From Mesonia mobilis DSM 19841 (GTDB taxonomy: Bacteria; Bacteroidota; Bacteroidia; Flavobacteriales; Flavobacteriaceae), in NCBI RefSeq assembly GCF_000423405.1, contig NZ_AUHX01000001.1:434001-498000 (forward strand): a stretch of DNA of 64,000 nucleotides, given 5' to 3'. The position numbers were made by a program, and so were the translations under genes. The notes below the pieces were generated by a model. It saw nothing but the letters and a program-made list of their open reading frames with translations, made no database searches and was not told the origin of the DNA. Shown here in pieces: positions 1-64,000 of the stretch (positions within the stretch are counted from its first letter, which is position 1; every line of letters starts with the position of its first letter).

Positions 1-3000
1 CAAATTGAGTATTGTTGAATTTAAATTCACCGGAATACTCAGGATTTAAAGTTGTTCCGGTAATGTTTACATTTCCGCTTAAATTTCCTTTAGCTTCTTC
101 TAATTCTTCAGGAACAAATTGCTGAATAAGCGGTAAACCTAATTTCTGTAAGTTTAACTTTAAATCTAAATTGGCAGCAGTTGGGTTAGCTTTATAATCT
201 CCATTTAACGTTAGATCTACTTCTTCTCCTTGTAAACCTAACTGAAAATCATAATTGCTGCCACCTTTCGATTTCGCATCGATCGCTAATTCACCTAATG
301 GAATTTGAGTGACTTTAAAATCTTGAATATCTAGATCTGCGATCATCCCAAGATCTTCGAACGGATTAACTAGAATCAAATTACCTTGAACTATTCCTGA
401 AGATAAATATTCATCGGGATTAAAATAACCTAGCAAAGTAGAGAGTTTAAAATTCTGAATTTCTGCACCGAAATGTTCTGCTTCAATATTAAAATTATTA
501 TTGAAATCTATCTGCTGATTATTTCTGCTGAAATTAAAATTATTGAATACGATAGTCTTATCTTCAAAAATCACCGAATTATCTTGCGGAGTTTGCCATT
601 CATTTTTATTAAGAATTAGATTCTCCGGATTTATAGAAAACTGAATTTTACCATCGTTACTCGTCATCATACTCGAAATATGATATAGTTCTTGGTTGCC
701 TTTATCTGAGTTAAAATCTAATCGAAGTGTATCTCTGGTAAGATGACCTTTAAAAAAAGTTTTTTCGATTGATAAAGGTCCAGCATCGATCCCGGAAAAA
801 CCGAAAGTAAAATCGGCTTTTTTAGCGGTTGAATTGAGTTTTAACTGTAAACTATCTAATGTATTTTCTTTATATTTTACGTAGGGTAAATTAAAATCTG
901 CCACTAACTCTTCTTTCTCTTCACTAAAGCCCATTTTTATATGAATGCTATCCATTTCTTCAATCCCGTCGATAAAAACTTCAGAAATTATTGGGCGCTG
1001 AGAAATACTGGTTTCTACATATAAACGAACAGGTTTTTGCAAGCTATCGCGAGGTTCCGGCTCTTTAAAATAATGCGCAGCATGGCGTTGTAAAGCTTTT
1101 AAAAATTGGGTTGGATTGCTATTAGAAAATAATTTAGCATTTAAAAATCCTCCATTTACCGTAACTGCCGTACTATCTTGTGCGATTCTCGTATGTATAT
1201 CTAAATCGCCAATGTAATAAGGATTGTTGTCGTAAACCGCAATGGCTTCATCTACTTTTGCATCGACCATAAAAGCATCTTTCTCGCCTTTATAAGTTCC
1301 ATTCAGCATTAATTTACCGCGAATTTGTTTTTGGGTAAACCCTAAAGCATATAGATCGATACCTTGTAAATCTACTTTAAAATCTGCCTCGGGAGCAACG
1401 CTGTCTAGCTTTACAAAAGCGTCGACATTTAAATTTACATTTTCATCTTTAAAAGCCGCTTTTACATCGCCTTTGCCATTTTTAATTTTACCGGATAATT
1501 GTAAATCTGAAAGATCGTAATCGTTATACGTGAGTTTTGTAAAGTTAGAATTTAACTCAGCATCCAAGGTATTGATAGAACTTCCGCTACCTTTTGTAGT
1601 AATTTCAGCTGAAATTTTGCCTAAACTTTCATTTTGCAGCAACGTACCCAGATCGAGTTCTATCGTTTTTACTTCAGCATCAAAAGCTAAACCATCGGTA
1701 TTTTTATAATCTCCAACAACTTCTATTCGACCTTCAGGCATTTGTAAAACCGCATCGGCAGTAAGATTAGCTAAACTTCCTTGTAAATTACCGGTAAGCT
1801 GAATTTTCTTCGGAATTGAAATTCCCAAATCTTTTTCACTTACAAATTGCTGCAAATCACTTTTGGTAGAAGTAATATCGATCGATCGCAAATCTAGCTG
1901 AAGCTGTTCAGGATCAGTTACCGAAACCAATCTACCGTGGGTACTAATTTTAGTAGTCATTCCCCATTGTAAAAGTAAATTATTTAGCTGAAGATCTTGC
2001 GCAGTACCGTTTGCACGAACACTTCCGGTAATAGGTTTTTGCTTTAATTTTGAAATATATTCATTTTGTTTGAGCGCAGGATTTAATCGAGTTAGATCGC
2101 TCATTTGCAAATACAATGAGTTGATGTTTGCTGAAAGACGAACGTACTCGTAATTTTGAATAGCTTCCGTTAAACTAGTATAATTGGCTGTAATTTCACC
2201 TTGTAAATTGCTTGAACCTGTTTTAAGTTGAAGTTGCTCAATACGAGTTTGATCGGGAGTTATTTCAGCATTAAAAGTGAATTGCTCTAAATTAAAATTG
2301 CTTACATTTTCATTGAAATTAAATTCGGTTAAATTTAGTCGAGCTGAAGTTTCTTTAGAAAGCTCAATATTTTCTGCCTTAAGATTAAAGTTGGAAAGCT
2401 GAATGTTTTGAGGGTCTAATTGATTAGGTTTAGGAAGTTGATTTCCTTGTTGATATAAAATTTGATTATTCACCAAGGCTAAATTAGCAACCTGAAGCCT
2501 CCAATCTGGCCAAATTTCTTCAATATTCAAACTTTCTGAAGAATTAGTTGAATTTTGATGGGTTGGCTCTTCTTGTTCTGGCAACGATATTTCAACTAAA
2601 GAATTTTCTAGCTCGATGGTATTAAATTCTATTTCTTGCGAAGCGAGATCGAGTAAAGGCATTTCTGCATAAAAATTTTCAACTACACCAGAAAATCTAC
2701 TCTCTTGCGGAATCGACTCAAAACTAGCTTGTACGTTTTTCAATTGAAATTCATCTACTTTAAATCTTGGTAAAGCAATCGTCGTACTATCTTCTGAAGT
2801 TACTAATTTGGTCTGAACAATTTTTGCCTTCGTATTTTCAAGCTGAAGTGTTGAAGCTTCAAAATTCATTTGTTGCAGATCAAAATTTTCTCCGCCATAA
2901 AACAACTTCCCTAGTTTTACTTCTGCATCGATCCCACTAACCGAATCTTTATAAGTCACATCAAAATCAGCCAGATCGAGATCGCCAATAGAAATTTCCA

Positions 3001-3484
3001 TCGGTTGAGAAGGTTGCTGTTGTTGTGTTTGTGTGGTATCGCTGGCAGCTAGTGCATCGATTAAAAACTGATAGTTAAAACCGTTGATCGAATCTTTTCT
3101 AACGATGTTAGCTTTTAAACCTTTCCACTCTAAATTATCGACGCTAAAAGCATTTCCTTTCACCAATGGCCAAATAGGGATATCGGCTTCTAAAGTTTTA
3201 GAATAAATAAGTGTATCGCCTTTTTGATCTTCCAGATATAAGCCCTCTAAAGAAATGTCTCCGGAAAACGTAATAAAAAGTTTATCGATACGAACTTCTG
3301 TATTTGTTTTACCAGAAACGTAATTGGTAAGTTTGTTGACGATGATGTTTTGTCCCCACGGACTTCTAATAAACAAGACTAACAAAATGAATAAAAGCAG
3401 CAAGATTAGAATAATTCTCGCTATAATTTTAAACGTTTTTTTTAAACGTTTTTTAGTCTTATTAGTTGATTTTTCTTGGTTCAC
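1..3484 (-). CDS. TamB/AsmA-like translocation and assembly module protein (3' end outside window)
   Basis: The reverse strand is open from a GTG at 3484 to the first base of the window, about 1161 codons, so the C-terminus is missing. Residues 1-21 are lysine-rich, then one membrane helix follows (about 22-44, IILILLLLFILLVLFIRSPWG), then a very long run of repeated beta-strand units rich in asparagine, leucine and isoleucine, as in AsmA/TamB proteins. Known members of this family anchor in the inner membrane, span the periplasm as a hydrophobic groove and help deliver outer-membrane proteins or lipids. The GTG is preferred because an in-frame TAG lies four codons upstream and no ATG lies between. 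Bacteroidota TamB homologues are usually 1400-1700 residues, so a few hundred residues including the conserved DUF490 end should lie beyond position 1. AsmA family is the alternative. Confidence 0.8.
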   Translation of the reverse strand, partial: MNQEKSTNKTKKRLKKTFKIIARIILILLLLFILLVLFIRSPWGQNIIVNKLTNYVSGKTNTEVRIDKLFITFSGDISLEGLYLEDQKGDTLIYSKTLEADIPIWPLVKGNAFSVDNLEWKGLKANIVRKDSINGFNYQFLIDALAASDTTQTQQQQPSQPMEISIGDLDLADFDVTYKDSVSGIDAEVKLGKLFYGGENFDLQQMNFEASTLQLENTKAKIVQTKLVTSEDSTTIALPRFKVDEFQLKNVQASFESIPQESRFSGVVENFYAEMPLLDLASQEIEFNTIELENSLVEISLPEQEEPTHQNSTNSSESLNIEEIWPDWRLQVANLALVNNQILYQQGNQLPKPNQLDPQNIQLSNFNLKAENIELSKETSARLNLTEFNFNENVSNFNLEQFTFNAEITPDQTRIEQLQLKTGSSNLQGEITANYTSLTEAIQNYEYVRLSANINSLYLQMSDLTRLNPALKQNEYISKLKQKPITGSVRANGTAQDLQLNNLLLQWGMTTKISTHGRLVSVTDPEQLQLDLRSIDITSTKSDLQQFVSEKDLGISIPKKIQLTGNLQGSLANLTADAVLQMPEGRIEVVGDYKNTDGLAFDAEVKTIELDLGTLLQNESLGKISAEITTKGSGSSINTLDAELNSNFTKLTYNDYDLSDLQLSGKIKNGKGDVKAAFKDENVNLNVDAFVKLDSVAPEADFKVDLQGIDLYALGFTQKQIRGKLMLNGTYKGEKDAFMVDAKVDEAIAVYDNNPYYIGDLDIHTRIAQDSTAVTVNGGFLNAKLFSNSNPTQFLKALQRHAAHYFKEPEPRDSLQKPVRLYVETSISQRPIISEVFIDGIEEMDSIHIKMGFSEEKEELVADFNLPYVKYKENTLDSLQLKLNSTAKKADFTFGFSGIDAGPLSIEKTFFKGHLTRDTLRLDFNSDKGNQELYHISSMMTSNDGKIQFSINPENLILNKNEWQTPQDNSVIFEDKTIVFNNFNFSRNNQQIDFNNNFNIEAEHFGAEIQNFKLSTLLGYFNPDEYLSSGIVQGNLILVNPFEDLGMIADLDIQDFKVTQIPLGELAIDAKSKGGSNYDFQLGLQGEEVDLTLNGDYKANPTAANLDLKLNLQKLGLPLIQQFVPEELEEAKGNLSGNVNITGTTLNPEYSGEFKFNNTQF

Positions 3485-3579
3485 AGATGCGCTCTACTTC
3501 TAGCTCACCAATATATACCGAAGAAAAATGTTACAGAAAAGTAAAGTGTTGAAATTTAGTTAAAGTTTCTTAAGTAGAA

Positions 3580-3710
3580 TAAAAAAGGAAAGACTGCAAC
3601 AAAAACAAATTTACCCCACGTACCTGTTTTCACCTAAAACAACAAATCCTGCAGCGGTTTGTTGTAATTTATGCAAATAAACATAAATTGGCTAGCAGTC
3701 TTTCACTTAC
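3580..3710 (-). ncRNA. Candidate structured RNA with multi-branched fold and U-rich 3' end
   Basis: A perfect 10-bp stem (3588-3597 with 3695-3704) encloses two independent hairpins: 3639-3649 with 3656-3665 (10 pairs, one bulge) and 3666-3673 with 3682-3689 (8 perfect pairs, 8-nt loop). On the minus strand the closing stem is followed by CCTTTTTTATT, like an intrinsic terminator tail. It lies between the end of the response-regulator gene and the start of the TamB-like gene, both on the minus strand. It could be a small RNA, a leader of the TamB gene, or a complex terminator. I do not recognise it as 6S, SRP, tmRNA or RNase P RNA. Confidence 0.35.
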
Positions 3711-3808
3711 AGTTAATTGCTTAACCAAAACCCAAAACAAAGATATATTATGTTTGCATAGCATCCTTACGGAAATCCGTAAATGAATAGTTAAAATTTT
3801 AAGATTTA

Positions 3809-4480
3809 CTAAATGACACCGAGGTCTTTCGCTTTAGCCACAAGGTTTGTGGTGTTTTTTGCCTTGAAAAAATTTTTTAAATTATTTATTCGTTTTTCTA
3901 TGGAACTGGTACTAGAAGGGTTTCTATTTTCATCTTTAAAGCGGGTAGAAATTTCTGATTGATGGTAACCTTCTTCTAAAAGTTCTAAAATTTTAATGTC
4001 GTAATTGGTGATTTCGTATTGTTTATTTTCTTCGCAACGATTACCTACCGCTTCAGAATAAAACTTTTTCCCTTTATTTAAATGATGAATAGCTTGCTTT
4101 AGATCTTTTTGGTCATTTCTGCCTTTACAAACGTAAGCGTCGATATCGAGGTATTTAGAAAACTTTTTAATCTTTTGTGCACGATCTTCGATAGAGAATA
4201 CAAGAATTTTAATATCGATCTGCTCTTCTTTTAAGGCTTTAATTAAAGCTTCACCGTCTTCTAAATTTACGTCTCGATGATCTCTGGCAAAAGAAAGATC
4301 GGTAATTAATAAATGGTAAGGTTCTTGGTTTTGCTCTGCTTTTTTTATCAGCAAATAAGCATCATCACAATATTGAACGAATTCAGTTTCAGCAATATTT
4401 ATTTCTTGCATAACACTGGCTAAACCTTGATGTATACTTTTTACATCTTCTGCTATAATTACTTTTTGAATACGCGACAT
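3809..4480 (-). CDS. NarL/FixJ-type DNA-binding response regulator
   Basis: This 223-residue protein has an N-terminal receiver domain (about 5-130) with the acidic pair E11-D12, the expected phosphoacceptor D61 in LLITDLSF, and a conserved lysine in AYVCKGR. A LuxR-type helix-turn-helix follows (about 155-220: NYDIKILELLEEGYHQSEIS). The gene starts directly after the stop of the histidine kinase gene upstream (kinase ends 4481, this starts 4480), so the two form a two-component operon. The kinase presumably phosphorylates D61. The recognition helix region is somewhat longer than usual because of an insert around DENRNPSSTSS. The target genes cannot be told from sequence. Confidence in family is high. 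Confidence 0.93.
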   Translation of the reverse strand: MSRIQKVIIAEDVKSIHQGLASVMQEINIAETEFVQYCDDAYLLIKKAEQNQEPYHLLITDLSFARDHRDVNLEDGEALIKALKEEQIDIKILVFSIEDRAQKIKKFSKYLDIDAYVCKGRNDQKDLKQAIHHLNKGKKFYSEAVGNRCEENKQYEITNYDIKILELLEEGYHQSEISTRFKDENRNPSSTSSIEKRINNLKNFFKAKNTTNLVAKAKDLGVI

Positions 4481-6487
4481 TTAGACTCTAAATTTTAAAA
4501 TGATCACCATCCCTTTTTCGGTTTCTTTAAAATCTAAATTTCCGGAAAGATGAGCAACTCTTGCTTCAATATTTTTTATGCCGTTACTAAATTTTAAATC
4601 TCTCAAATTAAAACTTTTACCATTATCGGTGTATTGTATCTGAAGATAATTTTCTTCTTTCTTAAAAGAAATAACCACCACATTGGCATTGCTATGTTTT
4701 TTCATGTTGGTCATTAGTTCTTGTAAAATACGGTATATAGTAAGTTTTAAGTTATTTTTTAAGGGTTGCCAAAATTCTTCTGAAGAGTTTTGTATTAATA
4801 CATTGGCGTTTTTACTTTGAAATGAAGTAAGCATTACTTTTAGATTTCCGTGGAAATTTTTCAGCAATAAAGAACTGTCTAATTCTCGAGATATATTTCT
4901 ACTTCTTACGTAAATATGATCGAGATAATCTAACATTTCGTCGTTAGAATAGATTTGACGATGTTCAATTTTATTCATAAGCGTATAAACTTCATTAGCA
5001 ACTTCGTCGTGAACACGTTTTGAGAGTTTATTTTCTAATTTAGAAATAGCGATATTTTTATTTTTTTCGTTTTTCTTTCTAATAACTATAAAACCAACTA
5101 TTAATAGAACAAGAAGTATACTAATTACAGTAATAATTAAAAAATGTCGAAAATTTTCTTTTTCGATCGCCAATTCTTTTTCTGTATTAACTTTCTCGAG
5201 TTTTAAAATTTGTTGTTCTTGCAATTCACTATTAAACCTAATTTTCGCAAATTGATTGGCCGCATTAAGTCTGGCATTAGATAGACTATCTTCTAAATAT
5301 ATATATTTTCGCAGGTAATCGTTTTCTTCATTATCGTTACTATGTAAAGCTAGAATTTCATACATTTCTAACTTATCTTCTACACTTGGGACTAATGCCA
5401 ATGCTTTTTTTGCATTCTTTACTGCTAAGGCTACATTTTTGTCTTTATAATAATCGGCTAAATGTAAATAGGCAGCGTAACGAGGTGCATAATTTTCTTT
5501 TGCTAATAGTTGAATGGATTGCTGAATAAGTACTAAACCTGATTGATCTCCAGATTTTAGTTGAGCATAACCTAGATTGTCTAAGCCTCGAGCTCTTCTG
5601 GTTACCGACTTGTAAACTAAACTATCCTCGAGCAGCTCTTTAAATAATTGTATACTTTCATCGTACTTACCGGCTTTAAGTAAGAACATTCCTTTATTGT
5701 TCTGTAAAGTAGGTCTTATATGCGAGTAACTATTTAGATCGATCGATTTTTGGATCCAATTTAGTGCTGCTTCATCTTCGTGTTGATTAGATGAAATCAG
5801 TGCCAATAAATTATAACCGGAAATTAAAAAACGCTCGTTCTCTTTTTTACTTAAATCTAGATAACTTAAACCTTCAATTTGTGCATTTTGGCTTCCTACA
5901 AAATCACCTAACTTATTTTGTACGCTAGCCATTCGAATACTAGACTTAGCGATATTTAAACTATCTTCTAATTCTAAAAAGAGTTTTTTTGCATTGTTAT
6001 AGTAGAAATAGGCTTTTTTAAATTGATAACGATTGCCAAAATAGTGCATACCAATATCGTAATTGGCTTGGGCTAAATATTGCTTTTGGTTAGATTTTTC
6101 AGCTAAATTGTATAAGGTATCTAAATAAGATTCTACTTTTTCTTTGGGTAAACTATCGGCAATCAACGGATAAATATATGAATAGCCTTTATAAGCTTCA
6201 GCATAATTTTCAGCTTCCAAACTTTCATCAAGTAGATGGTATAATCTTTTTATTGATGAATGCTTATAGACACTATCTTTTAGCGTTTCTGTACGCATAT
6301 CAGATCGCTCCTCTTCTACTGCCTGATGATCGTAACTTACAAACAGCAAAAACAGCATAACACCGAGCAAAAATTTCAGCTGAAAAATTTTGTGAGGTTC
6401 CAAAAAAGATAAATTTGATTCAATTTTTGTAAAAATAACAGTTCTGAAAAAGAATTTCCAAATGCTTTCTAAATAATTTTTTATCAA
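4481..6487 (-). CDS. TPR-containing sensor histidine kinase (HisKA_3 type)
   Basis: The 668-residue protein has a hydrophobic segment at about 34-52, a long helical region with tetratricopeptide-like repeats (about 80-400), a second membrane helix at about 448-470, a HisKA_3-type dimerisation segment with H493 in KRVHDEVANEV, and a C-terminal HATPase domain (N box near 593, DNGKSF near 620). This is the common Bacteroidota layout in which periplasmic TPRs sense a signal. It likely phosphorylates the adjacent NarL-type regulator. The start at 6487 is TTG. An in-frame TAA lies two codons upstream and the next ATG is inside the first membrane segment, so TTG is the likeliest start. The signal is unknown. 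Confidence 0.9.
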   Translation of the reverse strand: MIKNYLESIWKFFFRTVIFTKIESNLSFLEPHKIFQLKFLLGVMLFLLFVSYDHQAVEEERSDMRTETLKDSVYKHSSIKRLYHLLDESLEAENYAEAYKGYSYIYPLIADSLPKEKVESYLDTLYNLAEKSNQKQYLAQANYDIGMHYFGNRYQFKKAYFYYNNAKKLFLELEDSLNIAKSSIRMASVQNKLGDFVGSQNAQIEGLSYLDLSKKENERFLISGYNLLALISSNQHEDEAALNWIQKSIDLNSYSHIRPTLQNNKGMFLLKAGKYDESIQLFKELLEDSLVYKSVTRRARGLDNLGYAQLKSGDQSGLVLIQQSIQLLAKENYAPRYAAYLHLADYYKDKNVALAVKNAKKALALVPSVEDKLEMYEILALHSNDNEENDYLRKYIYLEDSLSNARLNAANQFAKIRFNSELQEQQILKLEKVNTEKELAIEKENFRHFLIITVISILLVLLIVGFIVIRKKNEKNKNIAISKLENKLSKRVHDEVANEVYTLMNKIEHRQIYSNDEMLDYLDHIYVRSRNISRELDSSLLLKNFHGNLKVMLTSFQSKNANVLIQNSSEEFWQPLKNNLKLTIYRILQELMTNMKKHSNANVVVISFKKEENYLQIQYTDNGKSFNLRDLKFSNGIKNIEARVAHLSGNLDFKETEKGMVIILKFRV

Positions 6488-6570
6488 ATGTTATAATGAG
6501 TTAAAATTAGCCGTGGTAAAGGAAAATTTTTGAAAATTGAAATGTTAAAAACAAACGCATTTAAATTTAT

Positions 6571-9500
6571 ATGAAAAAACTACTTCGTTTCAAATGGCTA
6601 TTTTTCCTAACAATTTTAGGTTCTTTAGGAAGTGTTTCTGCACAAACTTCAACCAATAAAGAAGTCTCGAAAACTCTATTTTTTACAGCAAATACGGGCT
6701 TTAAGAAAAATTCTGCTTCTAAAGAAGTTTTAAAAGCAATTACCAAAGCTTCTCAAAATGCAGAAAATGCCTCTTTTGTATTAATTGGTAATTTAACCCC
6801 AAAAGATGGTTTTCCGCAACGCGATGATGAAGAAAAACGAGAAGAAATAAAACAATATCTCACTGAAGAACTGTTAAATCCTTTAGCAAACTTTAATGGA
6901 AATTTAATATTTGGGCCAGGAATCAACGAATGGAATAAAGAAGGACACGAGAATATCGACGATATGGAGTCTTTCTTACAAGATAACAGTAATTCAGATT
7001 TTTGGCCAGACGATGGTTGTGCAAGCGAAAATGAAACTTTAAGTGATGAAGTAGAATTAATCATGGTCGATTCTGAATGGTTTTTAGAAGATTGGAACGA
7101 GCATCCTTACATCAATAATAAATGTGATATTAAAACTCGCGAGCAATTTTTTATAGAGTTTAAAGACGATATTAAAGATGCGCAAGGTAAAACTGTAATC
7201 GTCGTTGTACATCACCCAATTATGTCTTCTACCAAATTAGGATTATTTGAAAAAATGGGCGGTTTTAGTTCACAAGCTTATTATGGGAAAAGGCGTCAAG
7301 AACTTGCCGGAAGAATGGAAACGCTCGCCAGTCAGTTTGAAGATGTAATTTTTGTATCTGGTCACGATAAAAATTTACAATTCTTAGAAGATGATGGTAT
7401 CCCGCAAATCATTAGCGGCGCAGCGGTTACAAATACAAAAAAAGCTAAAAAAGATGAAGACGATCATATCGCTTCAACAGATATTGGATATGCAAAACTT
7501 ACCGTTTTTAAAGATGGAAGCTCTAAAGTAGAGTTTTATAGTGTTGCCAATGGCAATTCAACAAAAATCGGTGAGCATCAAATTAAACGAGAGCGTATTT
7601 CTGAAGATGAAGTAAGCTACCATTCTAAAAATGAATATGGTCAAACCTATAAAGCATCAGTATATTCTAAAGAAGAAACCGATAAAAGCGGACTTTATAA
7701 ATGGTTCTGGGGAGAACATTATAGAAATGTGTACAGCAAAGATATCGAAGTTCCGGTTCTATTTATAGATACCTTAGCAGGTAATCCTGTTGCTGTTCGT
7801 GAAGGTGGCGGGCACCAATCCAGATCTTTAAGAATTAAAGGCGAAGACGATCACGAATACACCTTACGTGAAGTAAGGAAAAGTGCTTTACGTTTTTTAC
7901 AATCATTCATTAAAGACCACTACGTACGTGATTATATGAAAGAAACTATTGCTGAAGATTTAGTTTCAGATTTTTATACAACAGCACATCCTTACGCTCC
8001 TTTTGCGGTGAACGATCTTTTGGAAGCGATAGATATTTACCACGCAAATCCAAAGATCTACTATGTACCAAAACAAGAAAACTTAGGTATTTATAACGAA
8101 GATTATGGCGATAAACTTTATATGTTAGAAGAACACGTGGGAGATGAAAATAAAAGTTTTAAAGATTTTGGAGATGCAGACGATATTTTAAGTACCGCAG
8201 ATATGTTATTAGAACAAAGAGAGTCTAAAGACATACAAATTGATGAGGCGGTTTTTATAAGAGCTCGAATAATGGATATGCTTTTAGGAGATTGGGATCG
8301 TCACAACGACCAATGGCGTTGGGCAGAGTTTGAGCAAGGCGAAGATAAGAAAGTTTACAAGGCTATCCCTCGAGATCGAGATCAGGCGTTTTCTAAATAT
8401 GATGGTTTAGCAGTTTCTTTATTAAAATTCGGAGCTCCCGATTTTAGACCTATGCAGAGTTTTGGTCCGGACATTAAAAGCGTGAAATGGTTAAACCGCG
8501 ATGGTTATGTTTTAGACAAAGCTTTTATTAATGGCGCTACTTGGGAAGAATGGAAAGAACAAGCAGAGTACATTCAAAATAACTTAACAGATAGTAAAAT
8601 AGATGCTGCTTTTTCAGCTTTACCGAAAGATGTTCAGGATGAAAGTATAGAGCAGATTAAAAAAGACTTAAAAGCTAGAAGAAGTAATATTGTAGATATT
8701 GCAAAACGTTACTATACCTATCAAAAAAAGTTTGAAACTGTGATCGGTACAGAAGACGACGACGAATTTCTAATTACCCGTAAGCCAAACGGGATCACTC
8801 AAATACAAATGACTAATGAAGATGGTGAAATAGTTTTTGATAATGAATATAACAAAGATGAAACTAAAGAAATCTGGCTTTACGGTTTAGATGGCGAAGA
8901 TCAATTTAAAATTGAAGGCGATGGCGATCACTACATTAGAATCAATGTTCTTGGTGGTGAAAATAACGATGTTTACGATTTTCAAAATACTCGAAAAACA
9001 AAAGTTTACGATTACAAAAGCAAGAAAAATACTTTAGAGAATGTCGGTAAAAAGTGGTTAGTAGATTCTTACGATGTAAATACTTACGATCCTAATAAGA
9101 AGAAATTCTCTCAAAACGTACTTTTACCAAGTATTGCTTTCGATCCAGATGCCGGTTTTCAAATTGGTCTTCGAGATTCTTATACAACGCAAGGCTTAAC
9201 CAATAATCCATTTTCATCCAAACATACATTTGATGCACGTTATTATTCAGCAACCAACGGTTTTTCATTTGACTATTCAGGAGAATTTGCACACATTTTC
9301 TATAATTGGAATTTTGGTATCGACGCTCGTTTCACAACTCCAAATTATGCCATTAACTTTTTTGGCTACGGAAATGATACAACTTATGACGACGATGCCG
9401 TAACGATGGATTATAACCGAGTTGGTATTGGTCAATGGAGTGTTGCTCCATCATTAATCTGGAGAGACGATGTTGGGTATAGTTTTTACATCAAACCTTC

Positions 9501-10152
9501 TATAGAATCTTACGAGGTAGAATATAACGCCAATGAGGTGACAGGATTATTAGATGAAAACGATCCGCTTTTTAACAACCAACTTTATGCCGGTGGAGAA
9601 ATTGGATTTCAGTTTAAAAACAAACCGGGGCAATTAGCTTTTATTCGCCGCGGAATGGAATTTGGAATAGTTGGTGGTTACAAAACCAATATCGATGAAT
9701 ATGACAACAAATTTGGGTATATTGAACCTACGGTGTCTTTCGATTATCCGTTACACGAAAGTGGTTTAGCCGTTTTGGCAACCAAATTAAAAGGTAGAGC
9801 GATTATTGGTGAGGATTATGAGTTTTATCACGGTGCAACCATCGGCGGGAATAATAGTTTAAGAGGTTATCGATATGAACGTTTTAACGGTAAATACTCT
9901 TACTTTCAAACTACAGATTTACGCGTAGGAATTACAAAAATTAGAACCAACTTTATTCCACTTCGATTGGGAGTTACTGCCGGGTTCGACTATGGTCGCG
10001 TTTGGGAAGAAAACGACGATAGCAACGATTGGCATAACAGTTACGGTGGTTCTGTGTTCCTTAACGGTTTTCAAGCCTTTACCGGGAATTTAGGATTCTA
10101 TCATAGTGAAGACGGTAACCGAGTAATGTTTACTTTAGGATTTAAGTTCTAA
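6571..10152 (+). CDS. Secreted calcineurin-like phosphoesterase/beta-barrel fusion protein with degenerate metal sites
   Basis: The 1193-residue protein has a signal peptide (cleavage after A24), a calcineurin-like phosphoesterase region (about 30-330), a central region, and a C-terminal beta-barrel resembling the BamA/D15 surface antigen (about 840-1193, ending in a terminal phenylalanine). Homologues in Flavobacteriia usually carry GD-N, GNHDW and GHEH metal motifs. Here the corresponding places read IGNLTP, FGPGINEW and GHDKN (H265), while HH at 214-215 is kept, so catalysis may be lost. The centre holds GDWDRHNDQWRW (573-584) and IPRDRDQAF (599-607), an arrangement reminiscent of Fam20C/CotH-like kinases; that likeness is my inference. 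The gene is monocistronic and ends at a strong terminator. It probably sits in the outer membrane. Confidence 0.8.
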   Translation: MKKLLRFKWLFFLTILGSLGSVSAQTSTNKEVSKTLFFTANTGFKKNSASKEVLKAITKASQNAENASFVLIGNLTPKDGFPQRDDEEKREEIKQYLTEELLNPLANFNGNLIFGPGINEWNKEGHENIDDMESFLQDNSNSDFWPDDGCASENETLSDEVELIMVDSEWFLEDWNEHPYINNKCDIKTREQFFIEFKDDIKDAQGKTVIVVVHHPIMSSTKLGLFEKMGGFSSQAYYGKRRQELAGRMETLASQFEDVIFVSGHDKNLQFLEDDGIPQIISGAAVTNTKKAKKDEDDHIASTDIGYAKLTVFKDGSSKVEFYSVANGNSTKIGEHQIKRERISEDEVSYHSKNEYGQTYKASVYSKEETDKSGLYKWFWGEHYRNVYSKDIEVPVLFIDTLAGNPVAVREGGGHQSRSLRIKGEDDHEYTLREVRKSALRFLQSFIKDHYVRDYMKETIAEDLVSDFYTTAHPYAPFAVNDLLEAIDIYHANPKIYYVPKQENLGIYNEDYGDKLYMLEEHVGDENKSFKDFGDADDILSTADMLLEQRESKDIQIDEAVFIRARIMDMLLGDWDRHNDQWRWAEFEQGEDKKVYKAIPRDRDQAFSKYDGLAVSLLKFGAPDFRPMQSFGPDIKSVKWLNRDGYVLDKAFINGATWEEWKEQAEYIQNNLTDSKIDAAFSALPKDVQDESIEQIKKDLKARRSNIVDIAKRYYTYQKKFETVIGTEDDDEFLITRKPNGITQIQMTNEDGEIVFDNEYNKDETKEIWLYGLDGEDQFKIEGDGDHYIRINVLGGENNDVYDFQNTRKTKVYDYKSKKNTLENVGKKWLVDSYDVNTYDPNKKKFSQNVLLPSIAFDPDAGFQIGLRDSYTTQGLTNNPFSSKHTFDARYYSATNGFSFDYSGEFAHIFYNWNFGIDARFTTPNYAINFFGYGNDTTYDDDAVTMDYNRVGIGQWSVAPSLIWRDDVGYSFYIKPSIESYEVEYNANEVTGLLDENDPLFNNQLYAGGEIGFQFKNKPGQLAFIRRGMEFGIVGGYKTNIDEYDNKFGYIEPTVSFDYPLHESGLAVLATKLKGRAIIGEDYEFYHGATIGGNNSLRGYRYERFNGKYSYFQTTDLRVGITKIRTNFIPLRLGVTAGFDYGRVWEENDDSNDWHNSYGGSVFLNGFQAFTGNLGFYHSEDGNRVMFTLGFKF

Positions 10153-10172
10153 CCTTAATTATAAAAATTATC

Positions 10173-10205
10173 AAAAGCGTGAATTTAAATTCACGCTTTT
10201 TTTAT
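10173..10205 (+). terminator. Intrinsic terminator of the phosphoesterase-barrel gene
   Basis: A perfect palindromic stem (10173-10200, AAAAGCGTGAATTT and its complement) is followed by a T-run, 20 bases after the stop codon at 10152. Confidence 0.9.
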
Positions 10206-10279
10206 GGATTTATTTTTCTTCGGTAATTTCAACTGAATATATCTTCAAATCAACTCATAATCCTTAAATTTGAATTGGC

Positions 10280-10352
10280 TTTAGGGGTATTCTGTAAAGA
10301 ATTGAGAGAGTCCCTTTGAACCTGATTCGGTTAACACCGTCGTAGGGAAAAG
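10280..10352 (+). promoter_or_regulatory. TPP (THI-box) riboswitch controlling thiM-thiE-thiD-tenA
   Basis: The sequence has the core TPP aptamer signatures in order: TTAGGGGT (10281-10288), GAGAG before TCCCTTTGAACCTGAT (10311-10326), then GGTTAACACCG and GTAGGGAA at 10342-10349. It lies 70 bases upstream of thiM. Downstream, TTTAGAA (10353-10359) can pair with TTCTAAA (10376-10382), and a second short hairpin follows at 10382-10395; these may form the expression platform. TPP binding is expected to reduce expression of the thiamine operon, by termination or by blocking translation. Confidence 0.95.
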
Positions 10353-10422
10353 TTTAGAATTAAAGTTTCTTCTTGTTCTAAAGGAATTCGTCCTTCAGCC
10401 ATTTATAATTTTAAAAACTTAA

Positions 10423-11229
10423 ATGATGAAAGACCTTCTTTGGAAGAATATCACGCAACTTCGAGCACAATCTCCCCTAGTTCATAGCATTACCAATTAT
10501 GTGGTGATGAATAACACGGCAAACGCTCTGTTAGCAGCCGGAGCCTCACCAATTATGGCGCACGCACATCCCGAAATGGAAGATATGATGAAGATCTGCC
10601 AAGCTTTGGTAGTAAACATCGGTACACTCGATGAATATTGGGTTACTTCCATGAAAAAAGCCGCAACGCAAGCCAATCAACTTCAAAAACCTTGGGTGCT
10701 CGACCCTGTTGGCGCCGGAGCAACCCCTTATCGAGATGAAGTTCTTGCCGATTTATTAAAAATGAAACCAACTATTATTAGAGGGAACGCTTCAGAAATT
10801 ATGGCGCTGGCAAAACACAACACTACACCAACCAAAGGTGTAGATAGTTCTGCGGAAAGTAACGAAGCTATAGCTGCTGCCAAATTTTTAGCTGAAGAAT
10901 ATCAAACGACCATTTGTATTTCAGGGGAAATCGATATTATCTTGAATGATCAAAAAGAAATTCACCTTACTAACGGAAATGCGTTAATGGCAAAAATCAC
11001 CGGAATGGGTTGTTCTGCAACTGCATTGGTCGCGGCGTTTTCAGCAATTATTAAAGATAAAGCTGAAGCAGTAACTTCTGCGATGGCATTACTTGGCGTT
11101 GTGGGAGAATTAGCCGCAAAAGAAAGTAAAGGCCCGGGAAGTTTACAATTAAATATCTTAGATAAACTCTACAACCTCACTGAAACTGAATTTTCAACTA
11201 CTTTAAAAATTGAAGTAAAACGTGGTTAA
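10423..11229 (+). CDS. thiM: Hydroxyethylthiazole kinase ThiM
   Basis: This 268-residue ribokinase-fold enzyme phosphorylates 4-methyl-5-(2-hydroxyethyl)thiazole for thiamine salvage. Family hallmarks include the N-terminal PLVHSITNYVVMNNTANALLA segment, the DPVGAGATPYR segment near residues 96-106, and the C-terminal anion-hole motif TGMGCSATAL. Length matches the family. It is the first gene of a four-gene operon behind the TPP riboswitch and overlaps thiE by 8 bases. The start has two consecutive ATG codons; either could serve. Cytoplasmic. Confidence 0.96.
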   Translation: MMKDLLWKNITQLRAQSPLVHSITNYVVMNNTANALLAAGASPIMAHAHPEMEDMMKICQALVVNIGTLDEYWVTSMKKAATQANQLQKPWVLDPVGAGATPYRDEVLADLLKMKPTIIRGNASEIMALAKHNTTPTKGVDSSAESNEAIAAAKFLAEEYQTTICISGEIDIILNDQKEIHLTNGNALMAKITGMGCSATALVAAFSAIIKDKAEAVTSAMALLGVVGELAAKESKGPGSLQLNILDKLYNLTETEFSTTLKIEVKRG

Positions 11230-11851
11230 TTCATTTCCCTATAAATTATACTTGGTCATTTCTGAAGAAGCTTGCAAACATGATCATTTTTTAACCGTAG
11301 CTGAACAAGCCGTAAAAGGCGGCGTAGATCTAGTTCAATTACGAGAGAAAAATGCTTCCACAGCAATATTTCAGCAGAAAGCTTTTCAGTTGAAAGAAAT
11401 TTTAGATCGTTATCAAGTCCCGCTAATTATCAATGATAATCTGGCAGTTGCTCGGCAAGTTGAAGCTTTTGGGATTCACGTTGGGACTTCAGATGTTCCT
11501 CCAACTCAAATTCGTGAACGCTGGGAAAACGTACAATGTTTAGGTTATTCAATTGAAGATTTACAACAATTAGAATCTTTAGAAACCAAAACTGCCGATT
11601 ATTTAGGTGTGAGTCCGGTATTTAAAACCGACACCAAAACCGACACAATTATTGAGTGGGGATTATCGGGCATAGAAAAAATACGTTCGTTATCTCAAAA
11701 ACCACTCGTTGCTATTGGAAATATGAAGATTGAAAATGCAAATGAAGTGATAAAAGCGGGAGCCGATTGTATTGCAGTGGTTTCAGCTATTTGCGCTGCT
11801 CAAAACCCTGCAAAAGCAGCAGAACAATTAAGAAATAAAATCGAAAAATAA
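11222..11851 (+). CDS. thiE: Thiamine-phosphate synthase ThiE
   Basis: This 209-residue TIM-barrel enzyme joins HMP diphosphate and thiazole phosphate to make thiamine monophosphate. Visible family motifs are GGVDLVQLREKNAST, the LIINDNLAVA strand, GIHVGTSDVP, the SPVFKTDTKT phosphate-binding segment and PLVAIGNM. It starts at a GTG inside the thiM stop region and its stop overlaps the ATG of thiD (TAATG), so translation is probably coupled. It acts on the product of ThiM and ThiD in the same operon. Confidence 0.95.
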   Translation: MVNSFPYKLYLVISEEACKHDHFLTVAEQAVKGGVDLVQLREKNASTAIFQQKAFQLKEILDRYQVPLIINDNLAVARQVEAFGIHVGTSDVPPTQIRERWENVQCLGYSIEDLQQLESLETKTADYLGVSPVFKTDTKTDTIIEWGLSGIEKIRSLSQKPLVAIGNMKIENANEVIKAGADCIAVVSAICAAQNPAKAAEQLRNKIEK

Positions 11852-12693
11852 TGAATTCTAAAAAATATACATATCCATCCGTTTTGACTATTGCAGGATT
11901 TGACGGAAGCGGCGGCGCAGGGATTCAGGCCGATATGAAAACCATTTCGGCTTTAGGTTGCTATGCTACTTCTGCCCTAACCGCCTTGCCGGTACAAAAC
12001 ACCACAGGTGTAAAATCTATTTTCAGTATTCCGGAGAAAGTAGTAGGCGAACAAATTAAAACGATCTTAGAAGATATTTTTCCTGATGCTGTAAAAATCG
12101 GGATGGTACATACTTCTACATTAGTGGAAACTATCGTTGAAAAATTAAGCCACTACCCTAACCTACCGATCGTTTTCGATCCGGTAATGGTGGCCACAAG
12201 TGGTGATCATTTAATTGAAGATGAAACGATACAAAGTATTGTTCAGCAATTATTTCCTATCGCAAATGTGATCACGCCCAATCTTGATGAAGCTGCAATT
12301 TTAGCCGAAATGAAGATTGAAACGGTGGAAGAAATGAAAATTGCAGGTAAAAAAATTATGGAACTCGGTTGTCAATCTGTTTTGCTGAAAGGCGGACATT
12401 TAAAATCTAAAAAACTGACCTCTTTATATTTTTCACCTAACGGAAACATCAAGAGTTTCGAATTTCCTAAATATGAAACCAACAACACGCACGGTTCAGG
12501 TTGTACGCTTTCATCGGCAATTGCTTCGTATTTAGCACAAGGAAAATCCTTGTTGGAAGCAGTAAGTTTAGGGCAAGAATATATTCATCAAGCCATTTAC
12601 CACGGAAAAGATGTTGCCATAGGTAAAGGTAACGGACCGGTAAATCACTTTTTTAATCCGCAAAAACTTATCAAAAATGAAATGGACAGATAA
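11851..12693 (+). CDS. thiD: Bifunctional hydroxymethylpyrimidine kinase/phosphomethylpyrimidine kinase ThiD
   Basis: This 280-residue ribokinase-family enzyme phosphorylates HMP twice to HMP diphosphate, a substrate of ThiE. It opens with TIAGFDGSGGAGIQADMKT, and has VFDPVMVATSGD, TPNLDEAAIL, LLKGGH and the catalytic region THGSGCTLSSAIA. Its length is normal. It overlaps thiE by one base and tenA by 17 bases, so the operon is tightly packed. Together thiM, thiE and thiD give full salvage of both thiamine halves. Confidence 0.96.
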   Translation: MNSKKYTYPSVLTIAGFDGSGGAGIQADMKTISALGCYATSALTALPVQNTTGVKSIFSIPEKVVGEQIKTILEDIFPDAVKIGMVHTSTLVETIVEKLSHYPNLPIVFDPVMVATSGDHLIEDETIQSIVQQLFPIANVITPNLDEAAILAEMKIETVEEMKIAGKKIMELGCQSVLLKGGHLKSKKLTSLYFSPNGNIKSFEFPKYETNNTHGSGCTLSSAIASYLAQGKSLLEAVSLGQEYIHQAIYHGKDVAIGKGNGPVNHFFNPQKLIKNEMDR

Positions 12694-13330
12694 ATCTTGG
12701 AAATCTATTGAAACGATTTACCAGAAAATAATTGAAATGCATTTTATAAAAGAGCTTCAAAACGGAACGCTTCCACTTGAAAAATTTCAATTTTATATGG
12801 GGCAAGATTCTTATTATTTAGAAAATTTTGCCCGAAGTTTAGCCTTGATCGGTGCTAGAGCCGAACGCATAGATCACTCTTTAGATTTTATTCGATTTGC
12901 TGAAGGAGCGATCGTGGTTGAAAAAGCCTTACATGATTCTTATTTTCAGGAATTTGGTTTAGTAAATAGAGGAAATATTGAACCGACAACGCATCATTAT
13001 ATTAATTTCCTAAAAAGTACTTCAGCTTTAGACCAAGTTGAGGTTGCGATGGCGGCAGTCTTACCTTGTTTTTGGATTTATCAAGAAGTAGGAGATTATA
13101 TTTATAAAAATCAGTTGAAAGAAAATAATCCCTACCAAAAATGGATCGACACTTATGCCGGTGAAGAATTTGAAACTTTAGTGATAAAAGCAAAAGAAAT
13201 TTGCGATTTGGTCGCAGAAAATTGTACCGAAATTCAACAACAAAAAATGACGGATGCATTTGTTGCTGCAAGCAAATTAGAATTTATGTTTTGGGATAGC
13301 GCTTATCGATTAAAGTATTGGGAAGTATAA
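12677..13330 (+). CDS. tenA: TenA-type aminopyrimidine aminohydrolase
   Basis: This 217-residue all-helical protein matches TenA. The nucleophile cysteine lies in VLPCFWIYQEVG and the C-terminal catalytic glutamate in KLEFMFWDSAYRLKYW. Known TenA enzymes hydrolyse aminomethyl-aminopyrimidine, a thiamine breakdown product, to HMP, which ThiD can then phosphorylate. Its place as the last gene of the thiamine salvage operon fits this. It starts within the end of thiD and finishes at a terminator shared with the convergent flavoprotein gene. Confidence 0.94.
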   Translation: MKWTDKSWKSIETIYQKIIEMHFIKELQNGTLPLEKFQFYMGQDSYYLENFARSLALIGARAERIDHSLDFIRFAEGAIVVEKALHDSYFQEFGLVNRGNIEPTTHHYINFLKSTSALDQVEVAMAAVLPCFWIYQEVGDYIYKNQLKENNPYQKWIDTYAGEEFETLVIKAKEICDLVAENCTEIQQQKMTDAFVAASKLEFMFWDSAYRLKYWEV

Positions 13331-13331
13331 A

Positions 13332-13358
13332 AAAGGGAAGCAAATTTTGCTTCCCTTT
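13332..13358. terminator. Bidirectional terminator between tenA and the WrbA-like gene
   Basis: The stem AAAGGGAAGCAAA/TTTTGCTTCCCTTT spans the gap between convergent genes. It has T-rich flanks on both strands, so it can end transcription from either side. Confidence 0.85.
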
Positions 13359-13368
13359 CTCGTAATAA

Positions 13369-13968
13369 TTAATTATTAATTTTTTCGGTTATTTCCAAAG
13401 CTCGTTTTACTTGAGCAGCGATAGCTTGTTTTTGTTTCCCATCGAGATCGCTTCCTCCTACTATACTAAATCCGTAAGGATTTCCTCCCGTTTCAAAAAT
13501 TACGGGATCAGAGTAACCTGGAGCAGCAATAATTGCTCCCCAATGCATCATCGTTTTGTATAAAGAAAGTAGCGTACCTTCTTGACCTCCGTGCGGATTG
13601 GCTGCACTCGTCATTCCTGTAACTACTTTATTTACTAATTTACCGTTTTGCCAAAGTCCGCCGGTAGAATCTACTAAACTTTTAAATTGTGAAGGAGCAT
13701 CGCCATAGCGTGTTGGATAACTAAAAATAATTGCATCTGCCCAATCTAGATCTTCTACGGTAGCTGTTTCTATCTCTTTTGTTTCTTGGTAATGATTGTG
13801 CCAGTCTTCGTTTTCTTTAATCACTTCTTCAGGAACGGTTTCTTCTACTCTTTTAAACCGAATATTTTCTACACCTAGATCTTTAGCTGCAGTTTCTGCT
13901 TCTCGAGCTAAAGTGTAGTTTGTTCCTGTTGAACTGTAATAAATAATTGCCAATTTTAAATTTTCCAT
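13369..13968 (-). CDS. WrbA-like NAD(P)H:quinone oxidoreductase (flavodoxin fold)
   Basis: This protein of about 199 residues starts with LAIIYYSSTGTNYTLAREA, the FMN phosphate loop of flavodoxin-like proteins. It has SYPTRYGDAPSQFKSLVDSTGGLW, TGMTSAANPHGGQE and MHWGAIIAAPGYSD, all strongly WrbA-like. WrbA enzymes reduce quinones with two electrons from NAD(P)H and protect against redox stress. I prefer the ATG at 13968; the frame extends five codons further to a TTG at 13983, but the ATG gives the normal family N-terminus. The gene stands alone on the minus strand. Confidence 0.92.
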   Translation of the reverse strand: MENLKLAIIYYSSTGTNYTLAREAETAAKDLGVENIRFKRVEETVPEEVIKENEDWHNHYQETKEIETATVEDLDWADAIIFSYPTRYGDAPSQFKSLVDSTGGLWQNGKLVNKVVTGMTSAANPHGGQEGTLLSLYKTMMHWGAIIAAPGYSDPVIFETGGNPYGFSIVGGSDLDGKQKQAIAAQVKRALEITEKINN

Positions 13969-14225
13969 AGTTTTTATTTTCAATATACTGTAAATGAATT
14001 AGTTAATACTCATAACGAAATTTAAAGTTTTTATAAATTATTAATTAATATACAAAATAGATAGAAAATAATTTGTAATTATTTATATACACAATGTAGT
14101 TACAAGTGATTATTTGATATTATTTATCGAAAATTATTACACATCATCGATTTTATAAATACTATGTGATACAAATTAATTAAATTTAGACTTCATAATT
14201 AATCACACATTATATTTTACGTTAG

Positions 14226-14435
14226 ATGAAAGTTTATTTAAGAGAGCTTTTAGAAGATCGTATTCAAGTTTTAGAAAAAGAAATTTTTAAAAATTCGAAT
14301 ATTCCTTCTGAAGACTTATCGATGGATGAAATGCAAGATTTGGAGGCAAAAATTTTTGACCAAAAAAGAGAGTTGGTACGTGCGAAGAAATTTTATTTTA
14401 AATTAGATGAAATAGATTACGCGACGTTCCAGTAA
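14226..14435 (+). CDS. Small hypothetical protein, 69 residues, helical
   Basis: The product is highly charged and predicted helical or coiled-coil (LEDRIQVLEKEIFKNS, MDEMQDLEAKIFDQKRELVRAKKFYFKLDEID). No family is recognised. It has its own terminator and is the last gene of the presumed chromosomal flank before the mobile element. The length, low-complexity-free sequence and clean terminator argue that it is real. Confidence 0.6.
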   Translation: MKVYLRELLEDRIQVLEKEIFKNSNIPSEDLSMDEMQDLEAKIFDQKRELVRAKKFYFKLDEIDYATFQ

Positions 14436-14492
14436 TTTTAAACGTTAAGACATACCCCACTTTACTCTAACACTTAAGCAAATTGCAAACAA

Positions 14493-14519
14493 AAAACCCT
14501 CTGAAAATCAGAGGGTTTT
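14493..14519 (+). terminator. Intrinsic terminator downstream of the 69-residue gene
   Basis: A 12-bp perfect stem (AAAACCCTCTGA/TCAGAGGGTTTT) with a three-base loop lies 57 bases after the stop codon. A-runs and T-runs on both sides allow action on either strand. Confidence 0.85.
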
Positions 14520-14529
14520 AAACTTATAA

Positions 14530-14556
14530 AGTGATCGCACCAGGATTCGAACCTAT
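14530..14556 (-). other. tRNA 3'-end fragment, likely attachment site (att) of the integrative element
   Basis: Read on the minus strand this gives AGGTTCGAATCCTGGTGCGATCAC: a T-loop, the 3' side of a T-stem and an acceptor-like strand, but no tRNA body follows. The 5' side of the T-stem (ATAGG) pairs imperfectly with CCTGG. Elements that integrate into tRNA 3' ends leave such a fragment at the end away from the intact tRNA. Conjugation genes begin immediately to the right. The partner copy, with the intact tRNA, should lie beyond position 64000. Confidence 0.6.
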
Positions 14557-14600
14557 TTGAAAACCTTTGTATTTATTAATCTTAGCTAAAGCATCCTTGC

Positions 14601-14623
14601 AATTGTGAACCGAATTGTGAACC
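14601..14623. repeat. Direct repeat AATTGTGAACC x2 next to the att fragment
   Basis: Two exact copies of AATTGTGAACC (14601-14611 and 14613-14623) are spaced one base apart, 45 bases inside the presumed element end. Short direct repeats near attachment sites often bind the integrase arm domain or an excisionase. The region 14624-14888 shows no gene. Confidence 0.45.
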
Positions 14624-14888
14624 AGTATGACTTTTTACTCTCGTCTATATTTTATAAAGGAAATAAAAAAATTATCCCTGTTAGCAAATTTAATGATTTT
14701 AATTTTTAATTAACTTTTATATAATTAAAAATTGATAGGAATAAATATTGAATTGAAAAGAATCTTTCGCAAAACTTTTTCAAGATTTATTTCTCAAACT
14801 AAATATAGTTATTGCACATAATTCTTTTTTATACTTGTCAAGTATATCACAGAGCTAATATTTGGTGGTAATACCAATGATTTAATTT

Positions 14889-14917
14889 AAAAAGACCGAC
14901 AAAATTGCCGGTCTTTT
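14889..14917 (-). terminator. Terminator of the tra operon
   Basis: The stem AAAGACCG.C/G.CGGTCTTT is followed on the minus strand by a T-rich tract. It lies 3 bases past the stop of traN, the last gene of the minus-strand operon. The long T-run on the plus side could also act in the other direction. Confidence 0.8.
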
Positions 14918-14919
14918 TT

Positions 14920-15720
14920 TTATAGTTTAGCATTTAAAATTAATTTCCTTCTCCCCTTTTTCTCTTGAAGTTCTAATTGAAGTTTCTCATCTTCTCCTAA
15001 CACAAATTTCGGGAAAACATAAACAAACCTAAAACTTTGACTATGGTACACTTTATCGGGCACTTTATATTTTAAAATAGGAGTTAAAGAAAGCTTTTGG
15101 TAAGAGGATTTTCTTTTTTGATTTCCCTGAACCCTAAAAAGTTCTAAGTATTCTAACTCCAATGCAATCCCTGATTTATTTTTAATTTCTATAACTAGAT
15201 AAGTTTGATCACGACTATAGGCCAGTCTTTCCATTTTGAGTTTAATACCTGATCGGCGTTTAGTTTTGATATGCTGAGAAGAAGAAGTTAAAAGATATTC
15301 GCTATATCTTTCAAAATATTCCTGTTGTCTGCCGACCGAGTCTTTTTCAAAAGCAGATAGTTTTTTTTGGAGTAAAGCGTGCTCGGTTCCCACTCGCTTC
15401 TTCTTAGGTATAAAATAAGTAAGCTGCTTTAAATCATCGCTGTATTTAACAATGTAGCTAAATACATTACCATCAACGGTAATCACTAATAAATTCCCGT
15501 CTTCGCCATCTATTCCTTGCAAAAGTCCCAGGTATTGAGGTGCCTCTCTATTATAGGTAAACGTAAAATGATTATTTCCGGTAATTGCTTGTTTGATTGG
15601 CGATGGGAAGAACAACGCTACTGCTTTATAATTATTTACATATAGCGTGTCCGGATCAGAGAATGCAAAAGTGGTAAAACTTGAGAACAGTAGTAGAAAT
15701 TTTAGAATTAGATTTTTCAT
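14920..15720 (-). CDS. traN: Conjugative transposon protein TraN (DUF4138)
   Basis: This 266-residue protein has a signal peptide (about 1-20, FLLLFSSFTTFAFS) and the DUF4138 opening DPDTLYVNNYKAVALFFPSPI. TraN is a periplasmic or outer-membrane associated part of the Bacteroidota type IV secretion channel, thought to correspond to VirB9. It is the last gene of the operon, 3 bases after traM. Length matches the family. Confidence 0.88.
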   Translation of the reverse strand: MKNLILKFLLLFSSFTTFAFSDPDTLYVNNYKAVALFFPSPIKQAITGNNHFTFTYNREAPQYLGLLQGIDGEDGNLLVITVDGNVFSYIVKYSDDLKQLTYFIPKKKRVGTEHALLQKKLSAFEKDSVGRQQEYFERYSEYLLTSSSQHIKTKRRSGIKLKMERLAYSRDQTYLVIEIKNKSGIALELEYLELFRVQGNQKRKSSYQKLSLTPILKYKVPDKVYHSQSFRFVYVFPKFVLGEDEKLQLELQEKKGRRKLILNAKL

Positions 15721-15723
15721 AAT

Positions 15724-16638
15724 TTATTGTTTTACGGGTTTTAAATTCATTTGATATTGATCCAAGATGGTTACTTTCACATTTCGATTATTTCTTCTAA
15801 ATAAGTTTTTAAGCCCGCTGACTTGAGGCACCGTTGGAATATTAATAGAACCTACCGTCTGGTCGAGTACTTCCCGTGTAGCTTCTTGTTGAAAGCTATT
15901 TTTCAAATAAACCCCTTCCCCTCCGTCTTGTAGATCAAAGGCATTTAGTTGTACTTCTTTTTCTTGAATATGGGTGATTTTCAGTAAAGTTCTATTAGGA
16001 GCAAAATTAACGGTAGCATAAATAGGTGTATTTTTAAAGTACTGTTTTCCTCCTATCCAGGATTTTTTACCTAAGCGCAGGGATAATCTTTCATTAGTAC
16101 TGATTTTTTGTTCGCCATCAACACTCACCGGTATGATTTCATCTGTTCTGCCTTTCATTGTTGAAACAGTATTTACCCCATTAGCGGCAAAGAACAATTG
16201 ATGTTCTAAACCTAATTCTTCTAATTGTTCTAATTGCTTCTCTTCCTCCAATGTATTTTGAGAAGGATTGAGGGTACTGGTATTATTTCCAGCTTGTCTT
16301 ATTCTGGAATTATCTGAATATTGTTGATAGACACTATCGATCAACTGTTGTTTTTCATAAGCCAATTGATCTTCCCGATAGGTCCCGGTAGTATCAAACA
16401 AATCTTCGTTATAAACTTCTGGAATATGCTCGATTCTTTCTTCCTCCAGATGATCCAATGCTTCCATTTTTGTATTGTACTGTTCAGGATCTTTTTCTAA
16501 TTGCGGAACTGGAGGCTGTTTATCTTCTAAGGAATCTTCTTCCTGTTTTCCAAAGGTGATAATGGAATACCCTACGATAAACAATACCACACTTAGTAAT
16601 ATTACTATCATTACGATTTTATTCTTTTGTACTTTCAT
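15724..16638 (-). CDS. traM: Conjugative transposon protein TraM (VirB10-like)
   Basis: The 304-residue product has an N-terminal membrane helix (about 8-28, IVMIVILLSVVLFIVGYSIITF), a proline- and glutamate-rich linker, and a C-terminal TraM domain ending in NRNVKVTILDQYQMNLKPVKQ. TraM is the channel-spanning VirB10-like subunit. Its start overlaps the end of traK by 20 bases. Position between traK and traN is the normal order. Confidence 0.88.
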   Translation of the reverse strand: MKVQKNKIVMIVILLSVVLFIVGYSIITFGKQEEDSLEDKQPPVPQLEKDPEQYNTKMEALDHLEEERIEHIPEVYNEDLFDTTGTYREDQLAYEKQQLIDSVYQQYSDNSRIRQAGNNTSTLNPSQNTLEEEKQLEQLEELGLEHQLFFAANGVNTVSTMKGRTDEIIPVSVDGEQKISTNERLSLRLGKKSWIGGKQYFKNTPIYATVNFAPNRTLLKITHIQEKEVQLNAFDLQDGGEGVYLKNSFQQEATREVLDQTVGSINIPTVPQVSGLKNLFRRNNRNVKVTILDQYQMNLKPVKQ

Positions 16639-17245
16639 GGCTATGTATTTTAGTTAAACTTTGTTCATAAAAATTTTTAATGATTAACCCGTGGGGATTG
16701 TGTGGAAAATTTCGATCCACCTTCATCAGTCGACCGCTGGTTTTAATTTCATAGGAATCGGTAGCCTCGCCCCGGGTAATACTAAACCGGGTGGTGGTCA
16801 TAAAATTGATTTCGCCATTTTTTAAAGATATTTCTGAATGTATAGCACTTATTTTTTGAATAAGTGAGTATTGCAATAAGCGATTATAAATTCCTTCGGC
16901 TTTTTTTTGACGATAGAGTTCCGCTATCGAGTTATCCCCAAGCCATAATGCCTTTTCCATATTTCGCTCAAAATTATTGGCATTGATTTGATAGAAATAA
17001 CGGTGAAACATTTCTAAATGTGCTTTAGCTTCTACTTCGAGATTTTCCCGATGCTCAATAAGCTGTAAGGGGATTACTTGTCCTTGATCATTAATCACAA
17101 ATGCACTTTGCTGACTTTGTTTAAAAATTCGGTAGGCAAAGAATCCCGATGCAATCATCGATAAGGAAGCACCGATGACGACCGTTAATACGACAAAACG
17201 ATTTGTCCTGAGAACTTTATAGATATTGGTATAAGGTGTTTTCAT
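16619..17245 (-). CDS. traK: Conjugative transposon protein TraK (VirB8-like)
   Basis: The 208-residue product opens with YTNIYKVLRTNRFVVLTVV, the typical TraK start. It has one membrane helix (about 18-38) and a periplasmic domain with FHRYFYQINANNFERNMEKALWLGD. TraK is thought to be the VirB8-like assembly factor of the Bacteroides-type conjugation channel. It is spaced 17 bases after traJ. Confidence 0.9.
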   Translation of the reverse strand: MKTPYTNIYKVLRTNRFVVLTVVIGASLSMIASGFFAYRIFKQSQQSAFVINDQGQVIPLQLIEHRENLEVEAKAHLEMFHRYFYQINANNFERNMEKALWLGDNSIAELYRQKKAEGIYNRLLQYSLIQKISAIHSEISLKNGEINFMTTTRFSITRGEATDSYEIKTSGRLMKVDRNFPHNPHGLIIKNFYEQSLTKIHSHESTKE

Positions 17246-17262
17246 AATTTTATGAATTGATT

Positions 17263-18090
17263 TTATCCTCCGGTAAAAAGACGTAATACAAAGGAGCTTG
17301 ACTTTTTATATAATTTGAATTTTAAAAGCACGATAAATCCTATGGAAGCCAGCTCAATAAGCGGGGCAAAAAATTCACTTCCCCAATCGGTACCAAAGAG
17401 ATCATTCCAAAAGCTTGAATTTATTTCTGTATAAAGGTTATTAATGAAAATGTTTACCAAAAAGAAGGCAGGCACCAACATATAGACTCCGGTATACAAT
17501 TTAAAAAACTGGTACGCCAAGTTTCGAAATTTCTCAAAGACCGCCAGACTAATGACAAGTGGAAAAAACGCTTGCATCAGCCCCAATAAAAAATAGCGTT
17601 CAGCCAGAAATAAGGGATAGATAAATAAATCCAATAGCCAAAGAATGACCCCGGCAATAAATGCAATCATTTTTAAACCAAAAAGTGGGGTCACCAAAGC
17701 TTCGTAAAGCACGGCCATCGCCTTTTTTGTGGCTTCAATGGCACCTACATCTTTTTCCAAATCGACATCACTTAATTGTAATGGCATCAGTGCCGGTGCC
17801 GTAGTTCTGTATTGACTTTCTATAGAAACCAGAATACCATCAAAGACCCCCAGAATTTCAGTGGAAAAGATCACTAATAGCACAATGATAAAGTTCTTAA
17901 AAAGTTCATTAGGACGAAGACCCCAAGTTTGACCATCAGTGTTTGCCATTCCTTCATTATATTTTTTTAAAATATTGACCAGAAAGAACAATATGGCAAG
18001 CGTCTTCATACCTGTGATGGTATATTGAGAAAAGTCACTTTCTTTAATCGTCTGGAATACCGTATCGATATATTCTAAACCTATACTCAT
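17263..18090 (-). CDS. traJ: Conjugative transposon protein TraJ (VirB6/TrbL-like)
   Basis: This 275-residue polytopic membrane protein has several hydrophobic segments (about 28-40, 65-85, 130-160, 165-185, 195-215, 240-260). Known TraJ proteins form the inner-membrane pore component of the channel, like VirB6. It begins at the last base of the traI stop codon and belongs to the same operon. The C-terminus is lysine-rich and short. Confidence 0.87.
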   Translation of the reverse strand: MSIGLEYIDTVFQTIKESDFSQYTITGMKTLAILFFLVNILKKYNEGMANTDGQTWGLRPNELFKNFIIVLLVIFSTEILGVFDGILVSIESQYRTTAPALMPLQLSDVDLEKDVGAIEATKKAMAVLYEALVTPLFGLKMIAFIAGVILWLLDLFIYPLFLAERYFLLGLMQAFFPLVISLAVFEKFRNLAYQFFKLYTGVYMLVPAFFLVNIFINNLYTEINSSFWNDLFGTDWGSEFFAPLIELASIGFIVLLKFKLYKKSSSFVLRLFTGG

Positions 18091-18683
18091 CAGAAATCGG
18101 TTTCACGATTATTGATTTTATCCTGCATTTTTCGAAATGATATAATGCTGTGATATCTTCGTGTTTTGTTATTTACTTCCGCTAACATCTCCGAGGAAGT
18201 TTCTTCATGGGCTTTAAGTATGGCTGCCCGTTCTCCATCACTCATTTTTAAATAGTCACTGGTTAAAATTTTATCGATGTAATTTACATTTTGAGTGGAG
18301 CGTTGCAGGATTTCATCAAATGATTCACTTACCTGATCAACTTCTTCCGGTTTGATATAAGGTGAACTTAAGATTTCCTGTAAATCCTGTTGAACCAACT
18401 GGTAAAGTTGCTGATTGTTTTGAATAAGGTTACTGACCGCATCTAGTTGCTGAATCACATTACTTACCTTTTCAATACGTTCCTTTTGTTGTTTTAAAAA
18501 TTCTACCGTCTTTAAAAGATTTGTAGTTTGTTTTGCTGACTCCACCAACTGCTTGGCCAGGCTGATGAAATTTGTATTATCATATACAGGCATTCCCTGT
18601 GACATTGCTATGCTTGGCATTAGAAAAGCCAAACATAGTATGATGGTAATCTTTCGAAGCGGTGGTGATATAAGATTGTTCAT
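18090..18683 (-). CDS. traI: Conjugative transposon protein TraI (DUF4141)
   Basis: The 197-residue product has a signal peptide (about 1-28, ending AMSQG) and a helical mature part with coiled-coil segments (LKQQKERIEKVSNVIQQLDAVSNL, then QNNQQLYQLVQQDLQEIL). It resembles TrbJ/VirB5-type exported proteins. It lies between the VirB4-like ATPase and TraJ, as expected for DUF4141 TraI of CTnDOT-like elements. Confidence 0.83.
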   Translation of the reverse strand: MNNLISPPLRKITIILCLAFLMPSIAMSQGMPVYDNTNFISLAKQLVESAKQTTNLLKTVEFLKQQKERIEKVSNVIQQLDAVSNLIQNNQQLYQLVQQDLQEILSSPYIKPEEVDQVSESFDEILQRSTQNVNYIDKILTSDYLKMSDGERAAILKAHEETSSEMLAEVNNKTRRYHSIISFRKMQDKINNRETDF

Positions 18684-18701
18684 TTCTATAAGTTTTAAGA
18701 T

Positions 18702-21104
18702 TTAATTTTTACGTTGAAGAAAATCCTGAATAGCTTGTTCCATATTCCCCGATTCTTGGAATAGCTTAAGAATTTGATCGCTTTCTTCCCCATCGGTGAG
18801 GTAAGCCGCGTATACCTCAGGAGGAACCTCTAGACGAAAAATATTGCTCTCCTTCCCTATTTTGATAAACATTTCTGTATATTTTCTATCACCGGTGAGA
18901 CGATTCCGGATGGATCTTAACTGATTCAGATCGTGACTGGAAAGGTTCAGTCTTTTTTGTAGGTCATCGTAACCTTTTTCATTTCTAAGGCTATAAACCA
19001 CTTGAGTATTTTCCAAAATACTAGCCGAAGTAGCGTTTTTAGGTAATTGATTAATCGATTGAAGAATAATACCGATGGCTCCATTTTGTTTTCGAATAGC
19101 TTGGTAGTAAAACTCCACACTCTCCAACACATTTTGAAATTTCAATTGTTTGGCAAACTCATCAAACAAAATGATTCCACGTTCAGAACGATTTCGCCAA
19201 ATCGTGCGTTGAATGGCCGATTTAATTAGCTTTAACATCACCGAGAGGATTTCTTTGTTATCTCTTACCTCGTCTAACTCAAAGATAATCATCTGCTTAT
19301 CCTCAATCCTGTATGTCTGGTCTTCACCAACCTCAAATAGAAAACTATATAGACCATCACCTACATACTCTGATAGAATATGTAAAAAATCATAAATACT
19401 GAAATAACTTTCCCGTATACCAAGCAGTTGATGAAAGTGGTCTTTATGATGATCTACAAAATCATAAAGAGAACTCAGAGAATGTTCTTTTCTGATTTCT
19501 TTATAGTAATACAATAGCACCTTCTTCATGGCTACCTGTTTTGCCTTAGAGACCTTGGCTCCTTCCGCCATCAACTCTAACAGAAAAACACTTAAGTCTT
19601 CCAATCGCTCCGGGGTCAGGTCTTGCTCACTTGAAATATAAAATGGATTAATTCCTAAACTTTCTCCGTGCTGATAGCGTAAAATAATATGCTCGTCAGG
19701 GTATAGTTTTGCAAACTTGGAATAAGACCCCCCCAAATCGATGATCACCAATCGTACCTTGTCTTCGAAATACTGTCGAAGGATGTTATTGGCCAAAAAA
19801 GATTTTCCTTCCCCCGTGGGTGCAAAAATGGCGAAATTTCTTGCCTTAATTCTTTTTTTCTTTTGATCCCATACATCCTTTAAGATGGGTAAGTTATGTT
19901 GACGATCATTAAAAATTACCCCTTGTTGGTCTGATTTATAATTGGTGCTTTGTATCCATAAACAAAGGGCGTGTTTCAAATCACTCACGTATAGATCTTC
20001 ATCGGTAAAATTACTAGAGTAGCAGAAATAGGAATTTAGATAATAATGCTTTCGTGCATCTCCTTTAGGAGCATAAGGAATCATATCCAATTCTTTGAAT
20101 TCACCTTTTATTTGGGAGGAAATAGATTTTAACTGCTCTAATGTTTCACTCCAATAAATGACATTGAGCTGTCCTCGAATAATTCGCGATTGTTCATCTT
20201 TATTGATCCTATCCAGAATATGCTTTATTTTTTCAAGAATCACTTTGTTTTGGGTTCCAAAATTTGCGCTTTTTTGAAGCGCAGTTACTTTTTTCTCCAA
20301 AAGTTTTCTCCATCGATGTTTATCATCAAGAAACAAGACTTGGTTGACCATATGGTTTTCGTGGAGATTAAGTCCTAAACCATCGATAAACCCCTGATGA
20401 AAACTGAAATCGTCCGAAGTAAATTCTTCATTGATTTTACTGGTTTGCAACGTATCACCAAAACATAATTCGCTATTAATAGCCAATACATCAAAATAAT
20501 ACTTCCCGATTTTGATTTCCTTGCTTAACTCGATATCAGTATCTACATGTTCATTAAACCCATTAAAGTAACGCTGAGTTTGCTGATGAAATGATGAAGA
20601 ATGTAATGGTTGTATCTCTATTTTTTTGGAATTTTGAACAAAAGCGATCACATCGTATACGGCGTGCTGAAACGCCTGTGCCCTAGCTTTTATCTTCTTA
20701 TAAAAATCTGTTTTTACAGTTTTAAAAGGATTGATATCCCCACTAGCCTTAGTGGTTTTAGAGGCCGGCAAAATAAAATACAGGTAACTCTGATGTTCTA
20801 GATAGTTTCTCCCTTTAAAATAGTGATAGGTAGACTTTTGTAAAAACGTTTCTCGTTGAAGCTGCTTTCCTTTATAAATTGATTTTCTATAGAGATCCTG
20901 CTTATGCACAATGGTGCCCACCGGTAAGCTTTTGATAGCTTGAAAAAATTGGGCGTGCAGTGCTTCAAAATCCTTTTCTGAAAGCGAATAGATTTCCGGA
21001 AGCTGCAATTCATAACCGATCACCAGATTTCCATTAGCAGCAAAAACTAAATTATCCTGTATATCTAAAATGGGATAATGTGAAGAGAGATTAAATTCAT
21101 TCAT
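18702..21104 (-). CDS. traG: TraG-family conjugation ATPase (VirB4-like)
   Basis: About 800 residues. Walker A is APTGEGKSF near residue 433 and Walker B is RGIILFDEFAKQ, with a later conserved IRKQNGAIGIILQSINQLP segment. VirB4-like ATPases power channel assembly and substrate transfer at the inner membrane. The N-terminal domain starts with NLSSHYPILDIQDNLVFAANGNLVIGYEL. I prefer the ATG at 21104 over an in-frame TTG two codons upstream. The gene overlaps traF by a few bases. Not to be confused with TraG/VirD4 coupling proteins; the coupling protein here is the gene at 55512-56951. Confidence 0.95.
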   Translation of the reverse strand: MNEFNLSSHYPILDIQDNLVFAANGNLVIGYELQLPEIYSLSEKDFEALHAQFFQAIKSLPVGTIVHKQDLYRKSIYKGKQLQRETFLQKSTYHYFKGRNYLEHQSYLYFILPASKTTKASGDINPFKTVKTDFYKKIKARAQAFQHAVYDVIAFVQNSKKIEIQPLHSSSFHQQTQRYFNGFNEHVDTDIELSKEIKIGKYYFDVLAINSELCFGDTLQTSKINEEFTSDDFSFHQGFIDGLGLNLHENHMVNQVLFLDDKHRWRKLLEKKVTALQKSANFGTQNKVILEKIKHILDRINKDEQSRIIRGQLNVIYWSETLEQLKSISSQIKGEFKELDMIPYAPKGDARKHYYLNSYFCYSSNFTDEDLYVSDLKHALCLWIQSTNYKSDQQGVIFNDRQHNLPILKDVWDQKKKRIKARNFAIFAPTGEGKSFLANNILRQYFEDKVRLVIIDLGGSYSKFAKLYPDEHIILRYQHGESLGINPFYISSEQDLTPERLEDLSVFLLELMAEGAKVSKAKQVAMKKVLLYYYKEIRKEHSLSSLYDFVDHHKDHFHQLLGIRESYFSIYDFLHILSEYVGDGLYSFLFEVGEDQTYRIEDKQMIIFELDEVRDNKEILSVMLKLIKSAIQRTIWRNRSERGIILFDEFAKQLKFQNVLESVEFYYQAIRKQNGAIGIILQSINQLPKNATSASILENTQVVYSLRNEKGYDDLQKRLNLSSHDLNQLRSIRNRLTGDRKYTEMFIKIGKESNIFRLEVPPEVYAAYLTDGEESDQILKLFQESGNMEQAIQDFLQRKN

Positions 21105-21375
21105 AGTCAAGAGTTGATTGGCGTTTATTACTAATTCGTTTAGGAAAAGATTTTTTTAAAAATCCTAAATGGGGTTGTTTTGAAAACCTGTTAAGCCCTA
21201 TAAAAAGAAGGCAGTTCCAGGCAATTGCGGTTAGAATGGTTAACATTCCAAAAGAGAAAATAATTACCATCAAAGAGCCGATCACCGATAACATCTGCAG
21301 CGCAAAGAGGTTTAAGGGCAAACCGAAGATGACCGCTTTTTTTCGAATATCCCGATAGGGTTTAAATTGTTTCAT
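21097..21375 (-). CDS. traF: Conjugative transposon protein TraF (DUF4133)
   Basis: This 92-residue membrane protein starts MKQFKPYRDIRKKAVIFGL and has two hydrophobic segments (about 18-35 and 40-60). It corresponds to the VirB3-like DUF4133 protein that always sits between traE and traG. It begins at the base where traE ends. The C-terminus is basic (FPKRISNKRQ). Confidence 0.88.
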   Translation of the reverse strand: MKQFKPYRDIRKKAVIFGLPLNLFALQMLSVIGSLMVIIFSFGMLTILTAIAWNCLLFIGLNRFSKQPHLGFLKKSFPKRISNKRQSTLDYE

Positions 21376-21662
21376 TAGACCACTATTCCTATCAGGTACG
21401 TAAAAATCCCAACTACCGCTCCCGCAATAAGAACAAAGATGAGTACCCGGGTGATCCCCTTTTTAAGATCTGCATTTTCTCCAAAAAAGTGACCGGCGTT
21501 AAACAGGAAACCTACTAAAAAAATGACTCCAAGGATAATGGGAAAGATCGCTCGAATAGTATCTGAAATATCATTCACGGAATTTTCAATTCCTCCGATT
21601 TGTGCCCAGGCCGATCCTGTGAAAAAGAGTAATAAAAGTGAAACATAAATAGCTTTTTTCAT
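21375..21662 (-). CDS. traE: Conjugative transposon protein TraE (DUF4134, pilin-like)
   Basis: The 95-residue product has a signal peptide (MKKAIYVSLLLLFFTGSAWA) followed by two membrane helices, the layout of VirB2-like pilin subunits. The mature part contains GGIENSVNDISDTIRAIFPIILGV. It is the first gene of the tra operon, so the operon promoter should lie in 21663-21911. I see no further gene in that gap. Confidence 0.88.
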   Translation of the reverse strand: MKKAIYVSLLLLFFTGSAWAQIGGIENSVNDISDTIRAIFPIILGVIFLVGFLFNAGHFFGENADLKKGITRVLIFVLIAGAVVGIFTYLIGIVV

Positions 21663-21911
21663 ATCAAATAAGATTTTTGTGATACTTGAAATTGATAAAG
21701 TAAAGCTATGATATTCAGCTCTTTATTATGCTAAACGTCAGGAATCTGTGAATAACATTCTATTTGCTATTCATTGTTGTAATATGGTTCTAAATCATCT
21801 TAAAATAAATGATCGTTTTGAAAATTGCTGTTGATAACCGAAAAAGTGATAAGGATAATCATCTCTAAAAACGTCAATTTTCTATCCAAAAGTCTTGGAG
21901 GCTCTTCATAT

Positions 21912-22580
21912 TTACGTTCTTTTATCTTTTGCATCCTTGCTAAAGGCAATCAAATTAAAAAGCTCCCGCATCCTACTTCGAACGCGATTCCCATAGCGCT
22001 CTTCCAGTTCCTCTGCATTAAGATTAGTAGTCACGTGAGTTTTTAGCTTTCTGTGGGTATTTAAATAAAGTTCATGTCTTGAAAGCAGGATTTCTCCCAT
22101 CACATTACAATCCTTTCCGTAGAATCTACCGTAAGGCTCAATACCCAGGTCATCAAAACAGAAAAAATTGGAATTGCCGTAATCTTCAATGGCCTTATAA
22201 CCAAGATGGTTAAAACTAAACACCACATTTCTACTAGGAATCATCTCATAAGGACGTTGCTGTGGAACCAGAAATTTTAAAAGCTTCATTAAACTTGTTT
22301 TTCCACAACCCACGGGTCCGGATAATAAAATCCCTTTATGGACATCTATTTCGAATTTTTCACAATTTTCCTTATCCCTAATGAGGTATGAACAAAGCTT
22401 GTAGATAATCTCTCGATCCTCTCGGTATAATTTAAATTTTTCCCCGAAAAGCAATTTACCTTTAGCCTCCAGGTAGACTTGCATTTTTTTAAAATCATAA
22501 CGAATTTCTTTTCCGTAGATTTTTCCTATTTCATAAGCAACTCCACCTTCCTGAATGATATGTGGTGATTTAAAATTCAT
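21912..22580 (-). CDS. DnaC/IstB-like AAA+ ATPase of the element
   Basis: The 222-residue protein has Walker A GPVGCGKTS and Walker B FFCFDDLG, then VTTNLNAEELEERYGNRVRSRMRELFN, the sensor and arginine-finger region of DnaC-type ATPases. Such proteins load helicase or assist element replication. It overlaps the next upstream gene by 4 bases (ATGA). A decayed second copy of this gene lies at 61144-61590, on the plus strand. Confidence 0.85.
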   Translation of the reverse strand: MNFKSPHIIQEGGVAYEIGKIYGKEIRYDFKKMQVYLEAKGKLLFGEKFKLYREDREIIYKLCSYLIRDKENCEKFEIDVHKGILLSGPVGCGKTSLMKLLKFLVPQQRPYEMIPSRNVVFSFNHLGYKAIEDYGNSNFFCFDDLGIEPYGRFYGKDCNVMGEILLSRHELYLNTHRKLKTHVTTNLNAEELEERYGNRVRSRMRELFNLIAFSKDAKDKRT

Positions 22581-23122
22581 AAGGGTTCATCATAATTTTT
22601 ATCATCACTAGTTCTAAGGTTGTCCTGATTCGGGACATCTAGGTTAAGTTTTTCAGTGTTTTCATTTTCCGAAAAATTTAAATTTTCAAAAATTTCTGTT
22701 TTTTTATTGTTTTTAATGTTTTCTATAGTTTGTATATGTTTTATTATAGATACCAATGCTTGTTCACTACTTGTCCTATTTTTAGTATGGTTGAGGTCTA
22801 ATACTTGTTCACTACTTGTCCCAAAATTGAACATCTTAATTTTGCTACCCTTCCAAGGATTATGGGAAGGCATATAAACCAAATAGCTCCAATGGCTCAA
22901 TTCTCTGATGCATCGATGGTAAGTGGATTTAGAACCAATTTTAGCCAGGTTCATCACTTCCTGGCGATTAATAAAAAATTCACTGCTATAGTAGTTGACA
23001 TTCCAAAATTGAAAAAGGGCAAGATACAGACTGATGTGCGAAGGATTTAGTCGATTATCTCGAGAAAAAAGCGCAAATACGCGATTGAGATGTTTGATGT
23101 AATTTACTGCTTCCAAAATCAA
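22577..23122 (-). CDS. Helix-turn-helix replication or regulatory protein of the element
   Basis: The 181-residue product resembles the winged-helix proteins that sit between the excisionase-like gene and the DnaC-like gene in Bacteroidota ICEs. The N-terminal half (FSRDNRLNPSHISLYLALFQFWN ... NRQEVMNLAKIGSKSTYHRCIRELSHW) is a DnaD/RepA-type winged helix. The C-terminal half is asparagine- and glutamate-rich and poorly conserved. The start is TTG at 23122, overlapping the stop of the upstream gene (TTGA), which suggests translational coupling. Role in replication is inferred from context. Confidence 0.7.
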   Translation of the reverse strand: MILEAVNYIKHLNRVFALFSRDNRLNPSHISLYLALFQFWNVNYYSSEFFINRQEVMNLAKIGSKSTYHRCIRELSHWSYLVYMPSHNPWKGSKIKMFNFGTSSEQVLDLNHTKNRTSSEQALVSIIKHIQTIENIKNNKKTEIFENLNFSENENTEKLNLDVPNQDNLRTSDDKNYDEPL

Positions 23123-23397
23123 AAGGTATGATGTATTCTATTTTTCTCTAAAACAGCATTGATTTCTTCCTCATCATAATAGAGAACACCTCCAATTTTA
23201 GTATAAGGTAGCGTGCCGTTAATTCGTAAATTCTGAAGGGTGCCGGGGGAAATTCCTAAAAGTTCACGAACTTCTTTTGACCGTAACCATTTCTTCGAAG
23301 TAGTTGAGTATTGTTTTAATAGTAATTCTTGGATCTCCTCAAGAAGTTCAAGTTTAAATTCTCGAAGATCATCGGTGGTAATGATAGTTGCTGACAT
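23119..23397 (-). CDS. Excisionase-like helix-turn-helix protein
   Basis: This 92-residue protein contains a MerR/HTH_17-type motif: WLRSKEVRELLGISPGTLQNLRINGTLPYTKIGGVLYYDEEEINAVL. Known relatives bind DNA near attachment sites and promote excision (Xis, RdfM-like) or act as regulators. It heads a three-gene operon with the winged-helix and DnaC-like genes. Confidence 0.85.
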   Translation of the reverse strand: MSATIITTDDLREFKLELLEEIQELLLKQYSTTSKKWLRSKEVRELLGISPGTLQNLRINGTLPYTKIGGVLYYDEEEINAVLEKNRIHHTF

Positions 23398-23612
23398 AAT
23401 ATTTGTTTTTAAATTAAAAAAGCGAGTACCCTCCTACTATCACCTATTCAGGTACTCACTTAAATTTGGCTGATGAATTTGCTCTATTCATAGAACGGTT
23501 CCATCAACCGTTGATTTGACTTTCATTACAAATTTTGAATCTTTTTACGGGTTCTTATCCCAAGATGAATCGCAGTTACGACAAACTTTAACATCCTCTC
23601 TAAATAGATACA

Positions 23613-23644
23613 AAAAAGCCCAAATACGATGATTTAGGCTTTAA
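23613..23644 (-). terminator. Terminator downstream of rteC
   Basis: On the minus strand the stem AAAGCC.AAAT/ATTT.GGCTTT is followed by a T-run (23612-23617 on the plus strand is A-rich). It lies about 60 bases past the rteC stop. The rest of 23398-23701 shows no gene. Confidence 0.65.
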
Positions 23645-23701
23645 TTTTAATCCTCTAGGGATTTTTCTATCAAAAAATTTAAGAAGTAGCTCGAATCGTA
23701 A

Positions 23702-24553
23702 CTACGTTTTTTCGAAGCCTTCTTCTTTATCCATTTTATGTTGAAGATGAATAATCAATTCATCAAGAAATTTAGTTCTACTTCCCCTCCTTTCCTTTAT
23801 CTCTGAATAGGTTTTATAAATTTGATCAAGTTTGATATTGAAAAAATCTTCAAAGCTGGAAGTAATCATTTTCAAATCAGCTGCTCCGTGATTCACACAT
23901 TGATCGGAATAGAGCGCATAAATGAGTTCAATCAGTGCTGTCTTGGAAGCTGTCCATACTAAAACTTGATGCTTTTTCTGTTCATATTTCTTGGTTTGCC
24001 CCGGCTTTAGTTCTTCTAAAGATTCCCTTAAGTAATGTATGAATTGATACATGGCTTTTACTTTTGCCCAAAGCATATCGTGGGAGGTTGAAAACTCCGG
24101 AAACTGATAGTAATCGGTAAGTGGGCTAACCGGAAATTTTGAGCGATGGGTACGTGAAAAAAACTGATGGTCTAGGTAACTATAATCCATTTCCATATAG
24201 TAAACGAAATCGGAATTACGATAAAAGAATTTATTGATTTTTTTAAGTTCTTTTTCCAAAAAATTAATTTTATACTGCCTTCCCGCTTTAGGTTTCTGTA
24301 ATTCGCAGGTACGCATTTCCGTAAAAAGAATCAATTGACTCATAGGAATGGATTTTAAATGCTTGAAGAAGTGGATCTCACCGGGAATGGTTTCAAAATC
24401 AAATTCTTCTACTAAACTTTTAAGTTTGGCTAGCGTTTTATTACATAAACTAATCCCTGAAACCATATATTTAATAGGTTCCAATTTTTTTTGCTGAAGT
24501 CCTTGAAGTTTGTATTCAAACTCTTTTATAACTTTTTCATAATCTTTCATCAT
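23702..24553 (-). CDS. rteC: RteC-domain regulator
   Basis: The 283-residue protein matches RteC: LQKPKAGRQYKINFLEKELKKINKFFYRNSDFVYYM, YLDHQFFSRTHR, and the C-terminal winged-helix-like part VWTASKTALIELIYALYSDQCVNHGAADLKMI. In CTnDOT, RteC activates the excision operon. Here it lies upstream of the Xis-like operon on the same strand, which fits such a role. RteA and RteB are not seen. The start has two consecutive ATG codons. Confidence 0.88.
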   Translation of the reverse strand: MMKDYEKVIKEFEYKLQGLQQKKLEPIKYMVSGISLCNKTLAKLKSLVEEFDFETIPGEIHFFKHLKSIPMSQLILFTEMRTCELQKPKAGRQYKINFLEKELKKINKFFYRNSDFVYYMEMDYSYLDHQFFSRTHRSKFPVSPLTDYYQFPEFSTSHDMLWAKVKAMYQFIHYLRESLEELKPGQTKKYEQKKHQVLVWTASKTALIELIYALYSDQCVNHGAADLKMITSSFEDFFNIKLDQIYKTYSEIKERRGSRTKFLDELIIHLQHKMDKEEGFEKT

Positions 24554-24739
24554 CTCATAACTATTAGGTAGAAAATGAAAGCTACAGAATTATATTTCAA
24601 AGCTTTACCTCTAATTCTCTCAAAACATAAATGAATCCGTTATATACCTTTATTAATCCCTTAAAGACCTTTTTTATCGATAAAATGTATATTTATTCGT
24701 TAAAATGTAATTTTAAGTAACTTCTAATAGGTAATATTT

Positions 24740-25114
24740 ATGAATTCCTGGGAGAGTGAATATGTGAAATTTGATATTAAGGATGGTATTATTTACTGTA
24801 AATATAAAGCATTCCAGACTTTTAACCTTAAAATCGCTCAGCAAGTAGTTGAGGATCGTTTATATTTTCAAGGAGAAAGAGTTTTACCTGCCTTTTGTGA
24901 TATACGCAAAATGGTATTTCCTGACGAACAGGCAAGACACTACTTAGCTATTCATGGCTCCTTGGGATTAAAGGCGGTCGCTTATTTCATTTCTAAAGAT
25001 AGCGAAAGAAGTCTTATTCAATTTTTCATTAAAGTCAATAAACCACTTATTCCTACAAAAGTTTTTTCAGAGCAGGATGAAGCCTTAGATTTTTTAAAAC
25101 TTTATAAACGATGA
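24740..25114 (+). CDS. STAS/SpoIIAA-like small protein upstream of AraC regulator
   Basis: This 124-residue protein has alternating strands and helices (YVKFDIKDGIIYCKYKAF, ERVLPAFCDIRKMVFPDEQARHYLA, LGLKAVAYFISKDSERSLIQFF) like STAS-type proteins found beside regulators in Bacteroidota. No catalytic motif is seen. Its stop overlaps the start of the AraC gene by 4 bases (ATGA), so the pair is translationally coupled and likely works as one regulatory unit. The family call is by appearance and is uncertain. Confidence 0.65.
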   Translation: MNSWESEYVKFDIKDGIIYCKYKAFQTFNLKIAQQVVEDRLYFQGERVLPAFCDIRKMVFPDEQARHYLAIHGSLGLKAVAYFISKDSERSLIQFFIKVNKPLIPTKVFSEQDEALDFLKLYKR

Positions 25115-26022
25115 GTAAGATCAAAAAAAAGAACCTAGAGAAATTATATGAGGCTATTATGCAGCTTGCCCAAGGAAATTTTGCCTATAGAATAAATGAA
25201 TCAGATCTTCAGGAAGATGGTTCAGATTTAGCGATGATGCTGAATATGCTAGGCGAAGAATTAAGTAATTTTTTTATCAGTTCGAACTCGTTTGGTGAGA
25301 AAAATATGACTGACCCCTATACCTTCGTACTTGATAATCAATTGAATATTAAAGCTATTAATTGTCGATTCTCTCATTTATTTAATAGTCATAATGAGAT
25401 CCTTAACAAGGAAATATCGCAATTTTTAACCAAAAGCTCTGCATTAGAACTTCAGCATTTGGTGAATTCTAATTTTCACACGGGACAGACTTTTACTCCG
25501 GTTAAAATTATCTTGACTTTTATGACTAAACACAATGAGGAATTGAAAGTTTGGGGATATTGTCATTTGATTGTCAATCAACGCGAACGATTCTATTTTT
25601 TTAGACTATTACCCTTAAAATTTATAAAAGTTTCTCAAATTGAACCTGATAATTCTGAAGCGGAAGATAAAAAATTGAAAAAGAAACAGGTACAAAATGA
25701 TATTCTCAAAATTAGAGAGGTACATCAGTATATATTAGATAATCTGCATCAGAGCTTGCCGCCATTGCAAATCATTGCTCGAAGTGCCAATCTAAACGAA
25801 TATAAACTAAAGAAAGGATTCAAAACCATTTATGGAATTACTGTATTTAAATTTCATTTAGAAAAGCGTCTTGAAATGTCTAAAACATTAATTGAAAGTA
25901 CCCAACTTCCCTTAAAATCAATATCCTTTCAATTTGGTTTTAAAGACTACTCCCATTTTTTAAAAGCATTCAAAAAGAAATATGGAAAATCCCCTAAAAA
26001 ATTCAGAAATGGTAATAATTAA
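25111..26022 (+). CDS. AraC-family transcription regulator with N-terminal PAS-like domain
   Basis: The 303-residue protein ends in a two-helix-turn-helix AraC domain (about 205-300: LPPLQIIARSANLNEYKLKKGFKTIYGITVFKF, then LKSISFQFGFKDYSHFLKAFKKKYGKSPKKFR). The N-terminal half has a PAS-like fold (DPYTFVLDNQLNIKAINCRFSHLF). It is followed by MauE/DoxX-like and DUF6520-like genes and probably controls them or the divergent SusC operon. No receiver domain is present. Confidence 0.88.
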   Translation: MSKIKKKNLEKLYEAIMQLAQGNFAYRINESDLQEDGSDLAMMLNMLGEELSNFFISSNSFGEKNMTDPYTFVLDNQLNIKAINCRFSHLFNSHNEILNKEISQFLTKSSALELQHLVNSNFHTGQTFTPVKIILTFMTKHNEELKVWGYCHLIVNQRERFYFFRLLPLKFIKVSQIEPDNSEAEDKKLKKKQVQNDILKIREVHQYILDNLHQSLPPLQIIARSANLNEYKLKKGFKTIYGITVFKFHLEKRLEMSKTLIESTQLPLKSISFQFGFKDYSHFLKAFKKKYGKSPKKFRNGNN

Positions 26023-26130
26023 ATTTAGTGTGTTTTAGGGTTAAACAATAATAAATCCTTTATAGACAGTTTTTTATCCCTTAAGAACATTTTCGCTTCC
26101 TTAACTTTAACCTCATTAAAAGAAAAGGTT

Positions 26131-26553
26131 ATGGAAACCAAAAAGTACATCTTAAAAATTTCTACACTTATAGTAGGAATATTATTTCTCTATACCGGTT
26201 TAAAAAAATTATGGGAAGGGGATCTTTTCTACCATACCTTACTGAATTCAACCAATATCGAAAACCAGCTTATTATTGAAGGATTAAGTTTGGGGATTCC
26301 TCTCGTGGAAATAACCACCTCTTTTACTTTTTTGTTTTATCCTAAGAAAAATATTGGTCTGTATATCTCTTTGATAGTATTGATAGTCTATAGCGGATAT
26401 TTGATCAACCTCTTATTCTTTCAAGAAGAAATCCCCTGTACCTGTAGGACTGTTCTACCGCTACTGGGTTGGTATGGTCACTTATACTTTACACTAAGCT
26501 TATTTGTATTTCTAATAGGTTTATTACAGTTACGAGGTTTAAAAATAAAATAG
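26131..26553 (+). CDS. MauE/DoxX-like membrane protein
   Basis: This 140-residue protein has four membrane helices (about 7-24, 47-67, 75-95, 112-133). The cysteine pair in EEIPCTCRTVLPLLGW is typical of MauE-type redox membrane proteins. MauE relatives support disulfide formation or reduction of periplasmic partners. Here the partner may be the small cysteine-containing protein encoded next. It is separated from the AraC gene by 108 bases with no gene. Confidence 0.8.
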   Translation: METKKYILKISTLIVGILFLYTGLKKLWEGDLFYHTLLNSTNIENQLIIEGLSLGIPLVEITTSFTFLFYPKKNIGLYISLIVLIVYSGYLINLLFFQEEIPCTCRTVLPLLGWYGHLYFTLSLFVFLIGLLQLRGLKIK

Positions 26554-26558
26554 TATTA

Positions 26559-26585
26559 CCTGTTTTGTTGCGCAACAAAACCAGG
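26559..26585 (+). promoter_or_regulatory. Intercistronic hairpin between the MauE-like and DUF6520-like genes
   Basis: CCTG-TTTTGTT pairs with AACAAAA-C-CAGG around a GCGC loop (one bulged C). No T-run follows; a purine-rich AGGAGG follows directly at 26583. It may stabilise or process the downstream mRNA so that the small secreted protein is made in excess. Confidence 0.5.
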
Positions 26586-26644
26586 AGGAAGCTGAACACC
26601 TGTATAAAATAGTAGGCATATTATTCATTTAAAAATTCAATATT

Positions 26645-26914
26645 ATGAAAAGTAAATTTTTAATTCCGTTGTTAGCGGTAATCTTTACAACCGCGATGTC
26701 CTTTACTACAGCTAGAACTGTAGTAAATCCGGATTTTGATTTTATCTCTACCGATGCCGGAGTAGTTCGTATTTCTGAAATGCAATGCGGAGCAGGAACA
26801 TTAAATTGTAGAGTTCAATTAGAGCCTAATGGAACAGAATATCAAGTTTTTGATGATGAAGACTTAACTGTTGCCAAAAATACGAATAACCCTAATCCTA
26901 TTGAGTTATTCTAA
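26645..26914 (+). CDS. Small secreted DUF6520-like protein
   Basis: The 89-residue product has a clear signal peptide (MKSKFLIPLLAVIFTTAMSFTTARTV) and a mature part of about 60 residues with two cysteines (QCGAGTLNC). The layout and N-terminus match the DUF6520 family of tiny exported Bacteroidota proteins, whose role is unknown. It sits between a redox-type membrane protein and a terminator and faces the SusC-SusD-peptidase operon. A secreted peptide, signal or substrate are all possible. Confidence 0.7.
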   Translation: MKSKFLIPLLAVIFTTAMSFTTARTVVNPDFDFISTDAGVVRISEMQCGAGTLNCRVQLEPNGTEYQVFDDEDLTVAKNTNNPNPIELF

Positions 26915-26935
26915 TTATTCCATAATCTAAAAAGG

Positions 26936-26964
26936 AGCACTGGAGAAAATCTCCAGTGCTTTTA
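26936..26964 (+). terminator. Terminator between the DUF6520-like and M16 genes
   Basis: An 11-bp perfect stem (AGCACTGGAGA/TCTCCAGTGCT) with an AAA loop is followed by TTTTATTA. It ends the plus-strand unit and lies just before the convergent M16 gene end at 26980. Confidence 0.9.
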
Positions 26965-26979
26965 TTATTTACTATAGTT

Positions 26980-29802
26980 TTACAAGAATATAAATTCCAT
27001 TTTACTATTTTGTTCGATAAAATTAGTCATATCTTTTAAGAAATCTTCTAGTTTTAGATCAGTAAGGTAATTTTTATGTTGTTGGATACTGATCAAAGGT
27101 TTTTGATATCTGTAATAGTTATATAATTTTTTTTCTCTTTCATTCAAGAACTCCTGTTTAAAATCAATTCCTTGAATTATTCGCTTCTTCTCCTGATGGA
27201 ATATATCTTCGGATAAATCTTCAGAAATATTTTTTAATATAAAATCTAATTCCTTTCGTAACTCTTTAATTTTACTATCCTGTGAATTGACTTGAATTTC
27301 AAACTCAAAACGATTCATAGCCTCGTTAAACTTTCCGACTGTTGCATAATCATATAAAGGAAACCCTTTTTTATATCTTAATTCAGTAATTTTAGCCTTT
27401 ATGATTCTAGCCAACAGCTCTAATTGAGTTTCCAAATGAAAAATTTGATTACTACTAACACTATATTTATTAGGCATTAAGAAACTCACTACTAAGCTGG
27501 TTCTGTTATTTTGATTATCATTTTGAGGAAATATTACTGGTTCCCCTTGAGTTAATGATGTACTCTCTATTAGATTTCTTACATTTTGAAAATGTAATTT
27601 TTCTTCTGTAGGAATACTTCCAAGATACTTATTTATCAAGGCTAAATTTTTACTGATATCCTGCAACCCGGTGATTAAAAATGTAAATCGTTTAGCATTA
27701 GAAAACAATTTATTGTAGATATCATAGGCATTGTCAAAATCGGTTTTGAATATACCCTGATATCGTTGCCTACCGATAGGGTTTTTAGTAAAGTCACCCG
27801 TTAAATTACGGATTGTATCTTTTAAACTAGCGGAACCTAAACTAAACGGTGGGTTAGAAAATTTTTGCAATTGAAGAAATTTCCAATCCTTATAAGCTTC
27901 CTTATCTTTATTCACTTGAGTAAAGTACAAGGAAGTCAACTTCAACATTAATTCCAAATCCTTAGTTTCGGATACTGCTTTAATACCACTCTCTTGATAA
28001 GAGATATAGGGTTGTGGTAATTTCCATAAACTTGTCGTTGACAGATAGTCTTTTAGTTCAAATTTATTTAAACAAGCTATTCCACTATTATTAATAATAT
28101 CAGGGCTGTTAATGGCAGAGTAATAATTTTTTGGTGAGAAACTAGCTGCTCCATAACCGGTAAAGCCGTGCAGTCGAGTTACATCATCCTGAACTTGTTG
28201 GTGATCTATAATTACCTTTATACCATTAGCTAAGGTATATTCACCAACTTTCAATTTTTTATCATATCGGTAATCAATGGGCACACTTTTTTGATTAGAA
28301 TTTACCTCAATTTTTAAGCATTCAATATCTTTTTTGGCCCATCTTTCTTTACGTTTTGGAACTGGTGAAGTTTCTATCCATTTTTTTAAAGTTAATGAAT
28401 CAATTTTAGCAGTTGAAATAATCCCTAAATCATCGGGATATAATTTTAGGTTCCGATGAATAAATGAATTAAAATCTGAAAGTGATGTTTTTTTTAAATT
28501 TTCAGTCAGAAATTTCTCTTTTTCTTCCGGTAAAGCCTCATTGGCTACAAAGTGTCTGCGTATTTCCTTTATCCAGTAGAAATCATCCTTATTTACAGAA
28601 GCCCTCGATGGTGGCATGAGACTATTCATAATTTTTTTATATTCATCTTCTTCAATACCATTTTGTTTTAAATTTTTAATAATACCGATGACCTGTTGAA
28701 GCGCTTCTTGTTCGTAGTTATTTAGAATTGAAAGTTTTAAATGCAGACCCATCGGATACATCTCATTTTCAGAATAACTAATGACTGCCTGATATTTAGG
28801 ATTATAAACTTGTAAAGCCTCTTGTATTCTGTGATTTAGAATTTGTTGCAGCATACCCCAATATTGAAGTCTTGAGAGCCCTAAGTAATTACCTAAGTTA
28901 TGATAGGTAATTGAATCTCTATAAAATAAAGTCAACTCTGATTTCTCAATAACAAATTCTTGAGTTGATGGTTGTTTCTGAATGGACTTGAAGTTAGGTT
29001 TTGACTTAAAAAATAATGAGTCTTTATCCAGAAGTTCCCGATTTCCCTTCTCATTTTTCAGACTTTTAAAAAATTCTTTTAACTTTTCTTCAATCTTTTC
29101 AGGTTGTGTTATAGCACCTGCAACAACTACAGCCATCAGTTCGGGACGGTACCAATCCCTATAATAGCGTCTCACTACCTCTGCATCGAAAGAATTATAA
29201 TGTGCTATTACTTCTGAGTAATCGTGGATTGACGGAAATAAATACGAATCTAATTTAGTCTCTAAATAGAACTGTGGCAAGTTATCCCCGTTACGGTAGT
29301 AAATCTCTTCCTTGATGGCTCCTCTTTCACTATCTATTGCTTTTGAAGACATATCTGTATGAACAGCGATATCTTTAAAAAACTGAAAACCTGTGTCTAA
29401 TCCTTTTGGATTTGTATTGGGAATATCAAAAGAGTATTCGGTATACTTAAATGACGTATTGGCAAATTGATCTTTGCGTGTCATCCCTAATTGATTTAAA
29501 AGCTGTTCATCATCTCTTATCCCATTTCTAAATGCTAAATGTTCAAGCATGTGAGCGATGTCCAGTTGATCTCCATCCTGCTTATCAAAACCTGCCTTTA
29601 GATAAAGTCTCATATAAATTTTTGAAGACTCATTTTCCGTGGGTTTAATGTAATACGTTAACCCATTCTTTAGTTTCCCATAAGTGATCGATTGATCCAA
29701 AGCTAAATTACCTAAATCTCCCTGCTCATTTTCTTGACCAACACTTTTAGCTATATTGAAAAAACTAATCATCAACAAAATTAAAACTCTTAACTGTGTC
29801 AT
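26980..29802 (-). CDS. M16-family (insulinase/pitrilysin-like) zinc peptidase, secreted
   Basis: About 940 residues from the ATG at 29802. The N-terminus is a signal peptide (MTQLRVLILLMISFFNIAKSVG). The inverted zinc motif HxxEH is H84-M-L-E87-H88 in DIAHMLEHLAFRNG, with a downstream ERGAIKEE segment that can give the third ligand. Length fits a four-domain M16 protein. The frame stays open upstream for 37 codons into the SusD gene, but the ATG at 29802 lies 2 bases after the SusD stop and gives a clean signal peptide. It is the third gene of the SusC-SusD-M16 operon and probably degrades imported or captured peptides in the periplasm. Confidence 0.92.
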   Translation of the reverse strand: MTQLRVLILLMISFFNIAKSVGQENEQGDLGNLALDQSITYGKLKNGLTYYIKPTENESSKIYMRLYLKAGFDKQDGDQLDIAHMLEHLAFRNGIRDDEQLLNQLGMTRKDQFANTSFKYTEYSFDIPNTNPKGLDTGFQFFKDIAVHTDMSSKAIDSERGAIKEEIYYRNGDNLPQFYLETKLDSYLFPSIHDYSEVIAHYNSFDAEVVRRYYRDWYRPELMAVVVAGAITQPEKIEEKLKEFFKSLKNEKGNRELLDKDSLFFKSKPNFKSIQKQPSTQEFVIEKSELTLFYRDSITYHNLGNYLGLSRLQYWGMLQQILNHRIQEALQVYNPKYQAVISYSENEMYPMGLHLKLSILNNYEQEALQQVIGIIKNLKQNGIEEDEYKKIMNSLMPPSRASVNKDDFYWIKEIRRHFVANEALPEEKEKFLTENLKKTSLSDFNSFIHRNLKLYPDDLGIISTAKIDSLTLKKWIETSPVPKRKERWAKKDIECLKIEVNSNQKSVPIDYRYDKKLKVGEYTLANGIKVIIDHQQVQDDVTRLHGFTGYGAASFSPKNYYSAINSPDIINNSGIACLNKFELKDYLSTTSLWKLPQPYISYQESGIKAVSETKDLELMLKLTSLYFTQVNKDKEAYKDWKFLQLQKFSNPPFSLGSASLKDTIRNLTGDFTKNPIGRQRYQGIFKTDFDNAYDIYNKLFSNAKRFTFLITGLQDISKNLALINKYLGSIPTEEKLHFQNVRNLIESTSLTQGEPVIFPQNDNQNNRTSLVVSFLMPNKYSVSSNQIFHLETQLELLARIIKAKITELRYKKGFPLYDYATVGKFNEAMNRFEFEIQVNSQDSKIKELRKELDFILKNISEDLSEDIFHQEKKRIIQGIDFKQEFLNEREKKLYNYYRYQKPLISIQQHKNYLTDLKLEDFLKDMTNFIEQNSKMEFIFL

Positions 29803-29803
29803 T

Positions 29804-31186
29804 TTAATAGCCCGGGTTTTGTAGTAGATTTGGATTGGTGATAAGATCATTTTCAGGAATAGGATATAGCATATCATTAGCTTCCCAATTAGAATCCCCC
29901 TCAAAAAAATCATCGATGTTCCCTGTGCGTTTAAGATCGAGCCAACGATGCCCCCATTCTGTAAATAGTTCTACTTTTCTTTCCTCAAGAATTTCCTCAA
30001 GCAATGTTTGTTGCGTTATTGCCGGATCAGATGTTGAGAGCAGATCAATACCTGCTCTATTTTTGATCATATTGAGGTCTGCTATCGCTCCCTGTAAATC
30101 ATTTTGTCTTGCTCGGGCTTCTGCTCTAATTAAATATTGCTCTGCTAATCGCAGAACCATCGAATATTCCGTTAGGTTATCGATACTACTTCTATCTTTA
30201 TATTTATGGGCATAGTAATTTTCTGTACCACTATGATACCCCACCCAATGCTGATAGCGCAAATCATTAGTGTCTAAATTGCTTACAAATTCATTGGATA
30301 AAGAGACTCTCGTGAGCGAACTCAATACCGGATGAAACAAGAATGTCCCCCCTTCATTCGTATAGGTCATAGAGCTTCCTGATCCTCTAGGGGTTATTTG
30401 CCAGATCGCTTCATCACTATTGGCAAGAAAAACATCATCTAAGTCTTCCTCAAGTGCATAACTATCAGAATTATTTATGAGCTGAGTACTATAAAAATCT
30501 GCTTCTTGCCAATTTTCAAGGTATACATACACTCTAGCCATTAATGCTGAAGCGGTATAGTAATTCGCATAAATGCGATCATTCTCTCTATAGCTCATAG
30601 GCAATTGAGCTAAGGCCAGCTCTAAATCTAAAAGGATCTGTTCGTAGACCGCTTCTGTTGAACTATTTTCTAAACTGGCATTAAGTTGATAGTTTGTTGT
30701 TAATGTTAAAGGAACCTCACCATAGAGATTGACCAAATAAAAAAAAGAAAAAGCGCGTATAAACCTAACTTCACCCTCTAGGTGTTGAGCAAGTTCTTCA
30801 TTGATTGCTGATGAATTCCGGATTCCTTCTAGTGCAGAATTACACATATATATGATATTATAAGCACTCGACCATAATGCCGTATTTCTGATGTTATCGG
30901 GCATTAAAGCATGATCTTTAAACTCTATATAATCTAAATTGGTTACCCGTAAATTTGTAAGCGTATGGGCAGATAAACCTGCTAAGACGGTTACACTATT
31001 TTCCCCTCCTGAGCTAAATGCCCGTGGATAAAGCTGATTGTAAATACCTTTAACAGCACTTAAGGCAGTTTCATCACTATCAAAAACTACTTCACTGGTC
31101 ACGATCGTATTGGGCGGATCGATCTCTACAAAATCTTCACAAGCCCATAAGGATAGGCAGAGAAGTGATATGATTATATATTTCAT
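29804..31186 (-). CDS. RagB/SusD-family outer-membrane lipoprotein
   Basis: The 460-residue product has a lipoprotein signal ending at C16 (LCLSLWACEDFVEIDPP) and the family features: an N-terminal TPR region, RFIRAFSFFYLVNLYGEVPL, and the C-terminal RKVELFTEWGHRWLDLKRTG followed by YPIPENDLITNPNLLQNPGY. SusD-like proteins cap the SusC transporter and bind the ligand at the cell surface. A peptide ligand is plausible given the adjacent peptidase. It follows susC by 17 bases. Confidence 0.95.
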   Translation of the reverse strand: MKYIIISLLCLSLWACEDFVEIDPPNTIVTSEVVFDSDETALSAVKGIYNQLYPRAFSSGGENSVTVLAGLSAHTLTNLRVTNLDYIEFKDHALMPDNIRNTALWSSAYNIIYMCNSALEGIRNSSAINEELAQHLEGEVRFIRAFSFFYLVNLYGEVPLTLTTNYQLNASLENSSTEAVYEQILLDLELALAQLPMSYRENDRIYANYYTASALMARVYVYLENWQEADFYSTQLINNSDSYALEEDLDDVFLANSDEAIWQITPRGSGSSMTYTNEGGTFLFHPVLSSLTRVSLSNEFVSNLDTNDLRYQHWVGYHSGTENYYAHKYKDRSSIDNLTEYSMVLRLAEQYLIRAEARARQNDLQGAIADLNMIKNRAGIDLLSTSDPAITQQTLLEEILEERKVELFTEWGHRWLDLKRTGNIDDFFEGDSNWEANDMLYPIPENDLITNPNLLQNPGY

Positions 31187-31203
31187 AAATAAAAATTTTA
31201 GTA

Positions 31204-34161
31204 TTAAAAATTAAGTTCGACCCCGGCAGATATTGTTCTTAAGGCTGAAAAGCTTCTTCCTCCATTAGGCATAGCCGGGTCTAAGCCCTCATAAGGAGTC
31301 CAAGTAAACAGGTTTTGTGCATTGGCAAAAACCGTAAAGCCTGAAATGCCCACTACTGGGAGAAAGCGCTCGGGTAATTGATAAGACAGGCTAAGTGTTT
31401 TTAACCGAAGAAAAGAAGCATCAGAATAGGGCAAAGCAGTATTTAAGTAATTAGAATAGGCAATCGAAGATTCGTAAGATTGAGAAATGGTTTGAAACTG
31501 CCCTTGCCCCTCTAATGCCCGGCTAACAATACTTCTTTGATTTCCTAAGCTTCCGGCATCTACCATTGAAATTGTACCTTCCTGCTTTACATATTGAAAT
31601 AAGAATTGCAATGAAAAGTCATGAACTTTTAAGGTATTCGAAAGACCTCCAAAATACTGACGCCAATTATTTTTAATTAAAGTACGATCCTGATAATCTA
31701 TTTGATCATCACCATTCACATCTCTCACCTGATAAAGCCCTGTTTCATCATCAATCCCTTCATAATGATAGCGTAGACCAATATTTAAAGGCTCACCGAT
31801 TCGATAGGTATTTGCATAAGAAGATTGTTGTAAATTGGGATAACTAATTAACTTATTCTCCGGAATCGTAAGATTGAATGAAGTTCGCCAACTAAAATTA
31901 TCTTGCTGAAAGTTTAAACTAGAAAATTCTATTTCCCATCCTTTATTTTCGACCGTGGCTCCTAAATTGGCCTGAACGGTAGTAAAGCCAGTAATACTAG
32001 GCAAAGGGTAACCCACCAATTGATTGGATGACCTGTTTTGATACCTGCTTACTCCAACATTGATACGATCTTTCAGGAACCCAAGCTGGATCCCTACTTC
32101 TAATTTTTTATTCACCTCCCACGAATAATCGGGATTAGCTAAGCCTATCGGATAAAGGCCTCCGGGACCGGAAGTGGCCTCATAGGCATCTAAATAACCG
32201 TAATCTCCAATTTGATCATTTCCCGTGCTTCCATAACTTGCTCTCAACTTCCCAAAGGATAGAAACTTTAAAGAATCCATAAAGCTTTCTTCAGAAAAGA
32301 TCCAAGCGGCACCTACGGCACCGAAATTGGCAAATTGTTTACCAGGACCAAAACGAGAAGAGCCATCTCTTCGACCGGTTAGGTTTAGGTAATATTTCTT
32401 TTGCCAATTATAAGCCAGTCTCCCAAAAATAGCAGCATAACGATATTCCTGAGTTCTATAGGATACTGAATTTACGCGGTCGGCAGCGGTTAAATTTCCG
32501 ATCAGGCTTTCGGTCACGTAACCTTCACCATATAAACCTCTTCCAAAATCTATACTTTTTTGAAAAGTAGCTCCTACAATAGCACTTATCGTTCCTTTAC
32601 TTATTTTTTTATTGTAGTTTATTTGTGGTTCAATGATCCAAGACGCTCTTTCTTGATCTAAATGTGTCGAGCGATGTTCTAAACTTTCCCAACTGGACGG
32701 GTTATAAGACTTTTTGGGTCTTTTTACCAATTCTCTACTGGTAAAGAAAGTATACCCTAAGCTTGTCTTTACTTCTAAGCCTTCCAAAGGACTGTAAGAA
32801 AGGCCTAAATTTGAAATACTGTTGTTAGATCGGGTTTGGCTACGGTTATAATAGCCCGATAATGGATTATTTAATCCTGCTTCACCCCACTCTTCCCAGT
32901 TTAGTTCTCCATTGGTTAAAAATAGTGAAGGTGCATTTGGGCTTAAATTAAAAGCCGTATTGGTAAGGTCTAAATACCCGACCAGTTCATTTTGGGTAAC
33001 CCCATAATTTGTTTTAAAATTGAGGGTAAACTTTTGATCTTTGGAATGATGATTTAATTGAGCATTACCAGTAAACCGCTCATAGTTATAATCTCCTCTA
33101 TAAATAGTACCCTGATTAAAATAAGCTCCTCCAACTCTAAAACTTGTTGTTTGATTACCTCCCGATACGCTTATATTGGCATCGGTAACAGGTGCATTCC
33201 CCCCAAAAAACTCTTCCTGCCAATCGGTATTTCTTTCCTGATCCCAGAGTACCAGATCGTAGGCATTGTATTGATCCGGCTCTACCCCATCATTTTCGAA
33301 AGCTCTTCGTCTTATTTGAAGATACTGAGAGGTATTGAGCATATCAATACGATTAGGAAAAGTAGAGATTCCTGTATATACGCGTGCTTGCACTTCTATT
33401 TTTGCCGATTTTCCTTTTTTTGTAGTAATCAACACTACCCCATTAGCTCCTCTTGAGCCATAAATGGCGGTTGCATCTGCATCCTTAAGTACTTCAATGC
33501 TCTCTATATTAGAAAGGTTAAGGGTACTTAACGGATCGATGCCTGAAGAACTGAGGTTGCTGTTGCTCTCTAAAGGCGTTGAATTAATGGGCATCCCATC
33601 GATGATGTACAAGGGGTAATTTCCTTCTGTTCGTAAACTGTTTTGCCCGCGTATTCGAATTGTCGGCGCTGATCCCGGTAAGTTACCTCCAGAGTTTACT
33701 TCTACTCCTGCCATTCTACCCTGCAGGGCTTCTAAAGGGCTTACCAAAGGTTGTAACTCTATTTCTTCGGCGGTAACTTTGGCAATATTCCCCGTGCGTT
33801 CCCGCTCGGTAGTGGTATAATAACCGGCATTAATCACGAGATCACCCAACGAGTTTTCTTCTTCTTGTAACGTAATATTGATTTGTGCTTGATTGGCGAC
33901 CGCAATCGTTTGCGTTTGATAGCCTAGATAAGCGAATACCAAGCTGTCTTGTGCTTGTGTGTCAAGCTCATATTCTCCATCAAAATTAGTGGTTGTACCA
34001 CCGGGTTTATTTTTAAAGGTAATATTTACCCCGGGGATGGGCATCTTATCGGTGTTGGTTACGGTACCCGATATTTGCTGTTGCCCCGTGCAAGGAATAG
34101 CCCAGCTGCTTAGCACTAAGAAAATACTTAGCCTAAGGCAGGATCTGAATAAAAATTTCAT
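31204..34161 (-). CDS. SusC/RagA-family TonB-linked outer-membrane transporter
   Basis: The 985-residue product has a signal peptide (to about residue 27), a carboxypeptidase-regulatory-like beta-sandwich (ISGTVTNTDKMPIPGVNITF, about 30-110), a TonB plug (SIEVLKDADATAIYGSRGANGVVLITTKKG) and a large beta-barrel ending in AGVELNF. It imports ligand captured by SusD using TonB energy. It heads the operon with SusD and the M16 peptidase. The upstream gap 34162-34872 holds the elements listed separately. Confidence 0.95.
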   Translation of the reverse strand: MKFLFRSCLRLSIFLVLSSWAIPCTGQQQISGTVTNTDKMPIPGVNITFKNKPGGTTTNFDGEYELDTQAQDSLVFAYLGYQTQTIAVANQAQINITLQEEENSLGDLVINAGYYTTTERERTGNIAKVTAEEIELQPLVSPLEALQGRMAGVEVNSGGNLPGSAPTIRIRGQNSLRTEGNYPLYIIDGMPINSTPLESNSNLSSSGIDPLSTLNLSNIESIEVLKDADATAIYGSRGANGVVLITTKKGKSAKIEVQARVYTGISTFPNRIDMLNTSQYLQIRRRAFENDGVEPDQYNAYDLVLWDQERNTDWQEEFFGGNAPVTDANISVSGGNQTTSFRVGGAYFNQGTIYRGDYNYERFTGNAQLNHHSKDQKFTLNFKTNYGVTQNELVGYLDLTNTAFNLSPNAPSLFLTNGELNWEEWGEAGLNNPLSGYYNRSQTRSNNSISNLGLSYSPLEGLEVKTSLGYTFFTSRELVKRPKKSYNPSSWESLEHRSTHLDQERASWIIEPQINYNKKISKGTISAIVGATFQKSIDFGRGLYGEGYVTESLIGNLTAADRVNSVSYRTQEYRYAAIFGRLAYNWQKKYYLNLTGRRDGSSRFGPGKQFANFGAVGAAWIFSEESFMDSLKFLSFGKLRASYGSTGNDQIGDYGYLDAYEATSGPGGLYPIGLANPDYSWEVNKKLEVGIQLGFLKDRINVGVSRYQNRSSNQLVGYPLPSITGFTTVQANLGATVENKGWEIEFSSLNFQQDNFSWRTSFNLTIPENKLISYPNLQQSSYANTYRIGEPLNIGLRYHYEGIDDETGLYQVRDVNGDDQIDYQDRTLIKNNWRQYFGGLSNTLKVHDFSLQFLFQYVKQEGTISMVDAGSLGNQRSIVSRALEGQGQFQTISQSYESSIAYSNYLNTALPYSDASFLRLKTLSLSYQLPERFLPVVGISGFTVFANAQNLFTWTPYEGLDPAMPNGGRSFSALRTISAGVELNF

Positions 34162-34207
34162 ATTTTTGAAATGTTATTAGTTAAATATTTGAGTTTAGTT
34201 AATACAC

Positions 34208-34250
34208 GCCTTCTCTGTATCGCCAAAGTATAGAGAGGGCTTTTTTATGG
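34208..34250 (+). terminator. Plus-strand terminator antisense to the susC leader
   Basis: GCCTTCTCT (34208-34216) pairs with AGAGAGGGC (34232-34240; one G-T wobble) and is followed by TTTTTTAT. No plus-strand gene precedes it. On the plus strand TATTTTTG at 34161-34168 fits the TAnnTTTG promoter element, so a short antisense RNA may end here. Compare Bacteroides antisense RNAs over susC leaders. Confidence 0.5.
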
Positions 34251-34609
34251 ATATAATTTTACCTCATAAGCTTTTGTTTTAAACAGTTTACCCGACCCGG
34301 GCGCAGGTACTCTTCTTGCCATTACACATACCTATAATTCTTACTGCGATTGATTGAAATGAAACCACTCTGTAAATGTGTTTTGATTGGTTTTTTATTA
34401 TAAAAACCGTGCACATTCCATGGGCTTATCTATGGAGTATCTAGGAAGTATCCCAGACTTTTCCTTACGAATAAAGTTTTACAATTGATTTTTAAAAGAT
34501 GATTACTGTAACAATAAACACAGGTTTTGTAATTCAGCTCTGTTAAGTTCTAACTTATTTAGCTTCATTAACTCCCTTATGGCCTGTCTTATTAAAAAAA
34601 GAAAAAGGC

Positions 34610-34740
34610 GCAGGTCTCAACTTATCGATCTGAGGCACTGGTATACCTGTACACGAATAAGTGAGCCCACGCCGCGGTCGTGAGCTAAGTTACTTATCCT
34701 CTCGTGTACTTAAAAATTACCAGTTTTCAGATCGAGACTC
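34610..34740 (-). ncRNA. Candidate structured RNA or leader element upstream of the susC operon
   Basis: Four nested stems align on one axis: 34626-34633/34727-34734 (8 bp), 34637-34643/34718-34724 (7 bp), 34649-34656/34702-34709 (8 bp) and 34657-34662/34692-34697 (6 bp), with a small CACG/CGTG apical stem. On the minus strand the fold is followed by a T-rich tract (34590-34606). It could be a small RNA, an attenuator for susC, or a DNA cruciform site. No known family is recognised. Confidence 0.4.
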
Positions 34741-34812
34741 AAAGCAATAGCTTCTAATATTTTCATATTTGAAGAATTGCAAATATATGTATGTAAGACA
34801 AATATAGCGAAA

Positions 34813-34848
34813 AAATATTTAGGATACTTATAGGTATCCTAAATATTT
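34813..34848. promoter_or_regulatory. 15-bp inverted repeat, probable operator of the adjacent XRE repressor
   Basis: AAATATTTAGGATAC (34813-34827) and GTATCCTAAATATTT (34834-34848) are perfect inverted repeats around TTATAG, 25 bases before the XRE gene start. The core TAGGATAC..GTATCCTA looks like a dimer binding site for an autoregulated helix-turn-helix repressor. It can also fold as a hairpin but lacks a T-run. Confidence 0.6.
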
Positions 34849-34872
34849 ATAAGAAATTTTCAACTTTAAAGT

Positions 34873-35166
34873 ATGAAAAAGTTAAACTTTAAAGATGAAA
34901 ATAATGCTTTGGGATACAGAATAAGAGAACTGAGAGAAAAAATACTAAATCCTAAAACAAATAAACCAATTTCTCAAGAAGAATTAAGTCTAAGAACTGG
35001 TAATGCAAAAAAAACCATAGGTGAAATAGAAAGGGGTAATACAAATCCTCGTTTTAGTACATTACTTCAAATATCTAAAGAATTAAATGTAACTATACGT
35101 GAACTATTGGATTTTGATATGATCAAATATATTCGGCTAGCCAATAAATTTAAAAAAGATAAATAG
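34873..35166 (+). CDS. XRE-family helix-turn-helix regulator
   Basis: The 97-residue protein is a Cro/CI-type domain: LGYRIRELREK, ISQEELSLRTGNAKKTIGEIERGNTNPRFSTLLQISKELNVTIRELLDF. The palindrome directly upstream suggests autoregulation. It precedes the large DGQHR gene and the DUF2971 gene on the same strand and lies opposite the dnd operon, so it may control the defence locus. Confidence 0.88.
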   Translation: MKKLNFKDENNALGYRIRELREKILNPKTNKPISQEELSLRTGNAKKTIGEIERGNTNPRFSTLLQISKELNVTIRELLDFDMIKYIRLANKFKKDK

Positions 35167-35257
35167 CTTCAAGACTAAATAGTCTAATCATTTATAGAAT
35201 TTTTATTTAGTTCTTGAACTTTCATAGGATTCGAATTTAACCTCCTAAATCAAAAAA

Positions 35258-37477
35258 ATGTCTCTAAATATTAAACCTAGACAACAGAATGATCACTCTA
35301 ATCCCTATTATTGCATTCATTCCTTACAAAAATTAAATTCTGAATTTGACACAAATGTATTTACCACCTCTATACCCATTTCTCAATTACTGAAAAATAG
35401 AGATATTTTATTAGTTGATGATCTGAAGGCTGATGCTAAATGGGGGATGAATAAAATTATACAGAGAAATATTTCTGACAAAAGAGTAAAAGAAATTAAG
35501 AATGAATATTTAGATACTAATCATAGACAAATAAAATTTTTTCCAGCTATTACTATTATCCTTCTACCTAAAACTAGTGGTGAACCGAGCCAAAGTTTTA
35601 ATAATTCTCAGAATAGTTTTGATGATATTGCTGGAATAGATGTCATTAAAGAATATGGTGAAACAGACTTATATTTATATGATCATCCTATTACTTTAAA
35701 GTGGGATAAAAACAAAATTTCCGCCTTAGTCATTGATGGGCAGCATAGAGTTAAAGCTATCCGAAGCTTCTATGACAGTAAAAATGAAGCTCACTATGAT
35801 GGGATAAGTATACCAGCAACTTTCGTTGTCTTCAAAAATTCACCCAATCTTGACTTAATACAAGCTACAAGAGCCTTATTCATTGATGTTAACAATACGC
35901 CAAGATTAGTATCAGAAGAAAAGCTAATATTTATAGATGACAGAAATATACATCGTAGAATTACAGCTAAGATTTTCGGTTCTAATGATCCAGGGGATGA
36001 CAGTTCTGATTACTATCAGAAAATGCTTCAACAAGAAGATTTTCTATTAAATGAAGAGAATATTCTGAGCCGTTATTTAGTAGAAGAATCCGGTAAAGAT
36101 GACGAAGAATCACGAGGTTTCTTATCTAATCATAGAAATCTATTTCCTTGGGAAGTAAGTAATATTATGACAATTCATAGGAATATAATTGGAAATATAC
36201 TTTTACGATTTAAAGATGTTGATAAAACTAGAGATATTAGAAGCTTATGCCATGAGTTAAATAATTCAATTCTAGAAGAAATTGAGAAAAAGGAATCAAC
36301 GGAAGAACTTACAGACAAGGAAAGAGAAGTTATTGTCGACCGCTTAGCTAAATCAGGATTGTCTAATGAAGAAATTGATATATTCAAAAATTTAATGGAT
36401 ATCAAATACCGGAATTTAGAAGAAATTCGCGATGTTGAGTCTGAATTTTTGATTGGGACCGCTGCAGATGATGAAGAAGAAAAAGACAGAAAGGATTTTG
36501 TGAAACTACTTTTAAATATTTATAATCAAGATTGTAGTAAAGATTCGGCATTTGAGTTTAGTTCAAATTCTATAACAAATTTATTACTCGAAAAATGCTC
36601 TATATATATTTCATTACCAACCTACGTATTTAATAACTTATGGTTTACTAAGAATATCAAGAATTCAATTTTAGATCATGGTCAAAATGATAGAAAACTA
36701 ATTTTCAATTTTATTTTAGCTACTCATGAAACTTTAAAAGTTCAAAATTCACTTAGAAGACGAAATGACAAAGTTGATAAACAAGTAAAAAACTTTATCA
36801 AACAATATGAGATAAGTGAAACCTCCCGTGTTAAAACTCTTACAAATTGGGCAAAAAGTTTAGCTAAAAGTCAAAATGGGAATGTTTTAAGAACTGTTGT
36901 TGGTCAAGAAATGCTATTTATCTATTTGATGAAACAAAGTGGTAAACTGAGAGATATAAATATTGAAAATGAACTAGAGATAATAAATACACTAGGTGAT
37001 ATAAATTTTTTTAATAGTGAATTTTTATTAAAAATAAAATTTCCTGAAGCTCTAGATTGTTCTGTACTTGACTTTCAAATTTGGTCCGAAATAATTATGA
37101 ATGGAAATAAAATGAAACCTGGAATTACTAATGCAATGAAAGGGGCTGACTTTATTGACATGGTTAAAAATAAAATTTCAAATAGAATTAATGGTGGTTC
37201 TAAATTGCGATCGTTGGATAGGTTGCAAAAATCCTATGGGGTTGCAGTAACAAAAAAAATTGCAGAGGGTGATAATGAAATTTTATTTAAAATGTACGAA
37301 GTAGCTCAGGACTATTTTCAACTTGATAAATATTTAAATAATAATGAAATTGAAATAATTACAGAACATTTTGCCAATGCAGAACAATTAACTGATCGTT
37401 CAAAAAATGTACTTAGTAAACTATATGGGGGATATGCCTTTGAGCAAGTGGTTGAGTGTTATAAAGATAAAATATGA
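35258..37477 (+). CDS. Large DGQHR-domain protein (DndB-related)
   Basis: The 739-residue protein carries the DGQHR signature at residues 160-164 (VIDGQHRVKAIRSF), followed by DVNNTPRLVSEEK. DGQHR proteins include DndB, which regulates or modulates DNA phosphorothioation. This one is about twice the DndB length, with a long C-terminal half of unknown fold that is rich in lysine and asparagine. It overlaps the DUF2971 gene by 4 bases (ATGA) and lies beside a complete dndCDE set, so a role in the same system or in a linked nuclease step is likely but unproven. Confidence 0.75.
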   Translation: MSLNIKPRQQNDHSNPYYCIHSLQKLNSEFDTNVFTTSIPISQLLKNRDILLVDDLKADAKWGMNKIIQRNISDKRVKEIKNEYLDTNHRQIKFFPAITIILLPKTSGEPSQSFNNSQNSFDDIAGIDVIKEYGETDLYLYDHPITLKWDKNKISALVIDGQHRVKAIRSFYDSKNEAHYDGISIPATFVVFKNSPNLDLIQATRALFIDVNNTPRLVSEEKLIFIDDRNIHRRITAKIFGSNDPGDDSSDYYQKMLQQEDFLLNEENILSRYLVEESGKDDEESRGFLSNHRNLFPWEVSNIMTIHRNIIGNILLRFKDVDKTRDIRSLCHELNNSILEEIEKKESTEELTDKEREVIVDRLAKSGLSNEEIDIFKNLMDIKYRNLEEIRDVESEFLIGTAADDEEEKDRKDFVKLLLNIYNQDCSKDSAFEFSSNSITNLLLEKCSIYISLPTYVFNNLWFTKNIKNSILDHGQNDRKLIFNFILATHETLKVQNSLRRRNDKVDKQVKNFIKQYEISETSRVKTLTNWAKSLAKSQNGNVLRTVVGQEMLFIYLMKQSGKLRDINIENELEIINTLGDINFFNSEFLLKIKFPEALDCSVLDFQIWSEIIMNGNKMKPGITNAMKGADFIDMVKNKISNRINGGSKLRSLDRLQKSYGVAVTKKIAEGDNEILFKMYEVAQDYFQLDKYLNNNEIEIITEHFANAEQLTDRSKNVLSKLYGGYAFEQVVECYKDKI

Positions 37478-38259
37478 TCTTATATAAATTTAGAAATTTT
37501 GAAGAACAAAGTAAAGAAAGAACTTTAGAAATAATTAGAAATAAAGAGCTTTATTTTTCTGGAATTGAAGGATTTAATGATCCATTTGATGGAAAAGTCC
37601 ATTTACGATATGACGGAAGCATTCCTGAAATACAAATGGCTCAAGCCCGCGTCCAACATGCAATGCGTTTAAAGAAGAGTGGGCAATACGAAGGCATTAC
37701 GATGAGTAATGCTATAAATTTAATATCGGAAAGAATTGATGAAGATTATATTAAAACCTTTGCAAAGAAAAGAACGCATCGCATGCAAAAATTACATAAT
37801 GAAAAAGGTGTATTATCACTAAGTACACAAAATAATAATATATTGATGTGGTCACATTATACCCATAATCATAAGGGTGTATGCTTTGGTTTTGAATGGA
37901 GTAAAAATGATTCATCAATATTTAGAAATTATAAAAAAGTGAGGTATCAATCTCACTACGAAGATATATGGTCATGGCTTCATACTGATCAAGAAATAGT
38001 GGATAAGATTTTTTTTACAAAAGCCATTGATTGGCAATATGAGGATGAATATCGAATCATTCGAAAAAGTTCAGGAAAGGAAATTTATGACCCTTCTTCT
38101 TTAAAAGAAATAATATTTGGTTCTTCTATGAGAAAGGAAAATATAAGTTTAATAATTTCCGAATGCAAAAAAAATAATTTAAACCCTAAATACTATAAAG
38201 CTGAACTAGATATAGAAAAATATCAAATAAATATTCGAGAATACCAATTATCAAATTAA
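37474..38259 (+). CDS. DUF2971-family protein
   Basis: The 261-residue protein has the DUF2971 pattern: LYKFRNF near the start, ELYFSGIEGFNDPFDGK, ILMWSHYTHNHKGVCFGFEW, and a late EDEYRIIRK. The fold of this family and its function are not established; members occur often in defence islands. Its start overlaps the DGQHR gene stop, so the two are co-translated. No gene follows before the convergent dnd operon end. Confidence 0.82.
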   Translation: MILYKFRNFEEQSKERTLEIIRNKELYFSGIEGFNDPFDGKVHLRYDGSIPEIQMAQARVQHAMRLKKSGQYEGITMSNAINLISERIDEDYIKTFAKKRTHRMQKLHNEKGVLSLSTQNNNILMWSHYTHNHKGVCFGFEWSKNDSSIFRNYKKVRYQSHYEDIWSWLHTDQEIVDKIFFTKAIDWQYEDEYRIIRKSSGKEIYDPSSLKEIIFGSSMRKENISLIISECKKNNLNPKYYKAELDIEKYQINIREYQLSN

Positions 38260-38312
38260 AGTTGATAGTATAGTATAATGAAAGTGTTGTGGTATCGAAT
38301 TTTTATTCAAAC

Positions 38313-39653
38313 TTATTCATTTTCTAATTTTCTAAGTTCGATTAGTCTTTTATCATCATTATTTGAAGGTGGCCAAATTTTTAACGACATATCTAAATAA
38401 AAATATTTTTTCCCTCGTTGATTAAATGAATATCGGTTTTGATCACTAACATCTAATTCTTGAATCTTATTAAGATAATTTTCATAGAAGAGAGAATGAG
38501 CTTTTTCATAATCTAATTTTTCTTTTATTGAAGTTTCATTTAAAATATCAACTAAAATTTCTAATAGAGCATAATAGCCAACAGTAGTATGCAAAATATT
38601 AGAAGGTCTATTATTATCTTTAAAATCCCAAAGATATTTATCATCTTGCTCAAATACATTTCTTACTTCATTGAAATAGAAGAATAGAATATCTGATATA
38701 AAACCATCTCTATCTGTCGCATAATACTTACGAAAAGGTAATATTCTATTTGATTTTTCACTTCTTTTAAGTAAATCTTTTCGTTTTTTATAACGATCAT
38801 TTTCAGATTCTCGTAAACTTTCAGATATTAAATTTACAATAGAGCGAACCATTGTTGCTTGTGACAACGGTGGATTATTATTTCTTCCATAACTACCTCC
38901 ATAAAGCTTTATTCTTTTATAGAAAGGCGATTTTGGATGACCATTTAAACTTAATACAATTTCTAAAGCTGTTTTTTGAGGCGTATCATCTGTGTCTAAA
39001 CCAAATAAACTATACACCAAACTTTGTGACACTCTTTTTTGAGTTCGATTAATAGTTGAAAATATCATAGCTTGATATTCTAAAGTCTTATTAATAAAGA
39101 ATGTAACTACTAGTTCAATGTTTAACAAATCTTGAAGTCGTTCTTTGAAATAATTTAACTTTTTTTCTAATTCTGGCGATGATTTCCCCCTTAAAGTAGT
39201 TATTAAAATTTCTATATCACTTTTCAATCTCTCTATAGCTATTTCTATTCCTCTAATTCGGTGTTGCCCATCAATAATCGAAATAAATACATCTCCCCCT
39301 TTTTTTTCAATTTCCGAAAAAACCTTTTGATCAAGCTTTATATCAACAAAATTATTCTTTTCATTTTCATTGTATTCATCAATGACTTCTTCAGGTATAT
39401 GTAAAACTATATTTGTAGGGAAAGTGGCATCAGGATCATTAATTAAAAAGTCCGCAATCTTATTGGCTCTTGCTTTCTCAATTTTCCGCTGAATTTGTTT
39501 GTTATAAATAGGCTGATCATTTTCATCGAAACCAGTTATTAATCGCTGAGTATAACGAGTAAATTTGAAAATATTATTAATAGAATAAACACCAATTAGG
39601 AAATCTTGTTTATTCTGTTTTACCGGTAATGCTTGTATATAATTATTTTTCAT
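38313..39653 (-). CDS. DndB-like DGQHR-domain protein
   Basis: The 446-residue protein has the signature DGQHR at residues 128-132 (IIDGQHRIRGIEIAIERL) and INRTQKRVSQSLVYSLFG, matching DndB and related DGQHR proteins. DndB acts as a repressor or modulator of phosphorothioation. The frame stays open 21 codons upstream to 39716, but the ATG at 39653 lies 1 base past the stop of the membrane protein gene and is the natural start. It is the last gene of the six-gene dnd operon. It is longer than typical DndB (about 360 residues). Confidence 0.8.
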   Translation of the reverse strand: MKNNYIQALPVKQNKQDFLIGVYSINNIFKFTRYTQRLITGFDENDQPIYNKQIQRKIEKARANKIADFLINDPDATFPTNIVLHIPEEVIDEYNENEKNNFVDIKLDQKVFSEIEKKGGDVFISIIDGQHRIRGIEIAIERLKSDIEILITTLRGKSSPELEKKLNYFKERLQDLLNIELVVTFFINKTLEYQAMIFSTINRTQKRVSQSLVYSLFGLDTDDTPQKTALEIVLSLNGHPKSPFYKRIKLYGGSYGRNNNPPLSQATMVRSIVNLISESLRESENDRYKKRKDLLKRSEKSNRILPFRKYYATDRDGFISDILFFYFNEVRNVFEQDDKYLWDFKDNNRPSNILHTTVGYYALLEILVDILNETSIKEKLDYEKAHSLFYENYLNKIQELDVSDQNRYSFNQRGKKYFYLDMSLKIWPPSNNDDKRLIELRKLENE

Positions 39654-39654
39654 C

Positions 39655-40125
39655 CTACCAATTTTCACTATGCTTCTTTTTAACGTCATTCCTAACATCT
39701 TGATAGAAAGTTTCACCTTCCCAATTATTATTCCACCATAACCCCAATGAGATCAGTGTACCAATTACTGATGTGGTAATTGCTAAAAAAAAGTATTCAT
39801 TCGCAGTTAAAAGTATGGTTGCAACCACTAATGCAATCGCAACTATAATCATAAATATTATAGTCAAAAATCTATTAATTATTTCCTCGCTATGAGATGG
39901 TTTCTGCAAAAACTTGATTTTATTTATCACACTATCTAAACAACCTGAAAAATAAATAGATATATAATATGTAGTAAACAATATGGGTATTTCACTTTTT
40001 TTCACTCCATTACCAATTAAACACGGCAACCAAATTCCGATAGTACCAATTAAAATAATTGCTATCCAGAAATATTTGGTTTCCTTAAGTTTAAAATTAA
40101 ATATACTTTGTAATTTATGTTTCAT
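39655..40125 (-). CDS. Small membrane protein in the dnd operon
   Basis: The 156-residue protein has four predicted membrane helices (about 19-38, 47-62, 88-108, 112-130) and a charged C-terminus (FYQDVRNDVKKKHSENW). No family is recognised. It sits between the Mrr-type nuclease (4-base gap) and the DGQHR gene, so it is part of the operon. Membrane components are known in other defence systems, where they act as effectors, but its role here is unknown. Confidence 0.7.
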   Translation of the reverse strand: MKHKLQSIFNFKLKETKYFWIAIILIGTIGIWLPCLIGNGVKKSEIPILFTTYYISIYFSGCLDSVINKIKFLQKPSHSEEIINRFLTIIFMIIVAIALVVATILLTANEYFFLAITTSVIGTLISLGLWWNNNWEGETFYQDVRNDVKKKHSENW

Positions 40126-40129
40126 ATAT

Positions 40130-40930
40130 CTATTTCTGTAATATCAAATCTATTGCACTGGTATAAATCGGCAGCTCTTCTTTTTCTACACCAAAATTTT
40201 TATCGATCATTAAATCGATTATTCCGTTACCATCAATTAAAATAATAGGCACTGCGCCGGTTTGAAAAGAGCTATCTTTGGCTTCTTTAGAAAATCTAGA
40301 GGTGGTGAAAAAAATACCTTGTTGAAATTTGCCCTGAATATCACCGCGAAACTGGCTTATCTTTGGCCTGCCTACTGTTTTATTCCAGCGTTTACACTCA
40401 AAAGCTACCGGCATAGTTGCCAGCCCAATTTTTAACTCTCCAAATCCATCTATCCCCCCATCTCGAGTAGTTTGGGTTACTTTTACATTTTTAAATCCGT
40501 AAGCAGTTAGTAATTCTCTACAGAATATTTCAAAATCAGTAGGGTCTATATTTGCCAATTGTTTAAGAATCGTTTTCTTAAAATTAGTGGTATAACGTTT
40601 ATGAAGCTGTACAATTTCTTGGTATTGTTCTTTTTCTCGTTCCTGTGATTTATTTTTAGTTTTCTCTAATTGTTTATGAGGCACATCTTTGATCCAGAAC
40701 GTACCATCATCTAAAAAAATAAAATATTTATTTTTTTTGGCAGAAGGAAAATCGATATTCACGCTATGCCTCCTTAACAGTGTACGCACAATGTGTTCGG
40801 GATCTTGTGCTTTAAAACGATATAAATCGTCTTCAATAATGCGGTTGTAGATTTCTTTCACCCGTAAAGGACGGTTTTCTTTCTGAAGTACCTCTAAAAT
40901 CGCCTTTTTTATCGTAGCTCCCTTTTGCAT
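40130..40930 (-). CDS. Mrr-type restriction endonuclease with N-terminal winged helix
   Basis: The 266-residue protein has an N-terminal HARE-like winged helix (about 1-80: IKKAILEVLQKENRPLRVKEIYNRI) and a C-terminal Mrr-like PD-(D/E)xK domain (about 120-266). Catalytic candidates are D161 in GGIDGFG, E178 and K180 in FECKRW. Mrr-type enzymes cut modified DNA. In this operon, between dndE and the membrane protein, it may restrict DNA lacking, or carrying, phosphorothioate. This differs from the usual DndFGH restriction set. Confidence 0.86.
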   Translation of the reverse strand: MQKGATIKKAILEVLQKENRPLRVKEIYNRIIEDDLYRFKAQDPEHIVRTLLRRHSVNIDFPSAKKNKYFIFLDDGTFWIKDVPHKQLEKTKNKSQEREKEQYQEIVQLHKRYTTNFKKTILKQLANIDPTDFEIFCRELLTAYGFKNVKVTQTTRDGGIDGFGELKIGLATMPVAFECKRWNKTVGRPKISQFRGDIQGKFQQGIFFTTSRFSKEAKDSSFQTGAVPIILIDGNGIIDLMIDKNFGVEKEELPIYTSAIDLILQK

Positions 40931-40938
40931 GTATGTTT

Positions 40939-41337
40939 TTATTCCTTTAACTGTGTGATGCCCTGCCCTATTAATTCTACCAAAAAGTCAAAGCCTTCTA
41001 AATTTTGCTGATTGCTTAACATTTCATCAATAAGCGATAGACCATCGTCTACGTGTAATTTCACATATTTAGGCATATCTGGATTATTGATATGTATTTG
41101 ATAATGTAATGCTAACATGCCTAAATAATAATCAGCTTCTTTACCCAGTAATACCTGTTTTGCATACTCTTTACCTCCGGAATCTTTAAGGTCTTTGAGA
41201 TTAAGTATTCTATCTTTAGAAAGTGAATATACTAAAGCGATACGAGAAATCATATTTTCTGTTCCTAAATTTAAACGCTGTGTTAATTTAGCTACTACCT
41301 CTCGGTTTGCCTTACTCGTTTTAATGTGAGGAAACAT
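40939..41337 (-). CDS. dndE: DNA phosphorothioation protein DndE
   Basis: The 132-residue protein matches DndE: HIKTSKANREVVAKLTQRLNLGTENMISRIALVYSL, then GGKEYAKQVLLGKEADYYLGMLALHYQIH. DndE is a small DNA-binding protein needed for phosphorothioation. It overlaps the end of dndD by 17 bases, the expected arrangement. The Mrr-like gene follows after 8 bases. Confidence 0.93.
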   Translation of the reverse strand: MFPHIKTSKANREVVAKLTQRLNLGTENMISRIALVYSLSKDRILNLKDLKDSGGKEYAKQVLLGKEADYYLGMLALHYQIHINNPDMPKYVKLHVDDGLSLIDEMLSNQQNLEGFDFLVELIGQGITQLKE

Positions 41338-43420
41338 ATGTATTATTTTTAAATTCTACAAACAATCTATTCTTAGGAACATTATTTAATACCGAACCAT
41401 CAGGATGATTCTCAATTAAATAGGCTTGCTGTAAATTAGGTTGAATAGATTTGTATTCTTCCTCTGATAACTCCTTTTCTAATAGAGGAAATAAAACTAC
41501 CTGTTTCGAAATTGATGGATAAAAATCTTTAATAATATTTTCAGCGTGAAATTTGTCGAATTTTTGCAAAGGACTATCGATAAATACAGGAAACTCTATA
41601 CCCGATTCATCGACCAAAGCTTTTAGTAATGCAGTAGCATATAATTGCTGTTCTCCTTTAGATAAAGTTTCTTTGCCTATAATTTGCCCTTGATAATCTA
41701 GCAGATCAATATCCATGATATCTTCTTCTATACGAATTTGAATATCATGAATAAATTGGTTTTTATGCATTAACCTTTGTAACCCTAATAATAATGATTT
41801 TTGTAATGAGAACTTTTTATCTTGTTTAATGCGATTGATAATCAAATTTATTTTATCAAGAAGTTTTTGAGTGACCGTAAATTTCTTTTTATCGGTTTCA
41901 GCAAGGTTAAACTTCATCTCAAATTCTGATAACAATTTTAAGTTAGAATTTTGTTGTTGCTGTAGTTTTCCAAACTCTAAAACCAACTTATTTTTTTGTT
42001 CATCTAAGCGGTTTAATTGTTCTTGATTTTCTTCTTTTGCTTCTCGGTATTTTTTTGCTAAGTGATTCCCTTTACGAGCTTCAGCTTGTTTAATTTTTCT
42101 TACTACTGTATTTGATAGAATACGATTGTTTTTTTCTTTTTGAACAATATGATTAAATTGTTCTAAATATGTAGAATTTAATGTTGAATATAAATCTTGA
42201 AATTCACGATAACGTTCTTCTGTAAATTCTAATAAAATATTGCCTTCTACGCTTTCATTTTCCTTATTTTGCTGTTGCTGTACAGATTCTTTTATCTTTT
42301 CCTGTAAAGCTTTCCATTGCTGCTGGTCTAAATTTAACGTATTTAATTTTTCTAATAGGCCCTGAGCAAAATGGTTAATTTCTTTATCTAGAATTTCTTT
42401 ATTAAGCGAGCTTTCACTAATTTTCTGTTCTAACTCTAATTGATTTTTTAGGCGAAAAAGGTGTTTTCCTGAAATTATTAATGGAGCTAAATCTAAAGAC
42501 CTTCTTAACTCTGCTTTAATTTCTTTAGATTCATTTTTAAGTTGATCCCGATCCCCTTTTAAAGCCTTTAACTCTTCCAAGGTAATACTATTTCCCTCCC
42601 GAATTAATTTTTCTTGAAGCTCATCATTTTTTTGACGAAGAGTGGTAATTTTTAAATCAATTTCATCTTGTTGTTCTTGATTATAATTAATGAGATTTGA
42701 TAATTCTTCTTCTTTTGTTTTGTATTGTTCTAATTTTTGTTGTTGTTCTGGAGAAGCACCATTTCTTCTTAATCTAGAGAGTAAACTTTCGAGGTTCTTT
42801 TTTAACTCCTCATATTTTTTAATTCCTAAAACCTCAGAGTAAGCCTTACTTAAATTTCTAAGCTCCATTTTAGATTTAGCTTCTGCTAGGCTCACGATTT
42901 TCTCTGCATCGAAAAAAAAGAATTTAGCAATTTCCCGAGGCAAAATAAAATCATTAATAAAAACTTCGTAACCTACTTCTTTCGTTAATTCATTCTCATC
43001 ACCATCAATCAGAAGGCTTAAATTTTCTTCATTATTTTCTAAATTAAAAGAACGTTTGATTGTTATAGTTCTACAAGGAATTGAGGGAATTGAGAGATTG
43101 GTAAGTGTTATTTCTACAAAAAATTCTTTGTCTTCTGTTTGCCCTTGAACATATTCCTGTCTAGCATTTTTATTAAAAGTTTCTTGTAAGTATTGCTCGT
43201 AGCCGCCAGAGTTTTTTATTTCTTTGCGATATTTATCTTCTACCTGCGCCATCAATCGTCCATAAAAGCCCCAAATAAGTGCAGTTAAAAATGTGGTTTT
43301 TCCGAAACCATTTTTCCCGGCGATTATAGTGATATTTTTCAGCTTATCTTCCGTAAATTTGACAGTGTTTTGCCCTTTATAAATTCGGAAATTATGAAAG
43401 GTAATATTGCTAATTCTCAT
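41321..43420 (-). CDS. dndD: DNA phosphorothioation ATPase DndD
   Basis: The 699-residue SMC/Rad50-like ATPase has Walker A GKNGFGKTT (35-43), a long coiled coil (about 200-520), FFFDAEKI, and the C-terminal signature TLSKGEQQLYATALLKAL followed by Walker B PVFIDSPL. DndD is thought to provide ATPase and DNA-handling activity for sulfur insertion. It is followed by dndE with a 17-base overlap and preceded by dndC with a 3-base gap. Confidence 0.95.
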   Translation of the reverse strand: MRISNITFHNFRIYKGQNTVKFTEDKLKNITIIAGKNGFGKTTFLTALIWGFYGRLMAQVEDKYRKEIKNSGGYEQYLQETFNKNARQEYVQGQTEDKEFFVEITLTNLSIPSIPCRTITIKRSFNLENNEENLSLLIDGDENELTKEVGYEVFINDFILPREIAKFFFFDAEKIVSLAEAKSKMELRNLSKAYSEVLGIKKYEELKKNLESLLSRLRRNGASPEQQQKLEQYKTKEEELSNLINYNQEQQDEIDLKITTLRQKNDELQEKLIREGNSITLEELKALKGDRDQLKNESKEIKAELRRSLDLAPLIISGKHLFRLKNQLELEQKISESSLNKEILDKEINHFAQGLLEKLNTLNLDQQQWKALQEKIKESVQQQQNKENESVEGNILLEFTEERYREFQDLYSTLNSTYLEQFNHIVQKEKNNRILSNTVVRKIKQAEARKGNHLAKKYREAKEENQEQLNRLDEQKNKLVLEFGKLQQQQNSNLKLLSEFEMKFNLAETDKKKFTVTQKLLDKINLIINRIKQDKKFSLQKSLLLGLQRLMHKNQFIHDIQIRIEEDIMDIDLLDYQGQIIGKETLSKGEQQLYATALLKALVDESGIEFPVFIDSPLQKFDKFHAENIIKDFYPSISKQVVLFPLLEKELSEEEYKSIQPNLQQAYLIENHPDGSVLNNVPKNRLFVEFKNNTYVSSH

Positions 43421-43423
43421 AAT

Positions 43424-44782
43424 TTACTTTGGATTTACGAAACTTTCTATACGACGTTCAACATCATTATGTAACCCATATTTTGAAAGCATTAAACTCT
43501 TTGTTTCCTGTAAACTCAATAAATTATCAATAAGATGGTAGTATTCCGGTTCTTCGGCACAAACTTCTTTGAGAATACGAGATTCGATCGCATTCAAATT
43601 TTGAGAATTTTGCGTACTTATTTCTTTATTATAAATTTCCCGATAGATTTTACCTACATTATAATCAAAAATAAGATCACGGTTCCAAGTTACTTGGATG
43701 GCTATTAACTCTTGATTAGTAATTAAATTGATATGCGGACGCTCTTCTTGCAAATCTCTTTGAATTTCTAATAAACGTCTTAATAAATGAGCACGATACC
43801 AAGGATAATACGGACCATATTTTCGACCATCATCGGTAATGGCTTCGTTACCATTTCTACTTCTAGGCATCCGTTTATCTTGGTTGTTACGCTCATCTTG
43901 TAGTTTATTACGAAATTCTAATAATGGTAACATCCACTCTTGGCCGTTATCTATTAATGCTGACATGGATTTGTCTTTTTTAACGACTGTACACGTCCAA
44001 CATCCAAACCTACTTTGCCCACAAGAAGTATGCTCTTTGTTTGTGACTACTGTAGGGCATTCATAGTCGTCTGCACTAGCATCTGCATAAATTTTAAAAA
44101 GTACCGAATTATCGAAACCCCAAGGAGAAGGAACTGAATTTATAATATACCAAATTTCTTCTAGCATTAAATCTTTTATAGGAGCATAAACATAGGTATT
44201 AGCAGTAGAGTTGTGTTTTGATAAACGTTTACCTTTTATCTCGTGCTTTTTCATAGAACGTTCACGAGTTTTACTTTCCTCATATCGAGTACCCAAAAGT
44301 ACAATAGCCTCACCTTTTTCATCTATCTGTTCTAATAAGAAATCTGAAGTAGGTTTTATTTTTAGCTTTGTTGTACACCATCTAAATTGATTGTTAGGAA
44401 CCGGGTAGCCTTTACCTAATACATTAATCCAAAAAGATTCTTCTAATTTTGGCGTCGTTTTTCTTACAAATACTGGTAAATCTTGATCTCTTGCTTCTTT
44501 ATCAATTTGTGATAGTACATCTTCTACATACGAAGCGATAATAGGATTTTCTACCATCGTATCATTACATACTACATATACCGGCCTTCTTAATTGAAAT
44601 GGTGTTGGATGTTCTTCTCTAATTCGTTTTAATGCTATCCAAACTAAACTTAATAATACTGTTGAGTCTTTACCGCCACTAAAGCCTATGATCCAAGGTC
44701 TTTCAGAGCGATCGGCAAAGGCATATTGATCGATAATCTCTGAAATTACATTTTCTATTCTCGCACTAGGTATTCTTTTCAT
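43424..44782 (-). CDS. dndC: DNA phosphorothioation protein DndC (PAPS-reductase-like)
   Basis: The 452-residue protein has the PP-loop SGGKDS (35-40) of the ATP pyrophosphatase family. Cysteines C136, C254, C261 and C264 (WCTTK, SCGQSRFGCWTC) fit the iron-sulfur cluster described for DndC, plus C242. It activates the DNA backbone and transfers sulfur. The sulfur donor DndA, a cysteine desulfurase, is not in the window; a housekeeping IscS/SufS may serve. It is the first gene of the operon, with a promoter-like element upstream. Confidence 0.95.
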   Translation of the reverse strand: MKRIPSARIENVISEIIDQYAFADRSERPWIIGFSGGKDSTVLLSLVWIALKRIREEHPTPFQLRRPVYVVCNDTMVENPIIASYVEDVLSQIDKEARDQDLPVFVRKTTPKLEESFWINVLGKGYPVPNNQFRWCTTKLKIKPTSDFLLEQIDEKGEAIVLLGTRYEESKTRERSMKKHEIKGKRLSKHNSTANTYVYAPIKDLMLEEIWYIINSVPSPWGFDNSVLFKIYADASADDYECPTVVTNKEHTSCGQSRFGCWTCTVVKKDKSMSALIDNGQEWMLPLLEFRNKLQDERNNQDKRMPRSRNGNEAITDDGRKYGPYYPWYRAHLLRRLLEIQRDLQEERPHINLITNQELIAIQVTWNRDLIFDYNVGKIYREIYNKEISTQNSQNLNAIESRILKEVCAEEPEYYHLIDNLLSLQETKSLMLSKYGLHNDVERRIESFVNPK

Positions 44783-44817
44783 TGCCGCTTTCTTTCTTCG
44801 TTAAAGGTAGAAAAAAA

Positions 44818-44852
44818 GTTGTCGTAGTGACAACATTTAGCTTGCAAATATA
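44818..44852 (-). promoter_or_regulatory. Promoter -7 element and overlapping inverted repeat of the dnd operon
   Basis: On the minus strand TATATTTG (44845-44852) matches the Bacteroidota -7 consensus TAnnTTTG. Just downstream, GTTGTC and GACAAC form a 6-bp inverted repeat with a 5-base spacer (44818-44834) at the expected transcription start. A repressor bound there would block the operon; the DndB-like protein or the XRE regulator are candidates. I see no clear -33 TTG. Confidence 0.55.
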
Positions 44853-44923
44853 GGTGTTTTTTTAACAGTGTTATTCACTTTATTCACTGCAAATGGTTTG
44901 CTTATAAAGAAGTCTATAAGCTT

Positions 44924-45190
44924 TTAAACCCCTACAAATTCATCTGCCAATACAGCTATTGCTTTATCTAACCGTATACCTAAACGATTACAAATCCCCT
45001 TTTAAATCTAATATTGCCTGATCGCTATTTTTTGATTTATGCCATAAGGTAGTATTGGGCATAGCGTAGGTTTTACCAGTTCCATAATACCAGTTATCGT
45101 AATACCCTAATGCTTGCATCGCTTCTTTCACGTCTGTATGATGTCGATCGATATCATAAGAAATCACAATATTTCCTCTTTTTTTCCCAT
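44924..45190 (-). pseudogene. Frameshifted small gene with Cas2/GhoS-like opening
   Basis: From an ATG at 45190 a reading frame of about 88 residues can be rebuilt with one base added in the T-run 45179-45185 and one removed from the C-run 44996-44999. It reads MGKKRGNIVISYDIDRH, then VKEAMQALGYYDNWYYGT, then GIRLDKAIAVLADEFVGV. The start resembles small ferredoxin-like folds that begin with a VSYD strand, as in Cas2 or GhoS relatives, but the assignment is tentative. The two shifts cancel, giving exactly 89 codons. It may be decayed or a sequencing artefact. 45191-45645 shows no gene. Confidence 0.55.
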
Positions 45191-45645
45191 TTTTATATTT
45201 TTAAAAATTGTACTGTAAAATTAATGACTCTTGATAACTTGCACTTACGGAAAACCATAACTAGTCAGATATTTCTACCATTTCACTATTTTTTTAGAAA
45301 GTTGTACTCTATAAGTAACCTCTTCCCTATTTTTTTTAATACTTAGAGCATCATCATTAAAAAGCTTAAAGAAATTCTTGAGTACTCAGAAAAAGTAATA
45401 ACTATAAGTAAGCATATTTTTAACTCTAAAAATGTATTATTTTTAAATTAACATTTAAATTCTTTAAGAGAATATCGTACATTTCTTGATGAGATATTTC
45501 TCACATTTTAATAAATTCCAGTAAAGAAAATAAAATTTTAATTATATATTTATGTATGAAAAATAACCAAATTAGGTTATAATCAGCTTTTATTTAATTT
45601 TTAAAGTTGATATAAGTTATTTGAAATAAATGTTTTAGACGTTCA

Positions 45646-46689
45646 ATGATTACTATCCTTTTGGGGATGCTCTTACCCGGACGCCACGGGAACACCAGCG
45701 ATTACCGCTACGGCTTCCAAAAGCAAGAGATGGACAACGAGGTTAAAGGTGAAGGAAATAGTTCTAACTTTAAGTATCGAATGCACGATCCAAGGGTGGG
45801 AAGGTTCTTTGCTATTGATCCTTTGAGTGCTAAATATCCTTGGAACTCGCCTTATGCTTTTAGTGAAAATCGGGTTATTGATGGAATTGAATTAGAAGGT
45901 AAAGAAATTTTGTTGGGCCCCCTCATATCAGATGGCTATACAAAATTAATTAAAGTAGCAAAATCTTTTGATAAATATATTAACGATGTAAGTCAGGGAT
46001 TTGTTGAACATGGTGCAAAAGAACTAAAAGGAACAGTAGAGGGAGCAATTTATATCTCTACCGGAGAGGCTTATAGAGATGCTCAGCCGATTATTAATGC
46101 CGGTAAAGATGTTTTAATGCAACCTCGCTTAGCAACAGTAGATCCCAATATGGGACAAGATGAAATTGATGAATTTATAAGAGTTACAGAGCCTGTTGTT
46201 AAAAGATCCGAAGCTGTAGTAAAAGATGCTTATACAACTACTAGAAAAGCATTTGGAGGTGATGGAAAGGCTGGTGGGGCTGTTTTGTTCGAAGTTGCAA
46301 TGTTTTTTCTTGATGGAGATGAATATAGGTTTGCGCCTAAAATCCTTAAGAATATAAATTGGAGCTGGAAAAGTAAACCAACTTTTGGTCATACTTTCAC
46401 ACGACATGGTCAAGGAAGTAAGATTACACAAAAACTACAGGATAGAGCTAAAGCTCCGAACCAAAGCTCAAGACAAGGGCAATGGTTAGATAATAATGCA
46501 GCAGCTGAATGGATAAAATCTAAAGTTGAAGGTGGTGAGTTCGAAATAGGTAAAGCTTATGATTTTGATGATTTACCAGATGGAGTAGGTCAAATAATAG
46601 ATGAATCTGGAGATATTGTTCCAACAAATAGTGCTAGAATTATTATTAACTCTCAAGGTAAAATATCATCGTTTCCTGTTGATAAGTAA
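45646..46689 (+). CDS. Orphan Rhs C-terminal toxin module 1
   Basis: The 347-residue product begins with the end of an Rhs core ([53 protein letters not shown]) and has no YD-repeat shell. The C-terminal domain (about 245-347) contains GHTFTRHGQ (H249, R253, H254) and QWLDNNAAAEWI, similar in outline to BECR-fold RNase toxins. The conserved NDYYPFG sequence lies just upstream but one extra G in the run 45663-45666 puts it out of frame. It is followed by a candidate immunity gene 18 bases on. Such fragments act as swap cassettes for a full Rhs gene. Confidence 0.78.
   Translation: MITILLGMLLPGRHGNTSDYRYGFQKQEMDNEVKGEGNSSNFKYRMHDPRVGRFFAIDPLSAKYPWNSPYAFSENRVIDGIELEGKEILLGPLISDGYTKLIKVAKSFDKYINDVSQGFVEHGAKELKGTVEGAIYISTGEAYRDAQPIINAGKDVLMQPRLATVDPNMGQDEIDEFIRVTEPVVKRSEAVVKDAYTTTRKAFGGDGKAGGAVLFEVAMFFLDGDEYRFAPKILKNINWSWKSKPTFGHTFTRHGQGSKITQKLQDRAKAPNQSSRQGQWLDNNAAAEWIKSKVEGGEFEIGKAYDFDDLPDGVGQIIDESGDIVPTNSARIIINSQGKISSFPVDK
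45654..45815 (+). repeat. Rhs-core direct repeat, copy 1
   Basis: This stretch is near-identical in its first 110 bases to 48285-48445, and its first 40 bases recur inverted at about 55270-55310. GC content is visibly higher than its surroundings. Such shared blocks allow homologous recombination between toxin modules. Confidence 0.75.
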
Positions 46690-46707
46690 CCTTAAATTGA
46701 TTATTAT

Positions 46708-47226
46708 ATGAAATATGATTTAATTTTGGAAGAAAAGCTATCGAAAAATAATTTACATAAAAAGTTTATATATGATGAAAGATTAGATGATTTTTCATCA
46801 ATATCTAGTGATATTGCAGATATTTTTTCTGAGGAAAATATTAAATTTTCTTTAAAATTGAACTCAACTATCTTACCTGTCGAAATGTGGGGTGATTTTC
46901 CTTATTTTCTTGATGATTTGATTGGCTATGTTGATTTTCTTTTTTTAGAAAACGTAAATAGTTTTGTTTATTATTTAAGTAATCAGGGGATAGAAACTAA
47001 TATAGATTTTCATAAGAATAGAGAAATAGTTAATATTACAGAAAAGATTTTTTTAAAATCTAGTTATCTGATTAGTTTAAGAGAATTACAAAAAGATATT
47101 GTATTTTTTTTTGATAAATTAATGGAATTGATAGAATATTTGATTCCTAATATGAAAAAAAATATTTGGTTTAGAAATTGGGAACAGAAAATAAGAGACA
47201 AGATGATAGATAGTTCTAATTTTTAA
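46708..47226 (+). CDS. Candidate immunity protein for Rhs module 1
   Basis: The 172-residue acidic protein lies 18 bases downstream of the toxin module on the same strand, the normal place for an immunity gene. It shows no signal peptide and no recognised family. Mostly helical C-terminal half (SYLISLRELQKDIVFFFDKLMELIEYLI). Its AT content is higher than that of the Rhs core, as is usual for toxin-immunity tails. Confidence 0.6.
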   Translation: MKYDLILEEKLSKNNLHKKFIYDERLDDFSSISSDIADIFSEENIKFSLKLNSTILPVEMWGDFPYFLDDLIGYVDFLFLENVNSFVYYLSNQGIETNIDFHKNREIVNITEKIFLKSSYLISLRELQKDIVFFFDKLMELIEYLIPNMKKNIWFRNWEQKIRDKMIDSSNF

Positions 47227-47254
47227 TTTCCAGTTAGCACGAGCGAGTCTATTT

Positions 47255-47378
47255 ATTCTCTGAAGTGAAGCAACATTTTATTAAAGAAGTCTTTAAACTT
47301 CTTTTTAGTAAGCATATTATTGATAACTTTAAGGGTAGTTGTTTTATCTTCTTCATCCAGATATTTAATTAGATTAAA
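47255..47378 (-). pseudogene. C-terminal remnant of an XRE-type regulator
   Basis: The reverse strand encodes LIKYLDEEDKTTTLKVINNM and LTKKKFKDFFNK before a stop at 47255, the typical tail of XRE regulators found in Bacteroidota toxin islands. No helix-turn-helix half or start is present. The rest of 47379-47562 shows nothing recognisable. Confidence 0.5.
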
Positions 47379-47562
47379 CTACTCTACATTACAAAAGCAT
47401 ATCATTATTTGGAACATAGTGAGCCACCTGTACAGTTTTAAATTAAGCCAATAAACAATCGTTTCTGTTTGAAATTATAAATAACCTTTTTTCAAAAGAA
47501 AAGATTGCAAGTATAAAAATTGAATATTTTAGAATTACATACATTCAATATTCCTCAAGCTT

Positions 47563-48078
47563 TTGGTGTATTTTTCGTGTTCTACAGAGCAAGAAAATAT
47601 AAAATTTGAATTTTTAGATAGAAGTAATTCCCATATATCATTTCTTGATTTATGTGGTGGTGAAACTAAAGACGAATATGTAAATATTTCCAGAAAATCT
47701 AAGGATTCTATTGTTTTATATTTTGAAGGATTTAAACAAGGTACAAAGTTACCAATTAATACGGATAAAAAGGAATATTCCAAATTTATAACTAAAGATT
47801 CATTAATTCATCAAAAATATTTGGACTATATGATTGTTGATAAATCAGGTTTAATTTCCAGTTCTTATTTAAGGGTAGAGATTAAATATTATCTGCCTGA
47901 TTATCCAGAATATAGTTATGATTATAAATTTATAATAGACAATATAGATGACAGGATTTTAAATAGTAAGTCAATAGTATTAAATATTAATAAACGTAAT
48001 AATAAAAATTATGTATTGTTAGGGTATAGCAGTGTAGATGAAGTCAAGTATGATAAATTAAAAAAAAAAATGCGCTGA
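47563..48078 (+). CDS. Orphan lipoprotein-like or immunity-like protein
   Basis: The frame opens at a TTG and reads LVYFSCSTEQEN, which looks like the end of a lipoprotein signal with a lipobox cysteine; upstream codons (IHSIFLKL) are in frame but no ATG is present before a stop. The body (171 residues) has beta-rich segments (YNIS, SIVLYFEGFK, SYLRVEIKYYLPDYP). It is not next to any toxin, so it may be an orphan immunity gene that has lost its start. Function is unknown. Confidence 0.45.
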   Translation: MVYFSCSTEQENIKFEFLDRSNSHISFLDLCGGETKDEYVNISRKSKDSIVLYFEGFKQGTKLPINTDKKEYSKFITKDSLIHQKYLDYMIVDKSGLISSSYLRVEIKYYLPDYPEYSYDYKFIIDNIDDRILNSKSIVLNINKRNNKNYVLLGYSSVDEVKYDKLKKKMR

Positions 48079-48279
48079 AAGTATAAAAAATGTTAATAAG
48101 AATTTATAAACAATTAATGAGGATTATACAAAATAGAAGCTCGCTTAAAAATCTATCGTAAACAGTTGTTTTTTTTATACTTCAAAGTACAGTTATGATT
48201 TTTTAAATAAGCTCATGTCTTTTATTTAGGAGAAGCGATTGGATAATTTTTATCTTTAAGCCTAATTTTTTCACAAAAA

Positions 48280-49371
48280 TTGTTTTATCCTTTTGGGATG
48301 CTCTTACCCGGACGCCACGGAAACACCGGCGATTACCGCTACGGCTTCCAAGGGCAAGAGATGGACAACGAGGTTAAAGGTGAAGGAAACAGTATAAATT
48401 ATAAGTTCAGAATGCACGATCCAAGGGTTGGAAGGTTCTTTGCTGTGGATCCTCTTGCATCCGGATATCCGCATAACTCGCCTTATGCATTATCAGAGAA
48501 CAGATTGATTGATGGTACTGACTTAGAAGGTTCGGAGTTTGAAGGAATTTGGACCTCCAGAATATATTTATGGTGGAAATACGGAAGAGGAAAGAAGAAG
48601 AGTAAGGGTGTTACTGGAATGCAGAAAATTTTAGAAGGTACCGGCCATACTTTAACTCTTCCTACTATGAATAATGGTAACATTCAGGAGAAGAGATTAA
48701 CTGAGCAGGAGAAAACCTTGATGGTATTGGATGGTGTTTCTGATTTGGCTCAATACGCTATTATAGATCCAACGGAAATGGGATTAGAGTTAATCGGTTC
48801 AGTGCCTGGCGTCGATACAGCTATGGATCCTATTTTGGCTACTTATTATACAGCTAAATATCTTCGAACAGGGGATACTGATGACGGGCTTAGTGCAGGT
48901 TCTTATACCGTAGCATCTGTAGTGCCTTTTGCAAGTGGAATAATAATAAAATATGGTTCTAAAAGTGCTAAAGGAATTTACAAAACTGCAAAAATATGGA
49001 TGCCTAAAACTACTGATGCAGGAGATAGATTTGTTGCTAACTTAGCCAATATTATTGAATTTAGTCATCCGAATAAAATAAAAGCAATAGATGCTGATAT
49101 TACAAATTTAGGACTTAATTCAAGAACAGATATAGATATTAATATTGATAATGCTATTTGGATTGAAGTTAAAAAAGGATCTAAAATATCAAAATGGCAA
49201 GTCCAGAAACAAGTAAAAGCAGCTGCTGAAGAGAATATGGAATATATATATTATACAGGGGAAACATTATCTAATCAACAAAAAAAGAATTTAATTGATT
49301 GGGGTGTTAAAGAAGAAAATATTATTGATAATACAGCAGATTTAATAAATAAAATAGAACCAAAAAAATAA
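48280..49371 (+). CDS. Orphan Rhs C-terminal toxin module 2 (nuclease-like)
   Basis: The 363-residue product starts in the Rhs core ([21 protein letters not shown]) at a TTG; an ATG follows six codons on at 48298. A pre-toxin-like helical region (about 160-220, [23 protein letters not shown]) is followed by a C-terminal domain with D284/D286 and E296-V-K298 in [15 protein letters not shown], then [11 protein letters not shown]. This pattern fits a PD-(D/E)xK nuclease. It overlaps the next gene by one base (TAATG), as toxin and immunity genes often do. Confidence 0.8.
48285..48445 (+). repeat. Rhs-core direct repeat, copy 2
   Basis: This copy matches 45654-45815. It keeps the three-G run that copy 1 has lengthened to four, so its reading frame through [12 protein letters not shown] is intact. 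Confidence 0.75.
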
Positions 49372-49886
49372 TGTCAGGATTTGATTTAACAGTAATAGTT
49401 CGCAATAAAAAAGTATCTAAGACGAGTAATTTTTTTTCTGATTTGAATTTTTATAAAAAGAAAAAATCTAATTCATTATTTAATAGTGAATTTTCGATAA
49501 ATAATCAGTTTAATGAAGGAGGTGAAGAGATTTTTATTTACGATAATTTTTACATTCAATACAATGGAGAAATAGAAAATTATGGTTATCCCGAACATTT
49601 CTGGAAAAAAACGATAGATAAAATATATAACCCTCAGTGTACTGTAAACATAAGTAGTATGTCTAGAGATTTTGGGAGTCTGTATGTTATTTTAAAGCAT
49701 TTAGAACAATTATTATTAGAAGATTATCAATTTTATATTATTTCTAATAATTTAAATGACGAAATAAAGGAGAATTTTGAAAATTCTGATAATTTGCTAA
49801 GGATTGAGAAGGATGAATTTTTATTTTCTGAAAAAATATTCGACTATATAATTAGAAATAAAATATCCAATTTTATTGGATATTAA
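49371..49886 (+). CDS. Candidate immunity protein for Rhs module 2
   Basis: The 171-residue protein starts at the last base of the nuclease-like toxin gene. It is asparagine- and phenylalanine-rich with mixed helix and strand and lacks a signal peptide, so it would act in the cytoplasm against the cognate toxin. No family is recognised. Confidence 0.6.
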   Translation: MSGFDLTVIVRNKKVSKTSNFFSDLNFYKKKKSNSLFNSEFSINNQFNEGGEEIFIYDNFYIQYNGEIENYGYPEHFWKKTIDKIYNPQCTVNISSMSRDFGSLYVILKHLEQLLLEDYQFYIISNNLNDEIKENFENSDNLLRIEKDEFLFSEKIFDYIIRNKISNFIGY

Positions 49887-49984
49887 TGGTACCCCAAATA
49901 AGGGTAGCTTTTTTATGCGTAGGTACTGTACTGTAAGCCTTAATACTGGAAAGGAAGCAGCAGAAAATAAAAAAGTTATGCACT

Positions 49985-50400
49985 ATATTTTATAACAATT
50001 AAAAGCTAGAGTTCCAGAGTTTTACAAATATCAAAAGTTTTCTATACTCTCAATAGATTTTGATAGATCAGGAGAATATACTAACGAATTAATATTGCAA
50101 TTATTTGAAGGGGAAAAGTTGAAATGAAATAATTTTAAAAAATATTTTCTTTTTCCTAAACGAATTATTTACTGATAATACATATAATTTAATTAGTGTT
50201 TAAATATTTGAATTGTTGATAGAAACTAAATATGGTTATGACATTGCAAGAAAATACATGAACAATGAAATGTATTTTTATTTATTAAAGTAATATCCAT
50301 ATAGAAAATATAGAGATGCTTGGGACACTTCTAATAATTATACAGATGATGAATATCAGAAGATATAAAATCTTCCAGATATTGTAGATGAATAACATAA
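49985..50400 (+). pseudogene. Decayed immunity-like coding fragments
   Basis: A frame at about 49998-50127 encodes LKARVPEFYKYQKFSILSID and GEYTNELILQLFEGEKLK before a stop. A second stretch (50228-50390) reads YGYDIARKYMNNEMYFYLLK, then after a stop DAWDTSNNYTDDEYQK. Neither has a start or full length. They look like remains of toxin-linked immunity genes. A weak hairpin with TTTTTT follows at 50400-50436. Confidence 0.4.
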
Positions 50401-50439
50401 GAAGCTAAAGTTACCCAAAAGAGGTAGCTTTTTTGTTTT

Positions 50440-50632
50440 TCAAGAAGAATACGCTTTTTTAGCTTTAAAGTCACGGATAAGGGCATCGATCACCATAAAG
50501 ATCCTATCCCTTTCCCCGTCGTTAAGTTTAGATACTTCCTAGATACGTTTTAAAGCTTGTTTATCGAGTTCCAGAGCCGTTTTGCCTACCAGGTAATCAG
50601 TGGATACATTTAGGCTTTCAGCAATTGAATAA
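50440..50632 (-). pseudogene. XRE-type regulator remnant with internal stop
   Basis: The reverse strand encodes SIAESLNVSTDYLVGKTALE and LDKQALKRI, then a TAG, then EVSKLNDGERDRIFMVID and ALIRDFKAKKAYSS to a stop at 50440. This is the second half of a Cro/CI-type regulator. The N-terminal recognition helices are gone. Confidence 0.6.
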
Positions 50633-50655
50633 TAATTATTTAAAAATATAATTTA

Positions 50656-51015
50656 ATGTTTTCATGTTATCCGAAATTGAATAAGATTACAATTAAATCT
50701 TCAAATTTAAAAGAATTTTTATCTATTTATATAGAATTAGGAATAATTTTCACTGAATCTATTAATAATAATAACGGTACTAGGATTTATTCTTATACAG
50801 AAGGTGATTTGGTTTATGAATTAATATCTGTTGATAATAAAAATGACGCTACAAGAAATATTAAATTACCTTTCAAAATTGATGATTTTGAAGGGTTTTA
50901 TGAAATTCTAAATGATATCGGTATCAAAAAAATTGAAATTGTAAAAACCTCAATTTTCTCCAGAATGTTATTTGCTGATACCGATGGAAATTAAATTGAA
51001 TTGTATGAAAAATAA
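50656..51015 (+). pseudogene. VOC/glyoxalase-fold immunity-like protein cut by a nonsense codon
   Basis: An ATG at 50656 starts 112 residues with a glyoxalase/VOC-like pattern (IKSSNLKEFLSIYIELGIIF, IKLPFKIDDFEGFYEILNDIG, SRMLFADTDGN). A TAA (50992-50994) then interrupts, and the frame continues IELYEK to a TAA at 51013. The family normally reads DPDGNxIELYE, so the internal stop replaces one residue of that motif. The truncated product may still fold in part. Confidence 0.6.
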
Positions 51016-51036
51016 TTCTCGAAAAACACCTTAATA

Positions 51037-52067
51037 TTACTCTAAAAGTTGTTCGTGTACTTTATCTATTTCATTATCTATGTACACTTGCGCATAATTT
51101 ACATAACGATTAAAAGAAGAACTTGAAGGACTATGTCCACTAATTTTTCTTACCAAATGTTCTGGCATACCCAGAATAAGTAAGGTGGTAATGGCGGTTC
51201 TTCTCATCATATGTGAACTCATTTTATCGTAAAATTTTAAATCTCGTTTATCTTTGATAAACGAATTACCTAACTTTTCTCGATGATAATTAATAGGTTG
51301 ATCAAAATGAGCTTTTTTTCCAATTTCTTTTAATGTACGATTAAATATAAACAAACTAATAGGTTTAAAAAGTTTATCTTTTTTTTTATTAGTTCTGTAT
51401 ATATTATAAATTTCGATAGCATATGCTGGAAGTTTAATGCTTGTTTCTACTTTCGTTTTAAGGGATCTCGTTTTTAGGTAAAAACCTCCGTTTCGATTTT
51501 CAACGTTTTTATTGGTTAAATTATATAAATCAGAAAAGCGTAGCCCCGTGGTGCAACCAAATACAAAGGCATCTTTAATGCGTTGTTCTGCTAAAGTTAG
51601 GGAGTTGTGAAAACCTTTATCGTGGATTAAAAATTTTAATTGATCTGGTGATAATACATAAATCTCTATAGTTTCTTTGCGAACATAAAATAACTTATGA
51701 TAAGAACCCGTAGAAATAGCTTGATCGTTGGCTAACCAGTTAAAAAATGTACGAATGTGTTTAATATTTGCGCCTACATAATTATCGTAACATCCTTTTT
51801 TATATAAAATCCAGTAAAATTTTTATAGAACTTTTTCCAGTAATTCTTTTCAGAAATTCGCTCTCGTTTAGTTAATTTAGCATAATCACAAATTCGAAGT
51901 TCAATGTTTTTTTGATCACAAAAAGCCTTTAAATTATTATAAGTATAGTAATAGTTGGCTATTGTACCAGTTTTAATTTTCTCTCCGTTATTCTTTAGAC
52001 GTTTACCATTCTCACTGTTTTTTATAAATAATTGAAATAATGGGAGTATTGCTATTTCTTTTTTCAT
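51037..52067 (-). pseudogene. Tyrosine recombinase (integrase) with one frameshift
   Basis: The N-terminal core-binding part starts at 52067 (MKKEIAILPLFQLFIKNSEN ... TIANYYYTYNNLKAFC). The catalytic part continues in another frame: GCTTGLRFSDLYNLT (first Arg), HMMRRTAITT (His-x-x-Arg), ISGHS and RYVNYAQVY (nucleophile Tyr). One missing A in the run 51796-51801 separates the halves; otherwise the gene is full length (about 343 residues). It lies inside the toxin yard, not at the element end, and is either inactive or a sequencing artefact. Confidence 0.8.
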
Positions 52068-52078
52068 AAGAAAAATGC

Positions 52079-52810
52079 CTATTTTTTCTTAGCTTTTTCA
52101 GATTCTTTGTTGCCGAATATCCTTTTAAAGAAACCCTTTTCTTCTTTTTTAGGTTTGTTAATTTCTGTATCCTTATTTTTTTTAGAGAATAATTTTTTAA
52201 AAAATCCGCGATTTTTTAAAGTATCAGTTTTTGAAGAGGGTAATGAATCCCTCTTTTTAGAACGGAAAAGTTTCCTAAAGAAACCACCCGATTTAGTGCT
52301 ATCTATTTTTTTAATAATAATTTTACCACGTTTGTATTTTATTGTATCATTAAATTTATAATTGATCCACTTACCATGCTTTTCATTTTTTTTAAATTTC
52401 CCGGTAAGCACTAGGTTTCCTAAAGAATCAAACTCTTTATAATTTCCATGTCGAAGCCCCTTTTTCCAATTAGTGATCGATTTAGTTTGTCCATTTTCAA
52501 ACCAAGTATACCAACGATCCTTTTTTAATCCCATATCAAAGTAGCCTTGCTCTGCTAATTGATTAGATTTAAAAAACTTTTTAAACTCTCCATCTAATAC
52601 TTGACCGCCAGACATACCCTTACTATTGTGTACTTCTCTACTTTTATACCAGAAATATACTTTATGCTCCTTATATTTTTTTAAATTCTTAGAGGCTATG
52701 TAACATTCTATATCATATTTACCTTCTCTAATTATTTTTTTTTGAGTACTGGGAATGGTGTGAGCAAATAATAGCAGAATTATAGAAACAAAAGTAATTT
52801 TGTACATCAT
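52079..52810 (-). CDS. MORN-repeat protein with basic triplicated tail
   Basis: The 243-residue product has a signal peptide (MMYKITFVSIILLLFAHTIPS), then MORN/YwqK-like repeats (GEFKKFFKSNQLAEQGYFDMG, WYTWFENGQTKSITNWKKG, GNYKEFDSLGNLVLTGKFKK) and a lysine-rich C-terminus with three copies of a GFF(R/K)(K/R)(L/I)F unit (GGFFRKLFRSKKRD, RGFFKKLFSKKNKD, KGFFKRIFGNKES). YwqK-type proteins occur as antitoxins or immunity proteins. It ends 11 bases before the integrase start on the same strand. Confidence 0.75.
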   Translation of the reverse strand: MMYKITFVSIILLLFAHTIPSTQKKIIREGKYDIECYIASKNLKKYKEHKVYFWYKSREVHNSKGMSGGQVLDGEFKKFFKSNQLAEQGYFDMGLKKDRWYTWFENGQTKSITNWKKGLRHGNYKEFDSLGNLVLTGKFKKNEKHGKWINYKFNDTIKYKRGKIIIKKIDSTKSGGFFRKLFRSKKRDSLPSSKTDTLKNRGFFKKLFSKKNKDTEINKPKKEEKGFFKRIFGNKESEKAKKK

Positions 52811-53076
52811 ATATAAAAAAGTTATGGAAAGTAAATTAATAAAAAATTTTTAATTTGGATTATTCTTAATAATTAAATTTAAATTTTTTATTTTTTCTGT
52901 ATAGGATTTTGAGAATGTGTCAATTGGTTTTTCTAAAGACTTCAGGGAAGATTACAACAAATATCATCTACATGAATCAATGAGAAGAAAAAAAACAAAT
53001 CAGGTATATAAATAATTTACATTGCGAATAGACCCAGTAAAAAACAAACAATTGTGTAATTTAGAGCTGTCCGAAA

Positions 53077-53345
53077 ATGGGTAAGTCTTCAGAACAATTC
53101 TCACAGTATTTTGAGTACACAACACCCGTTAGAAAGATCATTTACATCACCAATACCGTAGAGGAATTCCATTGCCAAATCAGGAAAGTTACCAAAATCA
53201 AAGGAGCATTTACTAATGATATGTCACTGCTAAAGCTGATCTACTTGGCTACAAGGAACATCGAGAAGAAGTGGACAGCTCCTTTGCATAAATGGAGCCT
53301 TACAATCCAGTAATTTTATATTTAATTTGGAGACAGAATACTACT
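53077..53345 (+). mobile_element. IS256-family transposase remnant (C-terminal end)
   Basis: The frame encodes VRKIIYITNTVEEFHCQIRK, TKIKGAFTNDMSLLKLIYLA and RNIEKKWTAPLHKW, matching the C-terminus of IS256-type transposases. After the stop at 53311 the same frame continues Q*FYI*FGDR, so the end is also broken. The DDE catalytic part and the inverted repeats are absent. 52811-53076 shows no gene. Confidence 0.8.
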
Positions 53346-53364
53346 GGATATAAACGCCAATTCC

Positions 53365-53382
53365 ACTGGGGCTAGCCCCAGT
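53365..53382. repeat. 18-bp perfect palindrome
   Basis: ACTGGGGCTAGCCCCAGT lies just past the transposase remnant and 43 bases before the end of the gene on the minus strand. It is GC-rich in an AT-rich region. It may be part of a terminator or a remnant IS end; no T-run directly follows on either strand. Confidence 0.5.
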
Positions 53383-53424
53383 AGAATTGAAAGATCAGAC
53401 AGAGTTTAATTTACAGACCCAGCG

Positions 53425-54303
53425 CTAGCGGGGGATTTTTTTTAATTCAACATTTTCAGGAATTGCCTCGCAATTATACTTTTCCACACGTATTAACTTA
53501 CCTCGCTTTGAATAATATAACCACTCACCATCTTTACATACTTTTAAATCTTCAGTAAGTATAAATTTTTTTTTAGATTTAATATTACTATTAGAATAAT
53601 ATTCATAAACTAATCCTGAATAAAAATAAAAAGTGTTATTCTGTGTAGTAAAAATATCACCTTTACTTTTTAAAGAAAGTTCGTTTTTATAAAACGATAA
53701 TATGAAACCAAAGTTTAATATCGTTTCGTTTATGTCTTCAACAAAAACAATACTATTTATCATGTTATTTTTTTCGTTAAAGGTTATATTAAAAAAACCT
53801 ATATCCTTAAAATTAAAAGATAAGTCTCCCGGTTTTTTTGCATTTTTAAGATTACTTTCATATAAATATTCTTTTACTTCCATATAATTGTCAAAGTCTA
53901 AAATAGTTGCATTGATTTCTGTAATTTCAATGTCAGAATTATACAAAATCCTAAAACAAAATTCTTTATCAATAACAACAACTTTAATAGCATCAATATA
54001 ATCGACATTCTTATCAAAAGATTTTTCGATATACACATTAGTATTCACAAAAGTTCTTACAGAACTCAATTTATTATAACCATTATAAATTGAATCAACC
54101 ACAAAAATATTTTTATTTTGAAGACCTCCTGATCTAATCACTTTTCTTTTTAATCCTGTAATTGGATCATATTTAAACTGAAATGGATGAAAAATTGTGT
54201 CTTTTTCAATAGATAGCGAATAGTCTTTGTTTTGTAACACAAATCTTTGTGAAGAAGCACAAACACTATATAATAAACTTAATAGAATTAAATATAATTT
54301 CAT
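53425..54303 (-). CDS. Candidate secreted partner or immunity protein of Rhs module 3
   Basis: The 292-residue product has a signal peptide (MKLYLILLSLLYSVCASS) and a beta-rich mature part with a late MORN-like GEWLYYSKRGKLIRVEKYN. It starts 11 bases after the stop of the Rhs module on the same strand. Being exported, it would act in the periplasm or at the surface. The family is not recognised. Confidence 0.6.
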   Translation of the reverse strand: MKLYLILLSLLYSVCASSQRFVLQNKDYSLSIEKDTIFHPFQFKYDPITGLKRKVIRSGGLQNKNIFVVDSIYNGYNKLSSVRTFVNTNVYIEKSFDKNVDYIDAIKVVVIDKEFCFRILYNSDIEITEINATILDFDNYMEVKEYLYESNLKNAKKPGDLSFNFKDIGFFNITFNEKNNMINSIVFVEDINETILNFGFILSFYKNELSLKSKGDIFTTQNNTFYFYSGLVYEYYSNSNIKSKKKFILTEDLKVCKDGEWLYYSKRGKLIRVEKYNCEAIPENVELKKIPR

Positions 54304-54314
54304 TTGCCCATTTA

Positions 54315-55436
54315 TTATTTTTTCTTCTTAAATTCAAAATCAGTATTTGTAGTTCCACTACTAACATTACCTCTTTTTAGCTTTATTCGATTTTCATCAA
54401 CCCCTTTTTTGATTAATTCTTTTTTGATTGCTTCTCCTCTATTATCAAGCATTTCTCCTGCTGTCAAATCACCGCTTACTTTAGTACTCTCTGTAGTGCC
54501 TTCTGGATATGCAGCATTAGTAGTAATTTCAATAATATTATCTTTTCCAGCTTCTTTAATTACATTGTCAATATTTGAGCGATAATCACTTGTTTCCTTA
54601 AAATCAGCAGTATTAGAGTCAAATTTTATATCTAAAGAAATAAAATTTGATTCTATATCTCCTACTATAATTATACTCGATTTTCTCCGTTTTAGTTTTA
54701 CATCTACTGTTTGTAAAGATATTCCACCCGTAACTCTGTTTGGTGATGGTAAAATTCCTATAATTATTCCATCATCAACATATTTTTTATAATCAGCTTT
54801 ATTTACAACAATTGAATATTTTCCTTTCTCATTGAGATTTCCATTAATCAAATTAAAAGGTCTTACATGTGGATTTTTTTCACTATTTGTTGAAAACATC
54901 TCATCTAATTCTTGATATTTATAACCAAAATCATCATATTTTTCATTACTGTCCAAATTATGAATTATTAATTTACCTTGATTTGAATTATAGTGAACCT
55001 CCCTATCAACACTAACTCTGAGATAAACAAATTCTTCATCTTTTTGTAAAACTCTATAATCTAACTCTTCCAAACCATCTAAATCTACAGATTCAATCGG
55101 CTTATTACCTGCAAACTGATAGGGAGTATACCATGGGAAGCTTTTAAATAATGGATCTTGAGATAAAAACCTACCTAGTCTGGGGTCATAGATTCTAAAA
55201 CCATAATCAATTTGTAAACCTTCCCCTTTAATTTCATTATCAGCCTCTTTCCCATTAAACCCATAGCGGTAGTCCGAGGTGTTCCCGTGGCGTCCGGGTA
55301 AGAGCATCCTATCTTGCATGTCATAATAGTCATCCATTCTTAAAAAAAAAGTATAAGAATTTAGAATTAAATAACAGAAAACACCTACTATAAGTAGAAA
55401 AAAAACTGAATAGTAAAGCGAAGCAGCTTTTAACAT
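54315..55436 (-). CDS. Rhs-core module 3 with membrane anchor and OmpA-like C-terminus
   Basis: The 373-residue product starts with a hydrophobic helix (LYYSVFFLLIVGVFCYLIL), then the Rhs core ([52 protein letters not shown]). The C-terminal region resembles an OmpA-like peptidoglycan-binding domain (ISLDIKFDSNTADFKETSDY, then EMLDNRGEAIKKELIKKGVDENRIK). It lacks an obvious catalytic toxin domain. An ATG at 55436 is preferred over a TTG one codon upstream. The DNA encoding the core shares about 40 bases with modules 1 and 2. Confidence 0.7.
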   Translation of the reverse strand: MLKAASLYYSVFFLLIVGVFCYLILNSYTFFLRMDDYYDMQDRMLLPGRHGNTSDYRYGFNGKEADNEIKGEGLQIDYGFRIYDPRLGRFLSQDPLFKSFPWYTPYQFAGNKPIESVDLDGLEELDYRVLQKDEEFVYLRVSVDREVHYNSNQGKLIIHNLDSNEKYDDFGYKYQELDEMFSTNSEKNPHVRPFNLINGNLNEKGKYSIVVNKADYKKYVDDGIIIGILPSPNRVTGGISLQTVDVKLKRRKSSIIIVGDIESNFISLDIKFDSNTADFKETSDYRSNIDNVIKEAGKDNIIEITTNAAYPEGTTESTKVSGDLTAGEMLDNRGEAIKKELIKKGVDENRIKLKRGNVSSGTTNTDFEFKKKK

Positions 55437-55511
55437 CAAAAAGTTAAATTTTTATTATAATAAAATAGAAATATAAATATTTATCAATAAAAACCAAAAT
55501 TAAAGTTAAAT

Positions 55512-56951
55512 TTAATTTTTAAAAATATTGTTTAGATCTTCATAAATACTTCTATAAATAATTGTCTGTCTTTCTAAACTAACCTCGAATTTTGTTCTCC
55601 TATCCTCAATATTGATTTTTTCTAAGCTAAATCTTATTTTTCGATCCTTCCCATCAGCAAAAGCGATAAACTCCCCGGCTTTGAGTTTAAAGAACTCGTG
55701 AGCCCTCCGTTTCGAAACCTCTTTCTCCCCTTTGGTTACCCTACTTTGTAAAGTTAATCCACTACTTTTGCTCACACTCTTGGTAGGAGATTTAATGATT
55801 TCAAAAAAGCGCTCATAATACTTTGCCGTATCGGGATCATTCACCTTTCCGAAAAACTGATAAGATAGATTACTCAGAATCGCCTTACTCGCCTTATCTC
55901 CGTAAAGCATATCATTTTGTATCTTATCCTGCATCACATAGATCGTTGCAATATTATAGCTCCGAAGAGTTGCCGGAATACGGTGCATATGTGGTAATTT
56001 GATGGTGGGAGCTTCTTCCATCAATAGAAAAGATCCCTCCCGCTGGCGAACACTCATCTGCTTGGTAATGGTATGAATAATAGTGGCAATAATCGGGGAA
56101 TAAGCAGATTCGTATTGCGGATTGTTACTAATGGAAATCACGGCGTGATGTTCAACTGCATTGATATCTAAGGGAATCTGATCAGCGGAGAGCATATAAA
56201 ACATTTTCTGAGAGCTGATTTTTTTAAACGCATTAGCAAGTGTACTTTTAACTCCTGCGGTTTGCTTTTCAGAATCAATCCCATTGATAAATGCTCCTGC
56301 CATACTTTTTGCGGTGAGATCACTACTTAGAAAAGCCACCAGACTCTTTGTATCCAAATACTGAAACACAGCGATAAGATGGGGTAAACTACAATACTGC
56401 GGATACCTTGATTTCAGTTTCCAGATAAGTGCTGCCAGTAACCCTTCCACTGCATCTGTAAAAAAACGATTGCTTCCGCTCGAAGAAGATAGATTTTGTT
56501 CTAACAGATTCTCCATTAAAACTTTCGCCACTTCATTGACACTCTCTTCATTCGGCAAATACCGAGGAGCGATGGGATTTACTCGGTATTGAACCCGATC
56601 AAAAGAAACAGGATAAAAGCGCACTCCTGCAGCCTCAAATAAAGGTAGAGCAATCTCGGTAAGTTCCTGATCTTTATAATCGTGAATCACCCCAGAAAAT
56701 TTATACTTGCTAAAATGCAGCAACAAATTATAAACCACACTAAAGGTTTTTCCGCTTCCTGCAGCTCCGATGATCGAAACCCCTTTTCTAATATCCTGAA
56801 TTTTAAAACGTCCTCCTCGAAGCTTAAGTTTTACTTGATATTTTTCAGGGACTTTTGAGGTGCTTCTTTCGGTAAAGAGTCCCCAACAAATCACTCCCAA
56901 AAACAAAAGAGGAGCTACATAAACGAAAAGGTAAGCAATATCTATACTCAT
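55512..56951 (-). CDS. Type IV coupling protein (VirD4/TraG-type ATPase)
   Basis: The 479-residue protein has an N-terminal membrane helix (about 7-24), Walker A GAAGSGKT (62-69), and a Walker B-like FLLMEEAPTIKLP. Coupling proteins bring the relaxase-bound DNA strand to the secretion channel. It overlaps the relaxase-like gene by 4 bases (ATGA). The substrate is probably the DNA nicked at the oriT region upstream of the mob genes. Confidence 0.93.
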   Translation of the reverse strand: MSIDIAYLFVYVAPLLFLGVICWGLFTERSTSKVPEKYQVKLKLRGGRFKIQDIRKGVSIIGAAGSGKTFSVVYNLLLHFSKYKFSGVIHDYKDQELTEIALPLFEAAGVRFYPVSFDRVQYRVNPIAPRYLPNEESVNEVAKVLMENLLEQNLSSSSGSNRFFTDAVEGLLAALIWKLKSRYPQYCSLPHLIAVFQYLDTKSLVAFLSSDLTAKSMAGAFINGIDSEKQTAGVKSTLANAFKKISSQKMFYMLSADQIPLDINAVEHHAVISISNNPQYESAYSPIIATIIHTITKQMSVRQREGSFLLMEEAPTIKLPHMHRIPATLRSYNIATIYVMQDKIQNDMLYGDKASKAILSNLSYQFFGKVNDPDTAKYYERFFEIIKSPTKSVSKSSGLTLQSRVTKGEKEVSKRRAHEFFKLKAGEFIAFADGKDRKIRFSLEKINIEDRRTKFEVSLERQTIIYRSIYEDLNNIFKN

Positions 56952-57982
56952 AATTCAATAGATCCGGAATGGATGGCTTTTGTAATCCCTTTTTTAAGCT
57001 TCGCCATAATTTTTCCGGCGAGCTGAGAGGAAGTCAAGGGAATAGTTGTTAAGGGTAATTTCACTCCTCTTTCTTTTAGCAGTTGGAAAGCTATTTTCTT
57101 CTCTGGTGCAGGAAGCCGAAGAAGTTGTTTAAAATACCTCTCCGGATGTTTTAAAAAAGTATTTCGAGCTTGGTAGCTTTCCACATAATTTCTTCGATAA
57201 TTGAATTTCCGATCAAAAACTTCTTCTGCCGCTTTAAAAAATTGATCCCGATCGAAACCTCGTTTCACTTCTTTCCCGTGAAGCATAGTCGTTGACGCTT
57301 TGTACCTACTCCCAGGAGAAAGACTATACCGATTAGATCGATCTTTTCGACTCACCAGCACGTGAATATGGCGCTGATCCCCTTCCTTGATCATTCCCTC
57401 CTCGATCATCTTCCCTTGCTGTTGATGCGGCGATTTTTGCTGAAGTTCCCGAATGCTTTGCTGTTTCGTTTGAATACTTCCTTCCATCTCCCCTTTTTTG
57501 ATGAGTACCATCTCATGCTGTAAACGAGCAATTTTTTGAATATAAGGTCGATTTTCCCGAACAGCCCTATCGGTACCTTTATACCTACGCTGGTGTTCTA
57601 ATTTTGCAAAATAGAGAATATCATCCTTAGTAATTTTACGTCCCTCTATTTCCCGATGAAAAGCCTTGGCATAGTTTTCCATAAGGCTTCGGGTATAAGC
57701 TTTTAAGGCGGAAGGCTTATCAGCAATATGTGCCAGTTCCCTCGCACTGGGATTGATTGTGATCGAATAAAATTTAGGCTCTTTTTTCTTTAGTTTAGCC
57801 GTGTTTTGATCGATAGACACTTTCACCTCTTCTGCAGAAATTTTATCATCATATGGATCAAAAAACGCCTCCATTTCATTTTGGGTTTTCCCTTGATTTT
57901 CTTTTTCCAGATAGTCTACAAAATCACTGGCACTTTGCAGGTAATGACTACCGAGTTTCTGTGGTGTGATGGTGATATACAT
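56948..57982 (-). CDS. DUF5712-type relaxase-like mobilisation protein
   Basis: The 344-residue protein has N-terminal strands (YITITPQKLGSHYLQ) and the metal-binding pair H205/H207 in DQRHIHVLVSRKDRSNRYSLSPG, a relaxase-like motif. Sequence context with BfmA-like and coupling proteins supports a role in nicking at oriT. It overlaps the BfmA-like gene by 35 bases and the coupling gene by 4 bases. Catalytic tyrosine cannot be assigned with confidence; several tyrosines are near the N-terminus. Confidence 0.82.
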   Translation of the reverse strand: MYITITPQKLGSHYLQSASDFVDYLEKENQGKTQNEMEAFFDPYDDKISAEEVKVSIDQNTAKLKKKEPKFYSITINPSARELAHIADKPSALKAYTRSLMENYAKAFHREIEGRKITKDDILYFAKLEHQRRYKGTDRAVRENRPYIQKIARLQHEMVLIKKGEMEGSIQTKQQSIRELQQKSPHQQQGKMIEEGMIKEGDQRHIHVLVSRKDRSNRYSLSPGSRYKASTTMLHGKEVKRGFDRDQFFKAAEEVFDRKFNYRRNYVESYQARNTFLKHPERYFKQLLRLPAPEKKIAFQLLKERGVKLPLTTIPLTSSQLAGKIMAKLKKGITKAIHSGSIEL

Positions 57983-58580
57983 ACTCTATTTTTTGTTGAA
58001 TTTTCTCCCATTGTTTCGGGGTCATTTCCAAACGGAAATAATTCTTCCCTAATCCAGGTTTGATGTAGCGAACATTAGATGAAATAGCCGAATATAATTC
58101 ATAAAGCATCTTACTTCTCTCCTGTTCACTATGATAGGCGATTTCCCAAGAGGAAACTTCCGGAACCTCCCGGCTTGGAGCTTCCTTTTCCACCTTTAAT
58201 TCAGGAATTTCCTTACAGGAAGACGGGTTGAATAATTCTCTTTCCTGAATATCCGGGGTATTCTCATCGGTAGCCGCTACCTGTTCGAAAAGCAATTGAA
58301 GCATAGCCTGAGTAGGCTTGGTTTGCCTTTTTTCAATATCTTTAATAATAGCGATCATTGCATTCATTCTTTTTTTTAACCTACGCTCCAAGGTATCCAT
58401 ATTATTCCCTAAAGATTCATAAGGAGAAAGCTGGTGTGTGTCAAAAAATCGAAGCATAGCCTGGAGACTATCACTATGAGAAGTCCTTAATTTCTTGGAG
58501 AAAATCCGGAACTGATCCGCCACCTCTTTTTTAAAATTAATCGCTGAAAACTTGTACTTTTTAAAAGGTTTAGGTTCCAT
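57948..58580 (-). CDS. BfmA/BtgA-family mobilisation protein
   Basis: The 210-residue protein opens with FKKYKFSAINFKKEVADQFRIFSKKLRTSHSDSLQAMLRFFD, the BfmA/BtgA ribbon-helix-helix-like segment, and continues with basic helices (TLERRLKKRMNAMIAIIKDI). Such accessory proteins bind oriT and help the relaxase. It is the first gene of the mob operon, directly downstream of the oriT-like region. Its end overlaps the relaxase start. Confidence 0.88.
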   Translation of the reverse strand: MEPKPFKKYKFSAINFKKEVADQFRIFSKKLRTSHSDSLQAMLRFFDTHQLSPYESLGNNMDTLERRLKKRMNAMIAIIKDIEKRQTKPTQAMLQLLFEQVAATDENTPDIQERELFNPSSCKEIPELKVEKEAPSREVPEVSSWEIAYHSEQERSKMLYELYSAISSNVRYIKPGLGKNYFRLEMTPKQWEKIQQKIEYVYHHHTTETR

Positions 58581-58639
58581 TTGCTGTAAAAATTACCCGA
58601 TATTTAAGGCTCACGAAGGTATTTGCTGCAAAAACAGGC

Positions 58640-58800
58640 AAGTACACAATCTGACCAATCACCGCACCCCCTATCCCTAGGCGATTTCAGAAAAAACATA
58701 TCGCTATAACACCGCTCTGCGTGTTATCCTCTTGCTTTTCCTTTTCGTCCCCGTGGGGGACAAAAATTCAAACCTCCGGCAGTCACCGAAAACCACGAAT
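58640..58800. other. Putative origin of transfer (oriT)
   Basis: Between the mob operon and the next minus-strand gene lies a GC-richer stretch with clustered inverted repeats: GCGAT/ATCGC (58681-58685, 58700-58704), ATAACAC/GTGTTAT (58706-58712, 58721-58727) and a tight GTCCCC-GTG-GGGGAC hairpin (58747-58761). Position upstream of bfmA-relaxase genes and repeat layout are typical of an oriT. A nick site cannot be assigned from sequence alone. Confidence 0.6.
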
Positions 58801-58908
58801 TAAAACTTATTTATTTGGTCGTTCAGGAAAGTCAAATCAAAAAATAAAAGGACCAAAACTTCTATCTTTTAATGCTTTAAAGATACGAATTTCAGTCTAT
58901 TAAACATT

Positions 58909-58941
58909 AAAAAAAGCCCTCATTAAATAAGGGCTTTTTTG
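58909..58941 (-). terminator. Terminator of the RadC-like/65-residue operon
   Basis: AAAAAAGCCCT pairs with AGGGCTTTTTT around an 8-9 base loop, 15 bases past the stop of the 65-residue gene. The A-run and T-run flanks allow action on both strands. Confidence 0.85.
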
Positions 58942-58955
58942 TTGTTATTTAGCAA

Positions 58956-59153
58956 TTACATCTTAAATACAAAATGATAAGTATATAGGTTTCGTATGGC
59001 TTCCTCTTCTAGGAGTTGGTCATAATTCACATGGTTTTTCTGAGCATAACTCATCAATTCTTTACCATAACGTCGATGCACTTCCTTTTTAGAAATTGAA
59101 ATTAAGTGTTCCTGTGTTTCGCTATCGAGATTCGTATAATTTAAATAGATCAT
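58956..59153 (-). CDS. Small conserved-looking protein, 65 residues
   Basis: The product is acidic-basic mixed and helical (DSETQEHLISISKKEVHRRYGKELM, then EEEAIRNLYTYHFVFKM). Such genes are common between the mob and RadC genes of Bacteroidota ICEs. It follows the RadC-like gene by 15 bases. Function is unknown. Confidence 0.65.
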   Translation of the reverse strand: MIYLNYTNLDSETQEHLISISKKEVHRRYGKELMSYAQKNHVNYDQLLEEEAIRNLYTYHFVFKM

Positions 59154-59168
59154 AAACGAAATTTTAAT

Positions 59169-59618
59169 TTACAAAACTCCCTGATCGGCAAAACTGTAAT
59201 ACTCTTTTTTAGGAGTAATGATAAGATGATCAAGAACTTTGACATCCAATAACTCTCCCGCTTTGATAATCTTTTGCGTAAGCTGTCGATCAGCTTCACT
59301 AGGTTTTAAAGTACCGCTTGGGTGGTTATGTAAAAGTATGATCGCTGTAGACAAACTTTTTAATACAACGGCAAATAAGATTCTAAGATCTACTAAGGTT
59401 CCGGTAATTCCACCTTTTGAAACCTCGTAAATACCTTTGACGATATTTGAATTATTGAGCAATAGAATTTTAAAATGCTCCTGCATTTCGATATGGTTTT
59501 GATCCCAATGTTCAAAAGCCAGTTGTGCAGCATCTTGTGAACAACCAATTTTAAAAGTGGAATTTATCGTTTGATTTCCGTGGTAGCTGATTTGAATTTC
59601 ATTAACTTTGGTTTTCAT
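59169..59618 (-). CDS. RadC-like JAB-domain protein of the element
   Basis: The 149-residue protein has the JAMM motif LLHNHPSGTLKPSEADRQLT (H-x-H and Asp) followed by DHLIITPKKEYYSFADQG. It lacks the N-terminal helix-hairpin-helix of chromosomal RadC, as is usual for element-borne copies. A hydrolytic zinc protease fold is known; the cell role is unclear, though it often travels with anti-restriction or transfer genes. Confidence 0.9.
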   Translation of the reverse strand: MKTKVNEIQISYHGNQTINSTFKIGCSQDAAQLAFEHWDQNHIEMQEHFKILLLNNSNIVKGIYEVSKGGITGTLVDLRILFAVVLKSLSTAIILLHNHPSGTLKPSEADRQLTQKIIKAGELLDVKVLDHLIITPKKEYYSFADQGVL

Positions 59619-59651
59619 GATACTTTTATTTTTTAAAAGGTTAACAATGAA

Positions 59652-59688
59652 AAAGAGGGCACTACTTTAGACTGGAAATGCCCTCTTT
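59652..59688 (-). terminator. Terminator between ssb and the RadC-like gene
   Basis: AAAGAGGGCA (59652-59661) pairs with TGCCCTCTTT (59679-59688) around an 18-base loop. A T-rich tract follows on both sides. It separates the ssb transcription unit from the RadC-like gene. Confidence 0.75.
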
Positions 59689-59697
59689 ATTTTTTAC

Positions 59698-60039
59698 TTA
59701 TTCCGCAGCTTGATTTCCAAGAAATAAAATTTCTTGCACCACAACTTCGGTTACATATCTTTTTTCACCCGTTTGGGTTTCATAAGATCTGGAGGTCAAT
59801 TTTCCCTGAATGGCTATTTCTTTTCCTTTACCGACATATTTTTCGATAAGATCCGCCTGATTTCCCCAGGCGATCAGGTTGTGCCATTGGGTATCCTGCA
59901 CTTTCTCACCATCCTTTTGGTAATATTCATTAGTTGCCATCGATAAACGAACCGCTTTTTTACCACTGTCAAAAGTGATGGTTTCCGGGGTGTTCCCCAC
60001 ATTTCCGATTAATTGAACTTGATTTTTGATCGTACTCAT
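59698..60039 (-). CDS. ssb: Single-stranded DNA-binding protein (element copy)
   Basis: The 113-residue protein is a short SSB: NQVQLIGNVGNTPE, ATNEYYQKDGEKVQDTQWHNLIAWGNQADLIEKYVGKGKEIAIQGKL, then RSYETQTGEKRYVTEVVVQEILFL. It lacks the acidic C-terminal tail of chromosomal SSB, as is common for mobile copies. It probably protects transferred single-stranded DNA. A long folded region lies upstream. Confidence 0.95.
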   Translation of the reverse strand: MSTIKNQVQLIGNVGNTPETITFDSGKKAVRLSMATNEYYQKDGEKVQDTQWHNLIAWGNQADLIEKYVGKGKEIAIQGKLTSRSYETQTGEKRYVTEVVVQEILFLGNQAAE

Positions 60040-60125
60040 AACATTAAAATTTAGATTCTACCATTAGTGTAGAAAGGTTAAACATTGATTTACTTATTAT
60101 ATCTGAAGCGTTTTCCTTTTTGATT

Positions 60126-60404
60126 TTTACTTCGCTTCCGATGTTGTTGTTTTGAAATGATTTCATAATGATATTTTTTTGATTTACTTCCCATAGAGCT
60201 GTGAGCTGTTTCCTTTTTTGATGCTGATACGTTTTCAGGAATTGGAATTAGGGAAGATGTATAAAAAGGAAGAATGACTGGCTTATGCCATCTGGACTAA
60301 CTTCCAATTCCTGGTATTTTGCATAGTAAAAAAGGGAGGGACAGTGAGCAGCCGGGAAGTCAACAAAACCATTGAAATTGAAAAACAACCGGAAGCGAAG
60401 TAAA
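60126..60404. repeat. Long imperfect inverted repeat upstream of ssb
   Basis: The arms pair along almost the whole length: 60126-60140/60390-60404 (15 bp perfect), 60146-60153/60382-60389 (8 bp), 60186-60192/60354-60360 (7 bp), 60236-60247/60302-60313 (12 bp perfect), 60248-60251/60297-60300, and 60255-60259/60289-60293. No gene lies within. It may be a single-strand initiation site, a second transfer-related site, or a structured leader of ssb. The adjoining 60405-61143 shows no intact gene. Confidence 0.65.
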
Positions 60405-61143
60405 TGGAAGTATATAACTTTCCTATAAAAGTCTATCTAATCGAATACTTGACTTCTAGTGATAAATGAATAAGAATTATGCACCGGGGAGAAATAAATA
60501 ATAATAGGAGTAACAGATTAGAAAAATTATAACTTTTTAAAACCAATTCATATACACAGTTTATTAATGGATTGAAAAAATAATCTAACATTTAGTAAAT
60601 AAATTGAAATATTGAATTGCTAATTATATCTAAATTGAAAACTAAAATGTAAGTCTACTTTGAACTCCTATTTTTCTGTGGATTCTTGTGAGAAACTCAT
60701 AATTCATCTCAAGACATACCTCCCTGTTAAATATTTATTTAATATGTATTCTTTGAAAATTACTCAAAACTTGATAGGACCGTATCAAATTTTATGAACT
60801 ACCATTCTTCATTTTTTCTTGTAAAAGAATAAGAATTTATGCTATCATTGGATAATACTTATTCCACATATATAGACAAATATCAATTCAAATTTCTAAA
60901 CTCTTTAGGTACAACACTAGCCTTTTTGTTCAAATAGTTGGGTAAAGTGCTGTAGATATTAAGAACCATATGCGGTGAGTGGATATACTGATCTAGTCTT
61001 TGTATTGAAGTGAATTTAGTTTGAATAGGTGTTCCTATTGGTTTGATCCTACCCAATTTTTTCGTTTTAGTGACTCACAGCTTTTTTTGCAGTAGTGCTT
61101 TACTAATTATTCATTTATTTCATTCGAGATTTTGAGACTTATA

Positions 61144-61590
61144 CAAAATTAAACATCGCCCCTAACAAAGGTGTTTTGCTTTCTAGTCCTGTAAATTTTG
61201 ACAAAACCAGTTTAATAAAACTGTTAGGTAAATCGTACTAAACCAAAGGTTTTATGAACTAATTCTAGCAAGAAACATTACATTTGCTTTCACTAGTATT
61301 TGGTACCAAACCATCCAAAAATATGATAACTGTAATTTCTATTATTTTGAAAATTTAAGTGTAAAAAGCACTGGAAGAAATTTCGGTGAAAAATGCAATG
61401 TTATTAACGAAATACTTTTAAGTACCTGCTACTCCGAGTGCACTCAAGGAGTCAAAACCCATGCCCCAACAAACTTTAACGCACAGGAATTAGAATAACG
61501 CCATGGTAACCCTTTACAGGCCATAATACGTCAACTCTTTAATTTGGTTGTTTTTGATAAGGAAAGTAAGGACAAAAGAATTTAAAAGAA
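61144..61590 (+). pseudogene. Decayed copy of the element's DnaC-like ATPase
   Basis: In two plus-strand frames the translation parallels the gene at 21912-22580: NKGVLLSSPVNFDKTSLIKL (against HKGILLSGPVGCGKTSLMKL), then EKCNVINEILLSTCYSE, THAPTNFNAQELE and LFNLVVFDKESKDKR (against LFNLIAFSKDAKDKR). Walker A is destroyed (VGCG to VNFD), a stop interrupts at RHGNPL, and internal stops and a frameshift occur. It marks the remnant of a second related element. Confidence 0.75.
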
Positions 61591-61620
61591 ACTTGAAAAT
61601 GATTTCATAGATTTGTTGTT

Positions 61621-63000
61621 ATGTTAAACGAAAAAAACATTAAATCATTTATTGCCTCCGGAGAGGGTTATAATATTGAATTTAAGGTTAGTATACCAAG
61701 TAAAATTAAAGATGTTACTGAAGAAATTTGTGCTTTTGCTAATGCAGCTGGAGGAACACTTCTTTTAGGTGTAAACGACAACAATGTTGTTCAAGGAGTT
61801 ACTTTTAATAATGCTAAACGTTCTGCGCTTCAAAATTCAATTAATGAAATTTCACCCGCTTTACATTGTAAGATTTATACTGTAACTGTAGACTCCAAAG
61901 ATGTTGTAGTTATTGAAGTGCCTTCTGGAGAAAATAAGCCATATGTTTTATCCGGTGCAATTTATGTTCGTCAAGGTCCAAATTCGCAAAAATTGACTAC
62001 CGTTGAAGAAATGAGAGATTTTTTTCAGCAAGCAGATAAAATTTATTTTGATGAAGCACCTTGTAAGGCAATTGATATAGATCAAGATGTTCCTGATAAT
62101 AATATTAATCAGTTTAGAGTTTTAGCTGGGTTAGGTGCTACAGTTTCAAACGAACAAGTTTTCAATAACCTTAAACTAATTACTAAAGAAGGTTTCTTAA
62201 AAAATGGAGCCACATTATTCTTTGCCGAAAATCCTGAACATTTTTTCGAAAAAGCCGTAATACGTTGTATCGCTTTTGATGGTATTTATAAACGGTTTAT
62301 TGAAGACGATAAAATAATGATAGGCTCTTTATACAATCAATACTTGCAAGCAATGTCTTGGTTGAAGAAGAAATTAGATGTACGTTATGATATTGAGGGA
62401 GAAGGTTCCCAACCAAGAAAAGAAATTTGGGAAATTCCGGAAACCGTTTTCAAAGAAGCTATAATTAATGCCCTGGCGCATAGAGATTATTACGATAAAG
62501 GAGCTCGTATTACTATTGAGGTATTTAATGATAGAGTTGAGATTTCTAATCCTGGAGGTTTAATCAGTGGTATTCCTAAAAATGAATTTGGTAAAAGAAG
62601 CTTAAGTAGAAATCCTTTAATATTTGGTCTATTTGAGAGAATTAGAATGGTTGAACAAGTGGGCTCAGGTATTGGAAGAATGAGAGACTTAATGATTGAA
62701 GCTGATTTAACTGAACCTGAATTTAATACTGAAGGAATGTTTACTGTAACAGTTAGAAGACCTTTTGATTTTAATAAGTGGGTAGATAAGTGGGTTGATA
62801 ATCTTACTGATAATAGAGTTAATATCATTAAAGCTATTCACGAAAATAGTAAAGTTTCTAAAAGAGAACTTGAAGATAAAGTTGGCTTAAGTGCTACTGC
62901 TATTGATAACAACCTTGATGCCCTAAAAGATTTAGGTCTTATAGAAAGAGTTGGTAGCGCAAAAGGAGGTCATTGGCAAATTAATTATATACTTCCTTAA
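61621..63000 (+). CDS. AlbA_2/Schlafen-like ATP-binding protein with RecG-type C-terminal domain
   Basis: The 459-residue protein has an AlbA_2 domain (EGYNIEFKVSIPSKIKDVTEEICAFANAAGGTLLLGVND), then ENKPYVLSGAIYVRQGPNSQKL, an HATPase-like region typical of this family (FKEAIINALAHRDYYDKGARITIEVFNDRVEISNPGG, EQVGSGIGRM), and a C-terminal winged helix (SKRELEDKVGLSATAIDNNL). A short repeated WVDKWVDN precedes the winged helix. Members are putative regulators or defence proteins. The next gene starts directly after its stop. Confidence 0.85.
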   Translation: MLNEKNIKSFIASGEGYNIEFKVSIPSKIKDVTEEICAFANAAGGTLLLGVNDNNVVQGVTFNNAKRSALQNSINEISPALHCKIYTVTVDSKDVVVIEVPSGENKPYVLSGAIYVRQGPNSQKLTTVEEMRDFFQQADKIYFDEAPCKAIDIDQDVPDNNINQFRVLAGLGATVSNEQVFNNLKLITKEGFLKNGATLFFAENPEHFFEKAVIRCIAFDGIYKRFIEDDKIMIGSLYNQYLQAMSWLKKKLDVRYDIEGEGSQPRKEIWEIPETVFKEAIINALAHRDYYDKGARITIEVFNDRVEISNPGGLISGIPKNEFGKRSLSRNPLIFGLFERIRMVEQVGSGIGRMRDLMIEADLTEPEFNTEGMFTVTVRRPFDFNKWVDKWVDNLTDNRVNIIKAIHENSKVSKRELEDKVGLSATAIDNNLDALKDLGLIERVGSAKGGHWQINYILP

Positions 63001-64000
63001 GTGGGTAAAAAGGTGGGTAGAAAAATGACAATAAAAATAGAACGTTTCTTCGATAAGATTTTTGAAAATAGGATGTTTAAGATTTCATCTGTTTATGTAT
63101 TAGGAATCTTAATGTTCTATTTAGCATCATCTACAGTTAATAGAATAATTTCTAAATATTTTACTATCGATGAAAAGCTAATATTACAAATTCCTAAATT
63201 TATTTTTGTTGTTTTATTTGCTGTAGCTGTAATGTATATTTTATACAAAATAGCTTTAAAAAAGTATCAGCCTTCAATCTTTTTGATTCATTCATTAGTT
63301 GCGTCTAGCTTGATTTATGTAGTATTGAAGTGGGGAATTGATAAAGATGGATGGGACTTCATATTATTTTCTTCAAAATTATTCTACGTTGACTTTTTAG
63401 GAGTATTGTTAGTTCTTGCAATTATACTGACTGTTATAAATTTATTAAGTAAAAAAGAGCTTGAAAGAAAGCCTAATCCGTTTATCTCTGATGACCCTGT
63501 TTTATTAAAAGGCGATGACAAGTTAAACTACCACAAAAGAGCGGCAAAAATTGTCGAATATTTAGAAAGATCAAACTTTAAAAATTCATTTACAATTGGA
63601 ATTGTTGGTCCTTGGGGTAATGGTAAATCAAGTTTGATTAGCCTAATTGAAGAGAAGTTAGAAGAGAAAAGTAATGAACATACAATTCATTTAAAGTTTT
63701 TACCATATCTAAATCACAGCGAAACTGATATTATTTCAGAGTTTTTCAAACAGTTAAGTACCGAAATAAATAAGTATAGTGGGAGATTGTCAAATCAATT
63801 TTTGAGTTATTCTGATAAGCTTTTAAAACTGTACAAGAATAAAAGTATTTCTGAATTCTTTAAACCTAATTCGAGTATATTTTCTGATTCTTCTTCTTAC
63901 GATACTTATAAAAAAATTAATGATACTTTAAATCTATTAGACAAGAAATATATAGTATTTATAGATGATCTTGATAGACTTTCAAATAGTGAAGTTTTAC
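63001..64000 (+). CDS. KAP-type P-loop NTPase, N-terminal part (cut by window end)
   Basis: The frame runs from a GTG at 63001, the base after the AlbA_2 stop, or from an ATG at 63025, to the window end. Four membrane helices lie in the first 135 residues (SSVYVLGILMFYLAS, FIFVVLFAVAVMYIL, SLVASSLIYVV, FLGVLLVLAIILTVI). Then come Walker A GPWGNGKSS and Walker B IVFIDDLDRLS. KAP NTPases are membrane-linked and occur in several anti-phage loci. Pairing with the AlbA_2 gene suggests a joint function. Confidence 0.85.
   Translation, partial: MGKKVGRKMTIKIERFFDKIFENRMFKISSVYVLGILMFYLASSTVNRIISKYFTIDEKLILQIPKFIFVVLFAVAVMYILYKIALKKYQPSIFLIHSLVASSLIYVVLKWGIDKDGWDFILFSSKLFYVDFLGVLLVLAIILTVINLLSKKELERKPNPFISDDPVLLKGDDKLNYHKRAAKIVEYLERSNFKNSFTIGIVGPWGNGKSSLISLIEEKLEEKSNEHTIHLKFLPYLNHSETDIISEFFKQLSTEINKYSGRLSNQFLSYSDKLLKLYKNKSISEFFKPNSSIFSDSSSYDTYKKINDTLNLLDKKYIVFIDDLDRLSNSEVL

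What the first reader, a model, noticed from the sequence alone, without database searches (positions are those of the whole stretch)
24740..34161. AraC - MauE-like - DUF6520-like / SusC-SusD-M16 cassette on an ICE
A regulator pair, a redox-type membrane protein, a 60-residue exported protein with two cysteines and a TonB transporter plus zinc peptidase stand together as cargo. A coherent reading: the small protein is exported, its cysteines handled by the MauE-like protein, and peptide material taken up by SusCD and degraded by M16. This could be a peptide signalling, competition or scavenging unit. I recall similar groupings in other Bacteroidota elements but know of no assigned function.
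Basis: inference. Interest (0 to 1): 0.65.

Follow-up and report, generated by a model that had tools for sequence, protein, structure and literature searches.

The report
Secreted peptide with its own importer
A mobile DNA element in a Bacteroidota bacterium carries a small exported protein next to an outer-membrane importer and a protease, and in several relatives the mature part of that protein and the importer have been exchanged together as one set, which suggests that the cell makes a private peptide and takes it back up.

Summary
On an ICE (RteC, TraG, TraM), DUF7793-AraC-MauE-DUF6520 runs head-on into M16-SusD-SusC. Of 83 DUF6520 loci examined, 79 have SusC, 76 MauE, 77 a recognised enzyme in the M16 slot: M16 (38), S9 peptidase (18), met-zincin (12), thioredoxin-like (7), unscanned (2). 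All 83 peptides have two or more cysteines. Main new result: in three pairs of close relatives the mature peptide, M16, SusD and the SusC barrel differ while MauE and the signal peptide stay, with the break at the signal/mature junction. Mature-peptide distance follows SusC (r 0.61) more than adjacent MauE (0.22; 0.40 outside the genus). I read a private secreted peptide, retrieved by a matched SusCD and opened in the periplasm; linkage alone is not excluded, and carrier, signal or toxin is open. Upstream of SusC lies a covarying ~185-nt element (66 of 83 loci; no Rfam hit). Its core matches guides of a dCas12f-sigmaE system encoded in the same genome (14/16, preceding G), so the importer operon may be under RNA-guided transcription; yet most genomes with the element show no dCas12f. 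No expression, ligand or export data exist.

The parts
23702..24553 (-). RteC, ICE regulator (PF09357); the cassette sits on its 5' side
   Evidence: Pfam 200.7 bits; RteC beside 50 of 83 DUF6520 loci
24740..25114 (+). DUF7793 protein; STAS/SpoIIAA-like fold only a weak suggestion
   Evidence: PF25056 E 7.8e-37; AF2 best model 75.6 pLDDT but the other four 40-50; Foldseek E 0.008 or worse, STAS entries among the list but not on top
25111..26022 (+). AraC-type regulator
   Evidence: HTH_18 E 5.2e-18; 53 of 83 loci
26131..26553 (+). MauE/DoxX-like membrane protein, C103-x-C105
   Evidence: PF07291; both Cys invariant in 76 of 76
26645..26710 (+). signal-peptide part of DUF6520, kept with MauE in the chimaeric pairs
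26711..26914 (+). mature DUF6520 peptide (Cys48, Cys55), highly variable, travels with SusCD/M16
   Evidence: PF20130; AF2 small beta fold
26980..29802 (-). M16 zinc peptidase, slot enzyme; export inferred from the N-terminus
   Evidence: PF05193, PF00675; HMLEH, motif in 32 of 32 M16 aligned; PDB relatives 9ldy (E 2.7e-40) and PqqL (E 4e-15)
29804..31186 (-). SusD/RagB-like lipoprotein
   Evidence: PF07980, PF14322; SLWAC at the N-terminus
31204..34161 (-). SusC/RagA TonB-dependent transporter; first ~330 aa kept and the rest exchanged in two of three chimaeric pairs
   Evidence: TIGR04056 724.6 bits; PDB 8aa4 E 1.7e-86, RagA E 3e-64
34602..34801 (-). conserved structured element upstream of SusC, same direction as SusC
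   Evidence: 66 of 83 cassettes, 0 of 38 control rteC loci; 49 pairs, 20 with compensatory change
34657..34672 (-). candidate dCas12f-sigmaE target GCGTGGGCTCACTTAT, preceding base G
   Evidence: best hit in the 64-kb window of an own-genome guide, 14 of 16; guide read in L177
34813..34848 (.). palindrome just upstream of the element (operator or terminator)
   Evidence: sequence; long palindromes enriched there in relatives
34873..35166 (+). XRE-type HTH gene divergent from the element
   Evidence: PF01381; a small divergent ORF beside 72 of 76 elements

Best explanation
The cassette is a private peptide-and-importer system carried by ICEs. Half one makes the peptide: DUF6520 is sent through Sec and its cysteines are paired with the help of MauE (inferred). 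The mature peptide reaches the cell surface by a route not encoded here (inferred). Half two takes it back: a SusCD pair specific for that peptide imports it, and an enzyme taken to be periplasmic, here an M16 peptidase and elsewhere an S9 peptidase, a met-zincin or a thioredoxin-like protein, cuts or reduces it (inferred from the families). Shown here: the conserved convergent layout, the conserved cysteines, the interchangeable slot enzyme, and the joint exchange of mature peptide, M16, SusD and most of SusC. Most likely use: a diffusible carrier or self-recognition peptide kept private by matched receptors, as with pyoverdine and its receptors or agr pherotypes (both recalled).
For: Layout in 83 loci: SusC 79, SusD 79, MauE 76, slot enzyme 77; median DUF6520-to-slot gap 71 bp. 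Chimaeras (protein identity): window or L032 against L035 have MauE 91-96%, signal 100%, mature 27%, M16 24%, SusD 49%, SusC N-part 85-86%, rest 56%. L043 against L045: RteC 98, AraC 95, MauE 95, signal 100, mature 43, M16 31, SusD 50, SusC-N 90, rest 61. L064 against L068, one genome: MauE 97, signal 96, mature 28, M16 23, SusD 55, SusC-N 58, rest 51. The reverse occurs among L035, L042, L049, L050: MauE 27-42%, mature 71-87%, M16 72-86%, SusD 78-86%. DNA identity falls between about nt 55 and 85 of DUF6520 in the three pairs. Mantel r of mature distance, 74 loci: SusC 0.61, SusD 0.56, MauE 0.22; partial with MauE given SusD 0.10. SusC segments of 110 aa 0.39-0.59, the N-terminal extension 0.24 (73 loci). 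Cysteines in the mature part: 2 in 51, 4 in 31, 5 in 1 of 83; S9 loci 18 of 18 have 4, M16 loci 36 of 38 have 2.
Against: Linkage could give much of this: recombination at the conserved signal-coding stretch would move everything downstream as one block whether or not the parts interact. In the 57 loci outside the genus MauE also tracks the peptide (r 0.40, SusC 0.61). In the 39 loci with all genes, the mature part tracks even RteC at 0.39, more than MauE (0.21), and the signal part tracks SusC at 0.46 in 74 loci. Plug segments of SusC (0.50-0.53) score as high as the barrel. Nearest neighbours by MauE predict the slot class in 54 of 72 loci, by mature peptide in 61. L069/L077 shows no break at the junction, and in L064/L068 the SusC N-part is not kept. 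No route across the outer membrane is seen. Three loci lack SusC and SusD (one of them near a contig end), six lack a recognised slot enzyme. Several loci come from one genome, so they are not all independent. No ligand, expression or secretion data.
Confidence: 0.5

Rival explanations
1. Two neighbours without a shared ligand: SusCD-M16 is a general peptide-scavenging operon like RagAB or Fus, and DUF6520/MauE has another job; they only travel together.
For: SusC resembles known SusC homologues and RagA; M16 resembles PqqL; TonB-receptor plus protease clusters are widespread in Proteobacteria (PMC6793856, section 6 read); RteC, not part of the unit, also tracks the peptide at 0.39.
Against: The mature peptide, but not its own signal peptide or MauE, is exchanged with SusCD-M16 in three pairs; cysteine number goes with slot class.
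Confidence: 0.22
2. Peptide bacteriocin: DUF6520 is a secreted toxin that enters rivals through their SusCD; the slot enzyme destroys it in the producer.
For: Variable mature part behind a conserved leader, mobile element, joint exchange with a receptor.
Against: The producer keeps a full, matching importer, which would load it with its own toxin; no small immunity gene recurs in the layouts as far as I could see by eye; some slots hold thioredoxin-like proteins.
Confidence: 0.15
3. DUF6520 is a periplasmic inhibitor or substrate of the slot enzyme and never leaves the cell.
For: Only an N-terminal signal is visible; cysteine number goes with slot class.
Against: In two of three chimaeric pairs the exchanged SusC part is the barrel, together with SusD, while the N-terminus is kept; the N-terminal extension tracks the peptide least. 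The third pair, L064/L068, does not show this.
Confidence: 0.13

Closest known systems
Fus / YddB-PqqL protease-associated import (PMC6793856)
   Same: TonB-dependent transporter beside an M16 protease; the paper reports other proteases, or redox-active cytochrome c peroxidases, where FusC is absent (section 6 read)
   Different: SusCD pair instead of FusA; here a self-made small Cys protein is encoded next door and exchanged with the importer
RagAB of Porphyromonas gingivalis
   Same: SusCD-type pair, described as implicated in protein uptake (start of abstract of PMC11817032); SusC matches RagA at E 3e-64
   Different: The best PDB match of this SusC is another SusC homologue, 8aa4, E 1.7e-86; no partner peptide gene is known to me for RagAB (recalled)
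agr and comQXPA peptide signalling loci (recalled)
   Same: Conserved leader, variable mature peptide, specificity part of the receptor exchanged with it
   Different: Receptor here is a transporter, not a histidine kinase
Pyoverdine/FpvA and methanobactin/MbnT (recalled)
   Same: Secreted carrier with a matched TonB-dependent receptor
   Different: No modification enzymes seen; SusD and a peptidase are part of the matched set
dCas12f-sigmaE RNA-guided transcription (PDB 9n9c, 9n9q; mechanism recalled)
   Same: Own genome encodes dCas12f and a matching sigma factor and guides that match the element upstream of SusC
   Different: Most genomes with the element have no dCas12f hit, so the element must have another use too

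Membership tests
DUF6520 (PF20130) | score above gathering cut-off | tested here: met
   64.4 against 25.4 bits
M16 peptidase | HxxEH zinc motif | tested here: met
   HMLEH in the window protein; 32 of 32 M16 aligned
SusCD/RagAB transporter | SusC/RagA model plus SusD gene beside it | tested here: met
   TIGR04056 and PF07980
RagAB peptide importer | peptide as substrate | not testable with these tools
   sequence only
Fus-type import | TonB receptor and M16 protease as neighbours | tested here: met
Fus-type import | FusA-type receptor | not tested
   receptor scores as SusC/RagA; no direct comparison with FusA was run
Fus-type import | iron-protein substrate | not testable with these tools
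   sequence only
agr/comQXPA-type signalling | peptide and receptor exchanged together | tested here: met
   linkage not excluded
agr/comQXPA-type signalling | histidine kinase receptor in the locus | tested here: not met
   kinase in 10 and response regulator in 11 of 83 loci, none in the window cassette
CTnDOT-like ICE | RteC, TraG, TraM, coupling protein | tested here: met
CTnDOT-like ICE | relaxase | tested here: inconclusive
   DUF5712 present; its relaxase role is recalled
CTnDOT-like ICE | integrase and att sites | not tested
   not searched
dCas12f-sigmaE target | guide match with preceding G in the same genome | tested here: met
   14 of 16 at 34657-34672, first seven bases matched; second guide 13 of 16; the rest of the genome was not scanned with the guides
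dCas12f-sigmaE target | transcription of SusC depends on it | not testable with these tools
   needs expression data

The most novel reading that the evidence does not exclude
Flavobacterial ICEs carry a ribosomally made self-recognition or carrier peptide with a dedicated, co-diversifying SusCD importer and periplasmic opener, and the importer operon sits behind a structured RNA element that host-encoded dCas12f-sigmaE complexes target, so that a host RNA-guided transcription system decides when ICE-borne peptide uptake is switched on.
Probability: 0.22. Interest if true: 0.92.

Novelty: new variant of a known kind. Interest (0 to 1): 0.74.

Why it matters
Peptide-receptor pairs that diversify by exchange are classic in Gram-positive signalling and in siderophores (recalled). 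One built from a SusCD importer and spread by ICEs across Flavobacteriaceae would give a function to DUF6520 and to many SusCD-protease operons. The chimaeric pairs give ready-made swap experiments. The shared target element gives a concrete place to look for natural RNA-guided transcription of TonB-dependent transporters.

Tried and rejected
Rejected: that M16 defines the unit (38 of 83 loci). Rejected: AONS, DUF7793 and MauE as generic genes of rteC loci (0 of 38 control loci each). Rejected after test: the conserved element as a guide RNA with its guide just 3' of the scaffold. No target above chance was found in the own locus, upstream of SusC by a swap control or across the loci held, and none within 3 mismatches of the window's 24 bases elsewhere in the own genome. 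Conservation downstream of dcas12f then showed the likely true guide RNA, and the element turned out to match its guide.

Led nowhere: Rfam; Foldseek with the DUF6520 model, best E 1.5; paper searches for DUF6520 and NVEAL, no papers; for dCas12f and sigma factor, nothing relevant among the rows listed (20 of 1,417, 20 of 33, none). Searches listed six and one papers on ICEs and related terms; I saw the listings only, so they neither support nor exclude an earlier description of the cassette. A first RNAalifold structure of the element was replaced by a nested one tested; model R1 was still built on the first.

Limits: the 83 loci come mostly from the top of score-ordered lists, so weak DUF6520 hits are under-represented. 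Four duplicate loci (L038, L046, L047, L051) were dropped. ORFs were called by a simple script, so some missing SusD or MauE may be calling errors. Slot classes rest on home-made profiles; Pfam was run on representatives only, and the two c31 proteins were not scanned. E-values of R1 are rough. The element was not found in 17 of 83 cassettes. Guides: 7 of 11 dCas12f loci have a guide matching their own element at 13 or more of 16; L161, L162, L167 and L172 do not. In one search one measure, further pair types, was not above its shuffles (83 of 500), and helix 5 is paired in only 53% of cells. In the null windows overlapping the element were not excluded (maximum 16).
Full report
What is there. 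It carries part of an ICE with TraM, DUF4138 (TraN, recalled), TraG, RteC, a coupling protein and DUF5712. On the 5' side of rteC lie DUF7793, AraC, MauE and DUF6520 on the + strand, running head-on into M16, SusD and SusC on the - strand. A search of the own genome gave one DUF6520 match.

How common the unit is. At E up to 0.001 DUF6520 rings in 32 of 395 genomes of the phylum sample, 55 of 397 of the family sample and 12 of 16 of the genus. I fetched 80 regions, mostly from the upper part of those lists, had 5 named loci, and one more appeared among rteC loci. After dropping four duplicates and adding the window, 83 loci remained; several genomes contribute more than one. SusC is present in 79, SusD in 79, MauE in 76, MauE with SusC or SusD in 75, RteC in 50, DUF7793 in 46, AraC in 53. 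A TPR-kinase (10) and response regulator (11) stand in the regulator position in others. The gap between the converging genes has a median of 71 bp.

The slot enzyme. Next to DUF6520 on the opposite strand stands M16 in 38, an S9-type protein in 18, a DUF4953/DUF5117 met-zincin in 12, thioredoxin-like proteins of two kinds in 7 and an unscanned protein of about 1000 aa in 2; none was recognised in 6 (Pfam on representatives). Unrelated peptidases and redox proteins in one slot point to a shared task: opening something that has come in. The Fus paper reports the same kind of replacement, other proteases or redox-active cytochrome c peroxidases where FusC is absent (PMC6793856; outline and abstract seen, section 6 read).

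Cysteines. In 83 mature parts there are 2 cysteines in 51, 4 in 31 and 5 in 1. The count goes with the slot enzyme: four in all 18 S9 loci, two in 36 of 38 M16 loci, two in 9 of 12 met-zincin loci. MauE has an invariant C-x-C in 76 of 76. AlphaFold, with six sequences, gives the mature part a small beta fold with block means of 81-89 pLDDT; Foldseek found nothing convincing in the PDB, best E 1.5.

The mosaic. Distances between mature peptides follow SusC (Mantel r 0.61) and SusD (0.56) more than MauE (0.22), although in the window MauE is 91 bp away and SusC more than 4 kb (74 loci, 500 permutations). Within the 33 M16 loci the values are 0.54, 0.34 and 0.02. Against a clean picture: outside the genus MauE reaches 0.40, SusC 0.61 (57 loci); in the 39 loci that have all genes RteC reaches 0.39; the signal part tracks SusC at 0.46; and the slot class of the nearest neighbour agrees in 61 of 72 by mature peptide but also in 54 of 72 by MauE. 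SusC segments of 110 aa give 0.39-0.59, plug as high as barrel, except the N-terminal extension, 0.24. Close pairs show the events directly. The window and L035 are 94% identical in DNA from 26005 to 26718, ending at the signal/mature junction, and alike again (84.7%) from 33172, inside SusC. Protein values are in the evidence field. L043/L045 and L064/L068 repeat the junction; L069/L077 do not, and L064/L068 keep no SusC N-part. L035, L042, L049 and L050 show the reverse: similar peptide, M16 and SusD with unlike MauE. Larger blocks also move: window and L032 share 25763-34816 at 95.5% with no alignment upstream of it, window and L045 share 19273-24445 at 96.4% but carry different cassettes, and L033 (Mesonia oceanica) and L034 (Galbibacter orientalis) share 17.8 kb at 96.8%.

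Reading. In two of three pairs the exchanged parts are the outward-facing ones (SusC barrel, SusD) plus the peptide and the enzyme that would meet it after import. The kept parts are those any such peptide could share: signal, MauE, SusC N-terminus. This fits a peptide met at the cell surface by its own importer. It does not prove it, because a block that recombines at a conserved leader gives the same pattern without interaction. The step across the outer membrane to the outside is not explained.

The element upstream of SusC. A stretch at 34602-34801, model length 185, directed toward SusC, is present in 66 of 83 cassettes and 0 of 38 control rteC loci; all 67 hits with a SusC gene point toward it. 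The control regions reach only 20 kb from rteC, so a copy further off would be missed. It folds well below shuffles on either strand (z -4.2 and -4.1). On 44 sequences a nested structure of 49 pairs has 86% of cells paired and 20 pairs with compensatory change; slid versions reach 35-42% and 9-13. A competing helix before a U-run is also supported, so a two-state leader is possible. Rfam gave no match there. A small divergent ORF lies beside 72 of 76 elements and long palindromes are enriched in the 110 bp upstream (arm of 7 or more in 42, against 12 shuffled); the four such ORFs scanned are HTH proteins (window, L163, L174, L177).

Link to RNA-guided transcription. Model R1 finds the element in 68 of 397 family genomes, 55 of them at E below 1e-25 (counted from the list). 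Of 20 copies that I picked away from listed DUF6520 genes, 11 lie upstream of a dCas12f-like gene, 9 of them with an ORF of 256-270 aa between. Two of these ORFs were scanned and are ECF sigma factors (L161, L177). In the own genome, L177, the dCas12f protein matches PDB 9n9c, 'Nuclease-deactivated Cas12f', at E 4e-144 and the sigma factor matches 9n9q 'RpoE' at 3e-65. Downstream of dcas12f lies a conserved scaffold followed by a guide. In 7 of 11 such loci a guide matches the core of the element in the same locus at 13-16 of 16 with a preceding G. Of 63 cassette elements with a readable core, 51 match the consensus guide at 14 or more of 16 and all 63 have the G; random 185-nt windows average 9.2 with a 99th percentile of 12. 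The own genome has two dCas12f genes. The two guides read at one of them have the window element as best hit in the 64-kb window, 14 and 13 of 16; the whole genome was not scanned with them. By reading the two lists, 18 of 18 genomes with a dCas12f match longer than 230 aa (one of them broken) also have the element, and of two with short fragments one has; about 50 genomes, 37 of them with strong matches, have the element without a long dCas12f match (samples of 397 and 391). So the element has a use of its own, and dCas12f-sigmaE appears to aim at it where present. The system's published mechanism and its 5'-G rule are recalled; no paper on it was seen here.

Verdict. A real, widespread and mobile unit; a good but not linkage-proof case that mature peptide and importer form one specificity set; function among carrier, signal and toxin unresolved.

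Noticed in passing
window 34602-34801 (-): Conserved, covarying ~185-nt structured element with two competing helices and a U-run, no Rfam match; also found upstream of dCas12f genes.
   Followed up: yes
L177:7293-9196 and own genome C4:162219-163313: Own genome encodes dCas12f twice; at C3 a sigma gene precedes it and two scaffold copies with guides GCGTGGGTTAAYTTAT follow it. The C4 guide was not read.
   Followed up: partly
L036:5442-7847 and 40 other DUF6520 loci: An ~800-aa aminotransferase (alpha-oxoamine synthase-like) plus GNAT protein lies on the upstream side of the cassette, typically between rteC and DUF7793, in 41 of 83 cassettes and in 0 of 38 control rteC loci; absent in the window. 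Possibly a small-molecule signal synthase.
   Followed up: partly
L092:8643-9746, L078:10127-11251, L107:10195-11244: A protein of about 350-370 aa with an N-terminal hydrophobic stretch sits between MauE and DUF6520 in about ten loci; four scanned gave no Pfam match.
   Followed up: no
window 35258-44782: DndB/DGQHR-like proteins, a PAPS-reductase-like protein, an SMC-like ATPase and an Mrr endonuclease: looks like a Dnd-type DNA modification or defence region beside the cassette.
   Followed up: no
window 10273-10365 (+): TPP riboswitch (Rfam RF00059, 73.9 bits).
   Followed up: no
L163:7340-7675, L166:7332-7700, L173:12286-12642: Some elements away from DUF6520 and dCas12f are followed by proteins of 111-122 aa that look alike by eye; two scanned gave no Pfam match.
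   Followed up: no
L033 and L034: 17.8 kb with the cassette is 96.8% identical between Mesonia oceanica and Galbibacter orientalis: recent transfer between genera.
   Followed up: partly
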